A stretch of 64,000 nucleotides of DNA, taken from positions 3,983,001 through 4,047,000 of the forward strand of contig NZ_LT607413.1 of assembly GCF_900091495.1 (NCBI RefSeq), written 5' to 3'. The stretch comes from Micromonospora echinospora. Lineage in GTDB: Bacteria; Actinomycetota; Actinomycetes; Mycobacteriales; Micromonosporaceae. A model generated the notes under the pieces. The model searched no databases, was not told where the DNA came from, and worked only from the letters and a program-made list of their open reading frames with translations. Of the stretch, positions 1 to 64,000 are shown in pieces (within the stretch, counting starts at the first letter, position 1; the number at the start of each line of letters is the position of its first letter). The position numbers and the translations under genes are program-made.

Positions 1-123
1 ACGTCGGGTGACGCACTGACGGCACCCGAGCACGAGGCAGGCGTGGGCCACCAGAGCGGCACCCGTGATGTGGGCCGATCGGACCGGACCGGGCCCGTGG
101 GGTGACGCTCTACCGTGGACCTC

Positions 124-345
124 ATGAATCTGCGGTACACCCGAAGTGAGGGTCTCCGGGCGATGGGCGGCTTCTCCCTCGGGGTGGGCCTGCTCATCTC
201 CCTGCTGAACCTGGGCACGAACCCGCAGCCCGGCGGATTGGTCCTGGCGGGCCTGCTGGTCCTCACCGGACTGGGACTCCGTCTCGAAGCGGCCATGGTC
301 GAACCGCGTGACCAGCGACGCCCCGATCCGCCGATCGGCTGGTAG
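124..345 (+). CDS. small two-helix membrane protein, unknown function
   Basis: A 73-residue protein with two hydrophobic segments (about residues 15-32 and 39-53), separated by a short Asn/Pro/Gly turn, and a charged Pro-rich tail (EPRDQRRPDPP). I recognise no family. An in-frame GTG lies 9 nt upstream (115), but no Shine-Dalgarno sequence precedes either start. The hexamer TACCGT at 111-116 sits 7 nt before the ATG, so leaderless translation from a -10-like element is possible. The stop is followed two bases later by the strong hairpin shared with convergent serS. Reality as a gene is likely from the hydrophobic pattern and the terminator placement; function is unknown. Confidence 0.6.
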   Translation: MNLRYTRSEGLRAMGGFSLGVGLLISLLNLGTNPQPGGLVLAGLLVLTGLGLRLEAAMVEPRDQRRPDPPIGW

Positions 346-347
346 CC

Positions 348-386
348 GAAAGGTCCCCCGCGAGGAACGCTCGCGGGGGACCTTTC
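348..386. terminator. bidirectional hairpin terminator
   Basis: A perfect 17-bp stem (348-364 with 370-386) encloses a 5-nt loop (gaacg). It lies between the small membrane protein and the end of serS, so it can end transcription from both convergent genes. Confidence 0.85.
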
Positions 387-404
387 GATGTCGTACTCGG
401 CCGG

Positions 405-1694
405 TCAGCGACCCGGGGGGACGAGGCGGTCGGTGCCGAGGCGGTCGCGGAGCACCTCCGGCACCAGCACCGAGCCGTCGGGCTGCTGGAACTGCTCCAG
501 GATCGCCGGGAAGAGTCGGCTGGTGGCCAGCGCCGACCCGTTCAGCGTGTGCACGAAGCGGGTCTGCTTGCCGCCCGGCTCCTTGTACCGGATGGCCGCT
601 CGGCGGGCCTGGTAGTCACCGGCCCAGGAGACCGAGGAGACCTCCTTGTACTTGCCGGTGCTCGGCATCCACACCTCGATGTCGAGGGTCTTCCGCATGG
701 ACGCGCTGGCGTCCCCGGCGGAGAGCAGGCTGCGCTGGTAGTGCAACCCCAACCCCTCGACCAGGCTCTCCGCGTGGGCGAGCATCTCCTCCAGCGCCGC
801 GTCGGCCTGCTCGGGCAGGGTGAACTGGAAGATCTCCACCTTGTTGAACTGGTGGCCCCGGACGGTGCCGCGCTCGTCGGAGTGCGAACCGGCCGACTCC
901 CGCCGGTAGCAGGGGGTGTACGCGAACGCCTTCAGCGGCAGCTTCGCCGGGTCGAGGATCTCGTCCTGGTACGCGCCGAGGATCGCCGTCTCCGACGTCG
1001 GCAGCAGGAACTGCCCACGCGGGGCGGACTCCCGGTCGAGGTGGTAGACGTCGTCGTAGAACTTGGGGAACTGCCCGGCGGCGAACCCGGCGCTGTGCAG
1101 CAGCAGGTGCGGCGGGAGGAGGAATTCGTACCCGGCGGCGACGTGCCGGTCGACGAACCAGTTGAGCAGCGCCCACTCCAGCCGGGCCCCCATACCGGTG
1201 TACATCCAGAAGCCGGAGCCGCCGAGCTTGACGCCGCGCTCGTGGTCGACCAGACCGAGGGCGCGGGACAGCTCCACGTGGTCGCGGACCTTCTCGATCG
1301 TCGGCGGCTCGCCGAAGACCTTGACCACCCGGTTGGCCTCCTTGCCGCCGGGGACCACGTCGTCGGCGGGAAGGTTCGGCAGCTCGCTCATGCTGGTGCG
1401 CAGCCGGGACTGCACCTCGTCCAGCTCGGCCTCCAGCTCGGCGAGCTGCTTACGCCCCGCCTCCGGGGCGGAGACCTCGGGCTCGGTGCCGGCGCGCTTG
1501 GCCGCCGCGTACGCCCGCGCCTCCGCCTTGCGGCGCTGCCGCTCGGCGTCGATGGCGCTGATCAGGGCGCGTCGGTCCTGGTCGAGCTGCTGGATCTCGT
1601 CAAGGGCACGCGTGACCTCGGCCGGATCGAGCCGCTTGGCCAGCGCGGACGCGACCGCCTCCCGATCCTTCCGGATCAACTCCATGTCGAGCAT
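405..1694 (-). CDS. serS: seryl-tRNA synthetase
   Basis: Class II aminoacyl-tRNA synthetase that charges tRNA-Ser. The 429 residues match the usual family length. An N-terminal helical arm (about residues 25-100, rich in Glu, Gln and Arg) is the tRNA-binding coiled coil. The catalytic core carries the TSETAI segment, motif 2 (CYRRESAGSHSDERG) and motif 3 (NGSALATSRLFPAILEQ). The ATG at 1694 (MLDMELIRKDREAV) was chosen because it gives the canonical SerRS N-terminus; the open frame runs on for 50 more codons of Gly/Pro/Arg-rich, non-homologous sequence. The 204 nt upstream, to the end of the MerR/clamp gene, hold a short direct repeat (gacgggccgtcggccg type) but no T-box features that I can see. 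Confidence 0.97.
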   Translation of the reverse strand: MLDMELIRKDREAVASALAKRLDPAEVTRALDEIQQLDQDRRALISAIDAERQRRKAEARAYAAAKRAGTEPEVSAPEAGRKQLAELEAELDEVQSRLRTSMSELPNLPADDVVPGGKEANRVVKVFGEPPTIEKVRDHVELSRALGLVDHERGVKLGGSGFWMYTGMGARLEWALLNWFVDRHVAAGYEFLLPPHLLLHSAGFAAGQFPKFYDDVYHLDRESAPRGQFLLPTSETAILGAYQDEILDPAKLPLKAFAYTPCYRRESAGSHSDERGTVRGHQFNKVEIFQFTLPEQADAALEEMLAHAESLVEGLGLHYQRSLLSAGDASASMRKTLDIEVWMPSTGKYKEVSSVSWAGDYQARRAAIRYKEPGGKQTRFVHTLNGSALATSRLFPAILEQFQQPDGSVLVPEVLRDRLGTDRLVPPGR

Positions 1695-1898
1695 GCTGCT
1701 CCGTACGCTCCGTCCGGGCCGTCGGGTGGGACCACCAGATGCTACCGTCGCGCCCCCGCCGGCCGGGCGCGCCCTCGCCACGCCCGGCCGACGGCCCGTC
1801 GCCCCCGCTGCGGCCGACGGCCCGCCGCCCCCGTCCGGCGACACCGGGGCATCACGCCGGCAGGAAGCCCCGATATCGCCGAAACCGCAGGGGGACGG

Positions 1899-2978
1899 TC
1901 AGAGCCGGATCGGCATCAGCAGGGAGTAGGTCAGCTCGTCGTCCGGGCGGCGCACGACCAGCGGGGTGATCGGGCCGTCCAGCTCCAGCACGAGCTGCCC
2001 CCGGTCCGCCGCGTCGAGGGCGTCGAGCAGGAACTCCCGGTTCACCCCGACCCGCAGGTCGTCCCCGGCCGGGACGTCCTCGCCGACCACGTTCAGGGCA
2101 CCCCGGTCGTCCAGGCTGAGCACGGTCACCTCGTACCGGATGCCGTCGTGCTCGCGCCGCACGGTGGGCGCACCGCCCAGCGTGGTCCGCAGCGCCGGCA
2201 CGTCCACCGTCGCCCGGCGGGCCGGCGTGGCGGCGACCCGGTCGCGCAGCAGCCGCCGGTGGTCGGGGTAGTCGACGTCGACGGCCGGGCCGGTGACCCG
2301 CTCGTCGCCGACCGCGGCGGTGATCCCGTCGGCGTCCACGGTCACGGACACGTCCCCGGCCGGTGCGGCGACGAGCAGTTCCCGGATCCGGTCGGCGACG
2401 TCCACCGGCACCGGCACCCGCACCGGCGGGCCGGTGACGGCGGCGGGCGCACCGGCCACCGCCAGCCGGAACCGGTCGGTGGCGACCAGGGTCACCGTGT
2501 CGGGGCCCACGTCGACCAGGACGGTGGCGAGCTGCGGCAGCTCCGGGTCGGAGCCGACGGCGAAGCGGACCGCGTCGAACGCGGCGGCCAGGGCGGTACG
2601 GGGCAGGGTGAGTCGGGTGGTCATGACGGTCTCCTCGGAATCGAGTAGGGCACGGATCCGGGAGAGTTCACGGCGGGCGTCGGCGAGCCCGTCCTCCAGT
2701 CGGCGCAGGTGCGCGTCGAGCAGCCCGTGCACCACCGCCGGTTCGGCGGTGGCGACGGCGGCGGTGACGCCGGCCAGCGGCATCCCCACCCGGCGCAGCC
2801 CGGCGACCAGCCGCGCGGCGCGCACCTGGTCGAGCGTGTACCAGCGGTAACCGGTGTGCGCGTCCACCCACGCCGGCACCAGCACCCGGGCCCGGTCGTA
2901 GAAGCGCAGCGCGCTCACCGTCAGGCCACTGGCCCGGGCCAGCTCGCCGATGCTGAGCAGTTCCCTCTCCACGGGCAC
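1899..2978 (-). CDS. MerR-type regulator fused to a DNA polymerase III beta-clamp-like domain
   Basis: About 359 residues. Residues 8-75 form a MerR DNA-binding domain (SIGELARASGLTVSALRFYD, then TGYRWYTLDQV). A helical linker with Glu/Arg/Leu heptads (about 80-112) follows. The remainder resembles the middle and C-terminal domains of the sliding clamp DnaN: VATDRFRLAVAG matches the ATDGHRLA segment, VNREFLLDALDA matches the domain III start, and the protein ends LLMPIRL, like the DnaN C-terminus (VMPMRL). The first clamp domain is absent or much reduced. GTG at 2978 follows GAGGG by 10 nt; GTG at 2972 is an alternative. It starts 29 nt after the upstream oxidoreductase stop, suggesting one transcript. 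Similar fusions occur in other actinobacteria; their role is not established. Confidence 0.85.
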   Translation of the reverse strand: MPVERELLSIGELARASGLTVSALRFYDRARVLVPAWVDAHTGYRWYTLDQVRAARLVAGLRRVGMPLAGVTAAVATAEPAVVHGLLDAHLRRLEDGLADARRELSRIRALLDSEETVMTTRLTLPRTALAAAFDAVRFAVGSDPELPQLATVLVDVGPDTVTLVATDRFRLAVAGAPAAVTGPPVRVPVPVDVADRIRELLVAAPAGDVSVTVDADGITAAVGDERVTGPAVDVDYPDHRRLLRDRVAATPARRATVDVPALRTTLGGAPTVRREHDGIRYEVTVLSLDDRGALNVVGEDVPAGDDLRVGVNREFLLDALDAADRGQLVLELDGPITPLVVRRPDDELTYSLLMPIRL

Positions 2979-3007
2979 CGATGCTGGTCCCTCGACCTGG
3001 TCGAGGG

Positions 3008-4258
3008 TCAACCCGTCCCGCCGGCCGGCGCGGCACCGCCGGCCGACGCGGGGCCGTCGCCGCCCGTACCGCCGACCGCTGCCGCCTCGTCGACGACCCG
3101 GAAGGTGATCCCGGCCCGGACCAGGCGCTCCAGCAGCGCGTCCCCCATCGCGGTCACCGGGGTCACCTGGCCGGCGGTGGCCGGCAGGTCGTCGTACGCC
3201 AGGCAGAGCGCCGACTCGGCGAGCATCTTGGCGGTCTCGTCGTACCCGGGGTCGCCGCCGGCGACCTCGGTGACCACCCGTCGCCCGCCGCCGGTGCCCA
3301 CGAACCGCACCCGGAACCACGACTTCGCCCGCTGCTCGGGCGTCGGCCCCTGCCCGGCGGCGAGCCGCCCGTGCAGCCACCGCCGCGTCGGCGGTACCTT
3401 CACCAGCCCCGCCACCGCGCCGAGACCGACCGCGCCGGCCAGCACGGTGGGCAGCCGCTTCACCGCCGCGAAGTGGCGGTAGGTGAAATCCGGGCCGTAC
3501 TCGGGCCGGGCCGCCGCCGACCGGCGGACCACCTGCGGATCGATGGTGGGCAGCGGCACCACCCAGAAGCCCAGGTCCGTACGACGACCGACCTTCCCCG
3601 GTACGGCTCGGACCCGGCGACCCTCGGGCCTGGGCTCGGCGGCCCGGCGCTCCCGCGCCGTGCGGCTCATCTGCGCGGACCGCTCGAACGCGGTCAGCGC
3701 CGAGTGGTACGTCCCGGCGGAGAACCTCCCGCCGGCCCGGACGAACCCGTCGACGGCGACCGGCCCGTCCGTGGGCAGGTGCTTGAGGGTGAACCAGACC
3801 CCCAGGTCGTACGGGATCGAGTCGAAGCCGCAGGTGTGCACCAGTCGCGCCCCGGTCCGCTCGGCCTCCGCGTGGTGACGCAGGTACGTCAGGTCGACGA
3901 ACTCCGGCTCGCCGGTGATGTCCACGTAGTCGGTGCCGGCGCGGGCGCACGCGGCGACCAGCGGCTCCCCGTACCGCAGATAAGGGCCGACGGTGGTGGC
4001 CACCACCCGGCTGCTCTCCGCGACCGCGCGCAGCGACTCCGGATCGGTCACGTCGGCGGTCAGCAACGGCAGCCCGGCCAGCGCCGGGTCGACGGCGGCG
4101 AGTCGGTCGCGTACCCCGGCCAGCTTCTCCGGGTTACGCCCGGCCAGCGCCCAGCGGAGCCCGGCCGGGGCGGTACGGGCCAGGTACGCGGCGGTCAGCG
4201 CGCCGGTGAAGCCGGTCGCGCCGAACAGGACGAGGTCGTACGGGCGGGGATCGGACAC
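3008..4258 (-). CDS. saccharopine dehydrogenase-like NAD(P)-binding oxidoreductase
   Basis: A 416-residue protein with an N-terminal Rossmann fold (VLFGATGFTGALTAAYL, residues 9-26) and the saccharopine-dehydrogenase NADP-binding architecture. Length and motifs (GRNPEKL; CGFDSIPYDLGVW near residue 143) match the actinobacterial group that includes mycobacterial Rv2449c and the trans-acting enoyl reductase of phthiocerol lipid synthesis. The true substrate here cannot be told from sequence. The last 25 residues are a Gly/Ala-rich tail with no counterpart in the family. It is probably co-transcribed with the MerR/clamp gene 29 nt downstream. The start has no strong Shine-Dalgarno, but the N-terminal SDPRPYDLVLFGATG is right for the family. 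Confidence 0.85.
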   Translation of the reverse strand: MSDPRPYDLVLFGATGFTGALTAAYLARTAPAGLRWALAGRNPEKLAGVRDRLAAVDPALAGLPLLTADVTDPESLRAVAESSRVVATTVGPYLRYGEPLVAACARAGTDYVDITGEPEFVDLTYLRHHAEAERTGARLVHTCGFDSIPYDLGVWFTLKHLPTDGPVAVDGFVRAGGRFSAGTYHSALTAFERSAQMSRTARERRAAEPRPEGRRVRAVPGKVGRRTDLGFWVVPLPTIDPQVVRRSAAARPEYGPDFTYRHFAAVKRLPTVLAGAVGLGAVAGLVKVPPTRRWLHGRLAAGQGPTPEQRAKSWFRVRFVGTGGGRRVVTEVAGGDPGYDETAKMLAESALCLAYDDLPATAGQVTPVTAMGDALLERLVRAGITFRVVDEAAAVGGTGGDGPASAGGAAPAGGTG

Positions 4259-4284
4259 CTGACGAGTCTCCCACCCGGCTGGGC

Positions 4285-4342
4285 TGGTAGCAGGGGTCCC
4301 CTGTTACCGCTTTTTGCGTAGCAGGGGACCCCTGCAACCACC
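4285..4342. repeat. CAGGGGWCCCCTG palindromic intergenic repeat, copy 1
   Basis: Two self-palindromic cores (CAGGGGTCCCCTG and CAGGGGACCCCTG) flanked by tggta/taacca form inverted arms around a T-rich spacer (ccgctttttgcgt). It ends at the base before the alcohol dehydrogenase stop codon and lies 27 nt ahead of the next gene's start. Confidence 0.85.
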
Positions 4343-5485
4343 TCAGTCGGGGGTGAACAGGACGCGGACGCAGCCGTCCGTCCGGTCGCGGAACAGGGCG
4401 TACCCCTCCGGTCCCCGGTCCAGCGGGAACCGGTGCGTGGCCAGGTGCTCGGTGCGCAGCTCGTCCCGGGCCATCTGCTCCAGCAGGGTCGGGATGTGCC
4501 GGGGGCCGTGTGGGCGGGTGCCCCGCATGGTCAGCTCCTTCTGCACCACCGCGCCGACCGGGAAGGCGTCCACGAAGTCGGTGACGTCGCCCAGGACGAC
4601 CACGGTGCCGCCCTTACGGCAGGCGTGCACCGCCTCCCGCAACGCCAACGGGGTACGGGAGGCGCGGCGCAGCCGCTCGGCCAGTGACCGGGAGCCACCC
4701 ACCGCGCCGGCCGCCTCGACGCACACGTCCGGGCCCCGCCCGCCGCTGCGTTCCCGCAGCTCGGCGGTGACGTCGGCGCGCTGGTAGTGCACCGTCTCCG
4801 CGCCGGTGTGCCGTTCGACCATGCGGAGCCGCTCGTCGTACCGGTCGACGACGACGACCCGCGCCGCGCCGTGCAGCACCGCCGCCTGGGCGACCAACTG
4901 CCCGACCGCGCCCGCGCCCCAGACCGCGACCACGTCTCCCGGGCACACCCCGCCGACGTCCACTCCCGTCCAGCCGGCCGGTGCGGCGTCCGAGGCGAAC
5001 ACCGCCCGCTCGTCGGAAACCCCGTCCGGCACAGTGAACGCTCCGACGTCGGCGTACGGCACCCGCACGTACTCGGCGTGACCGCCGGCGAAGCCGCCAC
5101 CGGCCGACGGATGGCCGTAGCAGGCGGCCGGCGCCTGCCCCCAGGCCAGCTCGTCGGCGGTCGGGTCGACGCTGCCGTTGTCGCAGCAGGAGTGCTGCCC
5201 CTGCTGGCAGTACCGGCACCGGCCGCAGGCCACCACCGAGGCGACCACCACCCGGTCGCCGACCCGGTGCCGGCGTACCCGGGGACCCACCTCCACCACC
5301 TCGCCGAGGAACTCGTGCCCGAGCACGTCTCCGGGGCCGAACGCGCCGCCGTCGATCAGGTGGAGGTCGGTGCCGCAGGTGGTGCTGCACCGTACCCGCA
5401 CGATGGCGTCGTGCCCGTTGCGCAGCTCCGGGTCGGGCACCTCGGCGACGGTCAGCCGGTCGCCCTGCCAGCACAGCGCCCTCAC
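4343..5485 (-). CDS. zinc-dependent alcohol/formaldehyde dehydrogenase family protein
   Basis: A 380-residue medium-chain dehydrogenase. Catalytic-zinc residues lie in CSTTCGTDLHL and GHEFLGEVVEVG. The structural zinc lobe CGRCRYCQQGQHSCC has four cysteines in the canonical C-x2-C-x2-C-x7-C spacing. The coenzyme fold carries WGAGAVGQLVAQAA and VVVDRYDERL. Overall it resembles the glutathione-independent formaldehyde dehydrogenase-like branch; the substrate is unknown. The GTG at 5485 (VRALCWQGDRLTVAEVPDPEL) is fixed both by the family N-terminus and by a 4-nt GTGA overlap with the stop of the upstream gene. The longer open frame upstream is only the out-of-phase reading of that gene's repeats. 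Confidence 0.92.
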   Translation of the reverse strand: MRALCWQGDRLTVAEVPDPELRNGHDAIVRVRCSTTCGTDLHLIDGGAFGPGDVLGHEFLGEVVEVGPRVRRHRVGDRVVVASVVACGRCRYCQQGQHSCCDNGSVDPTADELAWGQAPAACYGHPSAGGGFAGGHAEYVRVPYADVGAFTVPDGVSDERAVFASDAAPAGWTGVDVGGVCPGDVVAVWGAGAVGQLVAQAAVLHGAARVVVVDRYDERLRMVERHTGAETVHYQRADVTAELRERSGGRGPDVCVEAAGAVGGSRSLAERLRRASRTPLALREAVHACRKGGTVVVLGDVTDFVDAFPVGAVVQKELTMRGTRPHGPRHIPTLLEQMARDELRTEHLATHRFPLDRGPEGYALFRDRTDGCVRVLFTPD

Positions 5486-6081
5486 CCGGGCACCGCCCGC
5501 CGCCCTGGCCCGCCCCACCGGGGGAGCCAACCGCGCCAACCTGGCGGGCGGTCCGGCCCAGGCCCGCCCCACCGGGGGAGCCAACCGCACCAACCCGGCG
5601 GGCGGTCCGGTCCAGGCAGGTCCCGGCGGCGGAGCCAACTGCGCCAACGCGGCGGGCGGTCCGGCCCAGGCCGGTCCCGGCGGTGCCGACCCGGCGCTCG
5701 GCCCGGTCCAGGTCCACGGATCTCGGCGGAGCGTTCCCCGTCCGGCCGGGCGCGGAGCCGTTCGGTCCAGGGCCGGTCCGGCCGGAGCGGCTCGCCGGTC
5801 TCGGCGAGCTGGCGTACCTCGCGCAGCGCGGCCCGAAGCACCTGGTCCGGGTCGTCGCCGACCAGGTGCGCGGCCATCCCGGCGAAGCGGCCGTCCGGCG
5901 CGCGTGCGGCCAGTTCGGTGCCCCGGTCACCCGGGGCCGGACGCAACCGCACCTGCACCCCGTCACCGAGCCGGGCCAGCGGTTCCGGTAGCCGCCCACC
6001 GGGCAGCACCTCGCCCGCCGGGCGGCCCACGGTCACCACCTGCCAACGCCCGACCGGCCTCGGCCGCCTCGCGCGTACCAC
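5482..6081 (-). CDS. conserved SRPBCC-like or uncharacterised protein with a repetitive Trp/Arg/Pro tail
   Basis: About 199 residues. The first part (RWQVVTVGRPAGEVLPGGRLPEPLARLGDG, then VQVRLRPAPGDRGTELAAR and DPDQVLRAALREVRQLAETGE) resembles the C-terminal half of actinobacterial SRPBCC/cyclase-like proteins that neighbour zinc alcohol dehydrogenases. The family match is from memory and tentative. The last roughly 60 residues are three copies of an 18-residue unit (PGPDRPPGWRGWLPRWGG) encoded by a 54-bp tandem repeat. Its TGA overlaps the dehydrogenase GTG by 4 nt, good evidence that this frame is translated and coupled. Start is uncertain: GTG 6081 or GTG 6090, both near GGAAGG. The divergent LuxR-type gene starts 161 nt away. 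Confidence 0.65.
   Translation of the reverse strand: MVRARRPRPVGRWQVVTVGRPAGEVLPGGRLPEPLARLGDGVQVRLRPAPGDRGTELAARAPDGRFAGMAAHLVGDDPDQVLRAALREVRQLAETGEPLRPDRPWTERLRARPDGERSAEIRGPGPGRAPGRHRRDRPGPDRPPRWRSWLRRRDLPGPDRPPGWCGWLPRWGGPGPDRPPGWRGWLPRWGGPGRRAVPG
5508..5669. repeat. 54-bp tandem repeat, three copies plus a partial fourth
   Basis: Units at 5508-5561, 5562-5615 and 5616-5669, with a partial copy to about 5690. Copies 1 and 2 are nearly identical and copy 3 is diverged. The period is a multiple of three, so the frame of the host gene is kept. Confidence 0.9.
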
Positions 6082-6155
6082 GGTCGTCACCGCCTTCCGT
6101 CCACCTCGCCGGTTGCCACCCCGCCGGCTGCCACCCCGCACCCTGCCGACGGGTC

Positions 6156-6207
6156 GGGTGAAGCCGGTTCCCCCGGAAGGGGTGAACCGCGTGAGGCCGG
6201 GTAACCG
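6156..6207. promoter_or_regulatory. GGGTGA-type dyads in the divergent ADH/LuxR promoter region
   Basis: GGGTGA-N7-TCCCCC at 6156-6174 and GCGTGA-N7-TAACCG at 6189-6207 share half-site and 7-bp spacing with exact dyads upstream of the BON and DsbA-like genes. A further lone GGGTGA lies at 6180. They sit 36-87 bp before the LuxR-type start. Operator function is inferred. Confidence 0.4.
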
Positions 6208-6242
6208 CCGCCCGCGACCGGGGACCACGGGGAGGCCGACAG

Positions 6243-9005
6243 ATGCCGGAGCAGTCGAGCGGGGTGGGTTCGACCGTGCCGCTGCTGGCGTCCCGGCTGG
6301 TCGCACCCCCGCCACCGGAGCCGGTGGTGCTCCGCCCCCGGCTGCTGCGCCGGCTCGACGCCGGCACCGACGGGCCGGTCACCCTGGTCCGCGCACCCGC
6401 CGGCTGGGGTAAGACCACCCTGCTCGCGGCCTGGGCGCGGGCCGCCGCGTCGACGCCGACCTGGCTCTCCGTCGAAACGGGCGACACTGCGGCGCGGCTC
6501 TGGTCGTACCTGGCCGCCGCGCTGGGCGCCACGGACCTGCCGGCCGACCGGCCCGACCACCTCGAACGGCTCGCCGCCGCCGTCGCCGGCCGGGACCGTC
6601 CGATCGTCCTCGTCCTGGACGACCTGCACCGGGTGACCGAACCGGCCGCCCTGGACGGGCTGGAGTTCCTGCTCCGGCACGCTGCGCAACGGCTGCGCCT
6701 GCTGGTCGCGGCACGCGTCGACCCGGCGCTGCCGCTGCACCGGTGGCGGCTGCGCGGCGAGCTGACCGAGATCGACGCCGACGAGCTGGCCTTCACCACC
6801 GACGAGGTCGCCGACCTGCTGACCACGCACGGGGTGGCGGTGCCCCCCGCATCGGTGCCAACACTCCGGGAACGCACCGGCGGCTGGCCGGCCGGGCTGT
6901 GCCTGGCCGCGCTGGCCGCCCGGGCCGCCGCCGACCCGGCCACCCTGGTCACCGGATTCAGCGGGGAGCAGCCGGACGTCGCCGGGTACCTCCGTGACGA
7001 GGTCCTCGCCGGGTTGCCCGGCGACGACGTCGACCTGTTACGCCGGCTCGCGGTGACCGGGACGGTCTGCGACGACCTGGTCGCCGCGCTGACCGGACCG
7101 GGCAGCGGGGAGGGCCGCCTCGCCGACCTCGCCCGGTCCACCGGGTTCCTCCACCCCGAGGGCCTGCGTCCCGGCTGGTACCGCTGCCAACCGCTCCTGG
7201 CCGACCTGCTCCGCGCCGACCTGGCCAAGCTTCCCGACGGACAGCTGCGCGAGCTGCACTCCCGGGCCGCCGGCTGGTACGCCGCACAGGGCCAGCCGGC
7301 CGACGCGCTGCGGCACGCGCTCGCCGCCGGTGACTGGGACCACGCCACCGAACTGCTGCTCGTCGGATGGCCGGAACTCGTCCCGTACGACCCGGAGCCG
7401 GCCGGGCCACCACCAGCGTCCGCGCCGCCGGCCGACCGGATCGACCGGGATCCGGAACTCGCCCTGGCCGTCGCCGTGGACCGAGCCCGGTCCGCCGACC
7501 CCTCCGCCGCCGACCACCTGCGCGCCGCGGTCGCCGGTGCCCGCGAGCTGCCCGCGCCGCGCCGGGACCGGCTCCGGTGGCTGGTCGCCGCGCTGGAGGT
7601 CGCCCTGGCCCGCCTGGGCGGTGACCCCACCGCGGTACGCGCTGCCGCCGCCCGGCTGCGGACGCTGACCGGCCCGCCGGCCAGCCCCGTCGACGCACCC
7701 CGTTCCGGCCTGGTCGGCGTTCCCCGTTCCGGCCTGGTCGGCGCTTCCCGGTCGGGTGACGCTCCCCGTTCCGGCCCGGCCGACGCTTCCCGGTCGGGTG
7801 ACGCTCCTCGGTCCGGTGCCGGTGACCCCCGGTCCGGTGCCGGTGACCGGGCGGACGGGCACCTGGTCGCCGGCACCGCCGACGCGCTCGCCGACCTGAG
7901 CGAGGGGGACCTGCCCGGTGCCGGGACGGCCTTCGACCGGCTGTCCGCTGCGGCCCGGCAGGCGGGACGGACCCGTACCGAACTGCTTTGCCGCAGTCGG
8001 GCCGCCCTGGCGGCGGCCTGGCACGGCCGGCTCCGCGAGGCCGAACAGGGTGCCCGGGAGACGCTCGGCGGACCCGTCACCCCGGCCGACCGCAGCCATG
8101 CGTACCTGGCCCTGGCGGTGGTGGCGCTGTACCGGGACCGGCCCGGCGAGGCCGAGGCGGACCTGGCGCGCGCCGACGGCCCCGGCTACGACCCGACGGT
8201 GGCGGCGGTGGCCGCGTTCTGCCGGGCACAGCTCCGGCGCGACCCGGCCGCCGCCCAGCGCGCGTTGGCCGGGGCCCGCCACCGGTTGGCCGACCGACCC
8301 CGCGCCCGCGCGCTGGCCGACCGGCTGCTCGCCGCCGAGGCCGACCACTGCGCCGCGCGCGGCGACCCGGCGACCGCCCGGGACCTGTTGGAGGCCGCCG
8401 TCCCGGCGACGGTCAGCCCGGAGCTGGCCGTGGCGCGCGCCCGGGTCGAGGTACACGCCGGTGATCCGGGGGCGGCCCGCCGCGCGCTGCCCCCGTGGGA
8501 CGCCCCGGACGCCGACCGGTGGCCGGTGCCGGTACGCCTCGACGCCGGTCTGCTCGACGCACTGCTCGCCCGGCAGGCCGGGGACACCCGCCGGGTCGGC
8601 CGGGTGGTGGAACAGATGCTGGAACTGGCTGCGGCGGACGGACACCGGCGGGTGCTCACCCGGGCTGTGCCCGGAGTGCGGGACGTGCTCGCCGAGCACC
8701 TGGACTCCGGCACCGCGCACTGGGCGTTCGTCACCGACCTGCTCGGCGACGGCGACCCGCCCGGTGCCGGCGAGCCGGTGCGGCACGGCGACGGGCCCGG
8801 ACGGGGACTGGACGAGCCGCTGACCGAACGGGAACTGACCATCCTGCGATATCTCCAGAGCATCCTGTCCAACGTGGAGATCGCCAGCGAGCTCTCCCTG
8901 TCGGTGAACACCGTCAAGACGCACGTCCGCAACATCTATCGGAAGCTCGATGCCAACCGACGCCGCGAGGCGGTGCGCCGGGCCCGCGAACTCCACCTGA
9001 TCTGA
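6243..9005 (+). CDS. LuxR-family (MalT/LAL-type) ATP-dependent transcriptional regulator
   Basis: A 920-residue signal-transduction ATPase. Walker A (APAGWGKTTL, residues 51-60) and Walker B (IVLVLDDLHRV, about 120-130) define an STAND/NB-ARC-type module. TPR-like helical repeats fill the middle, and a C-terminal GerE helix-turn-helix (LTERELTILRYLQ, then SVNTVKTHVRNIYRKL, about 855-918) binds DNA. The TPR region is interrupted at about residues 482-540 by a low-complexity tract of PRSG/RSGDA repeats (7696-7850). ATG at 6243 follows GGGGAGG by 7 nt. It is divergent from the ADH pair and upstream of the DsbA-like and BON genes, so it is the obvious local regulator; its ligand is unknown. Confidence 0.9.
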   Translation: MPEQSSGVGSTVPLLASRLVAPPPPEPVVLRPRLLRRLDAGTDGPVTLVRAPAGWGKTTLLAAWARAAASTPTWLSVETGDTAARLWSYLAAALGATDLPADRPDHLERLAAAVAGRDRPIVLVLDDLHRVTEPAALDGLEFLLRHAAQRLRLLVAARVDPALPLHRWRLRGELTEIDADELAFTTDEVADLLTTHGVAVPPASVPTLRERTGGWPAGLCLAALAARAAADPATLVTGFSGEQPDVAGYLRDEVLAGLPGDDVDLLRRLAVTGTVCDDLVAALTGPGSGEGRLADLARSTGFLHPEGLRPGWYRCQPLLADLLRADLAKLPDGQLRELHSRAAGWYAAQGQPADALRHALAAGDWDHATELLLVGWPELVPYDPEPAGPPPASAPPADRIDRDPELALAVAVDRARSADPSAADHLRAAVAGARELPAPRRDRLRWLVAALEVALARLGGDPTAVRAAAARLRTLTGPPASPVDAPRSGLVGVPRSGLVGASRSGDAPRSGPADASRSGDAPRSGAGDPRSGAGDRADGHLVAGTADALADLSEGDLPGAGTAFDRLSAAARQAGRTRTELLCRSRAALAAAWHGRLREAEQGARETLGGPVTPADRSHAYLALAVVALYRDRPGEAEADLARADGPGYDPTVAAVAAFCRAQLRRDPAAAQRALAGARHRLADRPRARALADRLLAAEADHCAARGDPATARDLLEAAVPATVSPELAVARARVEVHAGDPGAARRALPPWDAPDADRWPVPVRLDAGLLDALLARQAGDTRRVGRVVEQMLELAAADGHRRVLTRAVPGVRDVLAEHLDSGTAHWAFVTDLLGDGDPPGAGEPVRHGDGPGRGLDEPLTERELTILRYLQSILSNVEIASELSLSVNTVKTHVRNIYRKLDANRRREAVRRARELHLI
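7696..7850. repeat. imperfect minisatellite inside the LuxR-type gene
   Basis: Successive variants of a 12-24-bp unit (ccccgttccggcctggtcgg; cttcccggtcgggtgacg) encode PRSGLVGV, SRSGDAPRSG and DPRSGAGD runs. The frame is maintained throughout. Confidence 0.8.
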
Positions 9006-9016
9006 GCGCCGTGGGG

Positions 9017-9075
9017 TGGTAGCAGGGGACCCCTGCAGTCGGATTATGCGGAGCAGGGGACCCCTGCAGGCACCC
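9017..9075. repeat. CAGGGGWCCCCTG palindromic intergenic repeat, copy 2
   Basis: Two CAGGGGACCCCTGCAG cores around a ggattatgcg spacer, flanked by tggtag and caccca. It lies between the convergent LuxR-type and DsbA-like genes, where it could act as a bidirectional terminator. Confidence 0.85.
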
Positions 9076-9086
9076 AGGCGGACGGC

Positions 9087-9638
9087 TCAGTCCTCGGTTG
9101 CCTGGTCGACGGCGGTGAGCAGGTCCGCGACGGCGTACCCGCCCTCGTGGCAGACGTCGTTGACGAACAGGGCCGGCACGCCGGTCACCCCGCTGTGGAT
9201 GCCCCCGACGAAGTCCCGCCGGACCCGGTCGGCGTGCATCCGTCGGTCCACCTCGGCGCTCACCTCGTCGGGGGAGACCCCCAACTGCTCGACGCCGACC
9301 GTCAGGTGCACCGGGTCGAGCTGGTCCTGGTGCTCGTACAGCCAGTCGTGCATCTCCCAGAACCGGCCGCGCCGGCCGGCCGCCTCGGCGACCTGGGCGG
9401 CGCTGTCCGCGTACGGGTGGATGTTGGCGATCGGGAAGTGCCGGTAGACCAGCCGGACCAGGCCGCCCCGCTGACGCAGCACGTCCCGCAGGTTCCGGTA
9501 GGCCGCGCCGCAGTGGCGGCACTGGAAGTCGGCGTACTCGACGAGGGTCACCGGGGCGTCCACCGGTCCCCGCACGTGGTCGGCCTCGGTGACCGGCACC
9601 CGCAGACGGGCGACGTTGACCTGGAGCGACGTGGTCAT
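9087..9638 (-). CDS. DsbA-family thioredoxin-fold protein, cytoplasmic
   Basis: A 183-residue DsbA-like disulfide oxidoreductase. The redox motif CRHC (residues 40-43, in EYADFQCRHCGAAY) is followed by the helical insertion and the cis-proline strand (GVTGVPALFVND). There is no signal peptide or membrane anchor, so it probably acts in the cytoplasm, unlike classical DsbA. ATG at 9638 (MTTSLQVNVARLRVPV) is preferred. GTG at 9650 is in frame but overlaps the GGAGG Shine-Dalgarno. The BON-domain gene lies upstream on the same strand, and a GGGTGA-N7-TCACCC dyad sits 100 bp before the start. A role in stress or redox balance is inferred from context. Confidence 0.88.
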   Translation of the reverse strand: MTTSLQVNVARLRVPVTEADHVRGPVDAPVTLVEYADFQCRHCGAAYRNLRDVLRQRGGLVRLVYRHFPIANIHPYADSAAQVAEAAGRRGRFWEMHDWLYEHQDQLDPVHLTVGVEQLGVSPDEVSAEVDRRMHADRVRRDFVGGIHSGVTGVPALFVNDVCHEGGYAVADLLTAVDQATED

Positions 9639-9737
9639 TCCGCCGCTCACCTCCTCCCGGTCGGCCCGGCCCGGTGGTCCGCGCCGGCCGGCGCGGCCGA
9701 CGCGGGCCGGTCACGCCCTCCAGCCTGGTGGCGCTTC

Positions 9738-9756
9738 GGGTGAGGCCGGGTCACCC
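9738..9756. promoter_or_regulatory. GGGTGA-N7-TCACCC dyad upstream of the DsbA-like gene
   Basis: An exact 6-bp inverted repeat with a ggccggg spacer, overlapping the stop codon of the BON gene. It matches the dyad at 10559 in arms and spacing. Confidence 0.45.
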
Positions 9757-10440
9757 CGCCGGGGTGGTTCCCACCACGAGCCGGTTGTGCACCTCGGTCA
9801 CGCCCGGCGCGGACCAGGCGATCCGCTCCGCCTCCTCCCGCTGCGCCGTGGACCGGACCACCCCGTCCAGGACGACGGTGTCGCCATGCACGTCGACCGA
9901 GACCGGGACGGTGTCGGCGACGCCGCCACGCTCCAGCGCCCGGCGGATGCCGGCGGCGACCCCCGGGCCTGGAGGAGTGGTCCGGGGACGTACGGCGATG
10001 CCGTTGCTGACTCCCCGTACGCCGGTGAGCTGCCGCACCGCCCGGTCGGCGGCCCGCCGCTGGTACTCCCACTCGACCTGGCCGCGCAGCGTCACCCAGC
10101 CGTCGGCGACGGTCACGTCCAGATCCTCCACCGCCACGAACGCGTCCCACTCCAGGGCCCGGACGACGGCGGTGGCGACCTCCTGGTCGGTCCGGCGGGC
10201 GGAGGTGGGCAGCCGTACGGCGAGGTCGTTGGCGACCGCCCGGACCCGGGGGACGCGGTGGGCGGCCCGTTCGGCGGCCCACTTCTTGGCGTAGCCGTCC
10301 ACCCAGCCGGTGAGGGTCACCACGCCCTCGGTGACGGTCACGCCGATCTCGTGCGGCTGGACCCGGGGTTCCCAGGTCAGCTCGTCCAGCACGTCGGCCT
10401 GGATGTCCTGGTCGGTACGGATGATCGTCGCGCTGCCCAT
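9751..10440 (-). CDS. triple BON-domain protein
   Basis: A 229-residue soluble protein of three BON domains (about residues 8-75, 82-150 and 158-226). Each contains the conserved pattern of an amphipathic helix followed by VTVxxGxVTLxGxV (for example VTVTEGVVTLTGWVDG and VTVADGWVTLRGQVEW). BON domains in OsmY-type proteins bind phospholipid or protect envelopes under osmotic and other stress. With no signal sequence, this one is probably cytoplasmic or membrane-peripheral. ATG at 10440 has GGGAGGAG about 8 nt upstream. The gene lies between the DsbA-like gene and a divergent membrane protein, and a GGGTGA-N7-TCACCC dyad lies about 120 bp upstream. The sequence ends with no terminator before the DsbA-like gene, so the two may be co-transcribed. 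Confidence 0.9.
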   Translation of the reverse strand: MGSATIIRTDQDIQADVLDELTWEPRVQPHEIGVTVTEGVVTLTGWVDGYAKKWAAERAAHRVPRVRAVANDLAVRLPTSARRTDQEVATAVVRALEWDAFVAVEDLDVTVADGWVTLRGQVEWEYQRRAADRAVRQLTGVRGVSNGIAVRPRTTPPGPGVAAGIRRALERGGVADTVPVSVDVHGDTVVLDGVVRSTAQREEAERIAWSAPGVTEVHNRLVVGTTPAG

Positions 10441-10558
10441 CGGAAGGCTCCTCCCTGCCGGTGGCGTCCTCGCCCGTCGGCCCACGACGCCGCCGGTGGC
10501 GGCCCGCGATGCTGCCGGTGGCGTCCTCGCCTGTCGGCCGCGATGCTGCCCGAGGGAA

Positions 10559-10577
10559 GGGTGAACCACCCTCACCC
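10559..10577. promoter_or_regulatory. GGGTGA-N7-TCACCC dyad in the BON/membrane-protein divergent region
   Basis: An exact inverted repeat with an accaccc spacer. It lies 119 bp before the BON start and 107 bp before the divergent membrane-protein start. The adjoining 10447-10556 stretch holds direct copies of a ccggtggcg(tcctcgcc) motif. Confidence 0.45.
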
Positions 10578-10683
10578 GGACCGGAGGAGGCGGTGCCGGG
10601 CCGGATGGGACGGGCGTGACAGCCGGGCTGCGGTACGGCACGATCTGGATCGATCGAGTCACAGTCGGCGACGAGGGCGGGCG

Positions 10684-12528
10684 ATGAGCACCGAACGGGA
10701 GACGGCCCCCATTCCGGCCCGCGTCCGGGACCGGGTCGGTTGGGCGCTGTGGCGGCTGGCCCGGCACGAGTGGACCCTCGTGGTGCTCGGCTCGTTGCTG
10801 CTGGCGGCGGCGCTGACCTGGCCGACGCTGCGGGACCTGACCGGGACGATCCCCCAGGACAGCGGCGACCCGACCCTCCAGGCCTGGCAGATCGCCTGGG
10901 GTGGGCACGCCCTGCTGACCGACCCGGCCAACCTCTGGCACTCGAACACCTTCCACCCCGAGCCGTACACCTACGCCTACTCCGACACCCTGCTCGGGTA
11001 CGCCCCGTTCGGCATGGTCGGGGACGGCCCGGTGGCCGCGGTGGTCCGCTACAACCTGCTCTACGTGCTGGTGCACGCCCTGGCGTTCGTCGGGGCGTAC
11101 GCGTTGGCCCGGCAGTTGGGGGCGGGGCGGGCCGGGTCGGCGGTGGCCGGGGCGGCGTTCGCGTACGCCCCGTGGAAGCTCGCCCAGGCCGGTCACCTGC
11201 ACGTGCTCTCCGTGGGCGGGATCGCGCTGTCGCTGGCCATGCTGGCCCGGGGGCACGGCTGGTCGCTGCGGCACGGATACCGCCCGGAACGGGTCCGTCC
11301 CGGCTGGGCGGCGGCCGGGTGGCTGGTCGCCGCCTGGCAGATCAGCCTGGGCTTCGGCATCGGCCTGCCCTTCGCGTACGTGCTGGCGCTGGTCTGCCTG
11401 GTCGCGGCGGCCGGTTACGCCTGGACCTGGTGGCGGCGGGGCCGGCGACCGTTCCCGCGTGGCCTGCTCCTGGCCGACCTGGCCGGTGGGGTGTTCTTCG
11501 CCGGGGTGGCCCTGCTGATGGCCGCCCCCTACTTCGAGGTGGTGGAACGTCACCCGGAGGGGCGACGCACGGTCGAACACATCGAGATGTTCTCCCCGCC
11601 GCTGCGCGGTTTCCTGATCGCCCCGCCCGAGAGTTGGCTCTGGGGTGAGCGGCACGCGGCCGCCCGGGAGACCCTCGGCTTCCCCAACGAGATGACCCTG
11701 CTGCCCGGGGTGGTGCTGCTCGGACTGGCCTTCTCCGGGCTCTTCCTCTCCGCCTGGCGGCTGCGGCACCGGCTGCTGCTGCTGGCCGGGGTGCTGGCCA
11801 GCGGGGCGTTGGCCGCCGGCACCGTGTTCCTCGGCGACGGGGATCCGGGCTACGTCACCCTGGTCGAGCACGCGCCGGGTTGGGACGGCATCCGGACCCC
11901 CGGCCGGTTGGTGCTCTGGACCACCCTGCTGCTCGGCATCCTGGCCGCCGGGGCGCTCACCCGCGAACCGTCGGGTCGGGCCGCGCCGGAGGAACCGGCG
12001 GAGCCGACCAGCCGGGCCGAACCGGCGGAGCCGACCGGAGGAGACGTGCCCGCCGAGCCGGCCGAGCCCGGTGCGCGTACCAGCGGGCGCTTCGCCCGCT
12101 GGGGGCGGCTGGTGCTGGTCGTACCGCTGGCGCTGGTGCTGGCGGAAGGGGTGAACCGGACTCCGCACGTGCCGGCGCCGGAGCAGCCGGCGGCGCTGCG
12201 CGGGGTGGACGGGCCGTTGCTGGTGCTACCCAGCGACGGTATCCGCGAGCTGCACGTGATGCTCTGGTCGACCGACGGGTTTCCCCGGATGGTCAACGGC
12301 CTGGCCTCGTTCACCCCGGCGAGCCAGGCCGAGATCCGTGCGGCCAGCCTCAGCTTCCCGGACGCGAGCTCGGTCACGTACCTCCGGCAGCGGGGCATCC
12401 GGACGGTGGTCGTGCTGCCCGGGTACGCGGTGGGAACTCCGTGGCAGGACGTGGCGGACCGGCCGGTGGACGTACCGGGTGTCCGGCGGGTGCAGGTCGG
12501 CGACGGGTTCGTGTACCACCTGGGGTGA
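10684..12528 (+). CDS. polytopic membrane protein, GT-C glycosyltransferase-like
   Basis: A 614-residue membrane protein. One hydrophobic helix near residues 33-53 precedes a long extracytoplasmic loop (NLWHSNTFHPEPYTYAYSD). About eight to ten further helices follow, then an Ala/Pro/Glu-rich linker (repeated AEPAEPT, about 435-470), one more helix, and a soluble C-terminal domain (LLVLPSDGIRELHVML; VVVLPGYAVGTPW). The loop after the first helix and the overall shape resemble PMT/GT39-type and other GT-C lipid-linked sugar transferases, but I cannot place it in a named family. ATG at 10684 follows GAGGGCGGGC. It is divergent from the BON gene; whether it belongs to the stress block is unclear. 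Confidence 0.8.
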   Translation: MSTERETAPIPARVRDRVGWALWRLARHEWTLVVLGSLLLAAALTWPTLRDLTGTIPQDSGDPTLQAWQIAWGGHALLTDPANLWHSNTFHPEPYTYAYSDTLLGYAPFGMVGDGPVAAVVRYNLLYVLVHALAFVGAYALARQLGAGRAGSAVAGAAFAYAPWKLAQAGHLHVLSVGGIALSLAMLARGHGWSLRHGYRPERVRPGWAAAGWLVAAWQISLGFGIGLPFAYVLALVCLVAAAGYAWTWWRRGRRPFPRGLLLADLAGGVFFAGVALLMAAPYFEVVERHPEGRRTVEHIEMFSPPLRGFLIAPPESWLWGERHAAARETLGFPNEMTLLPGVVLLGLAFSGLFLSAWRLRHRLLLLAGVLASGALAAGTVFLGDGDPGYVTLVEHAPGWDGIRTPGRLVLWTTLLLGILAAGALTREPSGRAAPEEPAEPTSRAEPAEPTGGDVPAEPAEPGARTSGRFARWGRLVLVVPLALVLAEGVNRTPHVPAPEQPAALRGVDGPLLVLPSDGIRELHVMLWSTDGFPRMVNGLASFTPASQAEIRAASLSFPDASSVTYLRQRGIRTVVVLPGYAVGTPWQDVADRPVDVPGVRRVQVGDGFVYHLG

Positions 12529-12749
12529 ACGGACCCGGCTGGGGTGGGATTACTTAGTTGGGAACGTTTCCAAACCGGGGTTCGACCGGTTAGGGTGAGG
12601 TCCTTCCTCAGCTGCGGGAGCCAGCGCGCTGGTGGGGGGAGTCGGGCAACTCCCCGGGACCAGTCACCGCCCGGCGGCGGCCGGCAGGCCGGCGCGCCGG
12701 GTGCCCCGGAGCCCTGCCCGGGGTGCGTACTCCCCGAGAGGAACCGCTG
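12529..12749. promoter_or_regulatory. xyloglucanase upstream region with a CebR/LacI-type operator
   Basis: At 12558-12573 the 16-bp near-palindrome TTGGGAACGTTTCCAA (one mismatch between arms) resembles operators of LacI-family sugar repressors such as actinobacterial CebR. The rest of the 221-nt gap contains no gene. Regulation by a cello- or xylo-oligosaccharide-responsive repressor is inferred. Confidence 0.55.
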
Positions 12750-15494
12750 ATGCGGAGAAGTGTCGCCGGCGCGGCCGCGTCCGTGCTGGCAGCCGCGACG
12801 GCCGTGCTGGCCGTCCAGGTCACCGTCGCCCCCTCCGGTTCGGCCGCCGCCGCGGCGGCCGAACCCTACTCCTGGAAGAACGTCCGGATCGACGGGGGCG
12901 GCTTCGTCCCCGGCATCGTCTTCAACCCCACCGAGAAGAACCTGATCTACGCCCGGACCGACATCGGCGGGGCGTACCGCTGGGAACAGTCCACCCAGTC
13001 GTGGACACCGCTGTTGGACTGGGTCGGCAACGACAAATGGGGCTGGAACGGCGTGGTCAGCCTGGCCACCGACCCGGTGCAGACCAACCGGGTCTACGCG
13101 GCGGTCGGCATGTACACCAACGACTGGGACCCGAACAACGGGGCGATCCTGCGGTCGACCGACAAGGGAGCCACCTGGCAGGCCACCGAGTTGCCGTTCA
13201 AGAACGGCGGCAACATGCCCGGCCGGGGCATGGGGGAGCGGCTCGCCGTCGACCCGAACCGCAACAGCATCGTCTACTACGCCGCCGAGGGCGGCAACGG
13301 GCTCTGGCGCAGCACCGACCACGGGGCCACCTGGGCGAAGGTGGCCAACTTTCCGAACGTCGGCAACTACGTCGCCGACCCCAACGACTCCAGCGGCTAC
13401 CAGAGCCAGAACCAGGGCCTGACCTGGGTCAGCTTCGACAAGAGCACCGGTACGGCCGGCAACCCGACGCAGACCGTCTACGTCGGCGTGGCGGACAAGC
13501 AGAACCCGGTCTACCGGAGCACCAACGGCGGGACCACCTGGGAGCGGATCCCCGGCCAGCCCACCGGGTACCTCGCCCACAAGGGGGTGGTCGACCACGT
13601 CGGCGGCCACCTCTACATCGCCACCAGCGACACCGGCGGCCCGTACGACGGGGCCAAGGGGGACGTCTGGAAGTTCACCCGGGCCACCGGCGCGTGGACG
13701 CAGATCAGCCCGATCCCGTCGAGCAGCACCGACGCGTACTTCGGCTACAGCGGCCTGACCATCGACCGGCAGAAGCCGAACACGCTGATGGTGGCGACGC
13801 AGATCTCCTGGTGGCCGGACGCGATCTTCTGGCGCAGCACCGACGGCGGCGCGACCTGGAGCCGGATCTGGGACTGGAGCAGCTACCCGAACCGCACCAA
13901 GAAGTACACCATGGACATCAGCTCGGTGCCCTGGCTGGACTTCGGCGCGAACCCGTCCCCGCCCGAGGAGGCCCCGAAGCTGGGCTGGATGAACGAGTCG
14001 GTGGAGATCGACCCGCACGACTCCAACCGCTTCCTGTACGGCACCGGCGCGACCATCTACGGCAGCACCGAGCTGACGAAGTGGGACACCGGCGGCACGT
14101 TCACCATCAAACCGATGGTCCGGGGGCTGGAGGAGACCAGCGTCCTCGACCTGGTCAGCCCGCCGAGCGGCGCGCCACTGGTCAGCGCCCTCGGTGACGT
14201 CGGCGGGTTCCGGCACGACGACCTGACCGCCGTACCGGGGAAAATGTTCACCCAGCCGGTCTTCACCAGCAGCACCAGCCTCGACTTCGCCGAGACGAAA
14301 CCGGCGGTCATGGTACGGGCCGGCAACTTCACCGACGCCGACCGTCCGGGCGACAGCCACGTCGCCTTCTCCACCGACGGCGGCGCGAACTGGTTCCAGG
14401 GCAGCGAGCCGGGCGGGATCAACAGCGGCGGGACGGTCGCCGCCGCCGCCGACGGCAGCCGGTTCGTCTGGGCCCCGGGCGACGCCGGGCAGCAGGTCGT
14501 CCACTCGGTCGGCTTCGGGAACTCGTGGACCGCCTCCACCGGCCTTCCGGCGAACGCGGTCGTCGAGTCCGACCGGGTGAACCCGCAGAAGTTCTACGGC
14601 TTCAAGGCCGGCACGTTCTACGTCAGCGGCAACGGCGGCGCGAGCTTCACCGCCTCGGCCGCGACCGGGCTGCCCGCCACCGGGAACGTGAAGTTCAAGG
14701 CGCTGCCCGGCCGGGAGGGGGATATCTGGCTGGCCGGCGAGGGCGGACTGTGGCGCTCCACCGACTCCGGTGCGACCTTCACCAAACTGGCCAGGGTCAG
14801 CACGGCCGGCAACGTCGGCTTCGGCAAGGCCGCTCCCGGGCGGACCTATCCGGCGCTGTACCTGTTCGGCACCGTCGAGGGGCAGCACGGCGTGTTCCGC
14901 TCCGACGACACCGGCGCGACCTGGGTGCGGATCAACGACGACCGGCACCAGTACGGCAACGCGGGCGAGGCCCTGACCGGTGACCCGCGCGTGTACGGCC
15001 GGGTCTACCTCGGCACCAACGGTCGGGGCATCCTGGTCGCCGACCGGCTGGGCACCGACCCGACCACCCCGCCACCCACCAGCACCCCGCCGCCGACGAC
15101 GCCTCCGCCCACGACCCCGCCGCCGACGACGCCTCCCCCCACCACGCCTCCCCCCACCACGCCTCCGCCGACCACCCCGCCGCCGGGCACCGGCTGCGCG
15201 GCGACGTACCGGGTGACCGGCTCCTGGCAGGGCGGCTTCCAGGGCGAGGTGACCGTCCGCAACGCCGGCACCACGTCGATCTCCGGCTGGACGGTGGGCT
15301 GGACGTTCCCGAACGGTCAACAGATCAGCCAGATCTGGGGCGGCCAGCACACCCAGAACGGCTCCTCGGTCTCCGTCCGGGACGCCGGCTACAACGGCGC
15401 GCTCGGTGCCGGAGCCAGCACCGGATTCGGCTTCCTCGCGAGTTGGACGGGGACGAACGGGGTGCCCGCGACACTCACCTGCGTCGCCCGCTGA
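12750..15494 (+). CDS. secreted GH74 xyloglucanase with C-terminal CBM2
   Basis: A 914-residue endo-acting xyloglucan hydrolase. An N-terminal signal peptide (MRRSVAGAAASVLAAATAVL, cleavage near AAAAAE) is followed by two seven-bladed beta-propellers with repeated sialidase/BNR-like motifs (RSTDGGATWSRIW, RSDDTGATWVRIN). The probable catalytic aspartates lie in RTDIGGAYRW (about residue 71) and LGDVGGFRHDD (about 488), the GH74 hallmarks. A PTTPPP linker (about residues 770-812) joins a family 2 carbohydrate-binding module beginning CAATYRVTGSWQGGFQ and ending TLTCVAR, with its terminal disulfide cysteines. ATG 12750 follows GAGAGG; the 9 codons upstream in frame lack signal-peptide character. 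It degrades plant cell-wall xyloglucan outside the cell. Confidence 0.95.
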   Translation: MRRSVAGAAASVLAAATAVLAVQVTVAPSGSAAAAAAEPYSWKNVRIDGGGFVPGIVFNPTEKNLIYARTDIGGAYRWEQSTQSWTPLLDWVGNDKWGWNGVVSLATDPVQTNRVYAAVGMYTNDWDPNNGAILRSTDKGATWQATELPFKNGGNMPGRGMGERLAVDPNRNSIVYYAAEGGNGLWRSTDHGATWAKVANFPNVGNYVADPNDSSGYQSQNQGLTWVSFDKSTGTAGNPTQTVYVGVADKQNPVYRSTNGGTTWERIPGQPTGYLAHKGVVDHVGGHLYIATSDTGGPYDGAKGDVWKFTRATGAWTQISPIPSSSTDAYFGYSGLTIDRQKPNTLMVATQISWWPDAIFWRSTDGGATWSRIWDWSSYPNRTKKYTMDISSVPWLDFGANPSPPEEAPKLGWMNESVEIDPHDSNRFLYGTGATIYGSTELTKWDTGGTFTIKPMVRGLEETSVLDLVSPPSGAPLVSALGDVGGFRHDDLTAVPGKMFTQPVFTSSTSLDFAETKPAVMVRAGNFTDADRPGDSHVAFSTDGGANWFQGSEPGGINSGGTVAAAADGSRFVWAPGDAGQQVVHSVGFGNSWTASTGLPANAVVESDRVNPQKFYGFKAGTFYVSGNGGASFTASAATGLPATGNVKFKALPGREGDIWLAGEGGLWRSTDSGATFTKLARVSTAGNVGFGKAAPGRTYPALYLFGTVEGQHGVFRSDDTGATWVRINDDRHQYGNAGEALTGDPRVYGRVYLGTNGRGILVADRLGTDPTTPPPTSTPPPTTPPPTTPPPTTPPPTTPPPTTPPPTTPPPGTGCAATYRVTGSWQGGFQGEVTVRNAGTTSISGWTVGWTFPNGQQISQIWGGQHTQNGSSVSVRDAGYNGALGAGASTGFGFLASWTGTNGVPATLTCVAR

Positions 15495-15563
15495 GCCGAC
15501 CGACGCGACCGGTCCGGCTGAACCTGGAACGACCCGGCCGGTCCGCTCGGTCCGGCCCGACCC

Positions 15564-15593
15564 GGACGGCCCCGGCACGTGCCGGGGCCGTCC
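15564..15593 (+). terminator. terminator of the xyloglucanase gene
   Basis: A perfect 30-bp palindrome (15-nt arms, centre GGCAC/GTGCC), 70 nt after the stop codon. Confidence 0.75.
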
Positions 15594-15640
15594 GCCGTCC
15601 GCCGGTACGATCAAGCGTCGGACCACGGAGGGGTGTGTCG

Positions 15641-16279
15641 ATGAACCAGACCAGGACGGCGTACCTGACCGCGGCCCGCTCGGCGGTGGCCCTGATCGCC
15701 GAACCGGTGGTCGCCCGGCGCTGGGCCGAACCGAGCGCGCTCGACGGGCTCCGGGTGGGTGGGCTCGCGGCGCACCTCGGCGCGCAGATCCTCCGGGTTC
15801 CGACGGTGCTCGACCTGCCCGTCCCGCCGGGGGAGCCGCTCGACCTGCTGACCCACTTCGGCCGGGTGCCGTGGATCCACGCCGGGCCGGACGCGGAGGC
15901 CAATGTGGCCGTCCGGCGGATCGGGGCGACGGCGGCCGAGGCCGGGCCGGACGCGCTGCTGGCACAGGTCACGGCGACCCTGGACGAGGTGGCCCCGGCC
16001 GTGGCCGACGCCCCGGCCGACCGGGTGGTGGCCGTGCCGCCGGGCGGGTGGGGCCTGACCCTCGACGACTACCTGGTCACCCGGCTGCTGGAGATCGCCG
16101 TGCACTCCGACGACCTGGCGGTCAGCGTCGGAATCGACCCGCCCGAACTGCCCGCCGAGGTGATCGACCCGGTGCTCGGCCTGCTCACCCGGCTCGCCGT
16201 CCGGCGACACGGCCAGCCGGCGGTGCTGCGGGCCCTGTCCCGGGCGGAGCGGGCCCCGGCCGACATCACCGCCATCTGA
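15641..16279 (+). CDS. maleylpyruvate isomerase/DinB-fold family protein (mycothiol-dependent type)
   Basis: A 212-residue protein of the four-helix DinB/MDMPI superfamily. His residues in GGLAAHLGAQ and the Glu/His pair in LLEIAVHSDDLAV (about residue 157) match the metal-binding triad of the family. Actinobacterial members include mycothiol-dependent maleylpyruvate isomerase and many of unknown substrate. The C-terminus (LTRLAVRRHGQPAVLRALSRAER) fits the TIGR03083-like subgroup. ATG at 15641 has GGAGGGG 8-9 nt upstream. It stands alone between two hairpin terminators, and nothing nearby suggests aromatic catabolism, so the specific reaction is not assigned. Confidence 0.8.
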   Translation: MNQTRTAYLTAARSAVALIAEPVVARRWAEPSALDGLRVGGLAAHLGAQILRVPTVLDLPVPPGEPLDLLTHFGRVPWIHAGPDAEANVAVRRIGATAAEAGPDALLAQVTATLDEVAPAVADAPADRVVAVPPGGWGLTLDDYLVTRLLEIAVHSDDLAVSVGIDPPELPAEVIDPVLGLLTRLAVRRHGQPAVLRALSRAERAPADITAI

Positions 16280-16295
16280 GTTCGTCGCAACCGCG

Positions 16296-16332
16296 CGAAC
16301 CCCTGGTCACCAGCACGGTGGCCAGGGGTTCG
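16296..16332. terminator. bidirectional hairpin terminator
   Basis: Arms cgaacccctggtcacc and ggtggccaggggttcg (one G-T wobble) around agcac, between convergent genes. Confidence 0.8.
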
Positions 16333-16348
16333 TCGGGTCGGGCCGGGC

Positions 16349-16756
16349 TCAGGTGTCCAGGCTGGCCGGCGAGTTGGGGCGGTCGACGTCGACGAACTCG
16401 ATGTCCTCCGCCTCCCGGTCGCCCCGGGCGGCGACGGCACGTGCCGCCGATCCGGCCGCCCAGCCGATCGCCGCCCCGGCCAGGGCTGCGCCGACGAGCA
16501 GTGCCCAGGGCAGCGCGGGCCGGCGGCCGGCGAGCGCGTCGAAGGCGCGCACGGCCCGGCGACGGGCCTCCTCGGCAGCGGTGCCGACCAGGTCGCCCGC
16601 GTCGTCGGCGAAGGTGAGCCCGTTCCGCCGGGCGGAACGGGCGGTGTCGCGCACGCTGTCACCGGCCGAGTTGACCGCGGACGTCAGGTGTCGCCACGCC
16701 TGGTCCGCGATCCGCTCGGGCCTGCTGCGGCGTTCCAGCAGAGTGGATCCGATCAT
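16349..16756 (-). CDS. small single-helix membrane protein, unknown function
   Basis: A 135-residue protein. A charged amphipathic N-terminal region (SRPERIADQAWRHLTSAVNSAGDSVRDTARSA) suggests helical bundling or a coiled coil. An Arg-rich stretch is followed by one hydrophobic segment (PWALLVGAALAGAAIGWAAG, about residues 83-102) and an acidic tail (DREAEDIEFVDVDRP). This layout is common in small actinobacterial envelope proteins of unknown role. ATG at 16756 has a strong GGAGGTAA 5 nt upstream; the in-frame ATG/GTG further up lacks a site. No family is recognised. Confidence 0.75.
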   Translation of the reverse strand: MIGSTLLERRSRPERIADQAWRHLTSAVNSAGDSVRDTARSARRNGLTFADDAGDLVGTAAEEARRRAVRAFDALAGRRPALPWALLVGAALAGAAIGWAAGSAARAVAARGDREAEDIEFVDVDRPNSPASLDT

Positions 16757-16983
16757 CCTGGTTACCTCCTCGGGGTACCGGCGGTCACGGCGGACCACGG
16801 CGTCGGGCCGGCGCGTCGGCGTCCACCCGTCGGTCAGTCGCCCGTCCGGGTGGACGGCCCGGTCGGGCCAACGCGGGATACCACGTGCCCCGTCCGGCGT
16901 CCGGACAAACCCGTCCGGTGATGTCGATCACCGAGGGTCATCGGTGTCCCCCGGATCCGGGCGGCCGGACAGGGCGCTCCGGA

Positions 16984-17127
16984 TCAGCGCAGCGTCACCA
17001 CCGCGACGCCGCGGGCGAAGTCGTCGTCGTCATCGTCATCGTCGTCGCCTGCCCCGCCGAAGCCGCAGGCCAGCACGAGGGCGAGCAGGGCGCCGACGCC
17101 CGCCAGTCCGAGCAGTCTCTTGATCAT
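16984..17127 (-). CDS. 47-residue poly-aspartate lipoprotein-like peptide
   Basis: A very small gene. The translation starts MIKRLLGLAGVGALLALVLA, followed by CGFGGAG, then nine consecutive Asp residues and FARGVAVVTLR. The N-terminus is a compact signal sequence with a lipobox-like VLAC ending at Cys21, so lipidation and surface display are plausible. ATG at 17127 is preceded by AAGGAG at 6 nt, a near-ideal ribosome-binding site, the main reason to believe the gene. The Asp run comes from alternating gac/gat codons, not a pure trinucleotide repeat, arguing for selection on the peptide. No homolog recognised. Function unknown; an acidic cation-binding surface is one guess. Confidence 0.6.
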   Translation of the reverse strand: MIKRLLGLAGVGALLALVLACGFGGAGDDDDDDDDDFARGVAVVTLR

Positions 17128-17461
17128 CTATGGCTCCTTGGTCGATGCCGGTTCCTCCGGTGGGGCTGATGCTAGGCAGGCCGGTCAATGGCTGGTGGGA
17201 GGTGGACCGTACCGTCCAGGCGCGCCCGGACGGACGGATGCGCACCGCCCCGGAAAGCGACCGCTAACCTGGGTGCTGGTGCGCGGAACCCGGGATCGGG
17301 TGTTCGGGGAGGGAAGGAGCGTCGGAAATGGGCGACTTGTCGCTCCTGATCCGTGAATTGCTCATCCCCGGGGGTGGCGACCGAGGCTGTCGGAGGAATA
17401 CTCTCGGTCGCGGCCCGCGTACTGATGAGGCGCCCGGACACGGGCGAGTGGAGGTGCTCGC
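17128..17461. other. gene-free stretch ahead of the STAS gene
   Basis: No convincing gene in 334 nt. It holds a loose inverted repeat, GCGACCGA at 17377-17384 and TCGGTCGC at 17404-17411, enclosing ggaggaatactc. This could be an operator or leader hairpin for the STAS gene. Confidence 0.4.
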
Positions 17462-17833
17462 GTGAGCCTGTCGATTGTCCAGTCGGTCCTGCCCGGTGGC
17501 GTCCTGGAGATCGCCCCGCGTGGTGAGATCGACGTCGACACCGCGTACGAGGTACGCGAAGCCGTCGTCGAGGTGCTCGCCAAGAGCCGCCCGGCGCGGA
17601 TCGAACTCAACATGAGGTTGGTGACCTTCATCGACTCGGTCGGGATCAGCGCGATGGTCGCCGGCTTCCAGACCGCCGAGGTGAGCGGCGTCAAGCTGGT
17701 CGTCACCGAGCCCAGCCGGTTCGTCCACCGGCAGCTCTGGGTGACCGGCCTGCTCGGCCTCTTCGGCGCGCCGGAGCCGTACTTCGCCGGCGCCACCGCC
17801 GCACCCGAGCCCGAGGTGCTGCCCGGCGCCTGA
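17462..17833 (+). CDS. STAS-domain anti-sigma factor antagonist
   Basis: A 123-residue SpoIIAA/RsbV-like protein. The STAS fold spans roughly residues 4-110, with the phosphorylatable serine in FIDSVG (Ser59), the site where SpoIIAB/RsbW-type kinases act. The core strand EIAPRGEIDVDTA and helix YEVREAVVEVLA are typical. Dephosphorylated, such proteins release a sigma factor from its anti-sigma partner. No kinase, sigma factor or phosphatase lies beside it, so the partner is encoded elsewhere. GTG at 17462 follows GGAGGTGCTCGC. The tail (AAPEPEVLPGA) is short and disordered. Confidence 0.9.
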   Translation: MSLSIVQSVLPGGVLEIAPRGEIDVDTAYEVREAVVEVLAKSRPARIELNMRLVTFIDSVGISAMVAGFQTAEVSGVKLVVTEPSRFVHRQLWVTGLLGLFGAPEPYFAGATAAPEPEVLPGA

Positions 17834-17973
17834 CCGGTGCGCGCCGCCCTCGTCGGGGCGGCTCAGGCGCACGACACGCCGAGCCGGGTGCAGCGCACGC
17901 AGCCACGTGTCGTCGCCGGTTCCTCTTACCGTGGCCCGGGTTCCCCGTGACTGCCCCACGCCGACAAAGCGGA

Positions 17974-18005
17974 CGGCCCGCCACCCCTTCCGGGGTGACG
18001 GGCCG
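17974..18005. terminator. bidirectional hairpin terminator
   Basis: A 14-bp stem, cggcccgccacccc/ggggtgacgggccg (one mismatch), with loop ttcc, between the STAS gene and the convergent hydrolase gene. Confidence 0.8.
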
Positions 18006-18016
18006 CGCCGGGTGAC

Positions 18017-19090
18017 TCAGTAGACCGACAGGTGGACGTGGTTGGTGTGGTCGCTGGACGGGTCGCCGCCCGCTCCGCTGTACGACTTCCACCCGCTGCT
18101 GGGCAGCCAGATCTGCCGGTACCAGATGACGTAGAGGACGCCGAGCCGGCTGGCGTTGTTCTTGAAGTACGCCGCCAGGTTGTCGCCGTACGTCTTGTCG
18201 CCGCCGGTGGCGTCGCCGCCGAAACCGTTCTTCTGCGCGGCGAAGTCGCAGGCCCGGCCCTTGGGGTGCTCTCCGGAGCCGCCGGGGCGGTAGCAGGAGA
18301 CGTACCGGGTGAAGCCGGCGGCCTTGGCCTGGTTGAGCGCGTGCAGCGTACGCGGGGTGATGCAGCCGTCGGCGGGTGTCGGGTCGTTGACGCTGCACGA
18401 CTCGGGCGGCCAGGAGCCGTCGGGGTTGCGCGGCGCCGGCTTCGCCGTGGCGGACCGGGTCGAGTTGCTGCCGCCGCTGGGGGTGCTGGCCGCCGCCTTC
18501 CGGTTGGCGACCACCAGTGCCTGCTCGGCCTGCTGCTTGCGCTTCTCCATCACCGCGACCTGCTTGCGCTGCTCGGTGATCTCCCGGTTCAGCGCCGCCT
18601 TGGCCTGGTTGGCCTGCTCCCGGGTGCTGAGCAGGCCCCGCAGTTCGCGGTCCTCGTTGGCGGCCACCGCGTCCAGCGCGGCGACTCGGTCCATGAAGCT
18701 GTCGGGTGAGTCGCTGGTCAGCAACGCCGAGGCCGGCCCGAGCCGGCCGGTCCGGTACGCCAGCCCGGCGATCACGCCGACCTTCTGGTCGCGGACCGCC
18801 AGGTCCTTCTCGATGGTGGCCAGCTGTTCGTTGATCTTCTGTTGACGGGTGACCGACTTCGCGAGCGCGTCCTTCGCGTCGAGCCACCCCTTGCTGGCCG
18901 CCTCCAGTTGGGCGCGCAGTGCCGGGGTGCCGCCCTCGGGGTCGTCCCCGGGTGCCCTGGCCGTCAGTGGAGGTGCCGCCGCGGCGGGGGCCACGACGGC
19001 CGGCGTGGCCGCGACGCCGAGGGCGACTGTCGCGGCGATCAGTGCCGCCATCCGGGCGGCGGTACGTCGTACGGGTGCCACTACTGGCAT
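18017..19090 (-). CDS. secreted coiled-coil protein with a VanY-like peptidoglycan hydrolase domain
   Basis: A 357-residue exported protein. A signal peptide (AARMAALIAATVALGVAATP, ending AAAAPP) precedes two long coiled-coil segments (about residues 55-105 and 145-190, rich in Glu, Lys, Gln and Ala), as in RipA/CwlO-type envelope enzymes. A Ser/Pro-rich linker follows. The C-terminal domain (from about 230) has GEHPKGRACDFA and SSDHTNHVHLSVY, resembling the HxxxxxxD...HxH zinc ligands of D,D-peptidases such as VanY. It probably trims or remodels cell-wall peptide stems. ATG 19090 is 8 nt from GGAAGG; ATG 19096 is too close to it. Expression is very probably controlled by the c-di-AMP riboswitch just upstream. 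Confidence 0.88.
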   Translation of the reverse strand: MPVVAPVRRTAARMAALIAATVALGVAATPAVVAPAAAAPPLTARAPGDDPEGGTPALRAQLEAASKGWLDAKDALAKSVTRQQKINEQLATIEKDLAVRDQKVGVIAGLAYRTGRLGPASALLTSDSPDSFMDRVAALDAVAANEDRELRGLLSTREQANQAKAALNREITEQRKQVAVMEKRKQQAEQALVVANRKAAASTPSGGSNSTRSATAKPAPRNPDGSWPPESCSVNDPTPADGCITPRTLHALNQAKAAGFTRYVSCYRPGGSGEHPKGRACDFAAQKNGFGGDATGGDKTYGDNLAAYFKNNASRLGVLYVIWYRQIWLPSSGWKSYSGAGGDPSSDHTNHVHLSVY

Positions 19091-19099
19091 GCACATGTC

Positions 19100-19225
19100 C
19101 TTCCGTCAGCCGCCGACCGGGTTAGCTGACGGGTTCGGGACGGAAGATCCCTACCGCTCACGCGGATGCACCCCAAGAACATGGTTCCCCGGCTCGCCGT
19201 CACCGGCGATTAGGCGGCGGTCACC
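19100..19225 (-). promoter_or_regulatory. ydaO/yuaA c-di-AMP riboswitch
   Basis: The minus-strand leader carries the conserved ydaO blocks in order: GAGCCGGGGAACC, GGGGTGCATCC, GTAGGGATCTTCCG, CCCGAACCCGTCAGCTAACC. An outer stem is possible between gccgcc near 19215-19222 and ggcggc near 19106-19112. It ends a few bases before the ribosome-binding site. In actinobacteria this riboswitch commonly precedes cell-wall hydrolase genes and represses them at high c-di-AMP. Boundaries are approximate. Confidence 0.92.
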
Positions 19226-19379
19226 GCAGGCGCCGGAGGGCGCCGCCCGGCGGTGACCGGGTCCGAGACTACCGAAGCCGCTATCCCAGGGGCAGCGTTG
19301 GCCACACCACTCCCGCGAGATGACATCGGCATAACTGGCATAGCGGGACAATACACTTCCAGATTTAAGTCTGTCCTAA

Positions 19380-20294
19380 TTACCACTCGACCCGGCCGCA
19401 GACACCCGGCGATTCGCCGGGTTCGACCTGGAGTGTGGCGTGGTCGATGTGGAAGTCCTCGTGCAACGCGGTCCGTGCGGCGGCGAGCACGCTGCCGACC
19501 TCGACCGCCGGGTCGGTGGTCAGGTGGGCCGAGGCCACCTCCATCCCCGAGGTGAGCGTCCAGAGGTGCAGGTCGTGCACCTCGACCACGCCCGGGACGG
19601 CGCTCAGCCGGTCGCGTACCGCGCTGACCTGGAGGTGCTCCGGCGCGGCCTGGACCAGGATGCGCAGCGCCGCCCGGCCCAGCCGCCAGGTCCGCGGCAG
19701 GATGAAGACCCCGATCGCCACCGCGACCAGAGGGTCGGCCCACCACCAGTCGGTGAGCGCGATGACCACCGCGGCGGTGATCACGCCGACGGAGCCGAGC
19801 AGGTCGGCCACCACCTCCAGGTACGCCCCGCGCAGGTTGATGCTCTCCTTCGCGCCCTCGCGCAGCAGCGCGAAGGCGACCAGGTTCGCCAGCAGGCCGA
19901 GCGTCGCCACCACCAGCATCGGCCCGGTGGTCACCTCCGGCGGGTCGCCGAAGCGGCGGACCGCCTCGACGAGCACGTAGACCGCTACCCCGGAGAGCAG
20001 GACCGCGTTGGCCAGGGCGGCGAGCACCTCCAGCCGGTAGAGGCCGAAGGTGCGCTGCGGATCCCGGCCGGCCCGCCGGGCGGCGGTGATCGCGGCCAGC
20101 GCCATGCCGATGCCGAGCACGTCGGTGAACATGTGGCCGGCGTCGGAGAGCAGGGCCAGCGACCCGGTCCCGAGCGCGGTCACCGCCTCGACCACCATCA
20201 GGGTGGCGAGCAGGCCGAACGCGGCCCAGAGTCGGCCGGTGTGCCGTTGTGCGGCGTGCGCTATCCCGCCGTGGTGGTCATGACCTGCGCCCAC
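19380..20294 (-). CDS. cation diffusion facilitator (CzcD/ZitB-type) metal exporter
   Basis: A 304-residue CDF transporter that exports divalent metal (usually zinc, also cobalt or cadmium) in exchange for protons. A His-containing N-terminus (GAGHDHHGG) precedes six membrane helices (residues about 25-205). Metal-site residues appear in SDAGHMFTD (helix II) and LEVVADLLGSVGV (helix V). The C-terminal cytoplasmic metallochaperone-like domain has VVEVHDLHLWTLTSGM and ends HATLQVEPGE. GTG at 20294 has GGAGG 8 nt upstream; the longer open frame has no family N-terminus. A clear promoter lies about 36 nt upstream of the start. Confidence 0.93.
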   Translation of the reverse strand: MGAGHDHHGGIAHAAQRHTGRLWAAFGLLATLMVVEAVTALGTGSLALLSDAGHMFTDVLGIGMALAAITAARRAGRDPQRTFGLYRLEVLAALANAVLLSGVAVYVLVEAVRRFGDPPEVTTGPMLVVATLGLLANLVAFALLREGAKESINLRGAYLEVVADLLGSVGVITAAVVIALTDWWWADPLVAVAIGVFILPRTWRLGRAALRILVQAAPEHLQVSAVRDRLSAVPGVVEVHDLHLWTLTSGMEVASAHLTTDPAVEVGSVLAAARTALHEDFHIDHATLQVEPGESPGVCGRVEW

Positions 20295-20329
20295 GCCCTC
20301 ACCCTCCGTTCCCCGTTCGGTCCGGACCC

Positions 20330-20358
20330 AATGTATGTTCACATCGCTATGTATGCAA
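20330..20358 (-). promoter_or_regulatory. sigma-70-type promoter of the CDF exporter
   Basis: On the minus strand, TTGCAT (20353-20358), a 17-bp spacer and TACATT (20330-20335). Two direct copies of ATGTATG (20331-20337 and 20349-20355), spaced 18 bp, overlap both hexamers and could bind a metal-responsive repressor (inferred). Confidence 0.65.
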
Positions 20359-20398
20359 GTAACTGCCGGCAAGGCGCCCGGAAATGCGGAAGCAGGCG

Positions 20399-20454
20399 TG
20401 GTAGCAGGGGTCCCTTGTTACTCATTCATGAGTAACAAGGGACCCCTGCTACCA
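20399..20454. repeat. CAGGGGWCCCCTG-family palindrome, copy 3 (perfect 27-bp arms)
   Basis: Perfect inverted repeat, 20399-20425 with 20428-20454, running from tggtagcagggg to cccctgctacca. Here the inner core is tcccttgttactcat and not a second self-palindrome. It lies between the helicase stop and the CDF promoter. Confidence 0.9.
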
Positions 20455-20499
20455 GCGCGACGCCTCGGGAGGCGGCCGGCCGGGGTGGGACAGGGCGGG

Positions 20500-22617
20500 T
20501 CAGTCGACCGGATCGATGGTGGTGAGCCGCTGGGTGGCCCGGGAGAGCGCCACGTAGAGGGTGCGCACGCCCGAACCCGGGTCGGCGCGGATCTCGCTCG
20601 GGGCGACCAGCGCCACCCCGTCGTACTCCATGCCCTTGGCCTGGAGGCTGGTCACCACCTGGAGGCGCGGCGAGTCCAGGTGGGCCAGCCAGCCGGCCAC
20701 CTCGTCCCGGCGGGGCACCGGCGTGATCACGCCCACCGTGCCGGCCACCTCCGCCAGCAGCGAGGCGACCGCCTCGGCCGTGCGCGTTGCGAGCTGCTCC
20801 GCCGGCACGGTCAGCGCCACCGGGTGCACGCCGGTGGACCGGACCGCCGTCGGCAGCGGCAGGTCCGGGTGGACGGTACGGATCTCCGCCGCCGCCACCG
20901 CGAAGATCTCCGCCGAGTTGCGGTAGTTCGTGGTCAGGGTGAACTCGTGCCGCCGGCGCCGGCCGAGCGCCTGGTCGCGGGCCCGGGCCAGCTCCGCCGG
21001 GTCGCCGGTCCAGGCGGTCTGCGCCGGGTCGCCGACCACGGTCCAGGACGCGAGCCGACCCCGCCGGCCGAGCATCCGCCACTGCATCGGTGACACGTCC
21101 TGCGCCTCGTCGACCACCACGTGCGCGTAGTCGCGGTAGTCGGCCGGACGCTCCCGGGCCGCCGCCCGCTGGGCGCGCTGCCGGTCGGCGAAGGTGCTCA
21201 GCTCCCGGACCCCGCCGGCGAGCTGGAACGGGTCGCGCCGGCGACGGGCGGGCTTCATCGGTTGGCCGAGCAGCGCGTCCAGCTCGTCGAGGAGCGCGAT
21301 GTCGGCGATGGTCAGCCCGTCTCGGTCCAGCGTCCGCCAGGCCGCCGTCAGCGCGCGGATCTCCGCGCCGGAGAGGATCCCCCCGGCGTACGACCGCAGC
21401 CGCTCCGGGCGGGCCAACCAGCCGAGCACGTGGCGCGGGTGCAGGCGCGGCCACCATGCCTTGAGGAACTCGCGGAACTCCGTCCGGTCGGCCAGCTCGT
21501 CCTCGAAGACCCGCTGCTCAGGCAGGCCGGGTACGCCGATCCGGCGGGCCTGCGCCCAGAGCGCGGCGAAGATCCCGTCGAAGCCGGCCCGGCGCACCTC
21601 GTTGCGGCGGGCGCCCCGGGGCAGCGCCCGGGTACGGATCGCGTCCAGCTCGGGACGGGCCAGCCGGAGCAACTGCCCCCGGTAGAGCAGGCGCAGCTCC
21701 TGCGGGCCGTCCGGGACGGCGTCCCGGGCCGCGCGTTCCAGCACGCGGCGCATCCGCAGCGAGCCCTTGACCGCCGCCACCTCCGGCGGGTCCGTGCGGG
21801 TGGCGGACATGCCGGGGAAGAGGGAGCCGAGGGAGTGCAGGGTGGCGGTTTCCTCCCCGAGGGACGGCAGCACCGAGGCGATGTACTCGACGAAGACCGT
21901 CGACGGGCCGACCACCAGGATGCCGCCGCCGGCGTACCGGCTGCGGTCGGAGTAGAGCAGGTACGCCGCGCGGTGCAGGGCCACCGCCGTCTTGCCGGTG
22001 CCCGGTCCGCCAGAGACCACCGTCACGCCCGAGCCGGGGGAGCGGATCGCCTCGTCCTGCTCCCGCTGGATGGTGGCGACGATGTCCCGCATGCCGCGCC
22101 CGGTGGCCCGGGAGAGGGTGGCCAGCAGCGCGCCGTCGCCGACCACCGGCATCTCCGGCGGGGCCGAGGCCGGGTCGAGCAGGTCGTCCTCGATCCGGGT
22201 GACCCGCTCGGCGGAGGAGCCGATGGTGCGGCGGCGCACCACGCCCAGCGGCTGCGCCGGGGTGGCCTGGTAGAACGCCGCCGCGGCCGGGGCCCGCCAG
22301 TCCACCACCAGGGTCTCGGCGTCCTCGCCGCGCACCCCGAGCCGCCCCACGTGCAGCACCGAGCGGTCCCGCAGGTCGAGCCGGCCGAAGACCAGCCCCT
22401 CGTGCTCGGCGTCGAGCAGGTGCCGCCGCTGGGCGGCGTGGAAGACCATCGCGTCCCGCTCGACAAGCGCCCCGAAGTTGCCCACCTTGGCGAGCCGGTA
22501 GCCCTCGCGTTCGGCCCGGGCGGCCGACCGCCGCAGCTCGGCCAGCCGGGCGTACACCCGGTCGAGATGCCGCTGCTCGGCGGCCATCTCCTGCTCGAGG
22601 GTGCTCTGGTCGGTCAC
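20500..22617 (-). CDS. HelD/HelR-like SF1 helicase, RNA polymerase-associated
   Basis: A 705-residue UvrD-like protein. N-terminal coiled coil (EQEMAAEQRHLDRVYARLAELRR type), a HelD-like domain (VDWRAPAAAAFYQATP), Walker A (SGGPGTGKTAVALHRAAYLLY-type motif), a helical insertion, Walker B (VVVDEAQDVSP), VVGDPAQTAWTG and the C-terminal motif TLYVALSRATQRL. The order is that of HelD, which releases stalled RNA polymerase; in actinobacteria the HelR branch also displaces rifamycins. The GTG at 22617 with AGGAG 8 nt upstream gives a normal N-terminus; the longer frame adds only an Arg-rich stretch. I see no clear rifamycin-associated dyad in the 111-nt upstream gap, so I leave the HelR sub-assignment open. 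Confidence 0.88.
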   Translation of the reverse strand: MTDQSTLEQEMAAEQRHLDRVYARLAELRRSAARAEREGYRLAKVGNFGALVERDAMVFHAAQRRHLLDAEHEGLVFGRLDLRDRSVLHVGRLGVRGEDAETLVVDWRAPAAAAFYQATPAQPLGVVRRRTIGSSAERVTRIEDDLLDPASAPPEMPVVGDGALLATLSRATGRGMRDIVATIQREQDEAIRSPGSGVTVVSGGPGTGKTAVALHRAAYLLYSDRSRYAGGGILVVGPSTVFVEYIASVLPSLGEETATLHSLGSLFPGMSATRTDPPEVAAVKGSLRMRRVLERAARDAVPDGPQELRLLYRGQLLRLARPELDAIRTRALPRGARRNEVRRAGFDGIFAALWAQARRIGVPGLPEQRVFEDELADRTEFREFLKAWWPRLHPRHVLGWLARPERLRSYAGGILSGAEIRALTAAWRTLDRDGLTIADIALLDELDALLGQPMKPARRRRDPFQLAGGVRELSTFADRQRAQRAAARERPADYRDYAHVVVDEAQDVSPMQWRMLGRRGRLASWTVVGDPAQTAWTGDPAELARARDQALGRRRRHEFTLTTNYRNSAEIFAVAAAEIRTVHPDLPLPTAVRSTGVHPVALTVPAEQLATRTAEAVASLLAEVAGTVGVITPVPRRDEVAGWLAHLDSPRLQVVTSLQAKGMEYDGVALVAPSEIRADPGSGVRTLYVALSRATQRLTTIDPVD

Positions 22618-22728
22618 GCACGGGCTCCTGTGCTGGCGGCGGGCGGCGCGGACCCGCGCCAATCTGACCCGGCCGAGGGTACGGGCAGCAGCTCGACCGA
22701 CGGTCGGGCCATCCCGATCCCGACGTGA

Positions 22729-23664
22729 TTAGTCCCGTTGTAACCTTTTGGAAGAAGTGGCGTCACGTGTGGCCAGCGCCTGCCGGAGCACGGTCACGAT
22801 CGCGGCGGTGACCTCGTCCGGGCGCTCCATCATCAGCATGTGGCCGGCACCGGGGCAGACGGTCAGCTCGGTGGTCGGCAGTACCTGCGCGATCGACTCC
22901 GCGCACGGCGGCGGGGTGAGCCGGTCCCGGTCGCCGACCAGCGCCGCCGCCGGCACGTCCCCCAGCTCGGCGAGGGTGTCCAGGCGGTGCTGCGTGCCGA
23001 TCGAGGCCCGGAAGCCGCCGATCGAGCGGAGCGAGGCGTGGGCCACCGCCGAGGTGACCAGCCGGATGTCCGTCGGGTCGCACCGGTCGCCGAAGAGCAG
23101 CCAGCGCAGGGACGGCCGTAGGGCGCGCAGCAGGGCGCGCGGTGGTCGCCACGCGCCGCACCGGGCCAGCACCCCGGCCCCGGTGGTCTCGGCCAGCCGG
23201 ATCAGCCGGGCGATCCGGGGCGAGAGACCGTACGCGGTGTGGGTGTGCCCCTCGGCGGTGGTGGCCACGAAGACCAGGCCGGCGGTACGGGCGGCGAAGT
23301 GCGCGGGATGGCGGTGCGCGTACTCCATGACGGTCATCCCGCCCATGGAGTGCCCGACCAGCACCACCGGCCCGGTCGGCGCGACCTCGTCCAGCACGGC
23401 CACCAGGTCGTCGCCGAGCTGCGCCAGGGTCGCCGTGCGCAGCGCCATGCAGCTCGACCGGCCGTGCCCCCGGGCGTCGTAGGTGACCAGCCGCACCCGG
23501 TCGCCGAGCTGCTCGCCGATGCCGGCGAGCTGCCGGTGCCAACTGCGCCCGTCCAGCGTCCAGCCGTGCACCAGGACGGCGGTGACCTCGGCGTCGACCG
23601 GCCCGGTCGTCTCCCCGTGCAGCCGGACGCCGTCCGGCAGCCGCACCTCGAATCCCTCCGGCAT
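22729..23664 (-). CDS. alpha/beta-fold hydrolase
   Basis: A 311-residue hydrolase. The nucleophile elbow GHSMGG (Ser about residue 102) follows VVLV. The oxyanion region is VLVHGWTLDGRSW, the acid is in VGDRDRLTPP and the catalytic His in GAGHMLMMERP. Of the lipase/haloperoxidase-like group; the substrate is unknown. ATG 23664 has GGGAGG 5 nt upstream. It lies 111 nt upstream of the helicase on the same strand and may share its transcript. The C-terminus (RDATSSKRLQRD) is polar and short. Confidence 0.88.
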   Translation of the reverse strand: MPEGFEVRLPDGVRLHGETTGPVDAEVTAVLVHGWTLDGRSWHRQLAGIGEQLGDRVRLVTYDARGHGRSSCMALRTATLAQLGDDLVAVLDEVAPTGPVVLVGHSMGGMTVMEYAHRHPAHFAARTAGLVFVATTAEGHTHTAYGLSPRIARLIRLAETTGAGVLARCGAWRPPRALLRALRPSLRWLLFGDRCDPTDIRLVTSAVAHASLRSIGGFRASIGTQHRLDTLAELGDVPAAALVGDRDRLTPPPCAESIAQVLPTTELTVCPGAGHMLMMERPDEVTAAIVTVLRQALATRDATSSKRLQRD

Positions 23665-23816
23665 CGCCACCTCCCCTGCGCCCGGACCGACGGGGGTACC
23701 CGGCGGTAACCAACGGCTACCCGCCATGGCACCACGCGAATCGTCCGACGGAAAGATTCGCCGCCCCGGGTTCGCGCCCCGGGAGAAATCTACCGATGCG
23801 AATGCCGCTCACGACA

Positions 23817-23849
23817 GAGCCGCCCGCCGGAAGATCCGGCGGGCGGCTC
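23817..23849 (-). terminator. hairpin terminator
   Basis: A 14-bp perfect stem (23817-23830 with 23836-23849) and loop aagat, 22 nt after the stop of the 109-residue protein. Confidence 0.8.
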
Positions 23850-23871
23850 GGGGTGTCGCGTACGGGGCGGC

Positions 23872-24201
23872 TCAGGCCTCGAAGACGCCGGCCTCGACCA
23901 GGCGCTTCTCGGTGGCGTCCCAGCCGTCACCCGGGTGGGTGGCGTTCAGGTTGTTGATCTCCGCCCGGATCTTGGCGGCGTGGCCGGCGGCGGCCAGCAC
24001 CCGGATCTCCTCGACGAAGGCCTCGGAGTCGGTGCGCAGGTGCGCGGTCTTGCCGTTGGTCAGGTTCCGCACGTAGGCGTGCTTGCCGCCGTTGAGCGGG
24101 ATGAGGTACTTGAACTCGCCCAGCACGCTGAGGGCGCCACCCTGGCCAGCCTGGCCGGCCCGGACTGACGCGCGCGCGGTCTTAGAGGTGTTGCTCGCCA
24201 C
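23872..24201 (-). CDS. small conserved actinobacterial protein, unknown function
   Basis: A 109-residue soluble protein. A basic, Ala/Gly-rich N-terminus (ASNTSKTARASVRAGQAGQ) precedes a compact domain: FKYLIPLNGGKHAYVRNLTNG, TAHLRTDSEAFVEEIRVLAAAGHAAKI, and GDGWDATEKRLVEAGVFEA. I recall similar short proteins in other actinobacteria but know no function. GTG at 24201 has AAGGAG 7 nt upstream. It has its own terminator and a long upstream region, so it appears to be a single-gene unit. Lower local GC in the start region suggests an active promoter. Confidence 0.75.
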   Translation of the reverse strand: MASNTSKTARASVRAGQAGQGGALSVLGEFKYLIPLNGGKHAYVRNLTNGKTAHLRTDSEAFVEEIRVLAAAGHAAKIRAEINNLNATHPGDGWDATEKRLVEAGVFEA

Positions 24202-24653
24202 GGAGGTACTCCTTGCAAGACGTACGGGAGGACGGAACGTCCGGGGGCGGTGCGGACGACCCCCGGGGAGGAGGCGAGCCCGCGGTCACCTGCGGCGACG
24301 AAGCCACGAGGTGATGCACGGCGGCACAGACCGCCGAGTGAACTGTACACGACCGCGCCATCCGGTTCGGCCGGTGTGCCCTGCCGACCGGCTGGTCGTG
24401 GCCTGTCGCGCGACGGCGTCGTCGCCGTCACGCCGGTGGGCGGGGCGACCGGGTCGCCGCCGCCCGTGCTGTCGACGGGAGGCTGTCCCGCCGTCGCAGA
24501 GCGCAACGGCGGGCACGCGCCCCGCTATTCCGGTGGCGAATTTTCCGATTCCCTGGCGCACCATCCGCCACACGAGTCATCATGTGTGTCCTGGTACCAC
24601 TTGGTGATCGAGGTCGTAGGGGAAGACGCACCTCGCTCTCCGGGAGGTCCACC
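24202..24653. other. 452-nt divergent intergenic region
   Basis: No convincing gene on either strand; the frames that stay open are Arg/Pro/Gly-rich readings. The segment 24525-24610 is AT-richer than its surroundings (gcgaattttccgattcc; gagtcatcatgtgtgtcc) and probably holds the DUF3145 promoter, but I cannot fix the hexamers. Confidence 0.4.
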
Positions 24654-25145
24654 GTGCCTACGCGTGGCGTCGTATACGTCCACTCGACCCCGCTCGCCGT
24701 GTGCCCACACGTCGAGTGGGCGATCGCGCGCGTCCTCGCCGCGCCGGTCAATCTCCAGTGGACGGCCCAACCCGTCGATCCCGGCGCCCGCCGGGCCGAG
24801 TGCGGGTGGACCGGCCGTCCCGGTACGGGCGCCGAGCTGGCCGCTGCCCTCCGGCAGTGGCCCATGATCCGTTACGAGGTGACCGAGGAGCCCAGCCCCG
24901 GGGCCGACGGCGAACGTTTCATGTACGTGCCCGGACGGGGACTGTTCCGGGCCACGGTCGGCGCGGCCGGGGACATCCAGCTCGGCGAGGACCGGCTGCG
25001 CAGCATCATGGCCGCCGCCCGGGGGCCGGAGGCGCTCGCCCACGCCCTGGACAAGGCCCTGGGCAGCGCGTGGGACGCCGAGCTGGAGCCGTACCGCTAC
25101 GCCGGTGACGGTGCGCCGGTGACCCTGCTCACCCGGGTCGGCTGA
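24654..25145 (+). CDS. DUF3145 family protein
   Basis: A 163-residue protein typical of DUF3145, a soluble family restricted to actinobacteria and widely conserved there. Its N-terminus (PTRGVVYVHSTPLAVCPHVEWA) and the segments WTAQPVDPGARRAE and RGLFRATVGAAGDIQLGEDRL are diagnostic. Function has not been established. GTG at 24654 follows GGAGGTCC by a normal spacing and gives the usual family start. A 10-bp hairpin 29 nt after the stop ends the unit. Confidence 0.92.
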   Translation: MPTRGVVYVHSTPLAVCPHVEWAIARVLAAPVNLQWTAQPVDPGARRAECGWTGRPGTGAELAAALRQWPMIRYEVTEEPSPGADGERFMYVPGRGLFRATVGAAGDIQLGEDRLRSIMAAARGPEALAHALDKALGSAWDAELEPYRYAGDGAPVTLLTRVG

Positions 25146-25173
25146 CCGCCCCCCGCCCGCGCCCACCCCGTTT

Positions 25174-25200
25174 CCGGGCCGGGATCGTCCCCCGGCCCGG
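25174..25200 (+). terminator. hairpin terminator of the DUF3145 gene
   Basis: A perfect 10-bp stem, ccgggccggg/cccggcccgg, with loop atcgtcc. Confidence 0.7.
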
Positions 25201-25296
25201 TGACCGGCGCGGACTCCCCGCCCCGACCCAGGCGTCGGTGGGGTAGGTACGGGGGGAGTGGGGCGGATTTGGTGGGTGCGGAGGGAGTTTGATGGG

Positions 25297-27030
25297 ATGG
25301 GGCGCGTGCCGAGTCTCCTCCGACGCGTCGGCGTCGCGTCCGTCCTGCTGGCCGTCCTGACCGCCGCCGGGTGCACGGGCTCGTCGGAGCGTCCCGTCAC
25401 CCCGACGCCCTCGGACGCCGCGACCGCGCCCCCGTCGGCCGCCCCGGCGCCGGGCGGCGACCCGGCTGCCCGGGCCGCCGCGCTGGTGGCCACGCTCGGC
25501 GACGAGGACCTGGTCGGGCAGGTGCTCATGCCGTACGCCTACGGCAGCTCGGCCACCGACGTCTCCGCCGGGTCGGCGCAGGGCAACAAGGCGCTGGCCG
25601 GGGTCGCCACGCCGGCCGAGATGATCGCGAAGTACCGGCTCGGCGGGCTGATCCTGGTCGGCTTCTCCGCCGACGACCCGACCTCGGGCAACCAGGAGAC
25701 CACCAACGTCGACAACCCGAAGCAGGTCCACGGGCTGACCACCGGACTGCGCGCCGCCGCCGGCAAGCTCAAGGCCGGAACGGCCCCCTTCCTGATCGGC
25801 ACCGACCAGGAGTACGGCGTGGTCACCCGGATCACCGACGGGGTGACCCAGCTGCCCAGCGCCCTCGCCGCCGGGGCGGCCGACGACCCGGCGCTCACCG
25901 AGGCCGCCTGGCGGGCCGCCGGCACCGAACTCGCCGCCATGGGGATCAACCTCGACTTCGCCCCGGTCGCCGACGTGCTCGCCACCCGCAGCACGGTGAT
26001 CGGCTCCCGCTCCTTCGGGGCCGACCCGAAGCGGGTCGCCGCCCAGGTCGGCGGGGCGGTCCGGGGACTACAGGGCGCGGGCGTGGCCGCCACCCTCAAG
26101 CACTTCCCCGGGCACGGGCACAGCTCCGCCGACTCGCACGCCGAGCTGCCGGTGCTCACTCAGTCCCGCAAGGTCCTCGACACCGGGGCGCTGCCGCCGT
26201 TCACCGCCGGCTTCGACGCGGGCGCCTGGGCGGTCATGTCCGCCCACCTCGACGTCCGGGCCGTCGACCCGGGCACCCCGGGCACCTTCTCCCGCAAGCT
26301 CCTCACCGACGTGCTCCGGGGCCAGCTCGGGTTCCAGGGCGTGGTGATCACCGACGGCATGAACATGGCCCCGGCGAAGCGCTACCCGCCGGGCGAGGCG
26401 GCGGTGCGGGCGCTCAACGCCGGCAACGACCTGATCCTCATGCCGCCGAACGTGACCCAGGCCTACGACGGGCTGCTCGCCGCGCTGCGGGACGGCTCGC
26501 TGCCCCGTACCCGGCTGGTCGAGGCGGTCACCCGGGTGCTGACCCTGAAGTTCCGGCTGGCCGACCGGCCCACCCCGGACATGTCCACGCTGGCCGACGA
26601 CGTCCACGACCGGGCGGCGAAGGACCTGGCCGCCGCCGCGGTGACCGTGCTGCGCGGCTCGTGTGCCGCCGCCAAGGTCACCGGGCCGGTCACCGTCACC
26701 GCCTCCGGCGGGCGGGAGCGGACCCGCGCCGCGCTGACCGAGGAGCTGACCGCCGCCGGGGTGCGGGTCGTGCCCAGCGGCGGCACCGTGGTGCACCTGG
26801 TCGGCTACGGCGACGGCACCGCCGACCTGCGCGCCGGCGCCGACGTGACGGTCGCCATGGACACCCCGTACGTGCTGGCGAAGGCGACCTCGCCGACGCT
26901 GCTGGCCACCTGGTCGTCGAGCCGTGCGTCGATGGCCGGGCTGGCCGCCGTACTGGCCGGCAAGGCCCGCCCGACCGGGCGTACCCCGGTGCCGGTGACC
27001 GGCCTGGACGCCCCGACCTGCTCCCGCTGA
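25297..27030 (+). CDS. GH3 beta-N-acetylhexosaminidase-type lipoprotein (NagZ-like)
   Basis: A 577-residue exported glycoside hydrolase. The signal sequence ends in a lipobox (LTAAGC, Cys about residue 26), followed by a Pro/Thr/Ala-rich spacer. The GH3 catalytic domain (about residues 60-430) has the NagZ acid/base signature KHFPGHGHSSADSH and the nucleophile Asp in VVITDGMNM. A C-terminal domain (TGPVTVTASGGRERTRAAL) resembles the second GH3 domain. It is expected to release beta-linked GlcNAc from muropeptides or chitooligosaccharides at the outer membrane face. ATG 25297 has GGAGGGAG 9 nt upstream. The 13 codons before it in frame are not signal-like. Confidence 0.9.
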   Translation: MGRVPSLLRRVGVASVLLAVLTAAGCTGSSERPVTPTPSDAATAPPSAAPAPGGDPAARAAALVATLGDEDLVGQVLMPYAYGSSATDVSAGSAQGNKALAGVATPAEMIAKYRLGGLILVGFSADDPTSGNQETTNVDNPKQVHGLTTGLRAAAGKLKAGTAPFLIGTDQEYGVVTRITDGVTQLPSALAAGAADDPALTEAAWRAAGTELAAMGINLDFAPVADVLATRSTVIGSRSFGADPKRVAAQVGGAVRGLQGAGVAATLKHFPGHGHSSADSHAELPVLTQSRKVLDTGALPPFTAGFDAGAWAVMSAHLDVRAVDPGTPGTFSRKLLTDVLRGQLGFQGVVITDGMNMAPAKRYPPGEAAVRALNAGNDLILMPPNVTQAYDGLLAALRDGSLPRTRLVEAVTRVLTLKFRLADRPTPDMSTLADDVHDRAAKDLAAAAVTVLRGSCAAAKVTGPVTVTASGGRERTRAALTEELTAAGVRVVPSGGTVVHLVGYGDGTADLRAGADVTVAMDTPYVLAKATSPTLLATWSSSRASMAGLAAVLAGKARPTGRTPVPVTGLDAPTCSR

Positions 27031-27143
27031 CCTGCCTGCCGAACTCGGGTGGGAGGTGCGCGCGCACTCGGCCCGACGACCCGGTTCCGACTGGTAGCGT
27101 TCGCCCCGAGCACCGGCGGAGCGGATGGACGGGGGCGAGTGCG

Positions 27144-28157
27144 GTGACGCGACCGGAGCCCGTCCTCTCCGTGGTGGTGCCGATGTACAACGAGGAGAGC
27201 GTGCTGCCGGCGCTGGCGAGCCGCCTCCGTGCCGTCCTCGACGACCTCGGCGAGACGTACGAGGTGGTGGCGGTCGACGACGGCAGCGACGACGGCACCG
27301 CCACCGCGCTGGGCGGGCTGCGGGCCGGCTGGCCGCACCTGAGGGTGCTGCGGCTGCGGCGCAACAGCGGACACCAGGCCGCCCTGGTCGCCGGGGTGCT
27401 CCGGGCCCGGGGCCGGTACGTGGTCAGCATCGACGCCGACCTCCAGGACCCACCCGAGACGATCGTCGAGATGCTCCACGCCGCCCGCGCCGGCGACCTC
27501 GACGTGGTCTACGGCGTCCGGGCCGACCGGAGCACCGACAGCCGGTTCAAGCGGTGGACCGCCGCCGGCTACTACCGGCTGATGCGTCGCCTGGTCGGCA
27601 AGCAGGTCCCCGCGCAGGCCGGCGACTTCCGGCTGCTCAGCCGGGCGGTCGTCGAGACGCTGCGGGAACTGCCCGAGCCGGCCCCGGTGCTCCGGCTGGT
27701 GGTGCCCTGGCTCGGCTTCCCCAGCGGGGAGGTCACCTACCACCGCCACCGGCGGGCCGCCGGACGGACCAAGTACCCGCTGTCCCGGATGGCCGGGCTG
27801 GCCGCGCAGAGCGTCACCAGCTTCTCCGCCGCGCCGCTGCGCTTCGCCACCTGGCTCGGCCTGGCCGGGGTGGTGGTCTGCGGCCTGCTGGTGGTCTTCA
27901 CCGTCGTCGCCTGGTCGGTCGGGGCCACGGTGGACGGCTGGCCCTCCCTCTACGTGGCGATCCTCTTCCTCGGCGCGGTGCAACTGCTCTGCCTCGGTCT
28001 GCTCGGCGAGTACGTCGGCCGGATCTACACGGTGGTGCAGGGCCGCCCGGCGTACGTCGTGGCCACCGACACCGCGACCGACCAGGACGCCGACGGGCAC
28101 ACGGCCGCGTCCCGGGGGGTCGGCGGCCCGACGGCCCTGGCCGACAGCCTGCGGTGA
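27144..28157 (+). CDS. GT2 glycosyltransferase, polyprenyl-phosphate (DPM1/GtrB) type
   Basis: A 337-residue protein with an N-terminal GT-A domain (SVVVPMYNEESVLPALASRL; VAVDDGSDDGTA; SIDADLQDPPE with the DxD-like metal site) and two C-terminal membrane helices (about residues 235-260 and 270-292; FATWLGLAGVVVCGLLVVF and YVAILFLGAVQLLCLGLLGE). This is the architecture of enzymes that load a sugar onto undecaprenyl or polyprenyl phosphate. GTG at 27144 follows GGGGGCGAG. Its TGA overlaps the GTG of the next gene (GTGA), so the two are translationally coupled and probably form a sugar-lipid/flippase or transferase pair. Confidence 0.9.
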   Translation: MTRPEPVLSVVVPMYNEESVLPALASRLRAVLDDLGETYEVVAVDDGSDDGTATALGGLRAGWPHLRVLRLRRNSGHQAALVAGVLRARGRYVVSIDADLQDPPETIVEMLHAARAGDLDVVYGVRADRSTDSRFKRWTAAGYYRLMRRLVGKQVPAQAGDFRLLSRAVVETLRELPEPAPVLRLVVPWLGFPSGEVTYHRHRRAAGRTKYPLSRMAGLAAQSVTSFSAAPLRFATWLGLAGVVVCGLLVVFTVVAWSVGATVDGWPSLYVAILFLGAVQLLCLGLLGEYVGRIYTVVQGRPAYVVATDTATDQDADGHTAASRGVGGPTALADSLR

Positions 28158-30421
28158 CCGCGCTCGCCACCGGAACGCCGCCGGGCGTCGCGCCGACCCG
28201 CCGTCCGGTCGCGCTCCGCGTCGCCCCGCCGCTGGCCGGGTACGCCGTCGTCGCGGCCGTCCTGCTGGTCACCGGCACGCCCGCGCTCGACCTGGCCCGG
28301 TTCACCGGGTACGCGCTGTTCGGCGTGCTGCTGCCCGGCACGTTGGTGTACCGGGCGCTCCGGGCCCGTCCGCACACCCTGGTCGAGGACCTGGCGGTCG
28401 GTGCGGCGGTCGGGCTGGTGCTGGAACTGGCCGGTTGGGCGGTCTTCACCGGCCTGGGCGTGCCGCACCTGCTCTGGCTCTGGCCGCTGGCGGTGGTGAC
28501 GCCGTTCGTGGCGGTGCCCCGGCTGCGCCGGCACTGGCGGGTCACCGGCTACACCCCCGTCCCGGCCGGCTGGGCGTGGTCGCTGACCGCCGTCGTCGCC
28601 GGGTTCACCTGGTACCTCGCCGAGTCGTTCCTCCGCCCCAACCCGGTGCTGCCCACCAGCGAGGGGCAGGCGCAGTACATCGACCTGGCGTTCCAGCTCT
28701 CGCTGGCCGGGGCGGCCACCCACCAGATGCCGCCCGAGGTGCCGCAGGTGGCCGGGGAGCCGCTGCACTACCACTGGTTCGGCTTCGCCCACCTGGCGGC
28801 GGCCAGCCTGGTCAGCGGGGTGGACCTGCCCACGGTCTTCTTCCGGCTGGCCGTACCGGCGCTCTGCGCGCTGGCCGCCGTGCTGGTCGCGGTGGTCGGC
28901 TGGCGGGTCAGCGGCCGGGCGTACGTGGGCGTCGGCGCGGCGGCGCTGATGTTCACCGTCGGCGAGTTCGGCTACGAGAACGGCGTCCGCCAGCTCTTCG
29001 GCACCCAGGCCACCTTCATCGTCTGGGGCAGCCCGTCGATGACGTACTCCTGGGTGCTGCTGCTGCCGCTCGTCGCCGCGCTCGCCGACGTCGTCGGCCG
29101 GGCGCGGGGCAGCGCCGTGCCGCCGCTGGGCCGGGGCGGGTGGGTGCTCGCCACGCTCTTCCTGGTCGCCTCCACCGGGGCGAAGGCCAGCTCGGTGCCG
29201 GTCGCGCTGGGCGCGCTCGGCTTCACCGCCCTGGTGCTGCTGGTGACGCGCCGCCGGGTGCCCCGCCCGCTGCTCGGCGCGATCGGGCTGACCCTCGCCG
29301 CGCAGCTCTTCGCCACCGCCGTGCTGTTCCGGTTCGTCAGCCACGGGGTCACCGTCGACCCGTTCTCCGGCCTGCGACCGTACGTGCCGTCGTCCGGATC
29401 GGTCACCGCGCTGTTCTGGGTCGCCGTCACGGTGGCGTTCCTGCTCAACCTCCAGCTCCGGCTGGCCGGGGTGCTGGCCCTGGTCGGGGTGCGCCGAGGG
29501 CGGCTGGAACCGGTGCAGCTCCTCCTGCTCGGCGGGGCCCTCGCCGGGCCGGCGATCTACCTCCTGGTCGGGCACCCGGGCAGCAGCAACCAGTACTTCG
29601 TCCGCGCCGGGTTCGCCTTCGGGGTGGTCCTCTCCGCCTGGGGGTACGCCGAGGTGCTGGACCGGGCCGCGCTGTCGCCGCGCGCGCGGGTGGCGCTCGC
29701 CGCCGGGGCGGCCGGCCTGGCGCTCCTGTTCACCGTGATCCAACTGCGGCACCCGGCGACCGCCGAGGCCGGTACGGCGTACGGGCCGGTGCTGCCGCTG
29801 CTGCGCTGGGCGGTCGCGCTGGCCGTGGTGGCGACGGTGCTGGGGCTGCTCTGGCCGGCGCTGGTGGGTGGCTGGCCGGCGCTGGCCGGACGGGGCGCGG
29901 CGGTGCTGCTGACCGGTGTCCTGGTGGCCGGTGCCCCGGGGCTGGTGCTGGACGCCGCCGCCGCGCGGCGCTTCCCCAACGGCGGGGCGTACGCGGTGGT
30001 CCCGATGCCGGCGTCCCGGGTGGAGGCCGCCCGGTGGGTGCACCGGCACAGCGCCCCGGACGACGTGCTCGCCACCAACGTGCACTGCCGAGTGGTGACC
30101 GACGGCTGGTGCGACGCCCGGTCGTTCTGGCTCAGCGGGTACGCCGGGCGCGCGGTGCTGGTGGAGGGATGGTCCTTCGCGCCCCGGATGGTCGGCCGAC
30201 CCGGTGGCGCCTACGCCCCGTTCTGGGATCCGGAACGGCTGGACGCCAACGACGCCGCGTTCACCGCGCCCACCGCCGCCGGGTTGACCAACCTGCGCGA
30301 CCGGTACGGCGTCCGCTGGCTGGTGCTGGACCGCGCGGTCACCCCGGAGCCGTCGGCCCTGGCCGACCTGGCCGACGAGCGCTTCCGCAACGACCGGATG
30401 AGCGTCTACCGCCTCCGCTGA
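28154..30421 (+). CDS. large polytopic membrane protein, probable GT-C-type glycosyltransferase
   Basis: A 755-residue protein with about 14 hydrophobic helices. A large loop after helix IV (FLRPNPVLPTSEGQAQYIDLAFQ, then GEPLHYHWFGFAHLAA) resembles the first extracytoplasmic loop of polyprenyl-phospho-sugar-dependent GT-C enzymes. A soluble C-terminal domain contains DDVLATNVHCRV and YGVRWLVLDRAV. It is coupled by a 4-nt GTGA overlap to the GT2 gene, which would supply its lipid-linked donor. The acceptor is unknown. Nothing about it is truncated. It is followed by repeat copy 4. Confidence 0.82.
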   Translation: MTALATGTPPGVAPTRRPVALRVAPPLAGYAVVAAVLLVTGTPALDLARFTGYALFGVLLPGTLVYRALRARPHTLVEDLAVGAAVGLVLELAGWAVFTGLGVPHLLWLWPLAVVTPFVAVPRLRRHWRVTGYTPVPAGWAWSLTAVVAGFTWYLAESFLRPNPVLPTSEGQAQYIDLAFQLSLAGAATHQMPPEVPQVAGEPLHYHWFGFAHLAAASLVSGVDLPTVFFRLAVPALCALAAVLVAVVGWRVSGRAYVGVGAAALMFTVGEFGYENGVRQLFGTQATFIVWGSPSMTYSWVLLLPLVAALADVVGRARGSAVPPLGRGGWVLATLFLVASTGAKASSVPVALGALGFTALVLLVTRRRVPRPLLGAIGLTLAAQLFATAVLFRFVSHGVTVDPFSGLRPYVPSSGSVTALFWVAVTVAFLLNLQLRLAGVLALVGVRRGRLEPVQLLLLGGALAGPAIYLLVGHPGSSNQYFVRAGFAFGVVLSAWGYAEVLDRAALSPRARVALAAGAAGLALLFTVIQLRHPATAEAGTAYGPVLPLLRWAVALAVVATVLGLLWPALVGGWPALAGRGAAVLLTGVLVAGAPGLVLDAAAARRFPNGGAYAVVPMPASRVEAARWVHRHSAPDDVLATNVHCRVVTDGWCDARSFWLSGYAGRAVLVEGWSFAPRMVGRPGGAYAPFWDPERLDANDAAFTAPTAAGLTNLRDRYGVRWLVLDRAVTPEPSALADLADERFRNDRMSVYRLR

Positions 30422-30486
30422 CCCGCACCGCACACCACCGGCACCCAACCCGCCCCGCCTGTCCGCCTGCGCATCGCTGGGGTGGG

Positions 30487-30573
30487 TGGTAGCAGGGGTC
30501 CCCTGCTCGTCAAAAAGCGTGAGGAGGGGTCCCCTGCTCATCAGAAAGCGTGAGCAGGGGACCCCTCCTACCA
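30487..30573. repeat. CAGGGGWCCCCTG palindromic repeat, copy 4 (composite)
   Basis: Three arms, not two: tggtagcagggg, then two tandem variants of ctgctc-tca-aaagcgtgag-aggggtccc, and a final cccctcctacca. The inner unit is a direct duplication differing at four positions. It lies between two convergent genes. Confidence 0.85.
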
Positions 30574-30605
30574 CCTGACCCGGTGGTGAGCTGGGTCGCC
30601 TCGGG

Positions 30606-33305
30606 TCAGCGCACGCTGACCTGGTACGCCCGGGCGGCGTCGCCGGATTCGAAGGCGGCCAGCAGCGAGCCGGCCTTCCCGCCCGCGACCGGCACCGTGA
30701 TGGTCACCGAGCGGCCGGCGGTCAGCTCGACCGTCTTCTCGCCGAGCGCCCTGTGACCGTCCCAGGTGTACAGGTAGGCCGTGCCGGTCCGGTCGGCGCG
30801 CAGGGTGACCCGCACCCCGTCCCCGGTGATCCGCTGGTCGGCGAGGCGCAGCGCCCGCTCGGGGAGCTTCGCCACGGCGGCCGGGGCCACCCCGTCCACC
30901 GCGGACTGCGCGATGGTCTGCGGGCTGTGCACGCTCCGGGCGGCGGTGTCCGGGAAGATCGGCTTGCTCGGCTCCCGGTTGGCGGGGGTGTAGCCGGGCA
31001 GGGTCACCAGGCCGTAGCGGTACGGGTCGGCCCGCACACCGGTGAAGGTGGACCAGCCGAGCCGGGACTGCGAGCTGAGGTCCTGGGTGTCCGAGTCGTA
31101 CACCAGCACGTTGAAGCCCATCCGGGTCGGGTCGACCGCGTCCGGCAGCACCGAGAACGGGATACTCGCCTCGATGGTGTAGCCGGTGTAGGGCTCGCTG
31201 ACCTTGCTGACCACGGTCATCCCCGGCGCGGTCTCGGCGCCCGGACCCTGCCGGTTGTCGGCGTCGCGCTGCCAGCACGGCGGGTTGCCGTTGGCCGGGT
31301 CGTCGGTGATCGGGAAGATGCCCGCCTTGAACACCGTGGAGGTGTCCGAGGAGTCGCCCTTCGGGTCGACGATGATCTCCACGCTGTCGGTACGCCGCTG
31401 CCGCTTGCAGTCCTGCGGGACGACCTTCTTGCCGAGCACGTCGTCGGTGACCTGCACGATCACCTTCAGCGCGTCCTCGGTCCAGGCGATCCGGCCCTTG
31501 GCCGAGGCGTCCTGCGGAGTGACCGACTGGCCCTCCCAGATCCGGGAGAAGTCCAGCTCCTCGCCGGGGTACTCGCCCGGCCCGGCCTCGCCGTCGACGG
31601 CGTGGTCGTGGCCGGCGTGCGGGACCTCGCTGGTCGGCACGATCTCCAGCGCGCCGGCCTCCACGTTGGTGCCGGACTGGCTGGTGGTGGTGATGGTGAT
31701 GGCGTAGTCGCCGTTGACGCCGCCCTCGTTGGCCGTCGGCAGCGACGGGTCGCTGTTGGTCACGGTGAAGGTGACCGAGCCGGTCGCCCCGGCGGCCAGG
31801 CTGGTGTAGTTCTTCGTCGCCGAGTCGGCGGTGAAGCCGGCCGGCAGACCGAGGGTGACGCTGCCGCTCTGCGCGGTCGAGCCGTGGTTGCGCAGGTCGA
31901 CGCGGACCTCGCGGCTCTTGCCGGAGCCGAGGGTGAGCACCGGCTTGATCAGGGTGTCGAGCTGCGGGTAGCCCTCCGCGCCGGCCCAGTCGCGGAAGAT
32001 GCCGACCTCGGGCAGCGGCTCCAGGGTGCCCCGGACGTCGGCGACGACCCGGACGGCCCGGTCGGTGCGGCCGGTGCCCTGGCCGGTGGCGAGGGTGGCG
32101 CCGAGCAGCGACTGCTGGTTGGTGGCGGCGTCGGCCGGCACGGTGACGGTGAAGGTGGCGGTCCGCTCCTTGCCCGGCGCGACCGCGCCACGCAGCGCGC
32201 CGGAGCCCTTGGCGGTCCAGCCGTCGGGCAGCCGTAGGGAGACCGTGGGTGTGGTCAGGGCCCGCTTGGCGGCCCGCACGTGCGCGGTGACCTCGACGGT
32301 CTGACCGGGGGTGAGGTCGAACCGGTCGGCGGTCAGGTAGAACTCGGTGTCCTCGGGAAGGGCGCCGTTGGCGGCGGGCAGCACCGAGCCGCGCAGGATC
32401 GCCTCGGGGGAGGTGTCCGCCGGGTCGTACGGCACCCGGCTGTCGACCAGGGTGTAGAAGTCGCAGCGGACCTGCGCCGGGTCGGTCGGGGCGGCGGCGG
32501 TGTTCGCCCAGCCCTGGGTGACGTAGTCGCGGCGGGCGTCCACCTCGATCTCGCCCCAGGTCTTACCGGACGCGCTCCGGGTGCCCTCCCAGACGCCGAA
32601 GACCTGGTCGGTGGGGACGGTCGGCCGGAACGTGGTGGCACAGGCCGGACCGGCCGAGGAGCTGCCGGTGCCGCCGGTACGCAGGAACTTCGCCGCCCGG
32701 AAGGGCTTGAGCCCCTCCTTGCTGATCTGCTCGGGGAAGGCCTTCGGGTCGGCGGCGGCATGGAACGCCTCGGCGGCGAAGCGGGCCGCCTGCTGGTGGT
32801 TGCCGTGGTTGCCGGGCGTCGGCGACGGGTTCATCGTCATGACGATCTCGGGCCGGGTCGTCCGGATCACCCGGACGATCTGGGCGAGGGTGTCGTCGTG
32901 GCCCCAGATCTGCTCGGACAGGGGAGCGGACGCGGTGTACCAGAAGTCGACCCGGTCCAGGTTGTAGAGGTTCTCCACCCCGGCGCGGCCGATGGCGGTG
33001 CGCTCCTCGCCTTCCCGGATGATGCCCAGCGGGGGGCCCTCCTCCAGGCCGACGGCGTTGCCGCCGCCCTCGCCACGGGTGATGGTGATGACGCCGGAGC
33101 GGACGCCGTGCTTCTCCTTCCACTGGCCGAGGGTGGCGAGGCTGCTGGCCTCGTCGTCGGGGTGGGCGCTGACGAAGAGCACGTCCAGGTCGACCGCGTC
33201 GGACGGCTTGCCGCCGGCGGTGTCGGCGGGGGCGGCGAAGGCGGCGGGTGCCCCGGACAGGGCCAGGGCGAGCGCGGTGGGTAACAGGAACGCCTTGAAT
33301 CGCAT
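30606..33305 (-). CDS. secreted multidomain PIG-L family deacetylase
   Basis: An 899-residue exported protein, far larger than the roughly 250-residue PIG-L core. Signal peptide residues 1-25 (MRFKAFLLPTALALALSGAP, ending AFAAPA). The PIG-L/LmbE domain (about 40-300) has the metal and catalytic motif AHPDDE (47-52) and the second His motif GNHGNHQQA. NEW3/Big-like beta domains follow (SREVRVDLRNHGSTAQSGSV). A CBM9-like domain (about 620-790; LDFSRIWEGQSVTPQDASAKG, TDSVEIIVDPKGD) probably binds carbohydrate, and a last beta domain ends YQVSVR. PIG-L enzymes deacetylate N-acetylglucosamine-type substrates. ATG 33305 follows GGAAGG. It is divergent from the ROK regulator; inclusion in that regulon is inferred. 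Confidence 0.9.
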   Translation of the reverse strand: MRFKAFLLPTALALALSGAPAAFAAPADTAGGKPSDAVDLDVLFVSAHPDDEASSLATLGQWKEKHGVRSGVITITRGEGGGNAVGLEEGPPLGIIREGEERTAIGRAGVENLYNLDRVDFWYTASAPLSEQIWGHDDTLAQIVRVIRTTRPEIVMTMNPSPTPGNHGNHQQAARFAAEAFHAAADPKAFPEQISKEGLKPFRAAKFLRTGGTGSSSAGPACATTFRPTVPTDQVFGVWEGTRSASGKTWGEIEVDARRDYVTQGWANTAAAPTDPAQVRCDFYTLVDSRVPYDPADTSPEAILRGSVLPAANGALPEDTEFYLTADRFDLTPGQTVEVTAHVRAAKRALTTPTVSLRLPDGWTAKGSGALRGAVAPGKERTATFTVTVPADAATNQQSLLGATLATGQGTGRTDRAVRVVADVRGTLEPLPEVGIFRDWAGAEGYPQLDTLIKPVLTLGSGKSREVRVDLRNHGSTAQSGSVTLGLPAGFTADSATKNYTSLAAGATGSVTFTVTNSDPSLPTANEGGVNGDYAITITTTSQSGTNVEAGALEIVPTSEVPHAGHDHAVDGEAGPGEYPGEELDFSRIWEGQSVTPQDASAKGRIAWTEDALKVIVQVTDDVLGKKVVPQDCKRQRRTDSVEIIVDPKGDSSDTSTVFKAGIFPITDDPANGNPPCWQRDADNRQGPGAETAPGMTVVSKVSEPYTGYTIEASIPFSVLPDAVDPTRMGFNVLVYDSDTQDLSSQSRLGWSTFTGVRADPYRYGLVTLPGYTPANREPSKPIFPDTAARSVHSPQTIAQSAVDGVAPAAVAKLPERALRLADQRITGDGVRVTLRADRTGTAYLYTWDGHRALGEKTVELTAGRSVTITVPVAGGKAGSLLAAFESGDAARAYQVSVR

Positions 33306-33721
33306 GCAGATCCTTCCGCTGAGCGCGGTGTCCGGGCAGCGACGGGCGGCGTCGGGCGCACGACGGCGTCGACGCTCGGTCGCGTTCGGACGGCTGATGG
33401 GGGACGGCCGGCGCGAGGCGCGGCAGGGCACCGGGCACCGGGGTACGCAGCGGTACGGGCATCCGTACACACTGGAAGGCCTTCGCCGGTGACGCTAGGG
33501 ACCGGTGCACCGGCGCGTCAATCCTTTGCAAGGTCTTTCTTTGTTTGTGGAAGAAATAAAGTCACCTTGTGGGGGCCATGATCACCCGGCGCATTCGGCG
33601 CGGTCGCGCTCGGTCAGCGCCCCGGCGGTGGCGTGTTTTGCCAGCTAGTCAAGGTTCCTCTCGGGCTTCCGAGATGGTTTCGTGACTTGACTCGTTAATT
33701 CGTTCGCCGTAGGAAGGAAGT
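33306..33721. other. 416-nt divergent control region of the ROK cluster
   Basis: No gene. It holds an AT-rich segment (33523-33565) with the inverted repeat TTTCTT-N9-AAGAAA at 33536-33556, and a second loose pair AGTCAAG (33647) / CTTGACT (33685). A possible promoter for the ROK regulator is TTGACT at 33687-33692, spacer 18, TAGGAA near 33711. Confidence 0.5.
33536..33556. promoter_or_regulatory. TTTCTT-N9-AAGAAA inverted repeat, candidate ROK operator
   Basis: A perfect 6-bp inverted repeat in the most AT-rich part of the divergent region, 231 bp before the PIG-L start and 166-175 bp before the ROK regulator. Operator role inferred from position and symmetry. Confidence 0.4.
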
Positions 33722-34885
33722 GTGACTGACGTGGTGACGCCACCGACGAGCCCGGTGAGCCGGGAGCGGGCGAAGGAGATCAAGCGGCTTTCCGTGATCT
33801 CCACCGCCCGCCAGGTGCGGGTGCTCTCCCGCGCCGAGCTGACCGAGCTCACCGGGCTGAGTCCGGCCACGCTCACCCCGCTGGTCCGTGAACTGATCGC
33901 CGAGGGCTACCTCATCGAGCGCGGGCCCGGGACGTCCCGGACCGGCCGCCCTCGGGCGATGCTGGAGTTCAACCCCCGCGCCGAGCTGGTGGCCGCGGTC
34001 TCGCTGGAGCCGTCCCGCCTGAGCTGCGAAATCGCCGACAGCGACGGCACGGTTGTCGCCCACCGCACGGTCCGGCTCGCCAGCGACATCGTCGACACCG
34101 TCTGCCGGTCCGTGCCCGAGCTGGCCGGCGACGGCCTGCCCGCGCTGCGCGGGGTGGCCATCGCCGCCCCCGGGGTCTCCTCCGGCGGGGCGGTCCGGCT
34201 CGCCCCCTCGGTCGGCCTGGTCGAGGGGCTCCCGATAGGGGAGTCGGTGCAGCAGCGGCTCGGCGTGCCGGTGGTGGTGGACAACGACGTCAACCTGATG
34301 GCGGCCGGCGAGCACGCCTGCGGGGCCGGCAGCGACGTGGCCGACCTGCTGCTGCTGCACGTCGCCGACGGCATCGGCGCCGGCCTGGTGCTCGACGGGC
34401 AGGTCCGCCGGGGCTCCGGCGGCGCGGCCGGGGAGGTCGGTTTCCTGCCGCTGGACCCGACCGACCAGGGACACGACGGCATCGGCCCGTTCGAGGCCCG
34501 CTGGTCGGAGAACGCCATCGCCGAGCGGATGGTCGCCCTGGCCCCCGGTCGTCGGCCGGACGCCCCGGTCGCCGCCCTGGTCGAGCTGGCCGGTGCCGAC
34601 GAGCGGGCCGCCGCCTACCTGGACGAGGTGCTCAGCGCCTGGTCCCGGCTGATCGTCTCCTGTGTCTGCGTCGTCGACCCGGGCCGGGTGCTGCTCAGCG
34701 GGGCCGCCGCCCAGCTCGACGACGCGGCCGTCAACCGACTCCAGAGGCTGGTCGCCGCCGCGGTGCCCAGCCCGACCGAGGTCCGCCGCGCGGTCCTCGG
34801 TGACCGGGCCGTGCTGCACGGCGCGGTCAGCTACGCGCTCTCCGCAGCCGCCGCCGGCCTGCCCCACCTGCTTCCCACACCCTGA
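33722..34885 (+). CDS. ROK-family transcriptional regulator
   Basis: About 387 residues. A winged helix-turn-helix (about 25-75; RAELTELTGLSPATLTPLVRELIAEG) is fused to a ROK ATPase-fold domain with VVVDNDVNLMAAGEHACGAG and GSGGAAGEVGFLPL. The kinase phosphate loop is degenerate (AVSLEPSRLSCEI) and the Cys-rich zinc motif is missing, as expected for a sugar-sensing repressor rather than a kinase. GTG 33722 sits only 1-2 nt from AGGAAGGAA; GTG 33731 or 33734 are better spaced and may be the true start. It heads the transporter/catabolic operon and is divergent from the PIG-L gene, so it is the likely regulator of both. Confidence 0.9.
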   Translation: MTDVVTPPTSPVSRERAKEIKRLSVISTARQVRVLSRAELTELTGLSPATLTPLVRELIAEGYLIERGPGTSRTGRPRAMLEFNPRAELVAAVSLEPSRLSCEIADSDGTVVAHRTVRLASDIVDTVCRSVPELAGDGLPALRGVAIAAPGVSSGGAVRLAPSVGLVEGLPIGESVQQRLGVPVVVDNDVNLMAAGEHACGAGSDVADLLLLHVADGIGAGLVLDGQVRRGSGGAAGEVGFLPLDPTDQGHDGIGPFEARWSENAIAERMVALAPGRRPDAPVAALVELAGADERAAAYLDEVLSAWSRLIVSCVCVVDPGRVLLSGAAAQLDDAAVNRLQRLVAAAVPSPTEVRRAVLGDRAVLHGAVSYALSAAAAGLPHLLPTP

Positions 34886-34921
34886 CCACGCAGTTCCCCA
34901 TCACCCCCTCGGAGGTACCCC

Positions 34922-35974
34922 ATGAGACGTCGCCTTCTCCTCGCCGGGGCGCTCGCCACCGTGCTCGCCGCCGGCACCGCGTGCGGTGGCGGCGGTGGCG
35001 GTGACGACGCGGCCGGCGGCACGACCGTCGAGAAGCTGACCATCTACACGGCCCGTGACAAGAAGGTCTCCGACTACGTGGTGGAGCAGTTCACCGCCAA
35101 GTACCCGGAGTACAAGGGCAAGGTCGAGATCCTCAACCTGGGCGCGCAGGAGATCCTGGAGCGGGTCCGGGCGGAGAAGGCCAACCCGCAGGCCGACGTC
35201 TGGTGGGGTGGCACCCAGCAGGGTCTCTCCGCGGGCGCGTCCGAGGACCTGCTCGCTCCCATCCAGCCGAACTTCGCCGGCAAGATGGACGCCAAGTACA
35301 AGGACGCCGAGGGCCGCTGGTTCGGGGAGATCCTGCTGCCCGAGGTCATCATGTACAACAACAAGGCGCTCACCCCGGAGCAGGCCCCGAAGGACTGGGA
35401 CGACCTGCTCAAGCCGGAGTGGAAAGACAAGATCATCATCCGGGACGTGGCCGCCTCCGGCACCATGCGGTCGATCTACTCCGCGATGATCGTGCGGCAG
35501 TCGCCCGACGGCAGCAACCCGCAGCCCGGCTACGACTGGCTCAAGAAGCTCGACGCCAACACCGGCGCGTACGCCGCCAACCCGACCGACCTGTACCTGA
35601 AGCTCTCCCGGCAGCAGGGCACGCTCAGCGCCTGGAACCTCCAGGACGTCCTGCTCCAGGCCAACCAGTCCAACATGCCCTTCGGGTACGTGATGCCGGC
35701 CTCCGGTGCCCCGGTGCTGGTCGACGGCCTCGCCGCGGTCAAGGGCGGCACCACCGAGGGCGCGCAGAAGTTCCTCGAGTTCCTCTTCGACGACAAGCTC
35801 CGCGGTGAGCTCGCCAAGGAGTACTTCCAGATCCCGGCAGTGGAGATCGCCGAGCAGCCGGAGTGGCTGGCCAACCTCGACCTCAAGCCGCTCGACGTCG
35901 ACTGGGACGTGATCGGCAAGAACGAGACCGAGTGGATCAACCACTGGAACAGCCAGATCAAGAACAAGGGCTGA
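34922..35974 (+). CDS. ABC transporter solute-binding lipoprotein (FbpA/AfuA-type)
   Basis: A 350-residue extracellular solute-binding protein. A short signal ends in a lipobox before Cys (LAAGTAC, residue 21) and a Gly-rich tether. The mature domain (VEKLTIYTARDKKVSDYVVEQF; ADVWWGGTQQG; MPFGYVMPASGAPVLVDGLA) belongs to the class that binds ferric iron, 2-aminoethylphosphonate or, in AfuA, hexose phosphates. I do not see the paired tyrosines of iron-binding FbpA near the C-terminus (the segment there is YFQIPAVEI). Iron is therefore less likely than a small organic, perhaps phosphorylated or amine-bearing, ligand. ATG follows GGAGG. A hairpin separates it from the ATPase gene. Confidence 0.92.
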   Translation: MRRRLLLAGALATVLAAGTACGGGGGGDDAAGGTTVEKLTIYTARDKKVSDYVVEQFTAKYPEYKGKVEILNLGAQEILERVRAEKANPQADVWWGGTQQGLSAGASEDLLAPIQPNFAGKMDAKYKDAEGRWFGEILLPEVIMYNNKALTPEQAPKDWDDLLKPEWKDKIIIRDVAASGTMRSIYSAMIVRQSPDGSNPQPGYDWLKKLDANTGAYAANPTDLYLKLSRQQGTLSAWNLQDVLLQANQSNMPFGYVMPASGAPVLVDGLAAVKGGTTEGAQKFLEFLFDDKLRGELAKEYFQIPAVEIAEQPEWLANLDLKPLDVDWDVIGKNETEWINHWNSQIKNKG

Positions 35975-35982
35975 CCGCGCGG

Positions 35983-36013
35983 ACGCCGGACCGGGGCCGA
36001 CCCGGTCCGGCGT
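35983..36013 (+). terminator. intercistronic hairpin after the binding-protein gene
   Basis: A 13-bp perfect stem (35983-35995 with 36001-36013) and loop gccga. In binding-protein operons such hairpins commonly stabilise the upstream message or cut readthrough, giving excess binding protein over transporter. Confidence 0.6.
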
Positions 36014-36071
36014 ACCCGCCCGTCAGTGGTGCGTCCGATCAGGCGGCGTACCGCACGAAGGAGAGGGCCTC

Positions 36072-37145
36072 ATGATCGATGTCACGCTGGAGTCGGTGAG
36101 CAAGCGCTTCGCGCGCGGTGGCGACACCGCGGCCGTGGACGACGTCGACATCACCATCGCCGCCGGGGAGTTCTTCACCCTGCTCGGCCCGAGCGGCTGC
36201 GGCAAGACCACCACCCTGCGCATGGTGGCCGGGTTCTACTTCCCCACCTCCGGGCGGATCCGCTTCGGCGCCGAGGACGTCACCCGCCGGCCGCCGAACA
36301 AGCGCGACACCGGCATGGTCTTCCAGAACTACGCGCTCTTCCCGCACATGAGCGTGGCGCAGAACGTCGCCTACGGACTCAAGATCCGCAAGGTCAACCG
36401 GGCCGAGTCGCGCCGCCGGGTCGAGGAGGCGCTCGCCGAGGTGCACCTCGGCGGCTACGGCGAGCGGCGCATCGACGAGCTCTCCGGCGGCCAGCAGCAG
36501 CGGGTCGCCCTGGCCCGCGCCCTGGTGATCCGGCCGCGCACCCTGCTGCTCGACGAGCCGCTGTCGAACCTCGACGCCAAGCTGCGTGAGGAGACCCGGA
36601 CCGAGATCCGCCGGATCCAGCAGGAGGCCGGCACCACCGCCATCTACGTCACCCACGACCAGGCCGAGGCGATGGCCATGTCGGACCGGATCGCGGTCAT
36701 GCAGTCCGGCCGGGTGCAGCAGATCGGCGCGCCGCAGGAGATCTACCACCAGCCGGCCAACGCGTTCGTGGCCCGCTTCATCGGCCGCAGCAACGTCCTC
36801 GACCTGCCCGTGGTCGACGCGACCGAGCGGAGCGTCACGGTCCGGCTGCCCGGCGGCGGCGAGGTCGCCGTCGGCGCGCCCGCCGGGCACGGCCGCAAGG
36901 CCGGCGAGAACGCCCTGGTCTCGGTGCGTCCCGAGCACATCGCTCTGACCGCGACCACCGACCCGGGCGCGCTGCCCGGCCGGATCACCGAGGTGGAGTT
37001 CACCGGCATGGCCACCAACCTCGTGGTCGACGTGGCCGGCGAGTCGGTCCAGGTGGCCGCCGTGGACGTGCCGGCCGGCATCGCCGTCGGCGACCAGGTC
37101 GGCCTGCGCCCCAACCGGGAGCGGATGTGGGTGGTCCGTCCGTGA
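36072..37145 (+). CDS. ABC transporter ATP-binding protein (FbpC/PotA-type)
   Basis: A 357-residue ATPase. Walker A GPSGCGKTT (about residues 39-47), Q-loop FQNYALFPHMSV, signature LSGGQQQRVALARAL, Walker B LLLDEPLSNLDAKL and switch His in YVTHDQAEAM. The C-terminal TOBE region runs from about residue 240 to 355 (GRSNVLDLPV; VSVRPEHIAL). It drives the importer formed with the adjacent double permease. ATG 36072 has AAGGAGAGG upstream. Its TGA overlaps the permease GTG (GTGA), so subunits are made in step. Confidence 0.95.
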   Translation: MIDVTLESVSKRFARGGDTAAVDDVDITIAAGEFFTLLGPSGCGKTTTLRMVAGFYFPTSGRIRFGAEDVTRRPPNKRDTGMVFQNYALFPHMSVAQNVAYGLKIRKVNRAESRRRVEEALAEVHLGGYGERRIDELSGGQQQRVALARALVIRPRTLLLDEPLSNLDAKLREETRTEIRRIQQEAGTTAIYVTHDQAEAMAMSDRIAVMQSGRVQQIGAPQEIYHQPANAFVARFIGRSNVLDLPVVDATERSVTVRLPGGGEVAVGAPAGHGRKAGENALVSVRPEHIALTATTDPGALPGRITEVEFTGMATNLVVDVAGESVQVAAVDVPAGIAVGDQVGLRPNRERMWVVRP

Positions 37146-38935
37146 GCACCATCCCCGCCACCCCGAGCGCGGCCACCGTCCCGCCGGTCACCGAGGACCC
37201 GACGCCGCCGCGCGCCCCGCGCCGCCGGCTCGCCGACCGCTTCGGCGGTGGCTCCGGCTCGCGCTGGTTCCCGTACGTGCTGGTCTTCCCGCTCGCCCTG
37301 ATCCTCTTCGGGTACGTCGTCCAGCCGATGTTCGCCACCTTCGCCGAGAGCGTCGGCGTGGACGGGGTGGAGAACTACACCGCCTTCCTCAGCGGCGAGG
37401 GGGTGGCCCGCTCCGCCCTGCTCACCTCGCTGCTCATCTCCGCGGCCAGTGTGCTGCTCTGCGGCGTCGTCGGCGTGGCGATGGCCTTCCTGCTCAAGCG
37501 CTTCCAGTTCCCCGGGCGCGGGCTGATCGAGGCGATCATCCTGGTGCCGGCGGCGCTGCCGCCGCTGATCGGGGCGATCTCGTTCCAGCTGCTCTACAGC
37601 GAGACCGGCATCCTGCCGCGTGGCCTCCAGCAGCTCTTCGGCGCGGAGAACCCGGTGCTGCCGTTCAGCGGCATCGCCGGGGTGCTGGTGGTGCACACCT
37701 TCACCATGTACCCGTACTTCTACCTGGCCACCTCGGCCGCGCTGACCGGGATGGACCCGTCGGTGGAGGAGGCGGCGTACAACCTGGGGGCCGGTCGGGT
37801 CCGGGTCTGGCGCACCGTGCTGCTGCCGATGCTCACCCCGGCGCTGGTCTCCGCCTCGCTGCTGGTCTTCATGACCTCGCTGGCGTCGTACACCGCCCCG
37901 CTGCTGTTCGGGGTGGACCGCACGATGACCATGCAGATCTACATCAACCGCACCAACGGCGACCTGCCGATGGCGTCCACGTACGCCTCGGTGCTCGGCG
38001 TGGTCTCGGTGCTCTTCCTGCTCGGCATGCGCTGGTACGAGGGGCGGCGCAGCTACCGCTCCCAGTCCAAGGGCGTGGCCAGCCACCGGCGGGAGATCAC
38101 CAACCCGTTCGGGCGCTGGGCGGCGCTGGTCGCCTCGCTGCTGGCCACCGCCGTGCTGCTCGCGCCGGTGGCGACCATCGCCCTGGTGGCGTTCTCCGAG
38201 GACGGCTCCTGGACCACCGAGGTCATCCCGGCCGCCTACACCTGGCAGAACTTCGTCACGATCTTCTCCGACCCGGACGCGTTCCAGCCGATCCTGAACT
38301 CGCTCCAGATGAGCCTGCTCGCCACCGCCGGCTGCATCGTGGTCGGCGTGCTCATCGCCTACGCGGTACGCCGGCTGGACTTCCGCGGCCGGGGCCTGCT
38401 GGACGTGGCGGTCATGCTGGCCTGGGCGCTGCCCGGCACGGTGGTCGCGATCAACCTGATCTCGGCGTTCAGCACCGGCAACGCGTTCAGCTTCGGGCAG
38501 GTGCTGATCGGCACCTTCTGGATCATGCCACTGGCGTACTTCGTCCGGTTCCTGCCGCTGGTGTTCCGCTCCAGCTCGGCCACCCTGGCCCAGATCGACC
38601 CGTCGCTGGAGGAGGCCGCCCGGAACCTGGGGGCGTCCTGGTGGCGGGCGTTCGGGTCGGTGACCCTGCGGCTGATGCTCCCCGGCGTGCTGGCCGGCGC
38701 GCTGCTCGCCTTCGTGCACGGTGTCGGTGAGTTCGTCGCCTCGGTGCTGATCTACACCTCGGACACCGCGCCGATCTCGGTGGAGATCAACAACCGGATG
38801 TACTCGTTCGAGGTCGGCACCGCCGCCGCGTACGGCATGCTCCAGGTCGTGCTGATCTTCGTGGTGATGGTGCTCTCCGGTCGCCTGGAAGGCGGCCGGC
38901 GGTCCAGCCGGGAGGCGGCGAAGTGGACGGCCTGA
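37142..38935 (+). CDS. ABC transporter double permease (FbpB-type fusion)
   Basis: A 597-residue protein with two fused BPD_transp_1 permease units and about 12 membrane helices. Each unit has an EAA loop that docks the ATPase: DPSVEEAAYNLGAGRVRVWRTVLLP (about residue 205) and DPSLEEAARNLGASWWRAFGSVTL (about 485). One chain thus forms the whole channel, as in FbpB/AfuB. GTG 37142 is coupled to the ATPase stop. The stop of this gene overlaps the start of the creatininase-family gene by 13 nt. Together with the binding protein it makes a complete importer for the operon's unknown substrate. Confidence 0.94.
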   Translation: MSTIPATPSAATVPPVTEDPTPPRAPRRRLADRFGGGSGSRWFPYVLVFPLALILFGYVVQPMFATFAESVGVDGVENYTAFLSGEGVARSALLTSLLISAASVLLCGVVGVAMAFLLKRFQFPGRGLIEAIILVPAALPPLIGAISFQLLYSETGILPRGLQQLFGAENPVLPFSGIAGVLVVHTFTMYPYFYLATSAALTGMDPSVEEAAYNLGAGRVRVWRTVLLPMLTPALVSASLLVFMTSLASYTAPLLFGVDRTMTMQIYINRTNGDLPMASTYASVLGVVSVLFLLGMRWYEGRRSYRSQSKGVASHRREITNPFGRWAALVASLLATAVLLAPVATIALVAFSEDGSWTTEVIPAAYTWQNFVTIFSDPDAFQPILNSLQMSLLATAGCIVVGVLIAYAVRRLDFRGRGLLDVAVMLAWALPGTVVAINLISAFSTGNAFSFGQVLIGTFWIMPLAYFVRFLPLVFRSSSATLAQIDPSLEEAARNLGASWWRAFGSVTLRLMLPGVLAGALLAFVHGVGEFVASVLIYTSDTAPISVEINNRMYSFEVGTAAAYGMLQVVLIFVVMVLSGRLEGGRRSSREAAKWTA

Positions 38936-40026
38936 CCGCGTGGCCGGCCGGGGGCGGCCTGATCCCCGCCACCCGGATCCCCGGCGGTGAACTGGCGGCG
39001 GTCGCCGCCGCGGCCGACTTCGCGGTGCTGCCGGTCGGCGCGGTCGAGTGGCACGGCCCGCACCTGCCGCTCGGCACCGACCTGATCCTCGCCGAGGGCT
39101 TCGCCCGGGAGAGCGCGTCGGACGCGCCGGCCGGCGGAAGCGCGTCGGACGCGCCGGCCGGCGGAAGCGCGTCGGACGCGCCGAGGGGCGAAAGCGCGTC
39201 GGGTGCTCCGGCGGGCGAAAGCGCGGCGGGTACGCCGGCCGACGGGGGCGCGCCGGGTGACGGCCTGCCGGCCGGCGGGAACGCCGCCGAGGGGCCCGGT
39301 CCGCGCGGGGTGCTCTTCCCCGCCGTGCCGTACGCGGCCTGCCCCGGGCAGACCCGCCCCTGGCCGGGCACCGTGGCGATCCGTCCGGAGATCGCCGTCG
39401 GCTACCTCGCCGACGTGATCGAGGGGATCGTGGCGGCCGGCTTTCCCCGGCTGCTGATCGTCAACGGGCACGACGCCAACATGTCGACCGTCCGGGCCGC
39501 GATGGAGTGGGTCTCCGGTCGGCGCACCGCCAGCCTGCTGCTGGTCAACTGGTTCCAACTGGTCACCCCGGAGGAGACCGCCGCGCTGTACGGTCCGCTG
39601 CCGGCGCGTGGGCACGGCGGGGCGTACGAGACCTCCGGCGTGCTCGGCTTCGACCCGGACGCGGTCCGCCTCGGCGCGGTCGACGACCTGCCGCCGAAGC
39701 CCAAACTGCCGGTGCCGCACCCGTACGTGCTGGTCGAGTCCCGGCCCGACCCGTGGCAGGGCTGGTCCGGGCACATCTCGCTGGCCGACGAGACGATCGG
39801 GCGGCGGGTCCGGGAACTGGCCGGCGGGCGGCTGCGCGAGCTGGTCGCCACCTGGGTGGCCGCCGAACCCCCGGCCGCCCCCACCGCCGACCCGCTGCCC
39901 GAGCCGGCTCCGGCTGGTGCGCGGCCGGACGGCACCCCGGCCGACGTGCCCGCCGCCGGCTCCCGGCCCGGCGCGGCCCCCGCCGCTGTCTCCCGGCCGG
40001 ATCCATCCTCCGGGGAGGACTCGTGA
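38923..40026 (+). CDS. creatininase-family metal amidohydrolase with an internal repeat insertion
   Basis: A 367-residue protein; the family usually has about 240-270. Metal-ligand motifs are intact: VGAVEWHGPHLPLGTD (about residues 40-55), IVNGHDANMS and GHGGAYETSGVLGF. Family members hydrolyse creatinine or N-formyl amides in cofactor pathways. Between the first motif and the LFPAVPYAACPG strand lies a roughly 60-residue insertion built from five 9-residue units (SASDAPAGG type). The last 55 residues are Ala/Pro-rich. GTG 38923 has GGGAGG 7 nt upstream and overlaps the permease gene; its own TGA overlaps the next GTG. The insertion should loop out; activity seems preserved. Confidence 0.9.
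   Translation: MDGLTAWPAGGGLIPATRIPGGELAAVAAAADFAVLPVGAVEWHGPHLPLGTDLILAEGFARESASDAPAGGSASDAPAGGSASDAPRGESASGAPAGESAAGTPADGGAPGDGLPAGGNAAEGPGPRGVLFPAVPYAACPGQTRPWPGTVAIRPEIAVGYLADVIEGIVAAGFPRLLIVNGHDANMSTVRAAMEWVSGRRTASLLLVNWFQLVTPEETAALYGPLPARGHGGAYETSGVLGFDPDAVRLGAVDDLPPKPKLPVPHPYVLVESRPDPWQGWSGHISLADETIGRRVRELAGGRLRELVATWVAAEPPAAPTADPLPEPAPAGARPDGTPADVPAAGSRPGAAPAAVSRPDPSSGEDS
39112..39246. repeat. 27-bp tandem repeat, five copies, in the creatininase-family gene
   Basis: Units start at 39112, 39139, 39166, 39193 and 39220. The first two are identical and divergence grows toward the fifth. Period 27 keeps the reading frame (nine residues per unit). Confidence 0.92.
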
Positions 40027-40976
40027 CCGTCGACCGGGGACTCGACATCGTCGACTTCCACCTGCACTTCCGGATCGGCGCGGACGAGACGATCCGGTCC
40101 TGCGAGCACGCCGCCGGCATGCACCCGGGCGGGGAGCACGAGCGGGCCGTCCGCGCCGCCGGCTCCGCCCCGTACGCGACGCGGTGGCGGCAGGCGTGGG
40201 GCTTCCCCGACCCCGAACCCCCAGCCGAGCGCTGGCAGGACGAGGCGGACCGGTGGGCCGACGAGCTGCGGGCGGTGAACGTCCGGCGGGCGGTCTTCGT
40301 CACCGGCGGCGGCAACGACACCGTCGCCGACGTGGTCGACCGGCATTCCGACCTGCTGCTCGGTTTCGCCCACCACGACCCGTACGCCCCGGGGGCCGCC
40401 GCCGAACTGGAACGCGCGGTGGTCGAACGCGGCCTGCGCGGGCTGAAGCTCTTCGCCCCGCTGCTACGCGGCCCCCTCGACGACGAGGCCCTCGACCCGC
40501 TCTGGGGCACCGCCCAGCGGCTCGGCGTGCCGGTGCTCGTCCACATCGGGCACTACGGCAGCGCCGGTGGCCTCTCCCACGGCCGGTACGGCGGCCCGGA
40601 CGAGCTGGCCCGGATGGCCCGCCGCTTCCCGGAGCTGGCCGTGGTGGTGCCGCACTTCGGCGTCCAGCACGTCCAGGACCTCCTCTTCGCCGCGTGGGGC
40701 TGCCCGAACATCCACGTCGACACCTCCGGCTCCAACCAGTGGGTGCGCTGGATGCCGTACAAGCTGACCCTGGAGGACCTCTTCCGCCGCTGCTACGAGA
40801 CCATCGGCCCGCACCGGATCGTGTTCGGCAGCGACTCGTCGTGGTTCCCCCGGGGCTACGTCACCCGCTACCTCGACGACCAACTGCGGATCTGCCGGGA
40901 GCTGGGCCTACCCGAGGAACACCTGCGCGCCATCTTCGCCGGGAACGCCGAGCGGCTGCTCGGCCTCGGCGACTGA
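40023..40976 (+). CDS. amidohydrolase-2 family enzyme (ACMSD-like)
   Basis: A 317-residue TIM-barrel metal hydrolase or decarboxylase. Metal-binding motif DFHLHF (about residues 11-16), His in LVHIGHYG and VVPHFGVQH, and the catalytic Asp in IVFGSDSSWFP near the C-terminus are those of the aminocarboxymuconate-semialdehyde decarboxylase/amidohydrolase-2 group. The terminal AIFAGNAERLLGL is the usual family ending. GTG 40023 overlaps the creatininase-family stop by 4 nt. Its place between a creatininase-family enzyme and a lyase suggests it performs a middle step in opening or trimming the imported compound; the reaction is not predictable. Confidence 0.85.
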   Translation: MTVDRGLDIVDFHLHFRIGADETIRSCEHAAGMHPGGEHERAVRAAGSAPYATRWRQAWGFPDPEPPAERWQDEADRWADELRAVNVRRAVFVTGGGNDTVADVVDRHSDLLLGFAHHDPYAPGAAAELERAVVERGLRGLKLFAPLLRGPLDDEALDPLWGTAQRLGVPVLVHIGHYGSAGGLSHGRYGGPDELARMARRFPELAVVVPHFGVQHVQDLLFAAWGCPNIHVDTSGSNQWVRWMPYKLTLEDLFRRCYETIGPHRIVFGSDSSWFPRGYVTRYLDDQLRICRELGLPEEHLRAIFAGNAERLLGLGD

Positions 40977-41037
40977 CCGGCTGACGTCGGGCGCGTTGAC
41001 GCGACGCACCCGGCCTGGAAGGAAGTGGACACCCGTC

Positions 41038-42564
41038 ATGAGCACACCCCCGCTGACCACCTACCAGCGGCACCACCTGCGGCCCACGTACGACCACCAC
41101 GTCGGGTACCTGTTCCCGGCGATGGTGCGGGCCAGCCAGGCGCACGTGGTGATGCTGACCGAGCAGGGACTCGTCCCCGCCGACCGGGCCGCCCGTCTGC
41201 TGCGCGGCCTCGCCGAACTGCGCGCCGACGACACGCCCGCGCCGGAGTTCGACGGCACCTTCGAGGACACCTACTACCTGCTGGAGAAGCGGCTCGCCGA
41301 GGCGTGCGGCATCCCCGCGTCCGAACTGGACGTGCAGATGGCCCGTAGCCGCAACGACCTGGACGCCGGGGTGTTCCGGATGCTCCTGCGCGACCAGCTC
41401 GTGGGCGTGCTCGACCGGGTGCTCGCCACCGCCACCACCACTCTTGACGCCGCGCACCGGTACGCCGACGTGGTGATCACCGGCTACACCCACCGCCGGC
41501 CCGCCCAGCCCACCACCATCGGGCACGCCCTCGCCGGCTACGCCGAGGCGCTCGCCGGTGAGGCCGTCGCGTACGCCGACCTGATCGAGGCGCTCAACAC
41601 CTCGCCGCTGGGCTCCTGCGCGTTCGCCGGCACCGACCTGGACATCGCCCCCGCCCGGGTGGCCGAACTGCTCGGCTTCGGCGGCCTGGTCACCAACTCG
41701 TACGAGGCGGTGGCCGGGGCCGACCACCTGGTCCGGGTGGGCACCCTCAACGCGCAGGCCCTCGCCACCGGCGCCCGGCTGGCCCGCACCCTGATGGACT
41801 GGCTGAGCTGGCGCTGGGTGACCACCCCCGGCGACTTCACCCAGGGCAGCAGCATCATGCCGCAGAAGCGCAACCCGGTGGTGCTGGAACACCTGGTCTC
41901 GATGGCCGGGGCCACCGCCGCCGACGCCGCCAGCGTGCTCAACAACGTCGGCGCGGCCTGGTGGGAGGACTCCAACAACGCCACCACCGACGTGCAGGTG
42001 CGGCTCTGGGAGAGCAACGACCGCACCGACCGGTTCTTCGCGCTGCTCGGCGGCTTCCTCGCCGAGATCGAGCCGTTGGAGCCACCGTCGGCGGAGGAGA
42101 TCGTCGCCTCCGGAGCCACCACCACCGCCGCAGCCGACGCGCTGACCCGGCACGGGGTGCCGTTCCGCGCCGCCCACTCGGTGGTCGGTCGGCTGGTCCG
42201 GGGTGGCGCTCCGGGCACCTGGACCGTCGACGGGGTCCGCGCGGCGGCCGAGGGGATCGCCGACGGGCTCGACGACGCCGCGATCGACGACCTGATCGCC
42301 GCCGCCGTCCGTCCCGCGCAGGTCCTCGACCGGGCCCAGGTCGACGGCCCCGGCAGGGACGCGGTACGGGCCCAGGTGGCGACCCTCCGCGTCGCCTTCG
42401 ACGGCGTCGCCGGTCGGCTCGACGCGGTCCGGGACCGGCTGGCCCGGGCCGACGAGGCGCTGGACGCCGTCGCCGCCGAGCGGGCGGGGTTGGACGCCGC
42501 CGCCGCCGTGGCCGCCGAGCGGGCGGGGTTGGACGCCGTGGCCGCCGAGCGGGCGGCGCGGTGA
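41038..42564 (+). CDS. argininosuccinate lyase-like enzyme of the fumarase/aspartase superfamily
   Basis: A 508-residue protein. ARSRNDLDAGVFRMLLRDQL (HARSRND-like), YTHRRPAQPTTIGHAL (resembling YTHLQRAQPI of ArgH) and the signature GSSIMPQKRNPV put it nearest to argininosuccinate lyase. Location inside a transporter/amidohydrolase operon, away from arginine genes, argues for a different C-N bond cleavage. The C-terminal 35 residues are repeated AERAGLDAVA units absent from ArgH. ATG 41038 is about 12 nt from GGAAGGAAG; the preceding in-frame codons are not family-like. Elimination from an N-substituted amino acid is the expected chemistry. Confidence 0.85.
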   Translation: MSTPPLTTYQRHHLRPTYDHHVGYLFPAMVRASQAHVVMLTEQGLVPADRAARLLRGLAELRADDTPAPEFDGTFEDTYYLLEKRLAEACGIPASELDVQMARSRNDLDAGVFRMLLRDQLVGVLDRVLATATTTLDAAHRYADVVITGYTHRRPAQPTTIGHALAGYAEALAGEAVAYADLIEALNTSPLGSCAFAGTDLDIAPARVAELLGFGGLVTNSYEAVAGADHLVRVGTLNAQALATGARLARTLMDWLSWRWVTTPGDFTQGSSIMPQKRNPVVLEHLVSMAGATAADAASVLNNVGAAWWEDSNNATTDVQVRLWESNDRTDRFFALLGGFLAEIEPLEPPSAEEIVASGATTTAAADALTRHGVPFRAAHSVVGRLVRGGAPGTWTVDGVRAAAEGIADGLDDAAIDDLIAAAVRPAQVLDRAQVDGPGRDAVRAQVATLRVAFDGVAGRLDAVRDRLARADEALDAVAAERAGLDAAAAVAAERAGLDAVAAERAAR

Positions 42565-42601
42565 GCGTGCGTCCCGTCCTGTCGACCGGAGGGTGTGACC
42601 G

Positions 42602-43531
42602 GTGAGTGTTGGATTGTCCGGTCGAGCCGCCCAGCCCGCACCGGTGGCCGGTGACCGGCCGATGCTGCTCGGCATCGACTTCGGCGGCACCAAGATGGCC
42701 GTCGGGGTGGCCGACGGGCAGGGCCGGCTCCTGGTCCGCGAACGGGTCCCCACGCACGCCGAGCAGGGCGCGCCGCAGGCCCTGGACCGGGCGCTGGCGC
42801 TGGCCGCGAAACTGGTGGCGCAGGTCGGCGGCCCGGTCGCGGCGGCCGGCGTGGCCTCGCCCGGCGTGATCCGGCCCGACGGCATCGACCTGGCCCCGAA
42901 CGTGCCCGGCTGGGACCGGCTGCGGCTGGCCGACGCCGTCCGCGAGCGGTTCGGCGTGCCGGCGGTGGCGGTCGACAACGACCTGAACGCCGCCGCCCTG
43001 GCCGAACTGCGCCTCGGTGCGCTGCGCGACGTCGACCCCGGGCTGGTGGTCGGCATCGGCACCGGCGTCGCGGCGGCGGTCACCGTGGGCGGCCGGGTGG
43101 TCGGCGGCCACCGGGGCGCGGCCGGCGAGATCGGGTACGCGGTGGCCGGTGGCCCCTGGCCCGGCAGCATGCTGGAACTCAACTTCTCCGGCCGGGCGCT
43201 GGACCGGCTCGCCGACGAGCAGGGGGTGCTGGGTGGCGCGGCCGGGCTGGCCGCCGCCGCCGCGCGTCCCGGCCCGGCCCGGGAGGCGCTCACCGCCCGG
43301 GTCGACGAGTTCGCCCGTCACCTGGCCACCTGCTGCCTGCTGCTCGACCCGCAGCGGGTGGTGCTGGTCGGCGGGGTGGCCGGCAGCGACCTGATCCGGG
43401 GCCTGCTGACCGAGCGACTCGGCGCGGTGCTGCCGTACCGGCCGGAGGTGGTGCTTTCCCGGTTCGCCGACGACGCCGCCCTGCACGGCGCGGTGATCCT
43501 CGCCCGCGAGGCGGTGCCCGCGTCCCGCTGA
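42602..43531 (+). CDS. ROK-family sugar kinase-like protein lacking the zinc motif
   Basis: A 309-residue protein with the phosphate loop LLGIDFGGTKMAVGV, catalytic Asp region VAVDNDLNAAALAELRLGA, VGIGTGVAAAV, and GHRGAAGEIGYAV. After that motif, ROK kinases normally have the CxCGxxGCxE zinc cluster. Here the equivalent stretch is AGGPWPGSMLELNFSGRAL with no cysteines. This occurs in some divergent ROK kinases; activity on a sugar is likely but the substrate is open. GTG 42602 has GGAGGG upstream. It is the last gene of the operon, 37 nt after the lyase, and is followed by a MITE-like palindrome. Confidence 0.87.
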   Translation: MSVGLSGRAAQPAPVAGDRPMLLGIDFGGTKMAVGVADGQGRLLVRERVPTHAEQGAPQALDRALALAAKLVAQVGGPVAAAGVASPGVIRPDGIDLAPNVPGWDRLRLADAVRERFGVPAVAVDNDLNAAALAELRLGALRDVDPGLVVGIGTGVAAAVTVGGRVVGGHRGAAGEIGYAVAGGPWPGSMLELNFSGRALDRLADEQGVLGGAAGLAAAAARPGPAREALTARVDEFARHLATCCLLLDPQRVVLVGGVAGSDLIRGLLTERLGAVLPYRPEVVLSRFADDAALHGAVILAREAVPASR

Positions 43532-43543
43532 CCGTCGCCGGCT

Positions 43544-43633
43544 GCCGCCATGATCGACTCCGTTTCGCCGGAACGGCGTCCTCCAACGTTCTGGACAGCC
43601 CCACCTCGCCAGAGTGGAGTCGATCATGGCGGC
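43544..43633. repeat. MITE-like palindromic element with 18-bp terminal inverted repeats
   Basis: Perfect terminal repeats (43544-43561 and 43616-43633; gccgccatgatcgactcc and its complement) flank a 54-nt interior containing cgccggaacggcg. No transposase. The ends are typical of short dispersed elements in Micromonospora-type genomes (recalled, not searched). Confidence 0.75.
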
Positions 43634-43712
43634 CCGGCCGCCCGCGCCGCCGACCGGGGCGGGTCAGATCGGCAGCCGGTCGCGCCCGGTCAGCGGGCGA
43701 CCGAGCACCCGA

Positions 43713-44177
43713 TCACCGGGCTGGATCGTTCGCCCAACCGAGCAGGACGGCGAGCCCGCCGGCGAACAACATCGGCACCCCGAGCAGGTACGCGACGCGT
43801 CCCGGGAACCATCCCCGGTCGGCGGTCTCGTCCGGGTCGCCGTTGGCAGCACCGATCGAGCGGACGAGGTCCTCGACCTGCCGCCGGTCGGCGTCGGTGA
43901 AACCATCTGCGTTGGCGCCGAGATGCTCGGCCAGTGCGACCACATGGTCCCGTTCCGCCCGAGTGAAGGGAGACTCTCCCTCCGGCACCGTGCCGAAGCA
44001 GATCATCCGTCCGCCTGTCTTGGCGTTGATGTTGATGTCGGCTCGACTGGTGCACTCGTCCCCGCTGCGGACGAAGTTGACCTGGTAAGCACTGCCGGCC
44101 CGGAATTCGTCGATCAACGCGTACGCCGTCAGGATCATGCCCAGTGCGAGGACCACCCCCCAGATACGTCCTCTCAT
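43713..44177 (-). CDS. small two-helix membrane protein, unknown function
   Basis: A 154-residue protein. Helix one is at residues 5-22 (IWGVVLALGMILTAYALI) and helix two near the C-terminus (VAYLLGVPMLFAGGLAVLLG). The polar domain between them contains two cysteines (DECTSRAD and GRMICFG), a possible disulfide if it is extracytoplasmic. Codon use is less GC-rich than in neighbouring genes, which may indicate transfer or weak expression. The ATG at 44177 has no Shine-Dalgarno; ACAATA lies about 7 nt upstream, so a leaderless transcript is possible. No family recognised. Confidence 0.7.
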   Translation of the reverse strand: MRGRIWGVVLALGMILTAYALIDEFRAGSAYQVNFVRSGDECTSRADININAKTGGRMICFGTVPEGESPFTRAERDHVVALAEHLGANADGFTDADRRQVEDLVRSIGAANGDPDETADRGWFPGRVAYLLGVPMLFAGGLAVLLGWANDPAR

Positions 44178-44225
44178 GGTCCTATTGTCCAGCTTGGAGC
44201 GGGAGTCGACCAGAGCCGAGCCCGG

Positions 44226-45131
44226 TCAGCGGCTGGCGCGCAGCGCCTCGATCAGCCACTCCACCGCCGGCACCATCGGCGGGAACGGTGGCCGCTGGTG
44301 CAGCACCCCGACCAGTTGCCAGTACCGCTCCACCCGGCGGTCGGTGAAGGTGGCCATCCGGTCGGCCAGCGCGACCCGCTGCCCGGCGGAGAGCCCCGGG
44401 TCGACGATGCGGTCGACGATCTCCCGGGCGGCGGGGGAGTCCGGGGCGATGCCGGCGGTGAGGGCGTCCCGGGCCGGGGTCACGTCCGGCATCGGCTCCG
44501 GCGGGGAATCCTCACCGGCCGCTCCGGCCACCGCCATCTCCCGGGCCCGGCGGCGGAACGCCGGGTCGCCCACCAGTTCGGCCAGCTCGACCCAGGCACT
44601 CACCTCCTCGTCGGTGGGGTCGTCGGGCAGGTCGGCGGGAATCGCCCCCCGCATCGCCGCGCCGATGCCGCCGGAGGAGGAGCCCGGGTCGATGCCGGCG
44701 AACACCTCCGTCACGAAGTCGTCGATGATCTGCTGCCGCTCCCGGGCGGAGAGGCGGGCCAGGTCGTGCATGAGTCTCAACTCCTCGGTCGTGCTTCCGC
44801 GACGGACGACCGACCGCAGCACCGCCCGGCGCAGCCGCAGGGTCCGGATCTCGACGTCCAGCGCCCGGACGTGTGCTCGGGCCACGTCCGTGACGCCGGT
44901 CTGCCGGTCCAGGATCCGCCGGACGTCGTCCAGACCGACGCCGAGGTCACGCAGGGTCCGCAACAGCTCCAACCGGGCCACGGCGGCGGCGTCGTAGAGG
45001 CGGTAGCCGCCGCCGGACCGGGTGGTCGGCGGCAGCAGACCCTGGTCCGACCAGAACCGGATGGTGCGTACGGTCAGGCCGGTGCGATGCGCGAGCTGCC
45101 CGATGGTGAACAGCTCGGTACGGTCGTCCAC
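44226..45131 (-). CDS. MerR-family transcriptional regulator
   Basis: About 301 residues. The MerR helix-turn-helix and wing occupy residues 6-75 (FTIGQLAHRTGLTVRTIRFWSDQGLLPP; GGGYRLYDAAAVARLELL). A dimerisation helix (85-115) and a roughly 180-residue helical effector domain without cysteine metal ligands follow. Effector unknown. The promoter just upstream has a 19-bp spacer containing CTCCAG-CGA-CTGGAG, the classical arrangement for MerR activation by DNA untwisting, so it probably autoregulates. Because the -10-like hexamer abuts GTG 45137, transcription should begin at about GTG 45131, a leaderless start. GTG 45137 (with GGAGG 9 nt upstream) is the alternative. Confidence 0.85.
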   Translation of the reverse strand: MDDRTELFTIGQLAHRTGLTVRTIRFWSDQGLLPPTTRSGGGYRLYDAAAVARLELLRTLRDLGVGLDDVRRILDRQTGVTDVARAHVRALDVEIRTLRLRRAVLRSVVRRGSTTEELRLMHDLARLSARERQQIIDDFVTEVFAGIDPGSSSGGIGAAMRGAIPADLPDDPTDEEVSAWVELAELVGDPAFRRRAREMAVAGAAGEDSPPEPMPDVTPARDALTAGIAPDSPAAREIVDRIVDPGLSAGQRVALADRMATFTDRRVERYWQLVGVLHQRPPFPPMVPAVEWLIEALRASR

Positions 45132-45137
45132 GGACAC

Positions 45138-45168
45138 AGCGTGCAGCCTCCAGTCGCTGGAGACTCAA
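45138..45168 (-). promoter_or_regulatory. MerR-type promoter/operator with 19-bp spacer
   Basis: On the minus strand, TTGAGT (45163-45168), a 19-bp spacer (45144-45162) and CACGCT (45138-45143). The dyad CTCCAG-CGA-CTGGAG at 45148-45162 lies inside the spacer. The -10 is weak, as expected for an activator-dependent promoter. Confidence 0.7.
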
Positions 45169-45172
45169 GTCC

Positions 45173-45889
45173 TCAGCCGTCGGCGGGGCGGTGGGCCCGC
45201 AGCATCAGCGACACGCCGGGCAGCCCCTTCACCGGTAGGTACCGTTCGGCGGCGACCACCGCCCGGAGCCCCACATTGACCACGGCGGGCAGGTCGCCCA
45301 GGTCGCTGCCGGTGGAGGTGCGCCGCCGCCACGCGGCGACCGGCCGGAGCAGCACGTTCCAGCTCCACAACTCGTCCACGACCAGGCCGGCCTTCTCCAC
45401 CGTCGCCCGCAGCGACTCCCGGTCGTAGCGGCGGACGTGCCCGACCGCCACGTCGTGCGCCGACCAGAGCCGCATGTCGCACGGTACGGCGATCAGCGCG
45501 GTGCCGCCCGGCCGCAGCGTCCGGCGGATCTCGGCGGCGGCGAGGTGGTCGGCGTCGATGTGTTCGAGGATGTCGAAGGCGACCACCAGGTCCAGCCCGG
45601 CCGAGGCGACCGGCAGGTGCCGGGCGTCCGCCCGGATCACGTCCAGCCCGCGTTCCCGGGCCACCTCCGCGCCGTCCACGCTGAACTCCAGCGCCACCGG
45701 TCGCCAGCCGTACGCCCGCAGCACCCGGGTGTTGCCGCCACCGGCCGCGCCGACGTCCAACGCCTGGCCGGGGCGGTGACCCGAGGCCGCGAGCCGGCGC
45801 AGCGCCCGCCCCAGCAGCGCGCGGCGCTCGCGGTACCACCAGTGGGTGTCCTCGAGGGCGGCGAGCTTGCGGATCTCGGTCGCTTCCAC
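45173..45889 (-). CDS. class I SAM-dependent methyltransferase
   Basis: A 238-residue methyltransferase. Motif I ALDVGAAGGGNTRVLRAYGW (about residues 43-62), the acidic loop VALEFS, motif II-like DVIRADARHLPV, motif FDILEHIDAD and post-motif LRPGGTALIAVP identify the fold. The C-terminal half (WSWNVLLRPVAAWRR; LPAVVNVGLRAVVAAERYLP) suggests a membrane-near or lipid/sugar acceptor, as in methyltransferases of glycan clusters. The acceptor is unknown. GTG 45889 follows GAGGAGTACGC. It lies 35 nt before the MerR start region on the same strand, but the MerR gene has its own promoter. Confidence 0.88.
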   Translation of the reverse strand: MEATEIRKLAALEDTHWWYRERRALLGRALRRLAASGHRPGQALDVGAAGGGNTRVLRAYGWRPVALEFSVDGAEVARERGLDVIRADARHLPVASAGLDLVVAFDILEHIDADHLAAAEIRRTLRPGGTALIAVPCDMRLWSAHDVAVGHVRRYDRESLRATVEKAGLVVDELWSWNVLLRPVAAWRRRTSTGSDLGDLPAVVNVGLRAVVAAERYLPVKGLPGVSLMLRAHRPADG

Positions 45890-45962
45890 GCGTACTCCTC
45901 GCAGATCGGGCGACCATCACCCTATCCATGCCGACCCGCGCCTCCACCCGGCGCTCGCCTGG

Positions 45963-46020
45963 TTGGTAGCAGGGGCCCCTTACAGGTGATTTTTGCACTG
46001 CAAGGTGCCCCTGCTACCAA
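45963..46020. repeat. CAGGGGWCCCCTG-family palindrome, copy 5
   Basis: Arms ttggtagcaggggcccctt and aaggtgcccctgctaccaa around acaggtgatttttgcactgc, with two mismatches between arms. Confidence 0.85.
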
Positions 46021-46150
46021 CGCGGCGGAGCGCGGTGCGGACGGCGGAACCAGCGGAGGAAGCGGCGGAACAGCTCGGCCGGTGACGGCGGGTCCGCCGA
46101 GTGCGGTGCCCGCAGGTCCCCACTGGCGCTGCCCCGACGCCCTTCACGGC

Positions 46151-46199
46151 AGATCTTGGACAGTTGCCGTCGTATCTCGACGGTCACTGTCCAAGATCT
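46151..46199. repeat. AGATCTTGGACAGT palindromic repeat, copy A
   Basis: 22-bp arms (46151-46172 and 46178-46199) with two mismatches and loop tatct. The same sequence family recurs at 55731-55771. Confidence 0.85.
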
Positions 46200-46358
46200 A
46201 AACGGAAGCCCGACGGGGGCTGGTGGGGTGGTCGGCCAGTCGCGTCTCGCTGTGGGGCCAGGGCTTCCGTCCTGCGGAGCAGAGGAGCCGCATTCAGGAG
46301 AAATCGCCCACCGGCTACCTGCCGACGCTTTACGCTCCAACACATCAAGGGGGCGATT

Positions 46359-47138
46359 ATGGGCATTCAGGGCAAGGTGGCGGTCGTCACGGGAGCAGGT
46401 CGGGGGATCGGCCGGGCGATCGCGCTGCGGCTGGCGGACGACGGGGCCGACGTGGCGGTGAACGACGTCCGGGCCGAAGGGGCCGAGGCGGTGGCCGACG
46501 AGATCCGGGCACGGGGCCGACGGGCCGTCGCGGTGCCTGCGGACGTCAGTGACCGGGACGCCGTCCACGAGATGGTGGCGAAGGTCGCGGACGACCTCGG
46601 TCGCGTCGACGTCATGGTCTCCAACGCCGGCATGGCGCAGATCAAGCCGCTGACCGAGGTGACCGCCCAGGACCTGGAACCCCTGTTCCGGCTGAACGTC
46701 TTCGGCGTCGTCTACTGCCTCCAGGCCGCCGTGGCGCAGATACGGAAACAGGGCGGCGGTGGAAAGATCATCAACGCCGCTTCGATCGCCGGGCACTCCG
46801 CGTTCGACTACCTCGGCGCGTACTCGGCGACGAAGTTCGCGGTGATCGGGATCACCCAGGCGGCGGCGAAGGAACTGGCGCAGTTCGGGATCACCGTCAA
46901 CGCCTACTGTCCGGGGATCGTCGGCACCGACATGTGGGACGTCATCGACCAGAAGCTCAGCGGCTACCTCGGCCTGAAGCAGGGCGAGGCGCTCAAGAAG
47001 TACGCGGGCGGGATCCCGCTCGGCCGGGTCCAGACCCCGGAGGACGTCGCCGCCTTCGTCTCCTACCTGGCCGGCCCCGACTCGGACTACATGACCGGCC
47101 AGTCCGTGATGATCGACGGCGGCCTCGTCATGCGCTGA
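46359..47138 (+). CDS. short-chain dehydrogenase, acetoin/2,3-butanediol dehydrogenase type
   Basis: A 259-residue classical [11 protein letters not shown] cofactor loop (residues 11-18), NDVRAEGAE (aspartate near strand 2, favouring NAD), [13 protein letters not shown], catalytic Ser in INAASIAGH and YSATK. The C-terminal part ([27 protein letters not shown] and [36 protein letters not shown]) closely resembles diacetyl/acetoin reductases. Expected to interconvert diacetyl, acetoin and butanediol with NAD(H). ATG 46359 has AAGGGGG about 6 nt upstream. It stands alone, ended by a strong hairpin. Confidence 0.88.
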
Positions 47139-47193
47139 CCGGCGGCCATATCACGCCCGGGTCCTCCGACGAGCCGGGCCACACCGTACGGCA

Positions 47194-47223
47194 GGCCCCG
47201 CTGTCGCGGACGACAGCGGGGCC
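47194..47223. terminator. bidirectional hairpin terminator
   Basis: A perfect 13-bp stem, ggccccgctgtcg/cgacagcggggcc, with loop cgga, between convergent SDR and fabF genes. Confidence 0.85.
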
Positions 47224-47270
47224 AGAACCTGCCGGACGAGCGGGGCGGCGTCGCCGTGGACGCCGTGACC

Positions 47271-48497
47271 TCAGGCCCGCGTGAAGACGAGGGCCACGTT
47301 GTGCCCACCGAAGCCGAACGAGTTGTTCAACGCCGCCGGGATCTCCATGTGACGCGCCTTGTTGGCAACCACCTCGAGGTCGAGACCGTCGTCCGGGTCG
47401 TCCAGGTTGATGGTCGGCGGTATCACCCCGTCGCGGATCGCGAGGATGGTGGCGATCGACTCCAGCGCGCCGGCCGCCCCGAGCAGGTGGCCCGTCATCG
47501 ACTTGGTCGCGGTCAGCACCGGGTGGTCACCGATCGCCTTGTGCAGCGCCACCACCTCGGCCATGTCCCCGACCGGCGTGGAGGTGGCGTGCGCGTTGAC
47601 GTGCACGATGTCCTGCCGGGCCACGCCGGCGTCGGCGATCGCCTTGCCGATGGCCCGGATCGCGCCCGCGCCCTCCGGGTGCGGCTGGACGATGTCGTAC
47701 CCGTCGGAGGTGATGCCGGCCCCGGCGAGCCGGGCGTAGACCCGGGCGCCGCGCGCGGCGGCGTGGTCGGCGCGTTCCAGCACGACCACCCCGGCGCCCT
47801 CGCCGAGGACGAAGCCGTCCCGGCCCTTGTCCCACGGTCGGGAGGCGCGTTCCGGATCGTCGTTGCGGGTGGACATGGCCCGCATGGAGGCGAAGCCGGC
47901 CATCGGCAGCGGGTGGATGACCGCCTCGGTGCCGCCGGCCACCACCACGTCGGCCCGGCCGGAGCGGATGATGTCCAGACCGAGGGCGATGGCCTCCGCG
48001 CCGGTGGCGCAGGCGCTGGCGACCGCGTGTACGCCCGCCTGCGCACCCAGCTCCAGGCCCACCCAGGCGGCGGGACCGTTCGGCATCAGCATCGGCACGG
48101 TGTGCGGAGAGACCCGCCGAGGGCCGGACGCCTCCAGGATGTCGTCCTGGTTGAGCAGCGTCACCGCGCCACCGATGCCGGAGCCGACGCTCACTCCCAG
48201 CCGCTCCGGGTCGAGCCCGGAGTCGGCCAGGCCGGCGTCCGCCCAGGCCTGGTGCGCGGCGATCAGGGCGATCGCCTCGGACCGGTCCAACCGGCGCAGC
48301 TTCACCCGGTCCAGCAGGCCGGCCGGGTCGACCGCGAGTTGCGCGGCGATCCGGACCGGCATCTGGTCGGCCCACTCCTGGGTGAGCGCACTCACCCCGG
48401 AGCGGCCCGCGAGCATGGCGTCCCAGGTCGACGTGACGTCCCCGCCCAGCGGGGTCGTCGCGCCGAGCCCGGTGACGACGACGTCGGTGCGACTCAT
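47271..48497 (-). CDS. fabF: beta-ketoacyl-ACP synthase II
   Basis: A 408-residue condensing enzyme that elongates acyl-ACP with malonyl-ACP. Catalytic Cys in VASACATGAEAI (about residue 163), His in NAHATSTPVGD (about 303) and GHLLGAAGALE (about 338), and the Gly-rich terminus NNSFGFGGHNVALVF. Last gene of the fab operon; ATG 48497 begins 2 nt after the acpP stop. In actinomycetes with this fabD-fabH-acpP-fabF order the genes supply fatty acid elongation and are essential. Confidence 0.96.
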   Translation of the reverse strand: MSRTDVVVTGLGATTPLGGDVTSTWDAMLAGRSGVSALTQEWADQMPVRIAAQLAVDPAGLLDRVKLRRLDRSEAIALIAAHQAWADAGLADSGLDPERLGVSVGSGIGGAVTLLNQDDILEASGPRRVSPHTVPMLMPNGPAAWVGLELGAQAGVHAVASACATGAEAIALGLDIIRSGRADVVVAGGTEAVIHPLPMAGFASMRAMSTRNDDPERASRPWDKGRDGFVLGEGAGVVVLERADHAAARGARVYARLAGAGITSDGYDIVQPHPEGAGAIRAIGKAIADAGVARQDIVHVNAHATSTPVGDMAEVVALHKAIGDHPVLTATKSMTGHLLGAAGALESIATILAIRDGVIPPTINLDDPDDGLDLEVVANKARHMEIPAALNNSFGFGGHNVALVFTRA

Positions 48498-48499
48498 GA

Positions 48500-48739
48500 T
48501 CAGGACTGCGCCTCGATGTAGCTGACGGCGTCACCGACGGTCTTCAGGTTCTGCACCTCGTTGTCCGGGATCTTGACGCCGAACTTCTCCTCCGCCGCCA
48601 CCACGACCTCGACCATGGAGAGCGAGTCGACGTCGAGGTCGTCGGTGAACGACTTCCCCTCGGCCACCTCGTTCTGGTCCACCCCGGCTACCTCGTCGAG
48701 GATCTCGGCGAGGCCGGCGGTGATCTCTTCACGGGTCAT
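48500..48739 (-). CDS. acpP: acyl carrier protein
   Basis: A 79-residue acidic four-helix carrier. The phosphopantetheine attachment serine is Ser39 in LDVDSLSMVEV. The flanking sequence (ITAGLAEILDEVAGV; EKFGVKIPDNEVQNLKTVGDAV) matches housekeeping FASII carriers of actinomycetes. It sits between fabH and fabF. Upstream (48740-48862) is a 7-bp hairpin (48840-48857) and a duplicated tcaggggcagcg, which may tune its high expression relative to fabH. Confidence 0.96.
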   Translation of the reverse strand: MTREEITAGLAEILDEVAGVDQNEVAEGKSFTDDLDVDSLSMVEVVVAAEEKFGVKIPDNEVQNLKTVGDAVSYIEAQS

Positions 48740-48862
48740 TGCGTTGTGTTTCCTCTCATCGGGTTGTACGCACCCGGCGGCGGTACGAGCCGGGCGGGAA
48801 CGGCGCGGTCGGTCGGACCGCCGCCGGACTTCAGGGGCAGCGCGGGCGGACCCGCGCCGGTA

Positions 48863-49807
48863 TCAGGGGCAGCGGACGACCTGACCGGCGTAGGTCAGGC
48901 CGCCGCCGAAACCGAACAGCAGCACCGGGGCGCCCGAGGGCACCTCCCGCCGCTCGACCAGCTTGGACAGGGCCAGCGGCACGCTCGCCGCCGACGTGTT
49001 GCCGGACTCGACGATGTCCTTGGCGATGACGGCGTCCGGGATGCCCAGCCGTCGGGCGATGCCGTCGATGATCCGGGCGTTGGCCTGGTGCGGCACGAAG
49101 GCGGCCAGCTCCTCCGGGCGTACGCCGGCCCGCTCGCAGGCCTGGAGCGCCAGCGGGGCCAGTTCGGTGGTGGCCCAGCGGAAGACCGCCTGCCCCTCCT
49201 GCGCGACGTACGGCCGCCAGCCCTCGATCCGGACCGCGTCGCCCTTCTCGGGGACCGAACCCCACACCACCGGGCCGACCCCGGACGGCTCGCCCTCGGC
49301 GGTGGCGGTGACCACCGCAGCGCCCGCCCCGTCGGCGAAGATGATGCAGGTCGAGCGGTCCGTCCAGTCGACGAAGTCGGAGAGCTTCTCCGCGCCGATG
49401 ACCAGCGCGTTGCGCGAGGCGCCGGCGCGGATGGCGTGGTCGACGGTGCCCAGCGCGTACGCGAAGCCCGAGCAGGCGGTGTTCAGGTCGAACGCGCCCG
49501 GCGCGTTGATGCCCAGCCGGGCGGCGACCCGGCAGGCGACGTTCGGGCTGCGGTCGATCGACGTGCAGGTGGCCACGACCACGAGGTCGATGTCGGCGGC
49601 GGTGAGGCCGGAGTTCGCCAGCGCCTTGTCGGCGGCGGCGGAGGCCATGTCGGCCACCGTCTCGCCGTCGGCGATCCGTCGGCTGACGATGCCCACCCGG
49701 TCGCGGATCCACTCGTCGTTGGTCTCCACGAGCTGGGCTATCTCGTCGTTGGTCACCACCCGCGAGGGCTGGTAGTGACCGAGGGAAAGGATCCGGCTTC
49801 CGCTCAC
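48863..49807 (-). CDS. fabH: beta-ketoacyl-ACP synthase III
   Basis: A 314-residue KAS III that starts fatty acid synthesis by condensing an acyl-CoA primer (branched or acetyl) with malonyl-ACP. Catalytic Cys in LNTACSGFAYAL (about residue 113), His in FVPHQANARIID (about 245) and Asn in VESGNTSAAS (about 275). GTG 49807 is set by the GTGA overlap with the fabD stop and gives the family start (SGSRILSLGHYQPSRVV). The N-terminal extension in the open frame is not homologous. Confidence 0.95.
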   Translation of the reverse strand: MSGSRILSLGHYQPSRVVTNDEIAQLVETNDEWIRDRVGIVSRRIADGETVADMASAAADKALANSGLTAADIDLVVVATCTSIDRSPNVACRVAARLGINAPGAFDLNTACSGFAYALGTVDHAIRAGASRNALVIGAEKLSDFVDWTDRSTCIIFADGAGAAVVTATAEGEPSGVGPVVWGSVPEKGDAVRIEGWRPYVAQEGQAVFRWATTELAPLALQACERAGVRPEELAAFVPHQANARIIDGIARRLGIPDAVIAKDIVESGNTSAASVPLALSKLVERREVPSGAPVLLFGFGGGLTYAGQVVRCP

Positions 49808-50979
49808 GGTTGGAGTCCTCCGATACGGACGAGCGGCTGGCCCGGGGCGACCGGGTCGTCGTGGTGGGCGAGCCACTCGGTGAGCAGCCCACCGGCGTGC
49901 GCGGTCACCTCGACCGGCTCCTGGCGGGTCGAGACGTGCCCGATGACCTGGCCGGTCTCGACGGTCCCGCCCTCGGCGAGACCCTCGGCCGGCGCGAAGG
50001 TGCCGGCCACGGGCGCGACCACCACGCGGAACGGGGCGGTCGGCTCGTGGCGGGGTGCGGTGCCGTGCCGTGCGATCAGGGCGCGGGCGGCCGGCAGGTC
50101 GTCCGGGGTGTTCAGGGTGACGATCTCGGGCAGGGCGTCGGAGCCCTTGTACTCCCGCTTGATGAGGTTGTTCAGGGTGCCGGCCGGGGGCAGCTCGATC
50201 ACCCCGGTCACCCCGAGGTCGACCAGGGTCGCCATGCAGAGGTCCCAGCGGACCGGGGCGGTGACCTGGCGGACGAGGCGCTGCACCATCTCCCGGCCGT
50301 GCGGCACGGCGGTGCCGTCGAGGTTGGACAGCAGGAGCCGGTCCGGATTCCGGACGGTGATCCCGGCGGCGACGGCGGCGAGCGCGGCCTCGGCCGGGGC
50401 CATGTACGGGGTGTGGAACGCCCCGGCCACCTTGAGCCGCATGATCCGGGCCTTGGTCGGCGGCTCGGCGGCGAGGTTGTCGATGCCCTCGGTCGCCCCG
50501 GCGGCCACCACCTGACCGGTGGCGTTGCGGTTGGCCGGGTGCAGGCCGTGCTTCTCGACGGCGGCGAGCACCTCGTCGGCGTCCCCGCCGAGCACCGCCG
50601 CCATGCCGGTCGGCTCCAGCGCGCAGGCCGCCGCCATCTCCCGGCCGCGCACGCCTGCCAGGGCGATCGCGGCCTCGGCCGGAAGCACCCCGGCCAGCGC
50701 CGCCGCGGCCAGCTCGCCGACGCTGTGGCCGGCGGTGAGCCCGACGTCACCCATCGGCAGGTGCTCGGCGGCCAGCAGCGACGCCGCCACCAGCAGCGGC
50801 TGGGTGCGGGCGGTGTCCTTGATCTCGTCCGCGTCGGCTGCGGTGCCGAGGTGGACCAGATCGACGCCGGAGAGCGCCGACCACCACCGCAGCCGTGTCT
50901 CGGTGCCGTGCAGGTCGAGCCACGGAGTCAGGAAGCCGGGTTTCTGCGAACCCTGGCCTGGGGAGAGTACGGCGAGCAC
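49804..50979 (-). CDS. fabD: malonyl-CoA:ACP transacylase with C-terminal biotinyl/lipoyl-like domain
   Basis: A 391-residue protein. The transacylase domain (residues 1-305) has SPGQGSQKPGF, nucleophile Ser in GHSVGELAAAAL, the substrate-arginine region ALAGVRGREMAAACA and His in VAGAFHTPYM. After it comes a roughly 70-residue domain (about 320-391; VVVAPVAGTFAPAEGLAEGG, ETGQVIGHVSTRQEPVEVTA, GGLLTEWLAHHDDPVAPGQPLV) that follows biotinyl/lipoyl hammerhead sequence. The acceptor Lys position (EAMKM in carboxylases) reads QEPVEV, so it should not be modified. GTG 50979 has only a weak ribosome-binding site. First gene of the fab operon, coupled to fabH. Confidence 0.92.
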   Translation of the reverse strand: MLAVLSPGQGSQKPGFLTPWLDLHGTETRLRWWSALSGVDLVHLGTAADADEIKDTARTQPLLVAASLLAAEHLPMGDVGLTAGHSVGELAAAALAGVLPAEAAIALAGVRGREMAAACALEPTGMAAVLGGDADEVLAAVEKHGLHPANRNATGQVVAAGATEGIDNLAAEPPTKARIMRLKVAGAFHTPYMAPAEAALAAVAAGITVRNPDRLLLSNLDGTAVPHGREMVQRLVRQVTAPVRWDLCMATLVDLGVTGVIELPPAGTLNNLIKREYKGSDALPEIVTLNTPDDLPAARALIARHGTAPRHEPTAPFRVVVAPVAGTFAPAEGLAEGGTVETGQVIGHVSTRQEPVEVTAHAGGLLTEWLAHHDDPVAPGQPLVRIGGLQP

Positions 50980-51027
50980 GCCTATGACTCTGTCTGAATC
51001 TTGGCGGCCGTGCGTTGTCGGCAGGCA

Positions 51028-51050
51028 CCAAACCGCACTAGAACATTTGG
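51028..51050. promoter_or_regulatory. CCAAA-N13-TTTGG inverted repeat, candidate FasR operator
   Basis: It lies 49-71 bp upstream of fabD, in the only AT-richer part of the gap to the FasR-like regulator gene. Symmetric half-sites spaced one to two helical turns suit a dimeric regulator. Role inferred. Confidence 0.45.
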
Positions 51051-51060
51051 AGGGATCCTA

Positions 51061-51094
51061 CAAAAAGCCCGGGTCGGAGGCCTTTCGAACCCGG
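51061..51094 (-). terminator. intrinsic terminator of the FasR-like gene with a U-run
   Basis: On the minus strand, CCGGGT ... ACCCGG then GCTTTTTG: a 6-bp stem followed by five T, directly after the regulator stop. Such a classical U-run is rare in this window. Confidence 0.75.
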
Positions 51095-52321
51095 TCAACG
51101 CTCCTCGCCGCGCCCGCCGCCGGGCGGTGCGGGGAGCACCGGCGTGACCGGATCTAGCCGGCCGACGGTCAGCGCCACCTGGAGGGCGAAGGCGCCTCGG
51201 GGGAGCAACGGGGACAGACCGGTCACTTCGGCGATCCGGCGCAACCGGTACCGCACGGTGTTCGGGTGCACGAAGAGGGCGCGCGCCGTGCTCTCCAACA
51301 CCCCGCCCGAGGCGAAGAAGGCGTCCAGGGTCTCCAGCAGTTCGCCCCCGGCGCGCACCAGGGTCGCGTAGTAGTCCTGCCGTAACCGTCGGCGGGCCTC
51401 GGCGTCCCCGGCCAGCGCCCGCTCCGGCAGCAGGGCGGCGGCCTCCACCGGGCGCGGCGCGGCCGGCCAGGCCGGAGCCGCCCGGTACCCGGCCAGCGCC
51501 GACCGCGCCGACTCGGTCGCCTCGTCCAGACTCGGCACGGCGGGACCGACCACCACCGGCCCGTCGCCGAACGCCGGCAGCAGCTTCTCGGTGGCCGCCA
51601 GCGGGTCGGCCGCGCCACCGAGCACCACCACCAGCCGGTCGCCGTGCACCCCGCCGATCATCCCGACCCGGATCCGCCGAGCCAGCCGGTAGACGGTGTG
51701 CAGCACGGCGGCCACCTCCCCGCCGGGCGAGCGACCCACCGCCACCGCCACCGGGGGCGCGTCCGCCCAGCCCAGCGCGGCGGCCCGGCTGGCCAGCACG
51801 TCCGAGGAGTCGCCGCGCAGCAGCGCGTCCACCAGCAGGGCCTGGAGCCGGGCGTCCCAGTTGCCGCGCACCTCGGCGGCCCGCGCGTACGCCCGCGCCG
51901 AGGCGAAGGCGATCTCCCGGGAGAACCGCAGCACGACCTCCCGCAACTGCTGCTCCTCGCCGTCGGCGGCCAGGTGCGGGACCTGCTCCTCCACCACGTC
52001 GATGGTCACCTTGATCAGTGCGACGGTCTGCTGGAGGCTGATCGACCGGGCGAGGGCCTGCGGGGCGATGGCGAAGACCTCGTCGGAGACCTCCTGGGTG
52101 CTGTCCGCCCGACCGCCGCCGTCGCGCAGCCACTGCACCAGCGACCGGACGCCGGCCTGGGCGACCAACGTCACCCAGGACCGCTGGTCGGCCGGGAGGG
52201 CCCGGAACCAGGGCAGGGTCTCGTCCATCCGGGCCACGCTCGCCGTGGCCAGCGCCCCCGCCGCGCGCTCGATCCGGCGCAGCGTGGCCGCCAGTTGCGC
52301 ACCCCCGGGCTCGGTCACCAC
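51095..52321 (-). CDS. fasR: PucR-family transcriptional activator of fatty acid synthesis (FasR-like)
   Basis: A 408-residue regulator. A long N-terminal helical sensor (ARSISLQQTVALIKVTIDVVEE; REIAFASARAYARAAEVRGNWD) and a middle GGDEF-like degenerate domain are followed by the PucR helix-turn-helix (LLETLDAFFASGGVLESTARAL, FVHPNTVRYRLRRIAEVTG, about 330-385). It sits immediately upstream of fabD-fabH-acpP-fabF, exactly as Streptomyces FasR, which activates that operon. GTG 52321 is followed by a second GTG. A U-run terminator separates it from fabD, so the operon has its own promoter. Confidence 0.88.
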   Translation of the reverse strand: MVTEPGGAQLAATLRRIERAAGALATASVARMDETLPWFRALPADQRSWVTLVAQAGVRSLVQWLRDGGGRADSTQEVSDEVFAIAPQALARSISLQQTVALIKVTIDVVEEQVPHLAADGEEQQLREVVLRFSREIAFASARAYARAAEVRGNWDARLQALLVDALLRGDSSDVLASRAAALGWADAPPVAVAVGRSPGGEVAAVLHTVYRLARRIRVGMIGGVHGDRLVVVLGGAADPLAATEKLLPAFGDGPVVVGPAVPSLDEATESARSALAGYRAAPAWPAAPRPVEAAALLPERALAGDAEARRRLRQDYYATLVRAGGELLETLDAFFASGGVLESTARALFVHPNTVRYRLRRIAEVTGLSPLLPRGAFALQVALTVGRLDPVTPVLPAPPGGGRGEER

Positions 52322-52387
52322 CGTCCTAGCCTGACACGCGCCCTGCCGGCCGCCTCGCCCGAACCCCGCGACGTGCCATCATTGGCG

Positions 52388-53020
52388 ATGATCGCGCGTC
52401 CGCCGCTGCTCCTCCCGTTGCTCGCCCTCGCCGCGTTCCTCGCGCTGGCGGTCCCGGTCCTCACCGACTGGGCGCCGCTGGACCGCGCCGACCACGCGCT
52501 CAGCGAGACCTTCCGGGAGTACGGCGACCAGCGCCCCGGACTGGTCTCGGCACTGCGGATCCTCACCGACGTGGCCGCCACCATCCCGTTCCTGGTCGCT
52601 GGTCTACTCGCCACGATCCTGCTGGCCGCCCGGCGGGACCGCCGAGCGGCGGTGTTCTGCGCCACGGTCACCGTGACCGTGCCGGTGCTCTGGGGGCTGG
52701 CGCACTGGCTGCTGCACAACCCCCGCCCGCTGGACGGTTTCGTCACCGTCAGCAGCAACGGCTTCCCGAGCGGGCACACCAGCAACGCGGCCGCCGCCGC
52801 GCTGGTCGTCGTGCTGCTGGCCTGGCCCCGGCTGGCCCGTACCGGACGGCTCGTGACGGTGACGGCGGCCATCGCGTTCGCCGTGTTCGTCGGTCTGACC
52901 CGGGTGGCGCTGCTGGCACACTGGCCCACGGACGTGCTCGGCGGCTGGCTGCTTGCGCTGACCGTCGTGCCGCTCGCCGCGTACGCCGTCCGGGAGCGGA
53001 CCCCCGCCCGCGCGGGCTGA
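52388..53020 (+). CDS. PAP2-superfamily membrane phosphatase
   Basis: A 210-residue integral membrane protein with about six helices and the PAP2 catalytic triad of motifs: HNPRP (motif 1, with the usual Lys less clear), FPSGHTSNA (motif 2, His) and RVALLAHWPTDVLGG (motif 3, His and Asp). It should dephosphorylate a lipid phosphate such as phosphatidic acid, phosphatidylglycerol phosphate or undecaprenyl pyrophosphate on the outer face. ATG 52388 lacks a good Shine-Dalgarno sequence. Divergent from the FasR-like gene with only 66 nt between starts, so their promoters must overlap. Confidence 0.88.
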   Translation: MIARPPLLLPLLALAAFLALAVPVLTDWAPLDRADHALSETFREYGDQRPGLVSALRILTDVAATIPFLVAGLLATILLAARRDRRAAVFCATVTVTVPVLWGLAHWLLHNPRPLDGFVTVSSNGFPSGHTSNAAAAALVVVLLAWPRLARTGRLVTVTAAIAFAVFVGLTRVALLAHWPTDVLGGWLLALTVVPLAAYAVRERTPARAG

Positions 53021-53445
53021 CTCCCGTCCGACAACGGCTCGGCGTGGTGGGCCCGCGCCCCCTCCCGTCGTGGACTGACCGCCACACCGGCCCGGCCCCC
53101 ACCCGGACCGCACCGGCCCAGCGGCTGGGCCCGGCCGGGCCGCTCGGCCGTGTCGGCGGCACCGGCGGTGTCGGCCGTGCTGGCGGGGTCGGCCGCCCGG
53201 GTCGCCGGAGGGATGCTCGTCACGCTGGTCGATGGCGGCCTGCCTCGGCCGGGAGCCGATCCCCGCACGATGACGCGTCGAGGGACATTACGCATGCGAC
53301 GTACCGCCGGACGCGCCCGGCCAGTACGGTGACAGGGCACGGCGCGGCGCGTGGAAGTTCCACGGACGTGATCGCGCGGCCCGCTGCCGGGGGTGACCCG
53401 GTGCCGGGCCGGACAGGGCCCAGGGCGAGCGTGAGGAGACCGGAG
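53021..53445. other. 425-nt gene-poor stretch
   Basis: GC-rich DNA with short direct repeats of gg(t/g)gtcggccgtgctggcg type around 53155-53195. No frame resembles a known protein and no start has a good ribosome-binding site. Confidence 0.4.
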
Positions 53446-53772
53446 ATGCCGCACGGGGAGGCCGACCACGGCTGTGCCCAGGGCGACGCCTGCCGGCCGG
53501 GTCACCAGGACCAGCAGGCGCCCGGCAAGCACCACACCCACCGCCGGTCACCGGTGGGCACGCCGCACCTGGCCGAGCCGGTCGTCCGGCCCGCCGAGGA
53601 GGATCCCCCGGTGCCCCGCCAGCGGACCGCCGACTGCGTCGACCCGGAGCCGCTGCGTGCGGCGTCCTGCCGCAGCGACCTGCCGGGCTGGGCTGGCGCG
53701 CACCAGCACGGGCCGGTCCGGCCGAGCCAGCGCGCGACCCGCCGGGAACGCCCGCCGCGTCGCTGGTGCTGA
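53446..53772 (+). CDS. doubtful small Cys/His-rich protein
   Basis: A 108-residue frame beginning MPHGEADHGCAQGDACRPG, rich in His, Cys, Pro and Arg and ending RRERPPRRWC. The six cysteines are scattered with no recognisable zinc-finger spacing. ATG 53446 has GAGGAG about 7 nt upstream, the main support. Composition is also what a chance frame in this GC content would give, so it may not be a gene. Confidence 0.3.
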   Translation: MPHGEADHGCAQGDACRPGHQDQQAPGKHHTHRRSPVGTPHLAEPVVRPAEEDPPVPRQRTADCVDPEPLRAASCRSDLPGWAGAHQHGPVRPSQRATRRERPPRRWC

Positions 53773-53858
53773 CCGTCGCCACGCGGGCCCGGAACAGCTG
53801 ACCTGCGGTACGGCCGGCCACGACACGACGACCGGCAGCGGGATCCCCATCAGCAGGA

Positions 53859-53890
53859 CGCCGGGTGCTCCCCTGCGGGAACACCCGGCG
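53859..53890. terminator. possible hairpin terminator
   Basis: A 9-bp stem, cgccgggtg/cacccggcg, with a 14-nt loop that can nest ccc/ggg. About 80 nt beyond the stop of the 213-residue gene on the minus strand, and downstream of the doubtful small frame. Confidence 0.5.
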
Positions 53891-53968
53891 CCCGAGGCGA
53901 CCGGTGTGCGGGGTCCTGCCCGGATGTTCCTGTACGCGTGTGTCCGGTGTGCGTGGTGCGTGTCGTAG

Positions 53969-54610
53969 TCAGCGGGTACGGCGTCGGACCAGCAGCGCGA
54001 TACCGGCCAGACCGAGCGTGATGACGATCACCACGCCCGCGTTCAGCAGCAGCAGGCGCTGCAACTCGCCGAGCGCCTGGTCGATGTCCCGGCCCGGGTC
54101 GAGGGACTCCTCCGGGAGCATCCGCTCGCCGCCGCCGACCCCGCCGCTCACCGCCTCGATCTGACGGGGCAGGGGGACCCCGGCGGTCCGCAGGGTCTCG
54201 GACATGTTGAGCCGGCCGAGGAACCAGCCCGCGTTGCTCTTGGCCGCGTTCGGCTGCTTGGCCGGGCGGTAGGCCCGCGGTCCGCCCTTGGCGAGCGGGT
54301 AGAGGTCGAAGGTCTGCTTCGGCTGGTCGCCGGCCAGCACCACGACCGTGTACTTCGGACCGAGATCGGCCTCCTTGGGGCCCGAGCGCGCGCCGTCGGT
54401 GCCGAACCAGTTGACCTGGTCGATGACCGCGGTCACGTGGGCCGGGGCGGTCTCGGTCCGCAGCCGTAGCGGCTCGGACAGCCCCTCCCCGGTGATGTCC
54501 ACTCCGGGTGGCGCGGACTTGGGCGCGGCGTGCGCCGTCCCGACCGACATCACCGCCACCAGGACCGCCCCGACCGCCGCGACGAGTAGCCGCCTCACCC
54601 TCCGGACCAC
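53969..54610 (-). CDS. exported, C-terminally anchored protein, unknown function
   Basis: A 213-residue protein. An N-terminal signal peptide (RRLLVAAVGAVLVAVMSVGT, cleavage after AHA) is followed by an extracytoplasmic domain of about 140 residues (GVDITGEGLSEPLRLRTETAP; VIDQVNWFGTDG; QTFDLYPLAKGGPRAYRP), then one helix (LLLLNAGVVIVITLGLAGIALLV) and a basic cytoplasmic end (RRRTR). It has the same topology as the divergent CopC protein. I recall similar hypothetical proteins in actinobacteria beside copper genes but cannot name the family. GTG 54610 follows GAGGCGG. Confidence 0.75.
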   Translation of the reverse strand: MVRRVRRLLVAAVGAVLVAVMSVGTAHAAPKSAPPGVDITGEGLSEPLRLRTETAPAHVTAVIDQVNWFGTDGARSGPKEADLGPKYTVVVLAGDQPKQTFDLYPLAKGGPRAYRPAKQPNAAKSNAGWFLGRLNMSETLRTAGVPLPRQIEAVSGGVGGGERMLPEESLDPGRDIDQALGELQRLLLLNAGVVIVITLGLAGIALLVRRRTR

Positions 54611-54835
54611 TGCCGCCTCCTCGCCCCGTTTCGATGGATGGCCTTGCTGCGGGTTACGCGCTGACTGGAGATGGCACGAGCACGCCGGGCAGGGCCGGCT
54701 GTACTTATCACAGACTCCGCCGGCCGTCGTTCGGTTGCAGCTTCCAGAACAGTATTTTGAACTATCTGTGATCTCAGTCCGACTAATGACAGGACGTCTG
54801 ATCGGTGGGCGGATCGTACCTTTACGGAGGGATGC
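54611..54835. promoter_or_regulatory. AT-rich divergent promoter region of the CopC pair
   Basis: Unusually AT-rich for this window (54705-54800). CTGT-N7-ACAG symmetry occurs at 54699-54713 (ctgtacttatcacag). On the plus strand TTGAAC near 54756 is followed after 18 bp by GACTAA, a possible promoter for the CopC gene. Confidence 0.4.
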
Positions 54836-55447
54836 ATGGGGGGCAGGGTCCTACGGCTGGCGGGTTGGGTGGTCACGATCGGCGTGGCACTCGGTCTGTC
54901 GCTGTGGTCGGCGGCACCAGCCGCCGCGCACAACTCGCTGGCCGGCAGCACTCCCGCTGACGGCGCACGGTTGGCGCAGGCTCCGACCCGGATCGAGCTG
55001 CGTTTCCTCGCCCGGCTCGATCCGAACACGACGAAGATCACAGTAACCGGACCGGACAACGTGCCGGCGTCCCGGGGTGCCCCGACGGTGAACGGCTCCC
55101 GGGTGGGCGTGGACTTCGCACCGGGGGCGGCCGGGCTCTACATCGTCGACTACCAGGTCCGCTCGGCGGACGGCCACCCGGTGAGCGGCGAGATCCGGTT
55201 CACCCTGACCACCGGCACCCCGGCCGACCCGTCGCCGTCGCCGACGGTGACTGCCCCGGCACCCACATCGGCCCCGGTCGACCCCGCACCGTCGACCGCA
55301 GGTGCCTCCACCACGCCGGCCGCCCAGCCGGCCGCCGACAGCGACGACGACACGCCCGTCTGGCCCTGGGTGGTCGGTGCGGTCGTCCTGCTCGCTGCGC
55401 TCGTCGCCGGGCTGCTGCTCCGCCGCCGTCCGCGCTCGGGCGGCTGA
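54836..55447 (+). CDS. CopC-domain copper-binding membrane-anchored protein
   Basis: A 203-residue protein. The signal peptide ends AAPAAAHNSLAGSTPADGARL; the mature N-terminal His, which supplies the Cu(II) site in CopC proteins, is at the cleavage point (AAAHN). The CopC beta-sandwich runs to about residue 125 (IVDYQVRSADGHPVSGEIRFTL, containing the second ligand motif DGHPV). A Thr/Pro/Ala linker and one helix (PWVVGAVVLLAALVAGLLL) anchor it. It probably binds copper at the cell surface. ATG 54836 is 5 nt after GGAGG. No CopD follows it; the gene stands alone. Confidence 0.9.
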   Translation: MGGRVLRLAGWVVTIGVALGLSLWSAAPAAAHNSLAGSTPADGARLAQAPTRIELRFLARLDPNTTKITVTGPDNVPASRGAPTVNGSRVGVDFAPGAAGLYIVDYQVRSADGHPVSGEIRFTLTTGTPADPSPSPTVTAPAPTSAPVDPAPSTAGASTTPAAQPAADSDDDTPVWPWVVGAVVLLAALVAGLLLRRRPRSGG

Positions 55448-55880
55448 GCGGGTAGGGCGTCCGACCGCGGGAACCACCGCAGCGGCAGCGAAGCCAACCG
55501 TCGGCGACGGCCAGGCGCGGTGGTCAGGGCGCGATGGTCGGGGCACGGTGGTCAGTGCCGGCGACGGTGGTCAGGGTGCGATGGTCGGTGTCGGCGACCT
55601 CCGCGTGGATCCGGTACGCCTGCCAGTACAACTCGATCGAAGCCGGCCGACCTGTCAGCACCCGCCTGTGCCCGGACCCCGTCACATCGCACCGAGGCTG
55701 GCCCCGTCTCCGCCAACCGCGCCGCCAGATCTTGGACAGTTACCGTCCGATAGCGACGGTAACTGTCCAAGCTTCCCGTTGAGGCGAGCGAGCGGTGGGG
55801 TGGGGTTGGGGCGGTTCAGTCGAGGCGCCGCCCCGTCCGGCGTCGTGCGGCCGTACTGGTGGCTTGCGCGACGCGTACGG
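55448..55880. other. 433-nt intergenic region with direct and inverted repeats
   Basis: No gene recognised. It contains the 23-bp direct repeat at 55519-55541 and 55566-55588 (ggtggtcaggg(c/t)gcgatgg core) and palindrome copy B (55731-55771). Confidence 0.5.
55731..55771. repeat. CTTGGACAGTTACCGTC palindrome, copy B
   Basis: Perfect 17-bp arms (55731-55747 and 55755-55771) with a 7-nt loop cgatagc. Preceded by agat, so the left end matches copy A (46151). Confidence 0.88.
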
Positions 55881-57290
55881 TCAGGGAAGCCGGACCCGGG
55901 CGGCCCGCAACCGGGTCAGGGTGCGCTCGCGGCCGAGCACCTCCATCGACTCGAACAGCGGCAGCCCGACGCTGCGCCCGGTGACCGCGACCCGGACCGG
56001 GGCCTGGGCCTTGCCGAGCTTGAGCCCACGCTCCGCGCCGACCGCCTCCAGGGTCGACTTGAGCGTCTCCGCCTCCCAGGACGCCAGCGCCTCGAAGGCG
56101 GCGGTGGCGGCGTCCAGCAGCTCGCCCGCGCCCTCCTTCATCGCCTTCGCCCAGGCCGCCTCGTCGATCAGCGGCGAGGCGAGGAAGAGGAAGTCCACGT
56201 TCGGCACGATCTCGCTGAGCACCGCGATCCGGGTCTGGGCCAGCGGGGCGACCGCCGCGAAGGCGTCCGCGTCGAACTCGGCCGGCTGCCACGGCGGCGG
56301 CGGGATGGTCGCCGTGCCGGTCAGCCACGGCTGGCAGGCGGCGACGAACTCCTCGACCGGCAGCGCGCGGATGTACTCCCCGTTGAACGCGCGCAGCTTC
56401 TTCTCGTCGAAGAAGGCGGGGGAGGGGTTCACCTCCGCCAGCCGGAACTCCTCCTCGATCACCGACCACGGGACGATCTCCCGGTCGCCGGAGGGCGCCC
56501 AGCCGAGCAGCATCAGGTAGTTGCGCATCGCGTCGGCGAGGTAACCCTCGTCCCGGTAGGCCTCCAGGGCGACCTTGTCGCGGCGCTTGGAGAGCTTCTG
56601 CCGCTTCTCGTTCACCACCACCGGCACGTGTGCCCAGACCGGCGGCTTCACGCCGAGCGCGTCCCAGAGGAGCTGCTGCTTGGGGGTGTTCGGCAGGTGC
56701 TCCTCGGCCCGGATCACGTGGGTGATCCCCATGGTCATGTCGTCGACCACGTTGGCCAGCAGGAAGACCGGCGAGCCGTCGCCCCGGGCGATGACGAAGT
56801 CCTCGATCAGCTTGTTCTCGAAGGTGGGCTCGCCCCGGATCAGGTCGACCACCACGGTCGTGCCCTCGTCCGGGGTACGGAAGCGCAGCGCCCGCCCGTC
56901 ACCCGGCCCGAGCCCCCGGTCCCGGCAGAAGCCGTCGTAACCGGCGTACTGCGAGCCGCTGCGGGCCTGCACCGCCTCCCGGGTGCAGTCGCAGTAGTAC
57001 GCCCGGCCCGACTCGTAGAGGCGCCCGGCGGCGGCCCGGTGCTCACCGGCGTTCTGCGACTGGAAGTACGGCCCCTCGTAGGAGCCGCGGGCGATGCCGA
57101 TCCAGTCCAGCGCCGACAGGATGCCCTCGGTCCACTCCGGCTTGTTGCGGGCCGCGTCGGTGTCCTCGACGCGGAGCACGAACACCCCGCCCTGCTGCTT
57201 CGCGTAGATCCAGTTCTGCAGGGCCGACCGGGCACCGCCGACGTGGAACATACCTGTCGGGGAAGGGGCAAAACGCACACGTACCGTCAC
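55881..57290 (-). CDS. gltX: glutamyl-tRNA synthetase
   Basis: A 469-residue class I synthetase that charges tRNA-Glu. [21 protein letters not shown] (HIGH-like motif in GMFHVGG, about residues 13-19), [26 protein letters not shown] and KLSKRRDK (KMSKS motif, about residue 245). The C-terminal anticodon-binding helical domain is complete. GTG 57290 follows GGAAGGC closely and gives the family start ([13 protein letters not shown]). The open frame upstream runs through repeat copy 6 and is not coding. Single gene here. Confidence 0.96.
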
Positions 57291-57320
57291 GCCTTCCAGC
57301 GTACGGCTGCTGCGTGTTGG

Positions 57321-57376
57321 TGGTAGGAGGGGCCCCTTGTTACCGCTTTTTGTCGTGCAGGGGACCCCTGCTACCA
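57321..57376. repeat. CAGGGGWCCCCTG-family palindrome, copy 6
   Basis: tggtaggaggggccccttg and caggggacccctgctacca around ttaccgctttttgtcgtg. The spacer is almost identical to that of copy 1 (ttaccgctttttgcgta). Confidence 0.85.
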
Positions 57377-57394
57377 CCCGAGCCGCAGCACGTA

Positions 57395-57545
57395 CGGCGA
57401 GCGCGGCAGGTGCAGCGAGCGCAGCACGCGCGGCGGGTGCGGTGAGCGCGACGGCGCGGTGAGCGCGGCGAGTGCGGCGGTCGCGGCGGATGCGGCGGAT
57501 GCGGCGGATGCGGCGAGCGCGGTGAGCGCGACGGGGAGCGGCGCG
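57395..57545. repeat. GCGG(A/C)G-rich degenerate tandem repeats
   Basis: Runs of gcggatgcggatgcg and gcggtgagcgcg type, period about 9, in the gap after the MFS gene. The stretch is non-coding. Confidence 0.7.
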
Positions 57546-57556
57546 GGTGGGACTGG

Positions 57557-58828
57557 TCAGGGGACGGTGCGGATCTTCAGGACCAGGGCGCTGCCGAGCA
57601 GTGTCACCAGGGCGGTCACCGCGTACAGCGTCGGGTAGCCGCCGAGGTGCACCACGATCGGCGCGGAGATCGCCGGCCCGAGCACCTGCGGGGCCGAGTT
57701 GGCGATGTTGATCACCCCGAGGTCCCGTGCCCGGTCGGTGGCGGCCGGCAGCACCTGCGTGATCAGTGCGGCGTCCACTGACAGGTAGACGCCGTAGCCC
57801 GCGCCGAGCAGCGGTGCGGCGACGACCGCGACCGACCAGACCGGTGCGACGGCGAGCAGCAGCGCCGCGACGCCCATCACCACCCCGGCGGCGATCACGA
57901 AGACCTTCCGTCGCCCGGACCGGTCCGACAGCCAACCGGCGATGACGGTGGTGAGGGTCAACCCGGCGGTGTAGAGCAGGATCAGCACCAGCAGCGCGCC
58001 GTCCGGGTCGGGGTGGCGCACCTCGTCGGTGAGGAAGTACAGCAGGTAGAGCGTGCCCAGCGCGTTGCCGAGCTGGACCAGGAACCGGGTGATCCAGGCC
58101 CAGCCGAAGTCGGGGTGACGTCGCGGGTCGACGGCGGCCAGCAGCGCCCGTGGCCGCAGCTCGGGGCGGTGCGCGCGGGGCAGCGGGTCGTCCGGGGTGA
58201 GCAGGGCGAAGGGGAGGGCGAGCACCAGGACGGCCACCGCGACCGCCAGGTAGCCGGCGGCGTTGCCGGTGACCAGCGCGGTCACCAGCAGCACCCCGAG
58301 GACCAGTCCGAGCGCCTGGGGAATCCCGACCCATCCGGACACCGCGCCCCGCTGGGCGACCGGCACCCGGTCCGGCACGGCGGCGGTCAGGCTGGCCAGC
58401 ATCGCGTTGAAGCAGACCTGGGCGGCGACCCAGCCCACCGTCACGCCGAGGATGGTCTGCTGCCGGGCCAGCAGGACCAGGGCGAGGGCGCCGAGCAGCG
58501 CGCCGCCGGCCGTCCACAGGTGGCGGCGACCGAGTCGTCGGCGGCCGAGCCGGGCGACGGTACGGTCCGACAGCGCGCCGGCCAGCGGGTTGGCCAGCAC
58601 CGCGGCGAGTGCCCCGACCCCGGTGACCACGGCGAGCATGGTCTCCTTGCCGTCCGGGGCGATCCGTTCGACCTGCTGCGGCAGCAGCACCTGGATCGGG
58701 GTGAAGAAGGCCATCCAGACGCCGAGGTTGGCGGCGACGAGCAGGGCGATCCAGCCGCGCCGTACCGGCCGGGTGGGTTCGGCGAGCGCGGCCGGCAGCG
58801 AGCCGGGCGTCGGGTCGACGGTGCTCAC
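57557..58828 (-). CDS. MFS transporter
   Basis: A 423-residue major facilitator with 12 predicted helices. Signature-like loops [19 protein letters not shown] (between helices 2 and 3) and [14 protein letters not shown] (helices 8-9) are present. It belongs to the sugar/multidrug-like group often next to glycoside hydrolases (GPH-like by context). It lies 90 nt downstream of the GH1 beta-glucosidase on the same strand, so disaccharide uptake coupled to intracellular hydrolysis is the natural reading (inference). GTG 58828 has a weak GGCGGA ribosome-binding site. The gap to GH1 holds short cccgagcccggg(c/t) repeats. Confidence 0.88.
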
Positions 58829-58918
58829 CGTGGTCCGCCGCTCACCACCGCCCGGCCCGGCGGCTCACCCACCACCGCCGAGCCCGGGTGCTCGCGCCCC
58901 GACACCGAGCCCGGGCAC

Positions 58919-60259
58919 TCACTCCCCGCCCTCCCGGCTGCGGGCGATCAGGTCCCGGTACCAGGCGTACGACGACTTGGGCGTGCGCGCCTGTGTGTCG
59001 ACGTCGACGTGCACCAGGCCGAACCGCTTGGTGAAGCCCTCCGCCCACTCCCAGTTGTCCAGCAGGGACCAGACGAAGTAGCCGCGCACGTCCACCCCCT
59101 CGTCGATGGCCGCCCGCACCGCGCGCAGGTGGCCGTCCAGGTAGGCGATCCGCTCCGGGTCGTGCACCCGCCCGTCGGCGTCGGGCTCGTCGTCGTACGC
59201 GCAGCCGCTCTCGGTGATCTCGATCGGGGGCAGCGCGTCGCCGTACCGGTCACGCAGGCCGACCAGCAGCTCGCGCAGCCCGTCCGGGACCACCGGCCAG
59301 TCGAAGGCGGTGCGCGGGTATCCGTCGAGGTCGGCCTGCGCGAACGGCAGCGGCGAGCCCTCTTCCGGGGCGCGGACGCCGGTCGGGTTGTAGTAGTTGA
59401 CGCCGAGCACGTCGATCGGCGTGGCGATGGTGGTCAGGTCCCCGTCGCGGACGACCTCCGGCCCGGGTTCGAGGTCGGGCGGGTAGCCGAGGCCGAGCAC
59501 CGGATCGGTGAACAGCCGGTTGTGCAGCGCGTCGTACGCCGCCCCGGCGGCCCGGTCGGCGTCGGTGTCGCCGAGGACCCGCACCGGCGAGTAGTTGTTG
59601 GTCAGGGCGACCGGGCTGGTCGTCCGGGCGCGGAGGGCGGCGACGGCCAGTCCGTGTCCGAGGAGCTGGTGGTGGGCGACCGGGACGGCGTCGAAGAGGA
59701 GTTGCCGACCGGGGGCGTGGGTGCCCAGACCGTAGCCGAAGCTCATGTGCACGAACGGTTCGTTGAGCGTGATCCAGAGTCGGACCCGGTCGCCGAGGCG
59801 GGCGGCGACCAGGTCGGCGTACTCGGCGAACCGGTGGGAGGTGTCCCGGTTCAGCCAGCCGCCGGTATCCTCCAGGGGCTGCGGCAGGTCCCAGTGGTAG
59901 AGGGTGGCGACCGGGTCGATGCCCAGGGTCAGCAGCGCGTCGGTCAGGCGGTCGTAGAAGTCCAGGCCGCGCGGCGAGGCCGGGCCGGAACCCGGCGGCT
60001 GGACCCGGGTCCAGGCGACCGAGAACCGGTACGCGGAGACGCCGAGCCCGGCCATCAGCGCGACGTCCTCGGCGTACCGGTGGTAGTGGTCGCAGGCGAC
60101 GTCTCCGGTGCTGTCGTCGACGATGCGTCCTGTTTGGTGGGCGAAGGTGTCCCACACCGACGGGCCGCGACCGTCGGTGCCGGCGGCACCCTCGACCTGG
60201 TAGGCCGAGGTGGACACTCCCCAGCGGAAGCCGGCGGGGAACGTGGGCGTCGACGTCAT
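58919..60259 (-). CDS. GH1 beta-glucosidase
   Basis: A 446-residue family 1 glycoside hydrolase. FRWGVSTSAYQVEGA near the N-terminus, acid/base Glu in LWITLNEPFVH (about residue 166), nucleophile Glu in IEITESGCAYDD (about 355) and the aglycone loop VWSLLDNWEWAEGFTKRFGLVHVD. No signal peptide, so it acts inside the cell on imported beta-glucosides such as cellobiose. ATG 60259 (MTSTPTFPAGFRWG) has GGAGGGG at good spacing; the upstream ATG is within the Shine-Dalgarno sequence. A weak LacI-like element, GTGAAACGTATTC, lies at about 60280-60292. Confidence 0.95.
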   Translation of the reverse strand: MTSTPTFPAGFRWGVSTSAYQVEGAAGTDGRGPSVWDTFAHQTGRIVDDSTGDVACDHYHRYAEDVALMAGLGVSAYRFSVAWTRVQPPGSGPASPRGLDFYDRLTDALLTLGIDPVATLYHWDLPQPLEDTGGWLNRDTSHRFAEYADLVAARLGDRVRLWITLNEPFVHMSFGYGLGTHAPGRQLLFDAVPVAHHQLLGHGLAVAALRARTTSPVALTNNYSPVRVLGDTDADRAAGAAYDALHNRLFTDPVLGLGYPPDLEPGPEVVRDGDLTTIATPIDVLGVNYYNPTGVRAPEEGSPLPFAQADLDGYPRTAFDWPVVPDGLRELLVGLRDRYGDALPPIEITESGCAYDDEPDADGRVHDPERIAYLDGHLRAVRAAIDEGVDVRGYFVWSLLDNWEWAEGFTKRFGLVHVDVDTQARTPKSSYAWYRDLIARSREGGE

Positions 60260-60442
60260 GCACCCCTCCACGGGACGTGAAACGTATTCGGGACTCTAGG
60301 CCCCGCGTCGGGGATGCGCCATGGGCCATCGACGGCGAGCGCCGGATATCGGCGTGTCTTTTCCGAACCCGTCCCTATCTGTCCGTTTTGACGCATAGAG
60401 TGCGGAATATCGTGGGATGTCCTCAGTGGGGGAAAGACAGAG

Positions 60443-60892
60443 ATGATCCTCGTGGAACGCAGTGCGCACGTGGCGGCGCCGGTGGAAGTGGTCTGGGACG
60501 TGGTGCAGCGGGCCGAGCAGTTGCCGGCCTGGCTGGCCGGCGTACGAGCAGCCGAGGTGCTCTCGGGAGAGGGTTACGGTCGCCGACAACTGGTCCAGGC
60601 CGGGCGCGGCGCGGCGCACGAGGCGGAGGTGATCGCCTTCCAGGAGCCCAACCTCATCGGTTGGCGGGAACGGGCCAAGGGCGCCGGAGCCCGGGCGGAG
60701 GCGCGCACCGAGATCTACGTCCAGCTGACCTCGGACGAGGAGGAGGAAGGCGGCACGGTGGTCCGCCTCATCGTCGTCCGTTGGCCGGCCGGTCCGGTCA
60801 AGGCGGCCCTGCTCCGGCTCGGCCTGCGTCGGGTCGGCGCCGACCTGGAGGACTCGCTCGCCCGGCTGACCGACCTGGCCGCCGTCGGCTGA
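60443..60892 (+). CDS. SRPBCC-family (polyketide cyclase/START-like) protein
   Basis: A 149-residue helix-grip protein: VERSAHVAAPVEVVWDVVQRAEQLPAWL begins the fold, EVIAFQEPNLIGWRERAKG is the middle sheet, and RLGLRRVGADLEDSLARLTDLA the long C-terminal helix that lines the cavity. Ligand unknown; such stand-alone proteins bind hydrophobic molecules. ATG 60443 follows GGGGGAAAGACAG. TTGACG at 60388 is a possible -35, but no well-spaced -10 is evident. It ends in two stacked hairpins before aceE. Confidence 0.85.
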   Translation: MILVERSAHVAAPVEVVWDVVQRAEQLPAWLAGVRAAEVLSGEGYGRRQLVQAGRGAAHEAEVIAFQEPNLIGWRERAKGAGARAEARTEIYVQLTSDEEEEGGTVVRLIVVRWPAGPVKAALLRLGLRRVGADLEDSLARLTDLAAVG

Positions 60893-60921
60893 GCCGGGCC
60901 GGGTCCGGCGACGCCCGCGAC

Positions 60922-60963
60922 GGTGGTGGCCCGGGGTCCCCGCCAGGGACTCGGGCCACCACC
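60922..60963 (+). terminator. hairpin after the SRPBCC gene
   Basis: Arms ggtggtggcccg (60922-60933) and cgggccaccacc (60952-60963); the loop can extend with ggtcc/gggac pairing. Confidence 0.7.
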
Positions 60964-60972
60964 GGAGTCCGT

Positions 60973-61019
60973 ACACGACGAGGCCCGGCGCGATCGTCCC
61001 GCGCCGGGCCTCGTCGTGT
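60973..61019. terminator. strong bidirectional terminator ahead of the aceE end
   Basis: A 20-bp perfect stem (60973-60992 with 61000-61019) and a 7-nt loop atcgtcc, 8 nt from the aceE stop. Confidence 0.88.
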
Positions 61020-61026
61020 GGTCAGA

Positions 61027-63777
61027 TCAGGAGTCGCCGCCGGTCTCGCCGACCGGAGCGGCGTTGACGTCCCCGATCGCGTACTTGCGGGCCGCCTCGG
61101 CCGGCACCTCCGCCGGCACCGCGCCGCGCAGCGCGAGCTGCCGCAGCGTCGCGACGGCCACCGACTCAGCGTCGACGTTGAAGTGCCGGCGCAGCGCGTG
61201 CCGGGTGTCCGACATGCCGAACCCGTCGGTGCCCAGCGAGGTGTAGTCACCCGGTACCCAGCGGGAGATCAGGTCCGGTACCGCGCGCATCCAGTCGCTG
61301 ACCGCGACCTTCGGCCCGTCGGCGTCGGCCAGCTTCTGCTGGATGTACGGCACCCGCTGCTCCCCGCCCGGGTTCAGCAGGTTGTGCTCCTCGCACTCCA
61401 CCGCGTCGCGGCGCAGCTCCGTCCAGGAGGTCACCGACCAGACGTCGGCGGCCACGCCCCAGTCCTGGGCGAGCAACTGCTGGGCCTTCAGCGCCCACTG
61501 CATGCCCGTGCCCGAGGCCAGGATGTTGGCCCGGGGGGCGTCCCCGTGCGAGTTCACCGACGGGGCGGGGGAGTAGCGGTAGATCCCCTTGAGCAGCCCC
61601 TCGACGTCCACGTCGGCCGGCTCGACCGGCTGGAGGATCGGCTCGTTGTAGATGGTCAGGTAGTAGAAGACGTTCTCCTGCGCCTCGCCGTACATCCGGT
61701 GCAGGCCGTTCTCGACGATGTGCGCGATCTCGAACGCGAACGCCGGGTCGTACGCGACCACCGCCGGGTTGGTGGCGGCGATCAGGTGCGAGTGCCCGTC
61801 CTCGTGCTGGAGACCCTCACCGTTGAGCGTGGTCCGGCCGGCGGTCGCGCCGAGCACGAAGCCCCGGGCCATCTGGTCGGCCGCCGCCCAGAAACCGTCG
61901 CCGGTGCGCTGGAAGCCGAACATCGAGTAGAAGATGTACAGCGGGATCATCGGCTCGCCGTGCGTGGCGTACGAGGAACCGGCCGCGGTGAACGAGGCCA
62001 CCGAACCGGCCTCGTTGATCCCCTCGTGCAGGATCTGGCCGGTGGTCGACTCCTTGTACGACAGGAACAGCTCCCGGTCGACCGAGGTGTACTTCTGGCC
62101 GTGCGGCGAGTAGATCTTCTGCGTCGGGAAGAGTGAGTCCATCCCGAAGGTGCGCGCCTCGTCCGGGATGATCGGCACCCAGCGCTTGCCGAACTCCTTG
62201 TCCTTCATGATGTCCTTGAGCAGCCGGACGAAGGCCATCGTGGTGGCCACCTTCTGCTTGCCGGACCCGCGCTTGACGTCGGAGAACCGCTCGCTGCCGG
62301 GGATGACCAGCGGCTTCTGCTCGGTCCGCCGGGACGGCAGGTAGCCGCCGAGCTGCTGACGCCGCTCGCGGAGGTACGCCATCTCCGCGGAGGACTCGTC
62401 GGGGCGGTAGTACGGCGGGAGGTACGGGTTCTCCTCCAGCGCCTTGTCCGGGATGTCCAGGTAGAGCCGGTCGCGGAAGGTCTTCAGGTCCTCCAGCGTC
62501 AGCTTCTTCATCTGGTGGGTGGCGTTCCGGCCCTCGAAGTGCGAACCGAGCGTCCAGCCCTTGATGGTCTTGGCCAGGATCACCGTCGGCTGACCGGTGT
62601 GCTCCATCGCCGCCTTGTAGGCCGCGTAGAGCTTGCGGTAGTCGTGCCCGCCACGCTTGAGGTTCCAGATCTCGTCGTCGGAGAGCTGCTCGACCATCTT
62701 GCGGGTCCGCTGGTCGCGGCCGAAGAAGTGCTCCCGTACGTACGCCCCGGACTCCGCCTTGTAGGTCTGGTAGTCGCCGTCCGGGGTGGTGTTCATCAGG
62801 TTGACCAGCGCGCCGTCGGTGTCGGCGGCGAGCAGCGGGTCCCACTCCCGGCCCCAGACCACCTTGATGACGTTCCAGCCGGCGCCCCGGAAGAACGCCT
62901 CCAGCTCCTGCATGACCTTGCCGTTGCCCCGGACCGGACCGTCCAGCCGCTGGAGGTTGCAGTTGATCACGAAGGTGAGGTTGTCCAGCTCCTCGCGGGC
63001 GGCCACGCCGATCGCGCCGAGCGACTCGACCTCGTCCATCTCGCCGTCGCCGAGGAACGCCCAGACGTGCTGCTGGCTGGTGTCCTTGATGCCCCGGTGG
63101 TGCAGGTAGCGGTTGAACCGCGCCTGGTAGATCGCGTTCAGCGGGCCGAGGCCCATGGAGACCGTCGGGAACTCCCAGAAGTCCGGCATCAGCCGCGGGT
63201 GCGGGTACGACGGCAGGCCACCACCCGGGTGGGACAGCTCCTGCCGGAAGCCGTCGAGCTGGTCGTCGCTCAGCCGGCCCTCCAGGTACGCGCGCGCGTA
63301 CATACCGGGGGAGGCGTGCCCCTGGTAGAAGATGTGGTCGCCGCCACCCGGGTGGTCCTTGCCCCGGAAGAAGTGGTTGAAGCCGACCTCGTAGAGCGAG
63401 GCGGAGCTGGCGAAGGTGGAGATGTGGCCGCCCACGCCGATCTCGGGACGCTGCGCCCGGTGCACCAGCATCGCCGCGTTCCACCGGATGTACGCCCGGA
63501 TCCGCCGTTCGATGTGCTCGTCACCCGGGAACCACGGCTCGCGCTCCGGCGGGATGGTGTTGATGTAGTCGGTGGTGGTCAGCGACGGCACCCCCACCTG
63601 ACGCTCCCGGGCCCGCTCCAGCAGGCGCAGCATGACGTAGCGCGCGCGTTTGGTTCCGCGCTCGTCGATGACCCCGTCGAGCGACTCGACCCATTCGCTG
63701 GTTTCTTCAGGGTCGATGTCCGGAAGCTGGCTCGGCAGACCGGCGGTGATCACCGGGCGCTTGCGTTCCGTGGCCAC
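61027..63777 (-). CDS. aceE: pyruvate dehydrogenase E1 component, homodimeric type
   Basis: A 916-residue thiamine diphosphate enzyme that decarboxylates pyruvate and acetylates E2 lipoyl groups. ThDP motif region [24 protein letters not shown]...NCNLQ (GDGxxxE...N; about residues 243-280), the substrate His regions [20 protein letters not shown] and [20 protein letters not shown], and the transketolase-like C-terminus are all intact. Length and sequence match actinobacterial AceE. GTG 63777 has GAGGG 7 nt upstream. E2 and E3 are not in the window, as is usual in actinomycetes where aceE stands alone. Confidence 0.97.
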
Positions 63778-64000
63778 AGGCGTTCCCTCGGTTGTGTGTG
63801 GGATAGGTCTCTAGCGCCATCCTGCCCTCTGGTGGCACCCCTCGTCACGTCTGCCTCCCCCAGACGCGACGCTCAACACAGGTACCGACCAGTAACTTTC
63901 GACCGGGTTGCGATCGGTGCCCCAGCTGGTCCGTCCGGGCCGCTTCCGCGCCCGAGCATGGACGCCAGGGACCTGCCCCATCGCGCGGACTGCGGCAGAA
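63778..64000. other. upstream region of aceE to the window edge
   Basis: No gene seen. The segment 63875-63920 (gtaccgaccagtaactttcgacc) is AT-richer and may contain the aceE promoter; hexamers not certain. Confidence 0.35.

Follow-up and report, generated by a model that had tools for sequence, protein, structure and literature searches.

What does a locus of Micromonospora echinospora that joins a ROK-family regulator to an ABC importer, several hydrolases, an argininosuccinate lyase-like enzyme and a sugar kinase take up and break down? The locus lies at 30606..43531 of the stretch of DNA that we analysed (64,000 nucleotides of contig NZ_LT607413.1, hereafter the window). An earlier note had read it as a cluster for an amino- or amide-linked sugar, with the creatininase, amidohydrolase and lyase as its defining trio. 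The gene content and positions given there were confirmed: all nine ORFs are present, each matching its named family above the Pfam cut-offs, and the four-base GTGA overlaps at 37142/37145 and 40023/40026, as well as the overlap at 38923/38935, are visible in the sequence. Catalytic residues are conserved across the cluster's enzymes. From sequence comparison, we propose with a probability of roughly 0.5 that these genes form a catabolic operon under local control, and that its substrate is an N-acylated glucosamine carrying a C4 dicarboxylate. Its features, with the basis of each assignment, are as follows.

30606..33305, minus strand: secreted PIG-L (LmbE-like) deacylase with NEW3 repeats and a CBM9-like C-terminal domain (Pfam, Deinococcus relative, motif alignment, start analysis)
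33536..33560, plus strand: palindrome resembling an operator, TTTCTTTGTTTGTGGAAGAAATAAA, in the divergent intergenic region (chance expectation, genome scan, upstream-region comparison)
33699..33721, plus strand: conserved element over the rokR ribosome-binding site, TTCGTTCGCCGTAGGAAGGAAGT (alignment of 10 upstream regions)
33722..34885, plus strand: ROK-family transcriptional regulator rokR (Pfam ROK, NagC/Mlc-like matches)
34922..35974, plus strand: solute-binding lipoprotein of the AfuA/PhnS2/iron-binding family (Pfam, PDB match, residue counts)
36072..37145, plus strand: ABC transporter ATPase with TOBE domain, PhnT2/PotA/UgpC-like (profile matches)
37142..38935, plus strand: fused double permease, overlapping the ATPase gene by GTGA (two BPD_transp_1 stretches, junction sequence)
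38923..40026, plus strand: creatininase-family hydrolase, putative amidase, with an in-frame repeat insert (Pfam, residue counts)
40023..40976, plus strand: amidohydrolase-2 metal hydrolase, putative deacylase (Pfam, residue counts, homologues)
41038..42564, plus strand: lyase of the ArgH superfamily, in a subfamily of its own; predicted substrate a glucosamine-dicarboxylate conjugate, predicted product fumarate (profiles, alignment, tree, model)
42602..43531, plus strand: ROK sugar kinase, predicted glucosamine (or conjugate) kinase (Pfam, residue counts)

A regulator, importer, lyase and kinase recur together

Gene order is conserved among 38 actinobacterial loci (L004-L041). The binding protein, ATPase, permease, creatininase and ROK kinase occur in 37 of them, all five having been lost from the one exception, L023. 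The regulator occurs in 35, the three misses falling at contig ends, and PIG-L in 29 (one a fragment), with four of its nine misses at contig ends; it is absent from 5 of the 34 loci without such truncation. Genomes of Jiangella, Georgenia and the Saccharomonospora/Saccharopolyspora type share the core of regulator, importer, lyase and kinase; in Alphaproteobacteria (18 of 27 listed records sampled) and Deinococcus, analogous clusters use a different importer class. By profile, PIG-L is missing from all seven Saccharomonospora/Saccharopolyspora-type loci, from 5/18 alphaproteobacterial loci and from 3/7 Deinococcus loci. Since so many loci lack it, PIG-L is not essential to the route.

The earlier note had set a neighbourhood comparison in other actinobacteria as the test of its trio, and the three enzymes proved not to be conserved together everywhere. 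Amidohydrolase-2 is present in 20 of the 38 loci, plus one fragment, and absent from 17; the seven Saccharomonospora/Saccharopolyspora-type loci (L129-L135) all have an amidohydrolase-2 homologue (56-58%) and none has a creatininase match. The annotations of the alphaproteobacterial and Deinococcus clusters examined name no creatininase. We therefore rejected the trio as a conserved core, its two hydrolases being variable between loci. The recurring unit (hereafter the module) is a ROK regulator, importer, lyase and sugar kinase, often with a PIG-L. What stands of the original proposal is a ROK-controlled importer with enzymes that take apart an amino- or amide-linked sugar, by a route described in none of the search results viewed. 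The analogues likely narrow its 'amino-sugar conjugate' to one that yields glucosamine and fumarate.

A palindromic site may allow local control by RokR

RokR scores 104 bits against Pfam ROK. The palindrome TTTCTTTGTTTGTGGAAGAAATAAA at 33536..33560 is probably its operator: 0.00 occurrences are expected by chance in the window, and a related pattern allowing up to three mismatches has this site as its single match in the whole 7.78-Mb genome. Because the pattern occurs once in this genome, no further regulon genes are named. Of 50 upstream regions compared, 16 have a similar site at -164 to -189, and these are all Micromonospora-type; in the remaining 34 the best operator match lies elsewhere or is weaker, and the -187 site is not recognisable. 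The best operator-like match falls at -29/-30 in 24 of the 50, and the element at 33699..33721 is a possible second RokR site. A sigma-70 scan found nothing, and no Rfam family reached its gathering threshold in 24000-50000.

Hydrolases at both ends of the importer

The PIG-L ORF is listed from 33470. Its start is probably the ATG with first base 33305, giving 899 aa, because a conserved GGAAGGATC-type ribosome site adjoins this codon and a signal-peptide-like stretch follows. Pfam identified PIG-L (74 bits), NEW3 in two stretches and the CBM9-like domain, and both the AHPDDE metal motif and the third His are present. One of the Deinococcus clusters encodes a full-length relative (33.6% over 755 aa, E 5e-90). 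The window PIG-L falls short of the cut-offs for BshB1 (40.2 vs 182.5 bits), MshB and Mca. In none of 17 aligned module PIG-Ls is the position of BshB Arg109 occupied by Arg; the window protein has Asn there, as located by spacing to the third metal His, and the other 16 have T, Q, M, I or Asn.

The creatininase-like hydrolase matches PF02633 at 137 bits (cut-off 31) and falls under the TIGR04448 (creatinine amidohydrolase) cut-off, at 65.2 vs 235 bits. E42, H44 and D53 are found in 37/37 aligned loci and H183 and E236 in 55/55; we take these positions to be the metal ligands of the creatininase superfamily. Amidohydrolase-2 matches Amidohydro_2 at 127 bits, with H13, H15, H174 and H211 present in 26 aligned loci and D271 in 27.

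A predicted glucosamine kinase and the linked deaminases of other clusters

The ROK kinase matches PF00480 at 125 bits. N126-D127, which includes the catalytic Asp, and E176-I177-x-Y179 are present in 55/55 aligned loci. GE-x-G-H and zinc cysteines mark the classical ROK kinase subgroup; this kinase has GEIGY instead, lacks the zinc cysteines and has Cys only at 244 and 245. Ten of the examined clusters (L090, L092, L101, L129-L135) include a linked glucosamine-6-phosphate deaminase, either NagB or NagB-II-like, two families that differ in fold. The window locus has no linked deaminase; its genome encodes an unlinked NagB-II-like protein (55% identical) and gave no match to NagB. The NagB-II-like proteins score under the NagB-II family cut-off. 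For three linked SIS proteins the first match was NagB-II and the next GlmS, with no deglycase family among the matches to a library that may hold none.

The lyase forms a separate subfamily

The lyase probably starts at ATG 41038 rather than at the listed TTG 40996, since most aligned relatives begin there. It belongs to the fumarase/aspartase superfamily by profile (Lyase_1, PF00206, 113 bits vs a cut-off of 27; ASL_C2, 35 bits), by fold and by its SSxMPxKxN loop, in which K291 and N293 are present in 56/56 aligned loci. Its relatives are routinely named argininosuccinate lyase. Against the ArgH equivalog TIGR00838 it scores 214.3 bits, under the cut-off of 279.5; a relative from Aminobacter passes at 307.2 bits, so the cut-off alone is not decisive on ArgH membership. 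Where ArgH rows have KKNPD and AYNxDLQ, the lyase has KRNPV and WEDSNN, the KKNPD aspartate being replaced by Val. In a tree that carries long-branch warnings, a 97/94 split places the module lyases on one side and ArgH, EDDS lyase and three other ArgH-like rows on the other; the outgroup (L042, L046, L048) was judged by eye, from its neighbours, to be likely true ArgH. Four loci with ArgH-like lyases in other gene contexts (L094, L095, L099 and L109, the last left out of the tree) all lack PIG-L. The structure model ties with ArgH, delta-crystallin and EDDS lyase, so the modelled fold is silent on substrate. The module lyases keep the fumarate-binding residues and have common signature residues on the leaving-group side, and the subfamily appears to be an amino-sugar catabolic enzyme.

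A proposed route to glucosamine and fumarate

In the route that we propose, the secreted PIG-L would deacylate the glucosamine nitrogen extracellularly, and the binding-protein importer would bring in the remaining anionic conjugate. Inside, the creatininase-like enzyme and, in this lineage, amidohydrolase-2 might strip remaining amide groups. The lyase would then eliminate the dicarboxylate as fumarate and free glucosamine, a step suggested by the conserved fumarate side and the changed leaving-group side of its active site. The ROK kinase would form glucosamine-6-phosphate, possibly ahead of the lyase step, and a deaminase, whose gene is linked to the cluster in other genomes but not in this one, would convert this to ammonia and to fructose-6-phosphate, a feed into glycolysis. 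RokR would control both directions from the palindromic operator.

As substrate we favour, as a hypothesis, glucosamine-malate, the known compound of this build that we can name: bacillithiol, or fragments of it, that neighbouring bacteria release. Malate in bacillithiol is O-linked. C-N cleavage is the reaction of ArgH, PurB and EDDS lyase; for an enzyme related to ArgH, C-O elimination would be out of the ordinary. A full bacillithiol-eating pathway is a tentative extension, to which we give rather low odds: PIG-L would cut off cysteine or acetate, glucosamine-malate would be imported, and the lyase, a new one in the ArgH superfamily, would break the glycosidic C-O link to malate by elimination, with fumarate and glucosamine as products. 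In this way a competitor's thiol would be scavenged by Micromonospora, Saccharomonospora, Rhizobium and Rhodobacterales, and Deinococcus would perhaps recycle its own. The window genome gave no match to BshC and is therefore probably not a bacillithiol producer, a point that leaves uptake unaffected. The missing Arg109 equivalent in module PIG-Ls and the many clusters without PIG-L speak against glucosamine-malate. The proposal as a whole is weakened by the PIG-L scores under the BshB1, MshB and Mca cut-offs, the lack of a NagB match in the window genome, the low scores of the NagB-II-like proteins, the long-branch warnings on the lyase tree, the kinase's departure from GE-x-G-H and the zinc cysteines, and the four ArgH-like lyases found in other contexts. 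No other low-molecular-weight thiols are as broadly distributed as bacillithiol and its derivatives, according to PMC6282198, yet the titles and abstract openings among the bacillithiol papers listed concern making and using the thiol, not living on it. The cluster offers a direct test of fumarate release from glucosamine-malate; if the bond is C-O, a glycoside would be broken by elimination with an aspartase-fold enzyme.

Other readings of the locus

The dicarboxylate could instead be nitrogen-linked, as in an N-(sugar)-aspartate (a Heyns/Amadori compound or C1 glycosylamine), with C-N cleavage by the lyase giving fumarate and an amino sugar. This is the usual chemistry of the superfamily (ArgH and PurB, and EDDS lyase as in PMC12363623), the best PDB sequence matches of the lyase are EDDS lyase entries, and a linked deaminase fits an amino-sugar product. 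However, PIG-L would be left without a role, as it acts on N-acylglucosamine and not on a nitrogen already bearing a dicarboxylate, and the three SIS proteins, with their NagB-II and GlmS matches, showed no sign of a deglycase in a library that may lack that family. We regard this reading as possible, on the doubtful side.

That the FbpA-type importer takes up an aminopolycarboxylate metal chelate, EDDS- or opine-metallophore-like, which the lyase then dismantles, is very unlikely. The importer family does include iron transporters, and EDDS lyase is the nearest PDB lyase by sequence. But D290 and Y320 of EDDS lyase, near the substrate, align with V295 and D325 in 35/35 module lyases, and chelator scavenging has no place for the ROK regulators, sugar kinases, CUT1-type sugar importers and glucosamine-6-phosphate deaminases of the analogues. 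EDDS-type breakdown was rejected on these two grounds.

The importer itself raises AfuABC-type uptake of hexose phosphates, with accessory hydrolases and an incidental lyase. Its binding protein (SBP_bac_6, 77 bits) is nearest the AfuA/pyridoxal-phosphate family, with 6wce, a pyridoxal-phosphate-binding protein, as best PDB match (E 1.4e-20), and keeps the SGT anion loop; the ATPase matches ABC_tran at 123 bits, and the fused permease matches BPD_transp_1 at 109 bits in its two stretches. AfuA requires His205, Asp206 and Glu229 (PMC4546632), and their counterparts, placed by pairwise alignment to homologues and so themselves inferred, are Q241, D242 and S261 in 55/55 aligned loci. With the His205 and Glu229 equivalents replaced, we rejected sugar-phosphate uptake of this kind; a kinase would also be superfluous for sugar phosphates, and the lyase is retained where the importer class changes. 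This reading is highly improbable.

An ordinary arginine-pathway ArgH paralogue among chance neighbours, as the naming of its relatives and the modelled fold would allow, is barely credible and was rejected on the sub-cut-off score, the Asp-to-Val change in KKNPD, the tree split and a gene context that is fixed across groups.

Comparison with known systems

The N-acetylglucosamine/glucosamine operons (NagC, NagB, ROK kinases) share with the window cluster a ROK regulator and a sugar kinase and, in the analogues, NagB or NagB-II-like proteins; unlike them, the window cluster lacks NagA, has a predicted fumarate-releasing lyase and adds the creatininase-like and amidohydrolase-2 enzymes. BshB, MshB and Mca, the LmbE-like N-acylglucosamine hydrolases of thiol metabolism, have the PIG-L domain and metal motif in common with the window PIG-L, and N-acylglucosamine chemistry is the family norm. 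The window protein differs in being secreted, in its NEW3 and CBM9-like domains and in falling under all three cut-offs, and it has no equivalent of Arg109, a substrate contact in BshB. The AfuABC, P5PA and PhnSTUV importers share the binding-protein family, fused permease and TOBE ATPase; among the residues compared with AfuA, the SGT loop and the aspartate D242 alone are kept. EDDS lyase of Chelativorans sp. BNC1 (PDB 6g3d, 6g3e, 6g3h, 6g3i; variant 6rx8) differs from the window lyase at D290/Y320 and lies outside the module split on a long branch, whereas the window lyase sits in a sugar-type gene context. Compared with ArgH and delta-crystallin, the window lyase misses the ArgH cut-off, has neither the KKNPD Asp nor the AYNxD loop, and is not accompanied by arginine genes.

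Cluster layout and control region

The window covers positions 3,983,001–4,047,000 of a 7.78-Mb single-contig genome, and the loci closest to its cluster are from Micromonospora. An ORF listing combined with a profile search bore out the domains that the earlier note had read from this stretch, placing them on nine ORFs from 30606 to 43531. rokR and the seven genes downstream of it are co-directional, with short gaps or overlaps, and the PIG-L gene is divergent from this ROK regulator. The true starts of the PIG-L and lyase genes probably lie downstream of those in the ORF list; the corrected PIG-L start is 33305. Three features mark the region beyond it:

33465–33501: strongly conserved block between PIG-L and the operator, GTACACACTGGAAGGCCTTCGC..GGTGACGCTAGGGA
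33536–33560: operator-like site
33699–33721 (corrected coordinates): second conserved element, a possible second RokR site

The operator-like site is the sole match genome-wide, so the regulator seems cluster-specific. The GAAGGCCTTCGC and GGTGACGCTA parts of the 33465–33501 block are retained in all 10 aligned Micromonospora loci, and the block had no match in Rfam.

Two genes contain repeats. An in-frame tandem repeat in the creatininase gene (39112–39256; 27-bp unit, 5.4 copies) encodes SASDAPAGG-like repeats between two metal-ligand segments and has no equivalent in three aligned orthologues. The second, of 39-bp period (42461–42556), falls in the C-terminal tail of the lyase, outside its conserved part.

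Distribution and conservation in Actinobacteria

With each species represented by a single genome, the scan yielded 39 loci, and 38 were kept; the other, L042, was dropped, its neighbours resembling a true ArgH context. Amidohydrolase-2 is present at 20 of the 38, plus one fragment, and is absent from the Jiangella, Dactylosporangium, Catellatospora, Georgenia and M. chalcea loci. Whole-genome samples that count the window's own genome show the lyase in 22 of 150 genomes at the level of the window's family and in 10 of 394 at class level. The lyase also occurs in 7 of 249 genomes of the Saccharomonospora/Saccharopolyspora-type family. At each of those seven loci one direction is shared by rokR and the genes for the binding protein, the lyase, a PfkB kinase, amidohydrolase-2 and a SIS protein, and the ATPase and permease genes separate the binding-protein gene from that of the lyase. 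A homology search at these seven loci matched neither PIG-L nor creatininase. Within the family to which the window belongs, the divergent locus L080 keeps the seven core genes, comprising regulator, importer, creatininase, lyase and kinase; comparison of this locus found no PIG-L and no amidohydrolase-2. The cluster of Micromonospora sp. ATCC 39149 (L023) is decayed, its greater part gone: importer, creatininase and kinase are missing, yet there are zero Ns across locus positions 8501–11500.

Residues were counted over up to 56 aligned actinobacterial loci, some of which are one genome fetched twice. Lyase residues S118, R119, N120, K291, N293, V295 and D325 are invariant in every row that covers them; the exceptions elsewhere are S286 to T in four rows, T165 to A in one and a gap at S285 in one. 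Creatininase E42, H44 and D53 are kept in 37/37 rows and H183, H231 and E236 in 55/55. All four amidohydrolase-2 histidines are present in 26 rows, with a gap at H211 in one more, and D271 in 27; the ROK kinase N126-D127 pair is found in 55/55.

Analogous clusters outside Actinobacteria

A plasmid search with the window lyase (E ≤ 1e-30) returned six records at 29.9–32.5% identity. We opened five, the sixth being another record of the same Aminobacter strain. By annotation, the Aminobacter and Rhizobium clusters encode PIG-L, a ROK regulator, a sugar-binding protein, two sugar permeases, the lyase and an ATPase, and that of Deinococcus actinosclerus encodes ROK, lyase, a secreted PIG-L (annotated hypothetical, recognised by Pfam), an importer, a second PIG-L and a sugar kinase. 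The Neorhizobium and Pseudorhodobacter records carry no annotation; there, PIG-L, ROK, lyase and PfkB kinase were recognised by homology.

An onward sample took 18 of 27 listed alphaproteobacterial records (at least 52% identity), seven Deinococcus records (at least 55%) and four other ArgH-like loci. PIG-L lies nearby in 13/18, 4/7 and 0/4, respectively; it is missing at L090, L092, L098, L100 and L103 (alphaproteobacterial) and at L093, L096 and L108 (Deinococcus). At L100 and L103 a regulator with a substrate-binding domain, which we read as LacI-like, replaces ROK. These clusters use a CUT1-class sugar importer, in contrast to the AfuA-like one in the window, and the 14 alphaproteobacterial loci with a kinase divide into 11 PfkB and three ROK. 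The gene association thus outlasts the swapping of transporter class and kinase.

At three Deinococcus loci the secreted PIG-L can be aligned with the greater part of the window PIG-L, the best alignment reaching 33.6% over 755 aa (E 5e-90). A domain scan of one of these proteins showed NEW3 and CBM9-like domains. D. deserti (L097) has a cytosolic PIG-L only.

Three alphaproteobacterial clusters (L086, L091, L114) have a DMT-family transporter gene directly past PIG-L, conceivably an exporter for a freed amino acid. Cereibacter sphaeroides plasmid pB (L099) carries a different ArgH-like lyase with an asparaginase, an amino-acid importer and a SIS protein, possibly a separate sugar-asparagine route. 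In Rhizobium sp. RCAM05350 (L109) the ArgH-like lyase is annotated in two pieces.

Leaving group and substrate

The leaving group of the lyase is probably glucosamine. Cluster-linked NagB proteins in Paroceanicella (242.1 bits) and Loktanella (250.9 bits) exceed the curated cut-off of 236.9. For the SIS protein of the Roseomonas cluster the best family is NagB-II, at 313.4 bits and below the cut-off of 430; NagB-II is likewise best for those of two Saccharomonospora/Saccharopolyspora-type loci, L130 and L135 (202.5 and 187.9), with GlmS models second (185.4 and 159.7). Homologues of the latter two occur in 7/7 loci of that family. A search of the window genome gave zero NagB matches; a protein 55% identical to these SIS proteins over 346–347 residues is encoded at an unlinked chromosomal position. 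NagB and NagB-II have different folds, so the deaminase step would have been joined to the lyase on more than one occasion. D. actinosclerus has a second PIG-L, a cytosolic one, whose closest families are MshB and Mca, yet it scores below their cut-offs. According to a 2014 review of LmbE-like enzymes (PMC4101496), those known all share an N-acetyl- or N-acylglucosamine core in their substrates.

Derived from the parts of the cluster, the proposed route would run through deacylation, uptake, fumarate elimination, phosphorylation and deamination, with the kinase acting before or after the lyase. Creatininase, amidohydrolase-2 and cytosolic PIG-L alternate in presence, and our guess is therefore that they are mutually replaceable intracellular amidases. 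The constituent families are already known; a description of the lyase subfamily or of the pathway was not found in the literature searched. Among the listed papers examined, with few subscription journals covered, none dealt with a cluster of this kind or with growth by bacillithiol breakdown.

If PIG-L acts on the glucosamine nitrogen, the dicarboxylate would have to be attached at another position. We hypothesize that the substrate is glucosamine-malate, the bacillithiol core, as a nameable known compound that meets this constraint; bacillithiol is Cys-GlcN-malate (PMC4360819). The main rival is an N-linked aspartate. Two points count against glucosamine-malate: PIG-L is missing from several clusters, and Arg109 of BshB, which is reported to be important in substrate binding, lacks an Arg counterpart in 17/17 aligned PIG-Ls from clusters of this type.

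Proteins of the pyridoxal-phosphate and AfuA types are the closest relatives of the window binding protein. Its SGT anion loop is kept across the aligned loci, S and G in 55/55 and T in 53/55. AfuA, a hexose-phosphate binding protein, requires His, Asp and Glu where the window protein has Q241, D242 and S261, and the ligand of the latter, as predicted from these residues, is probably an anion other than hexose phosphate.
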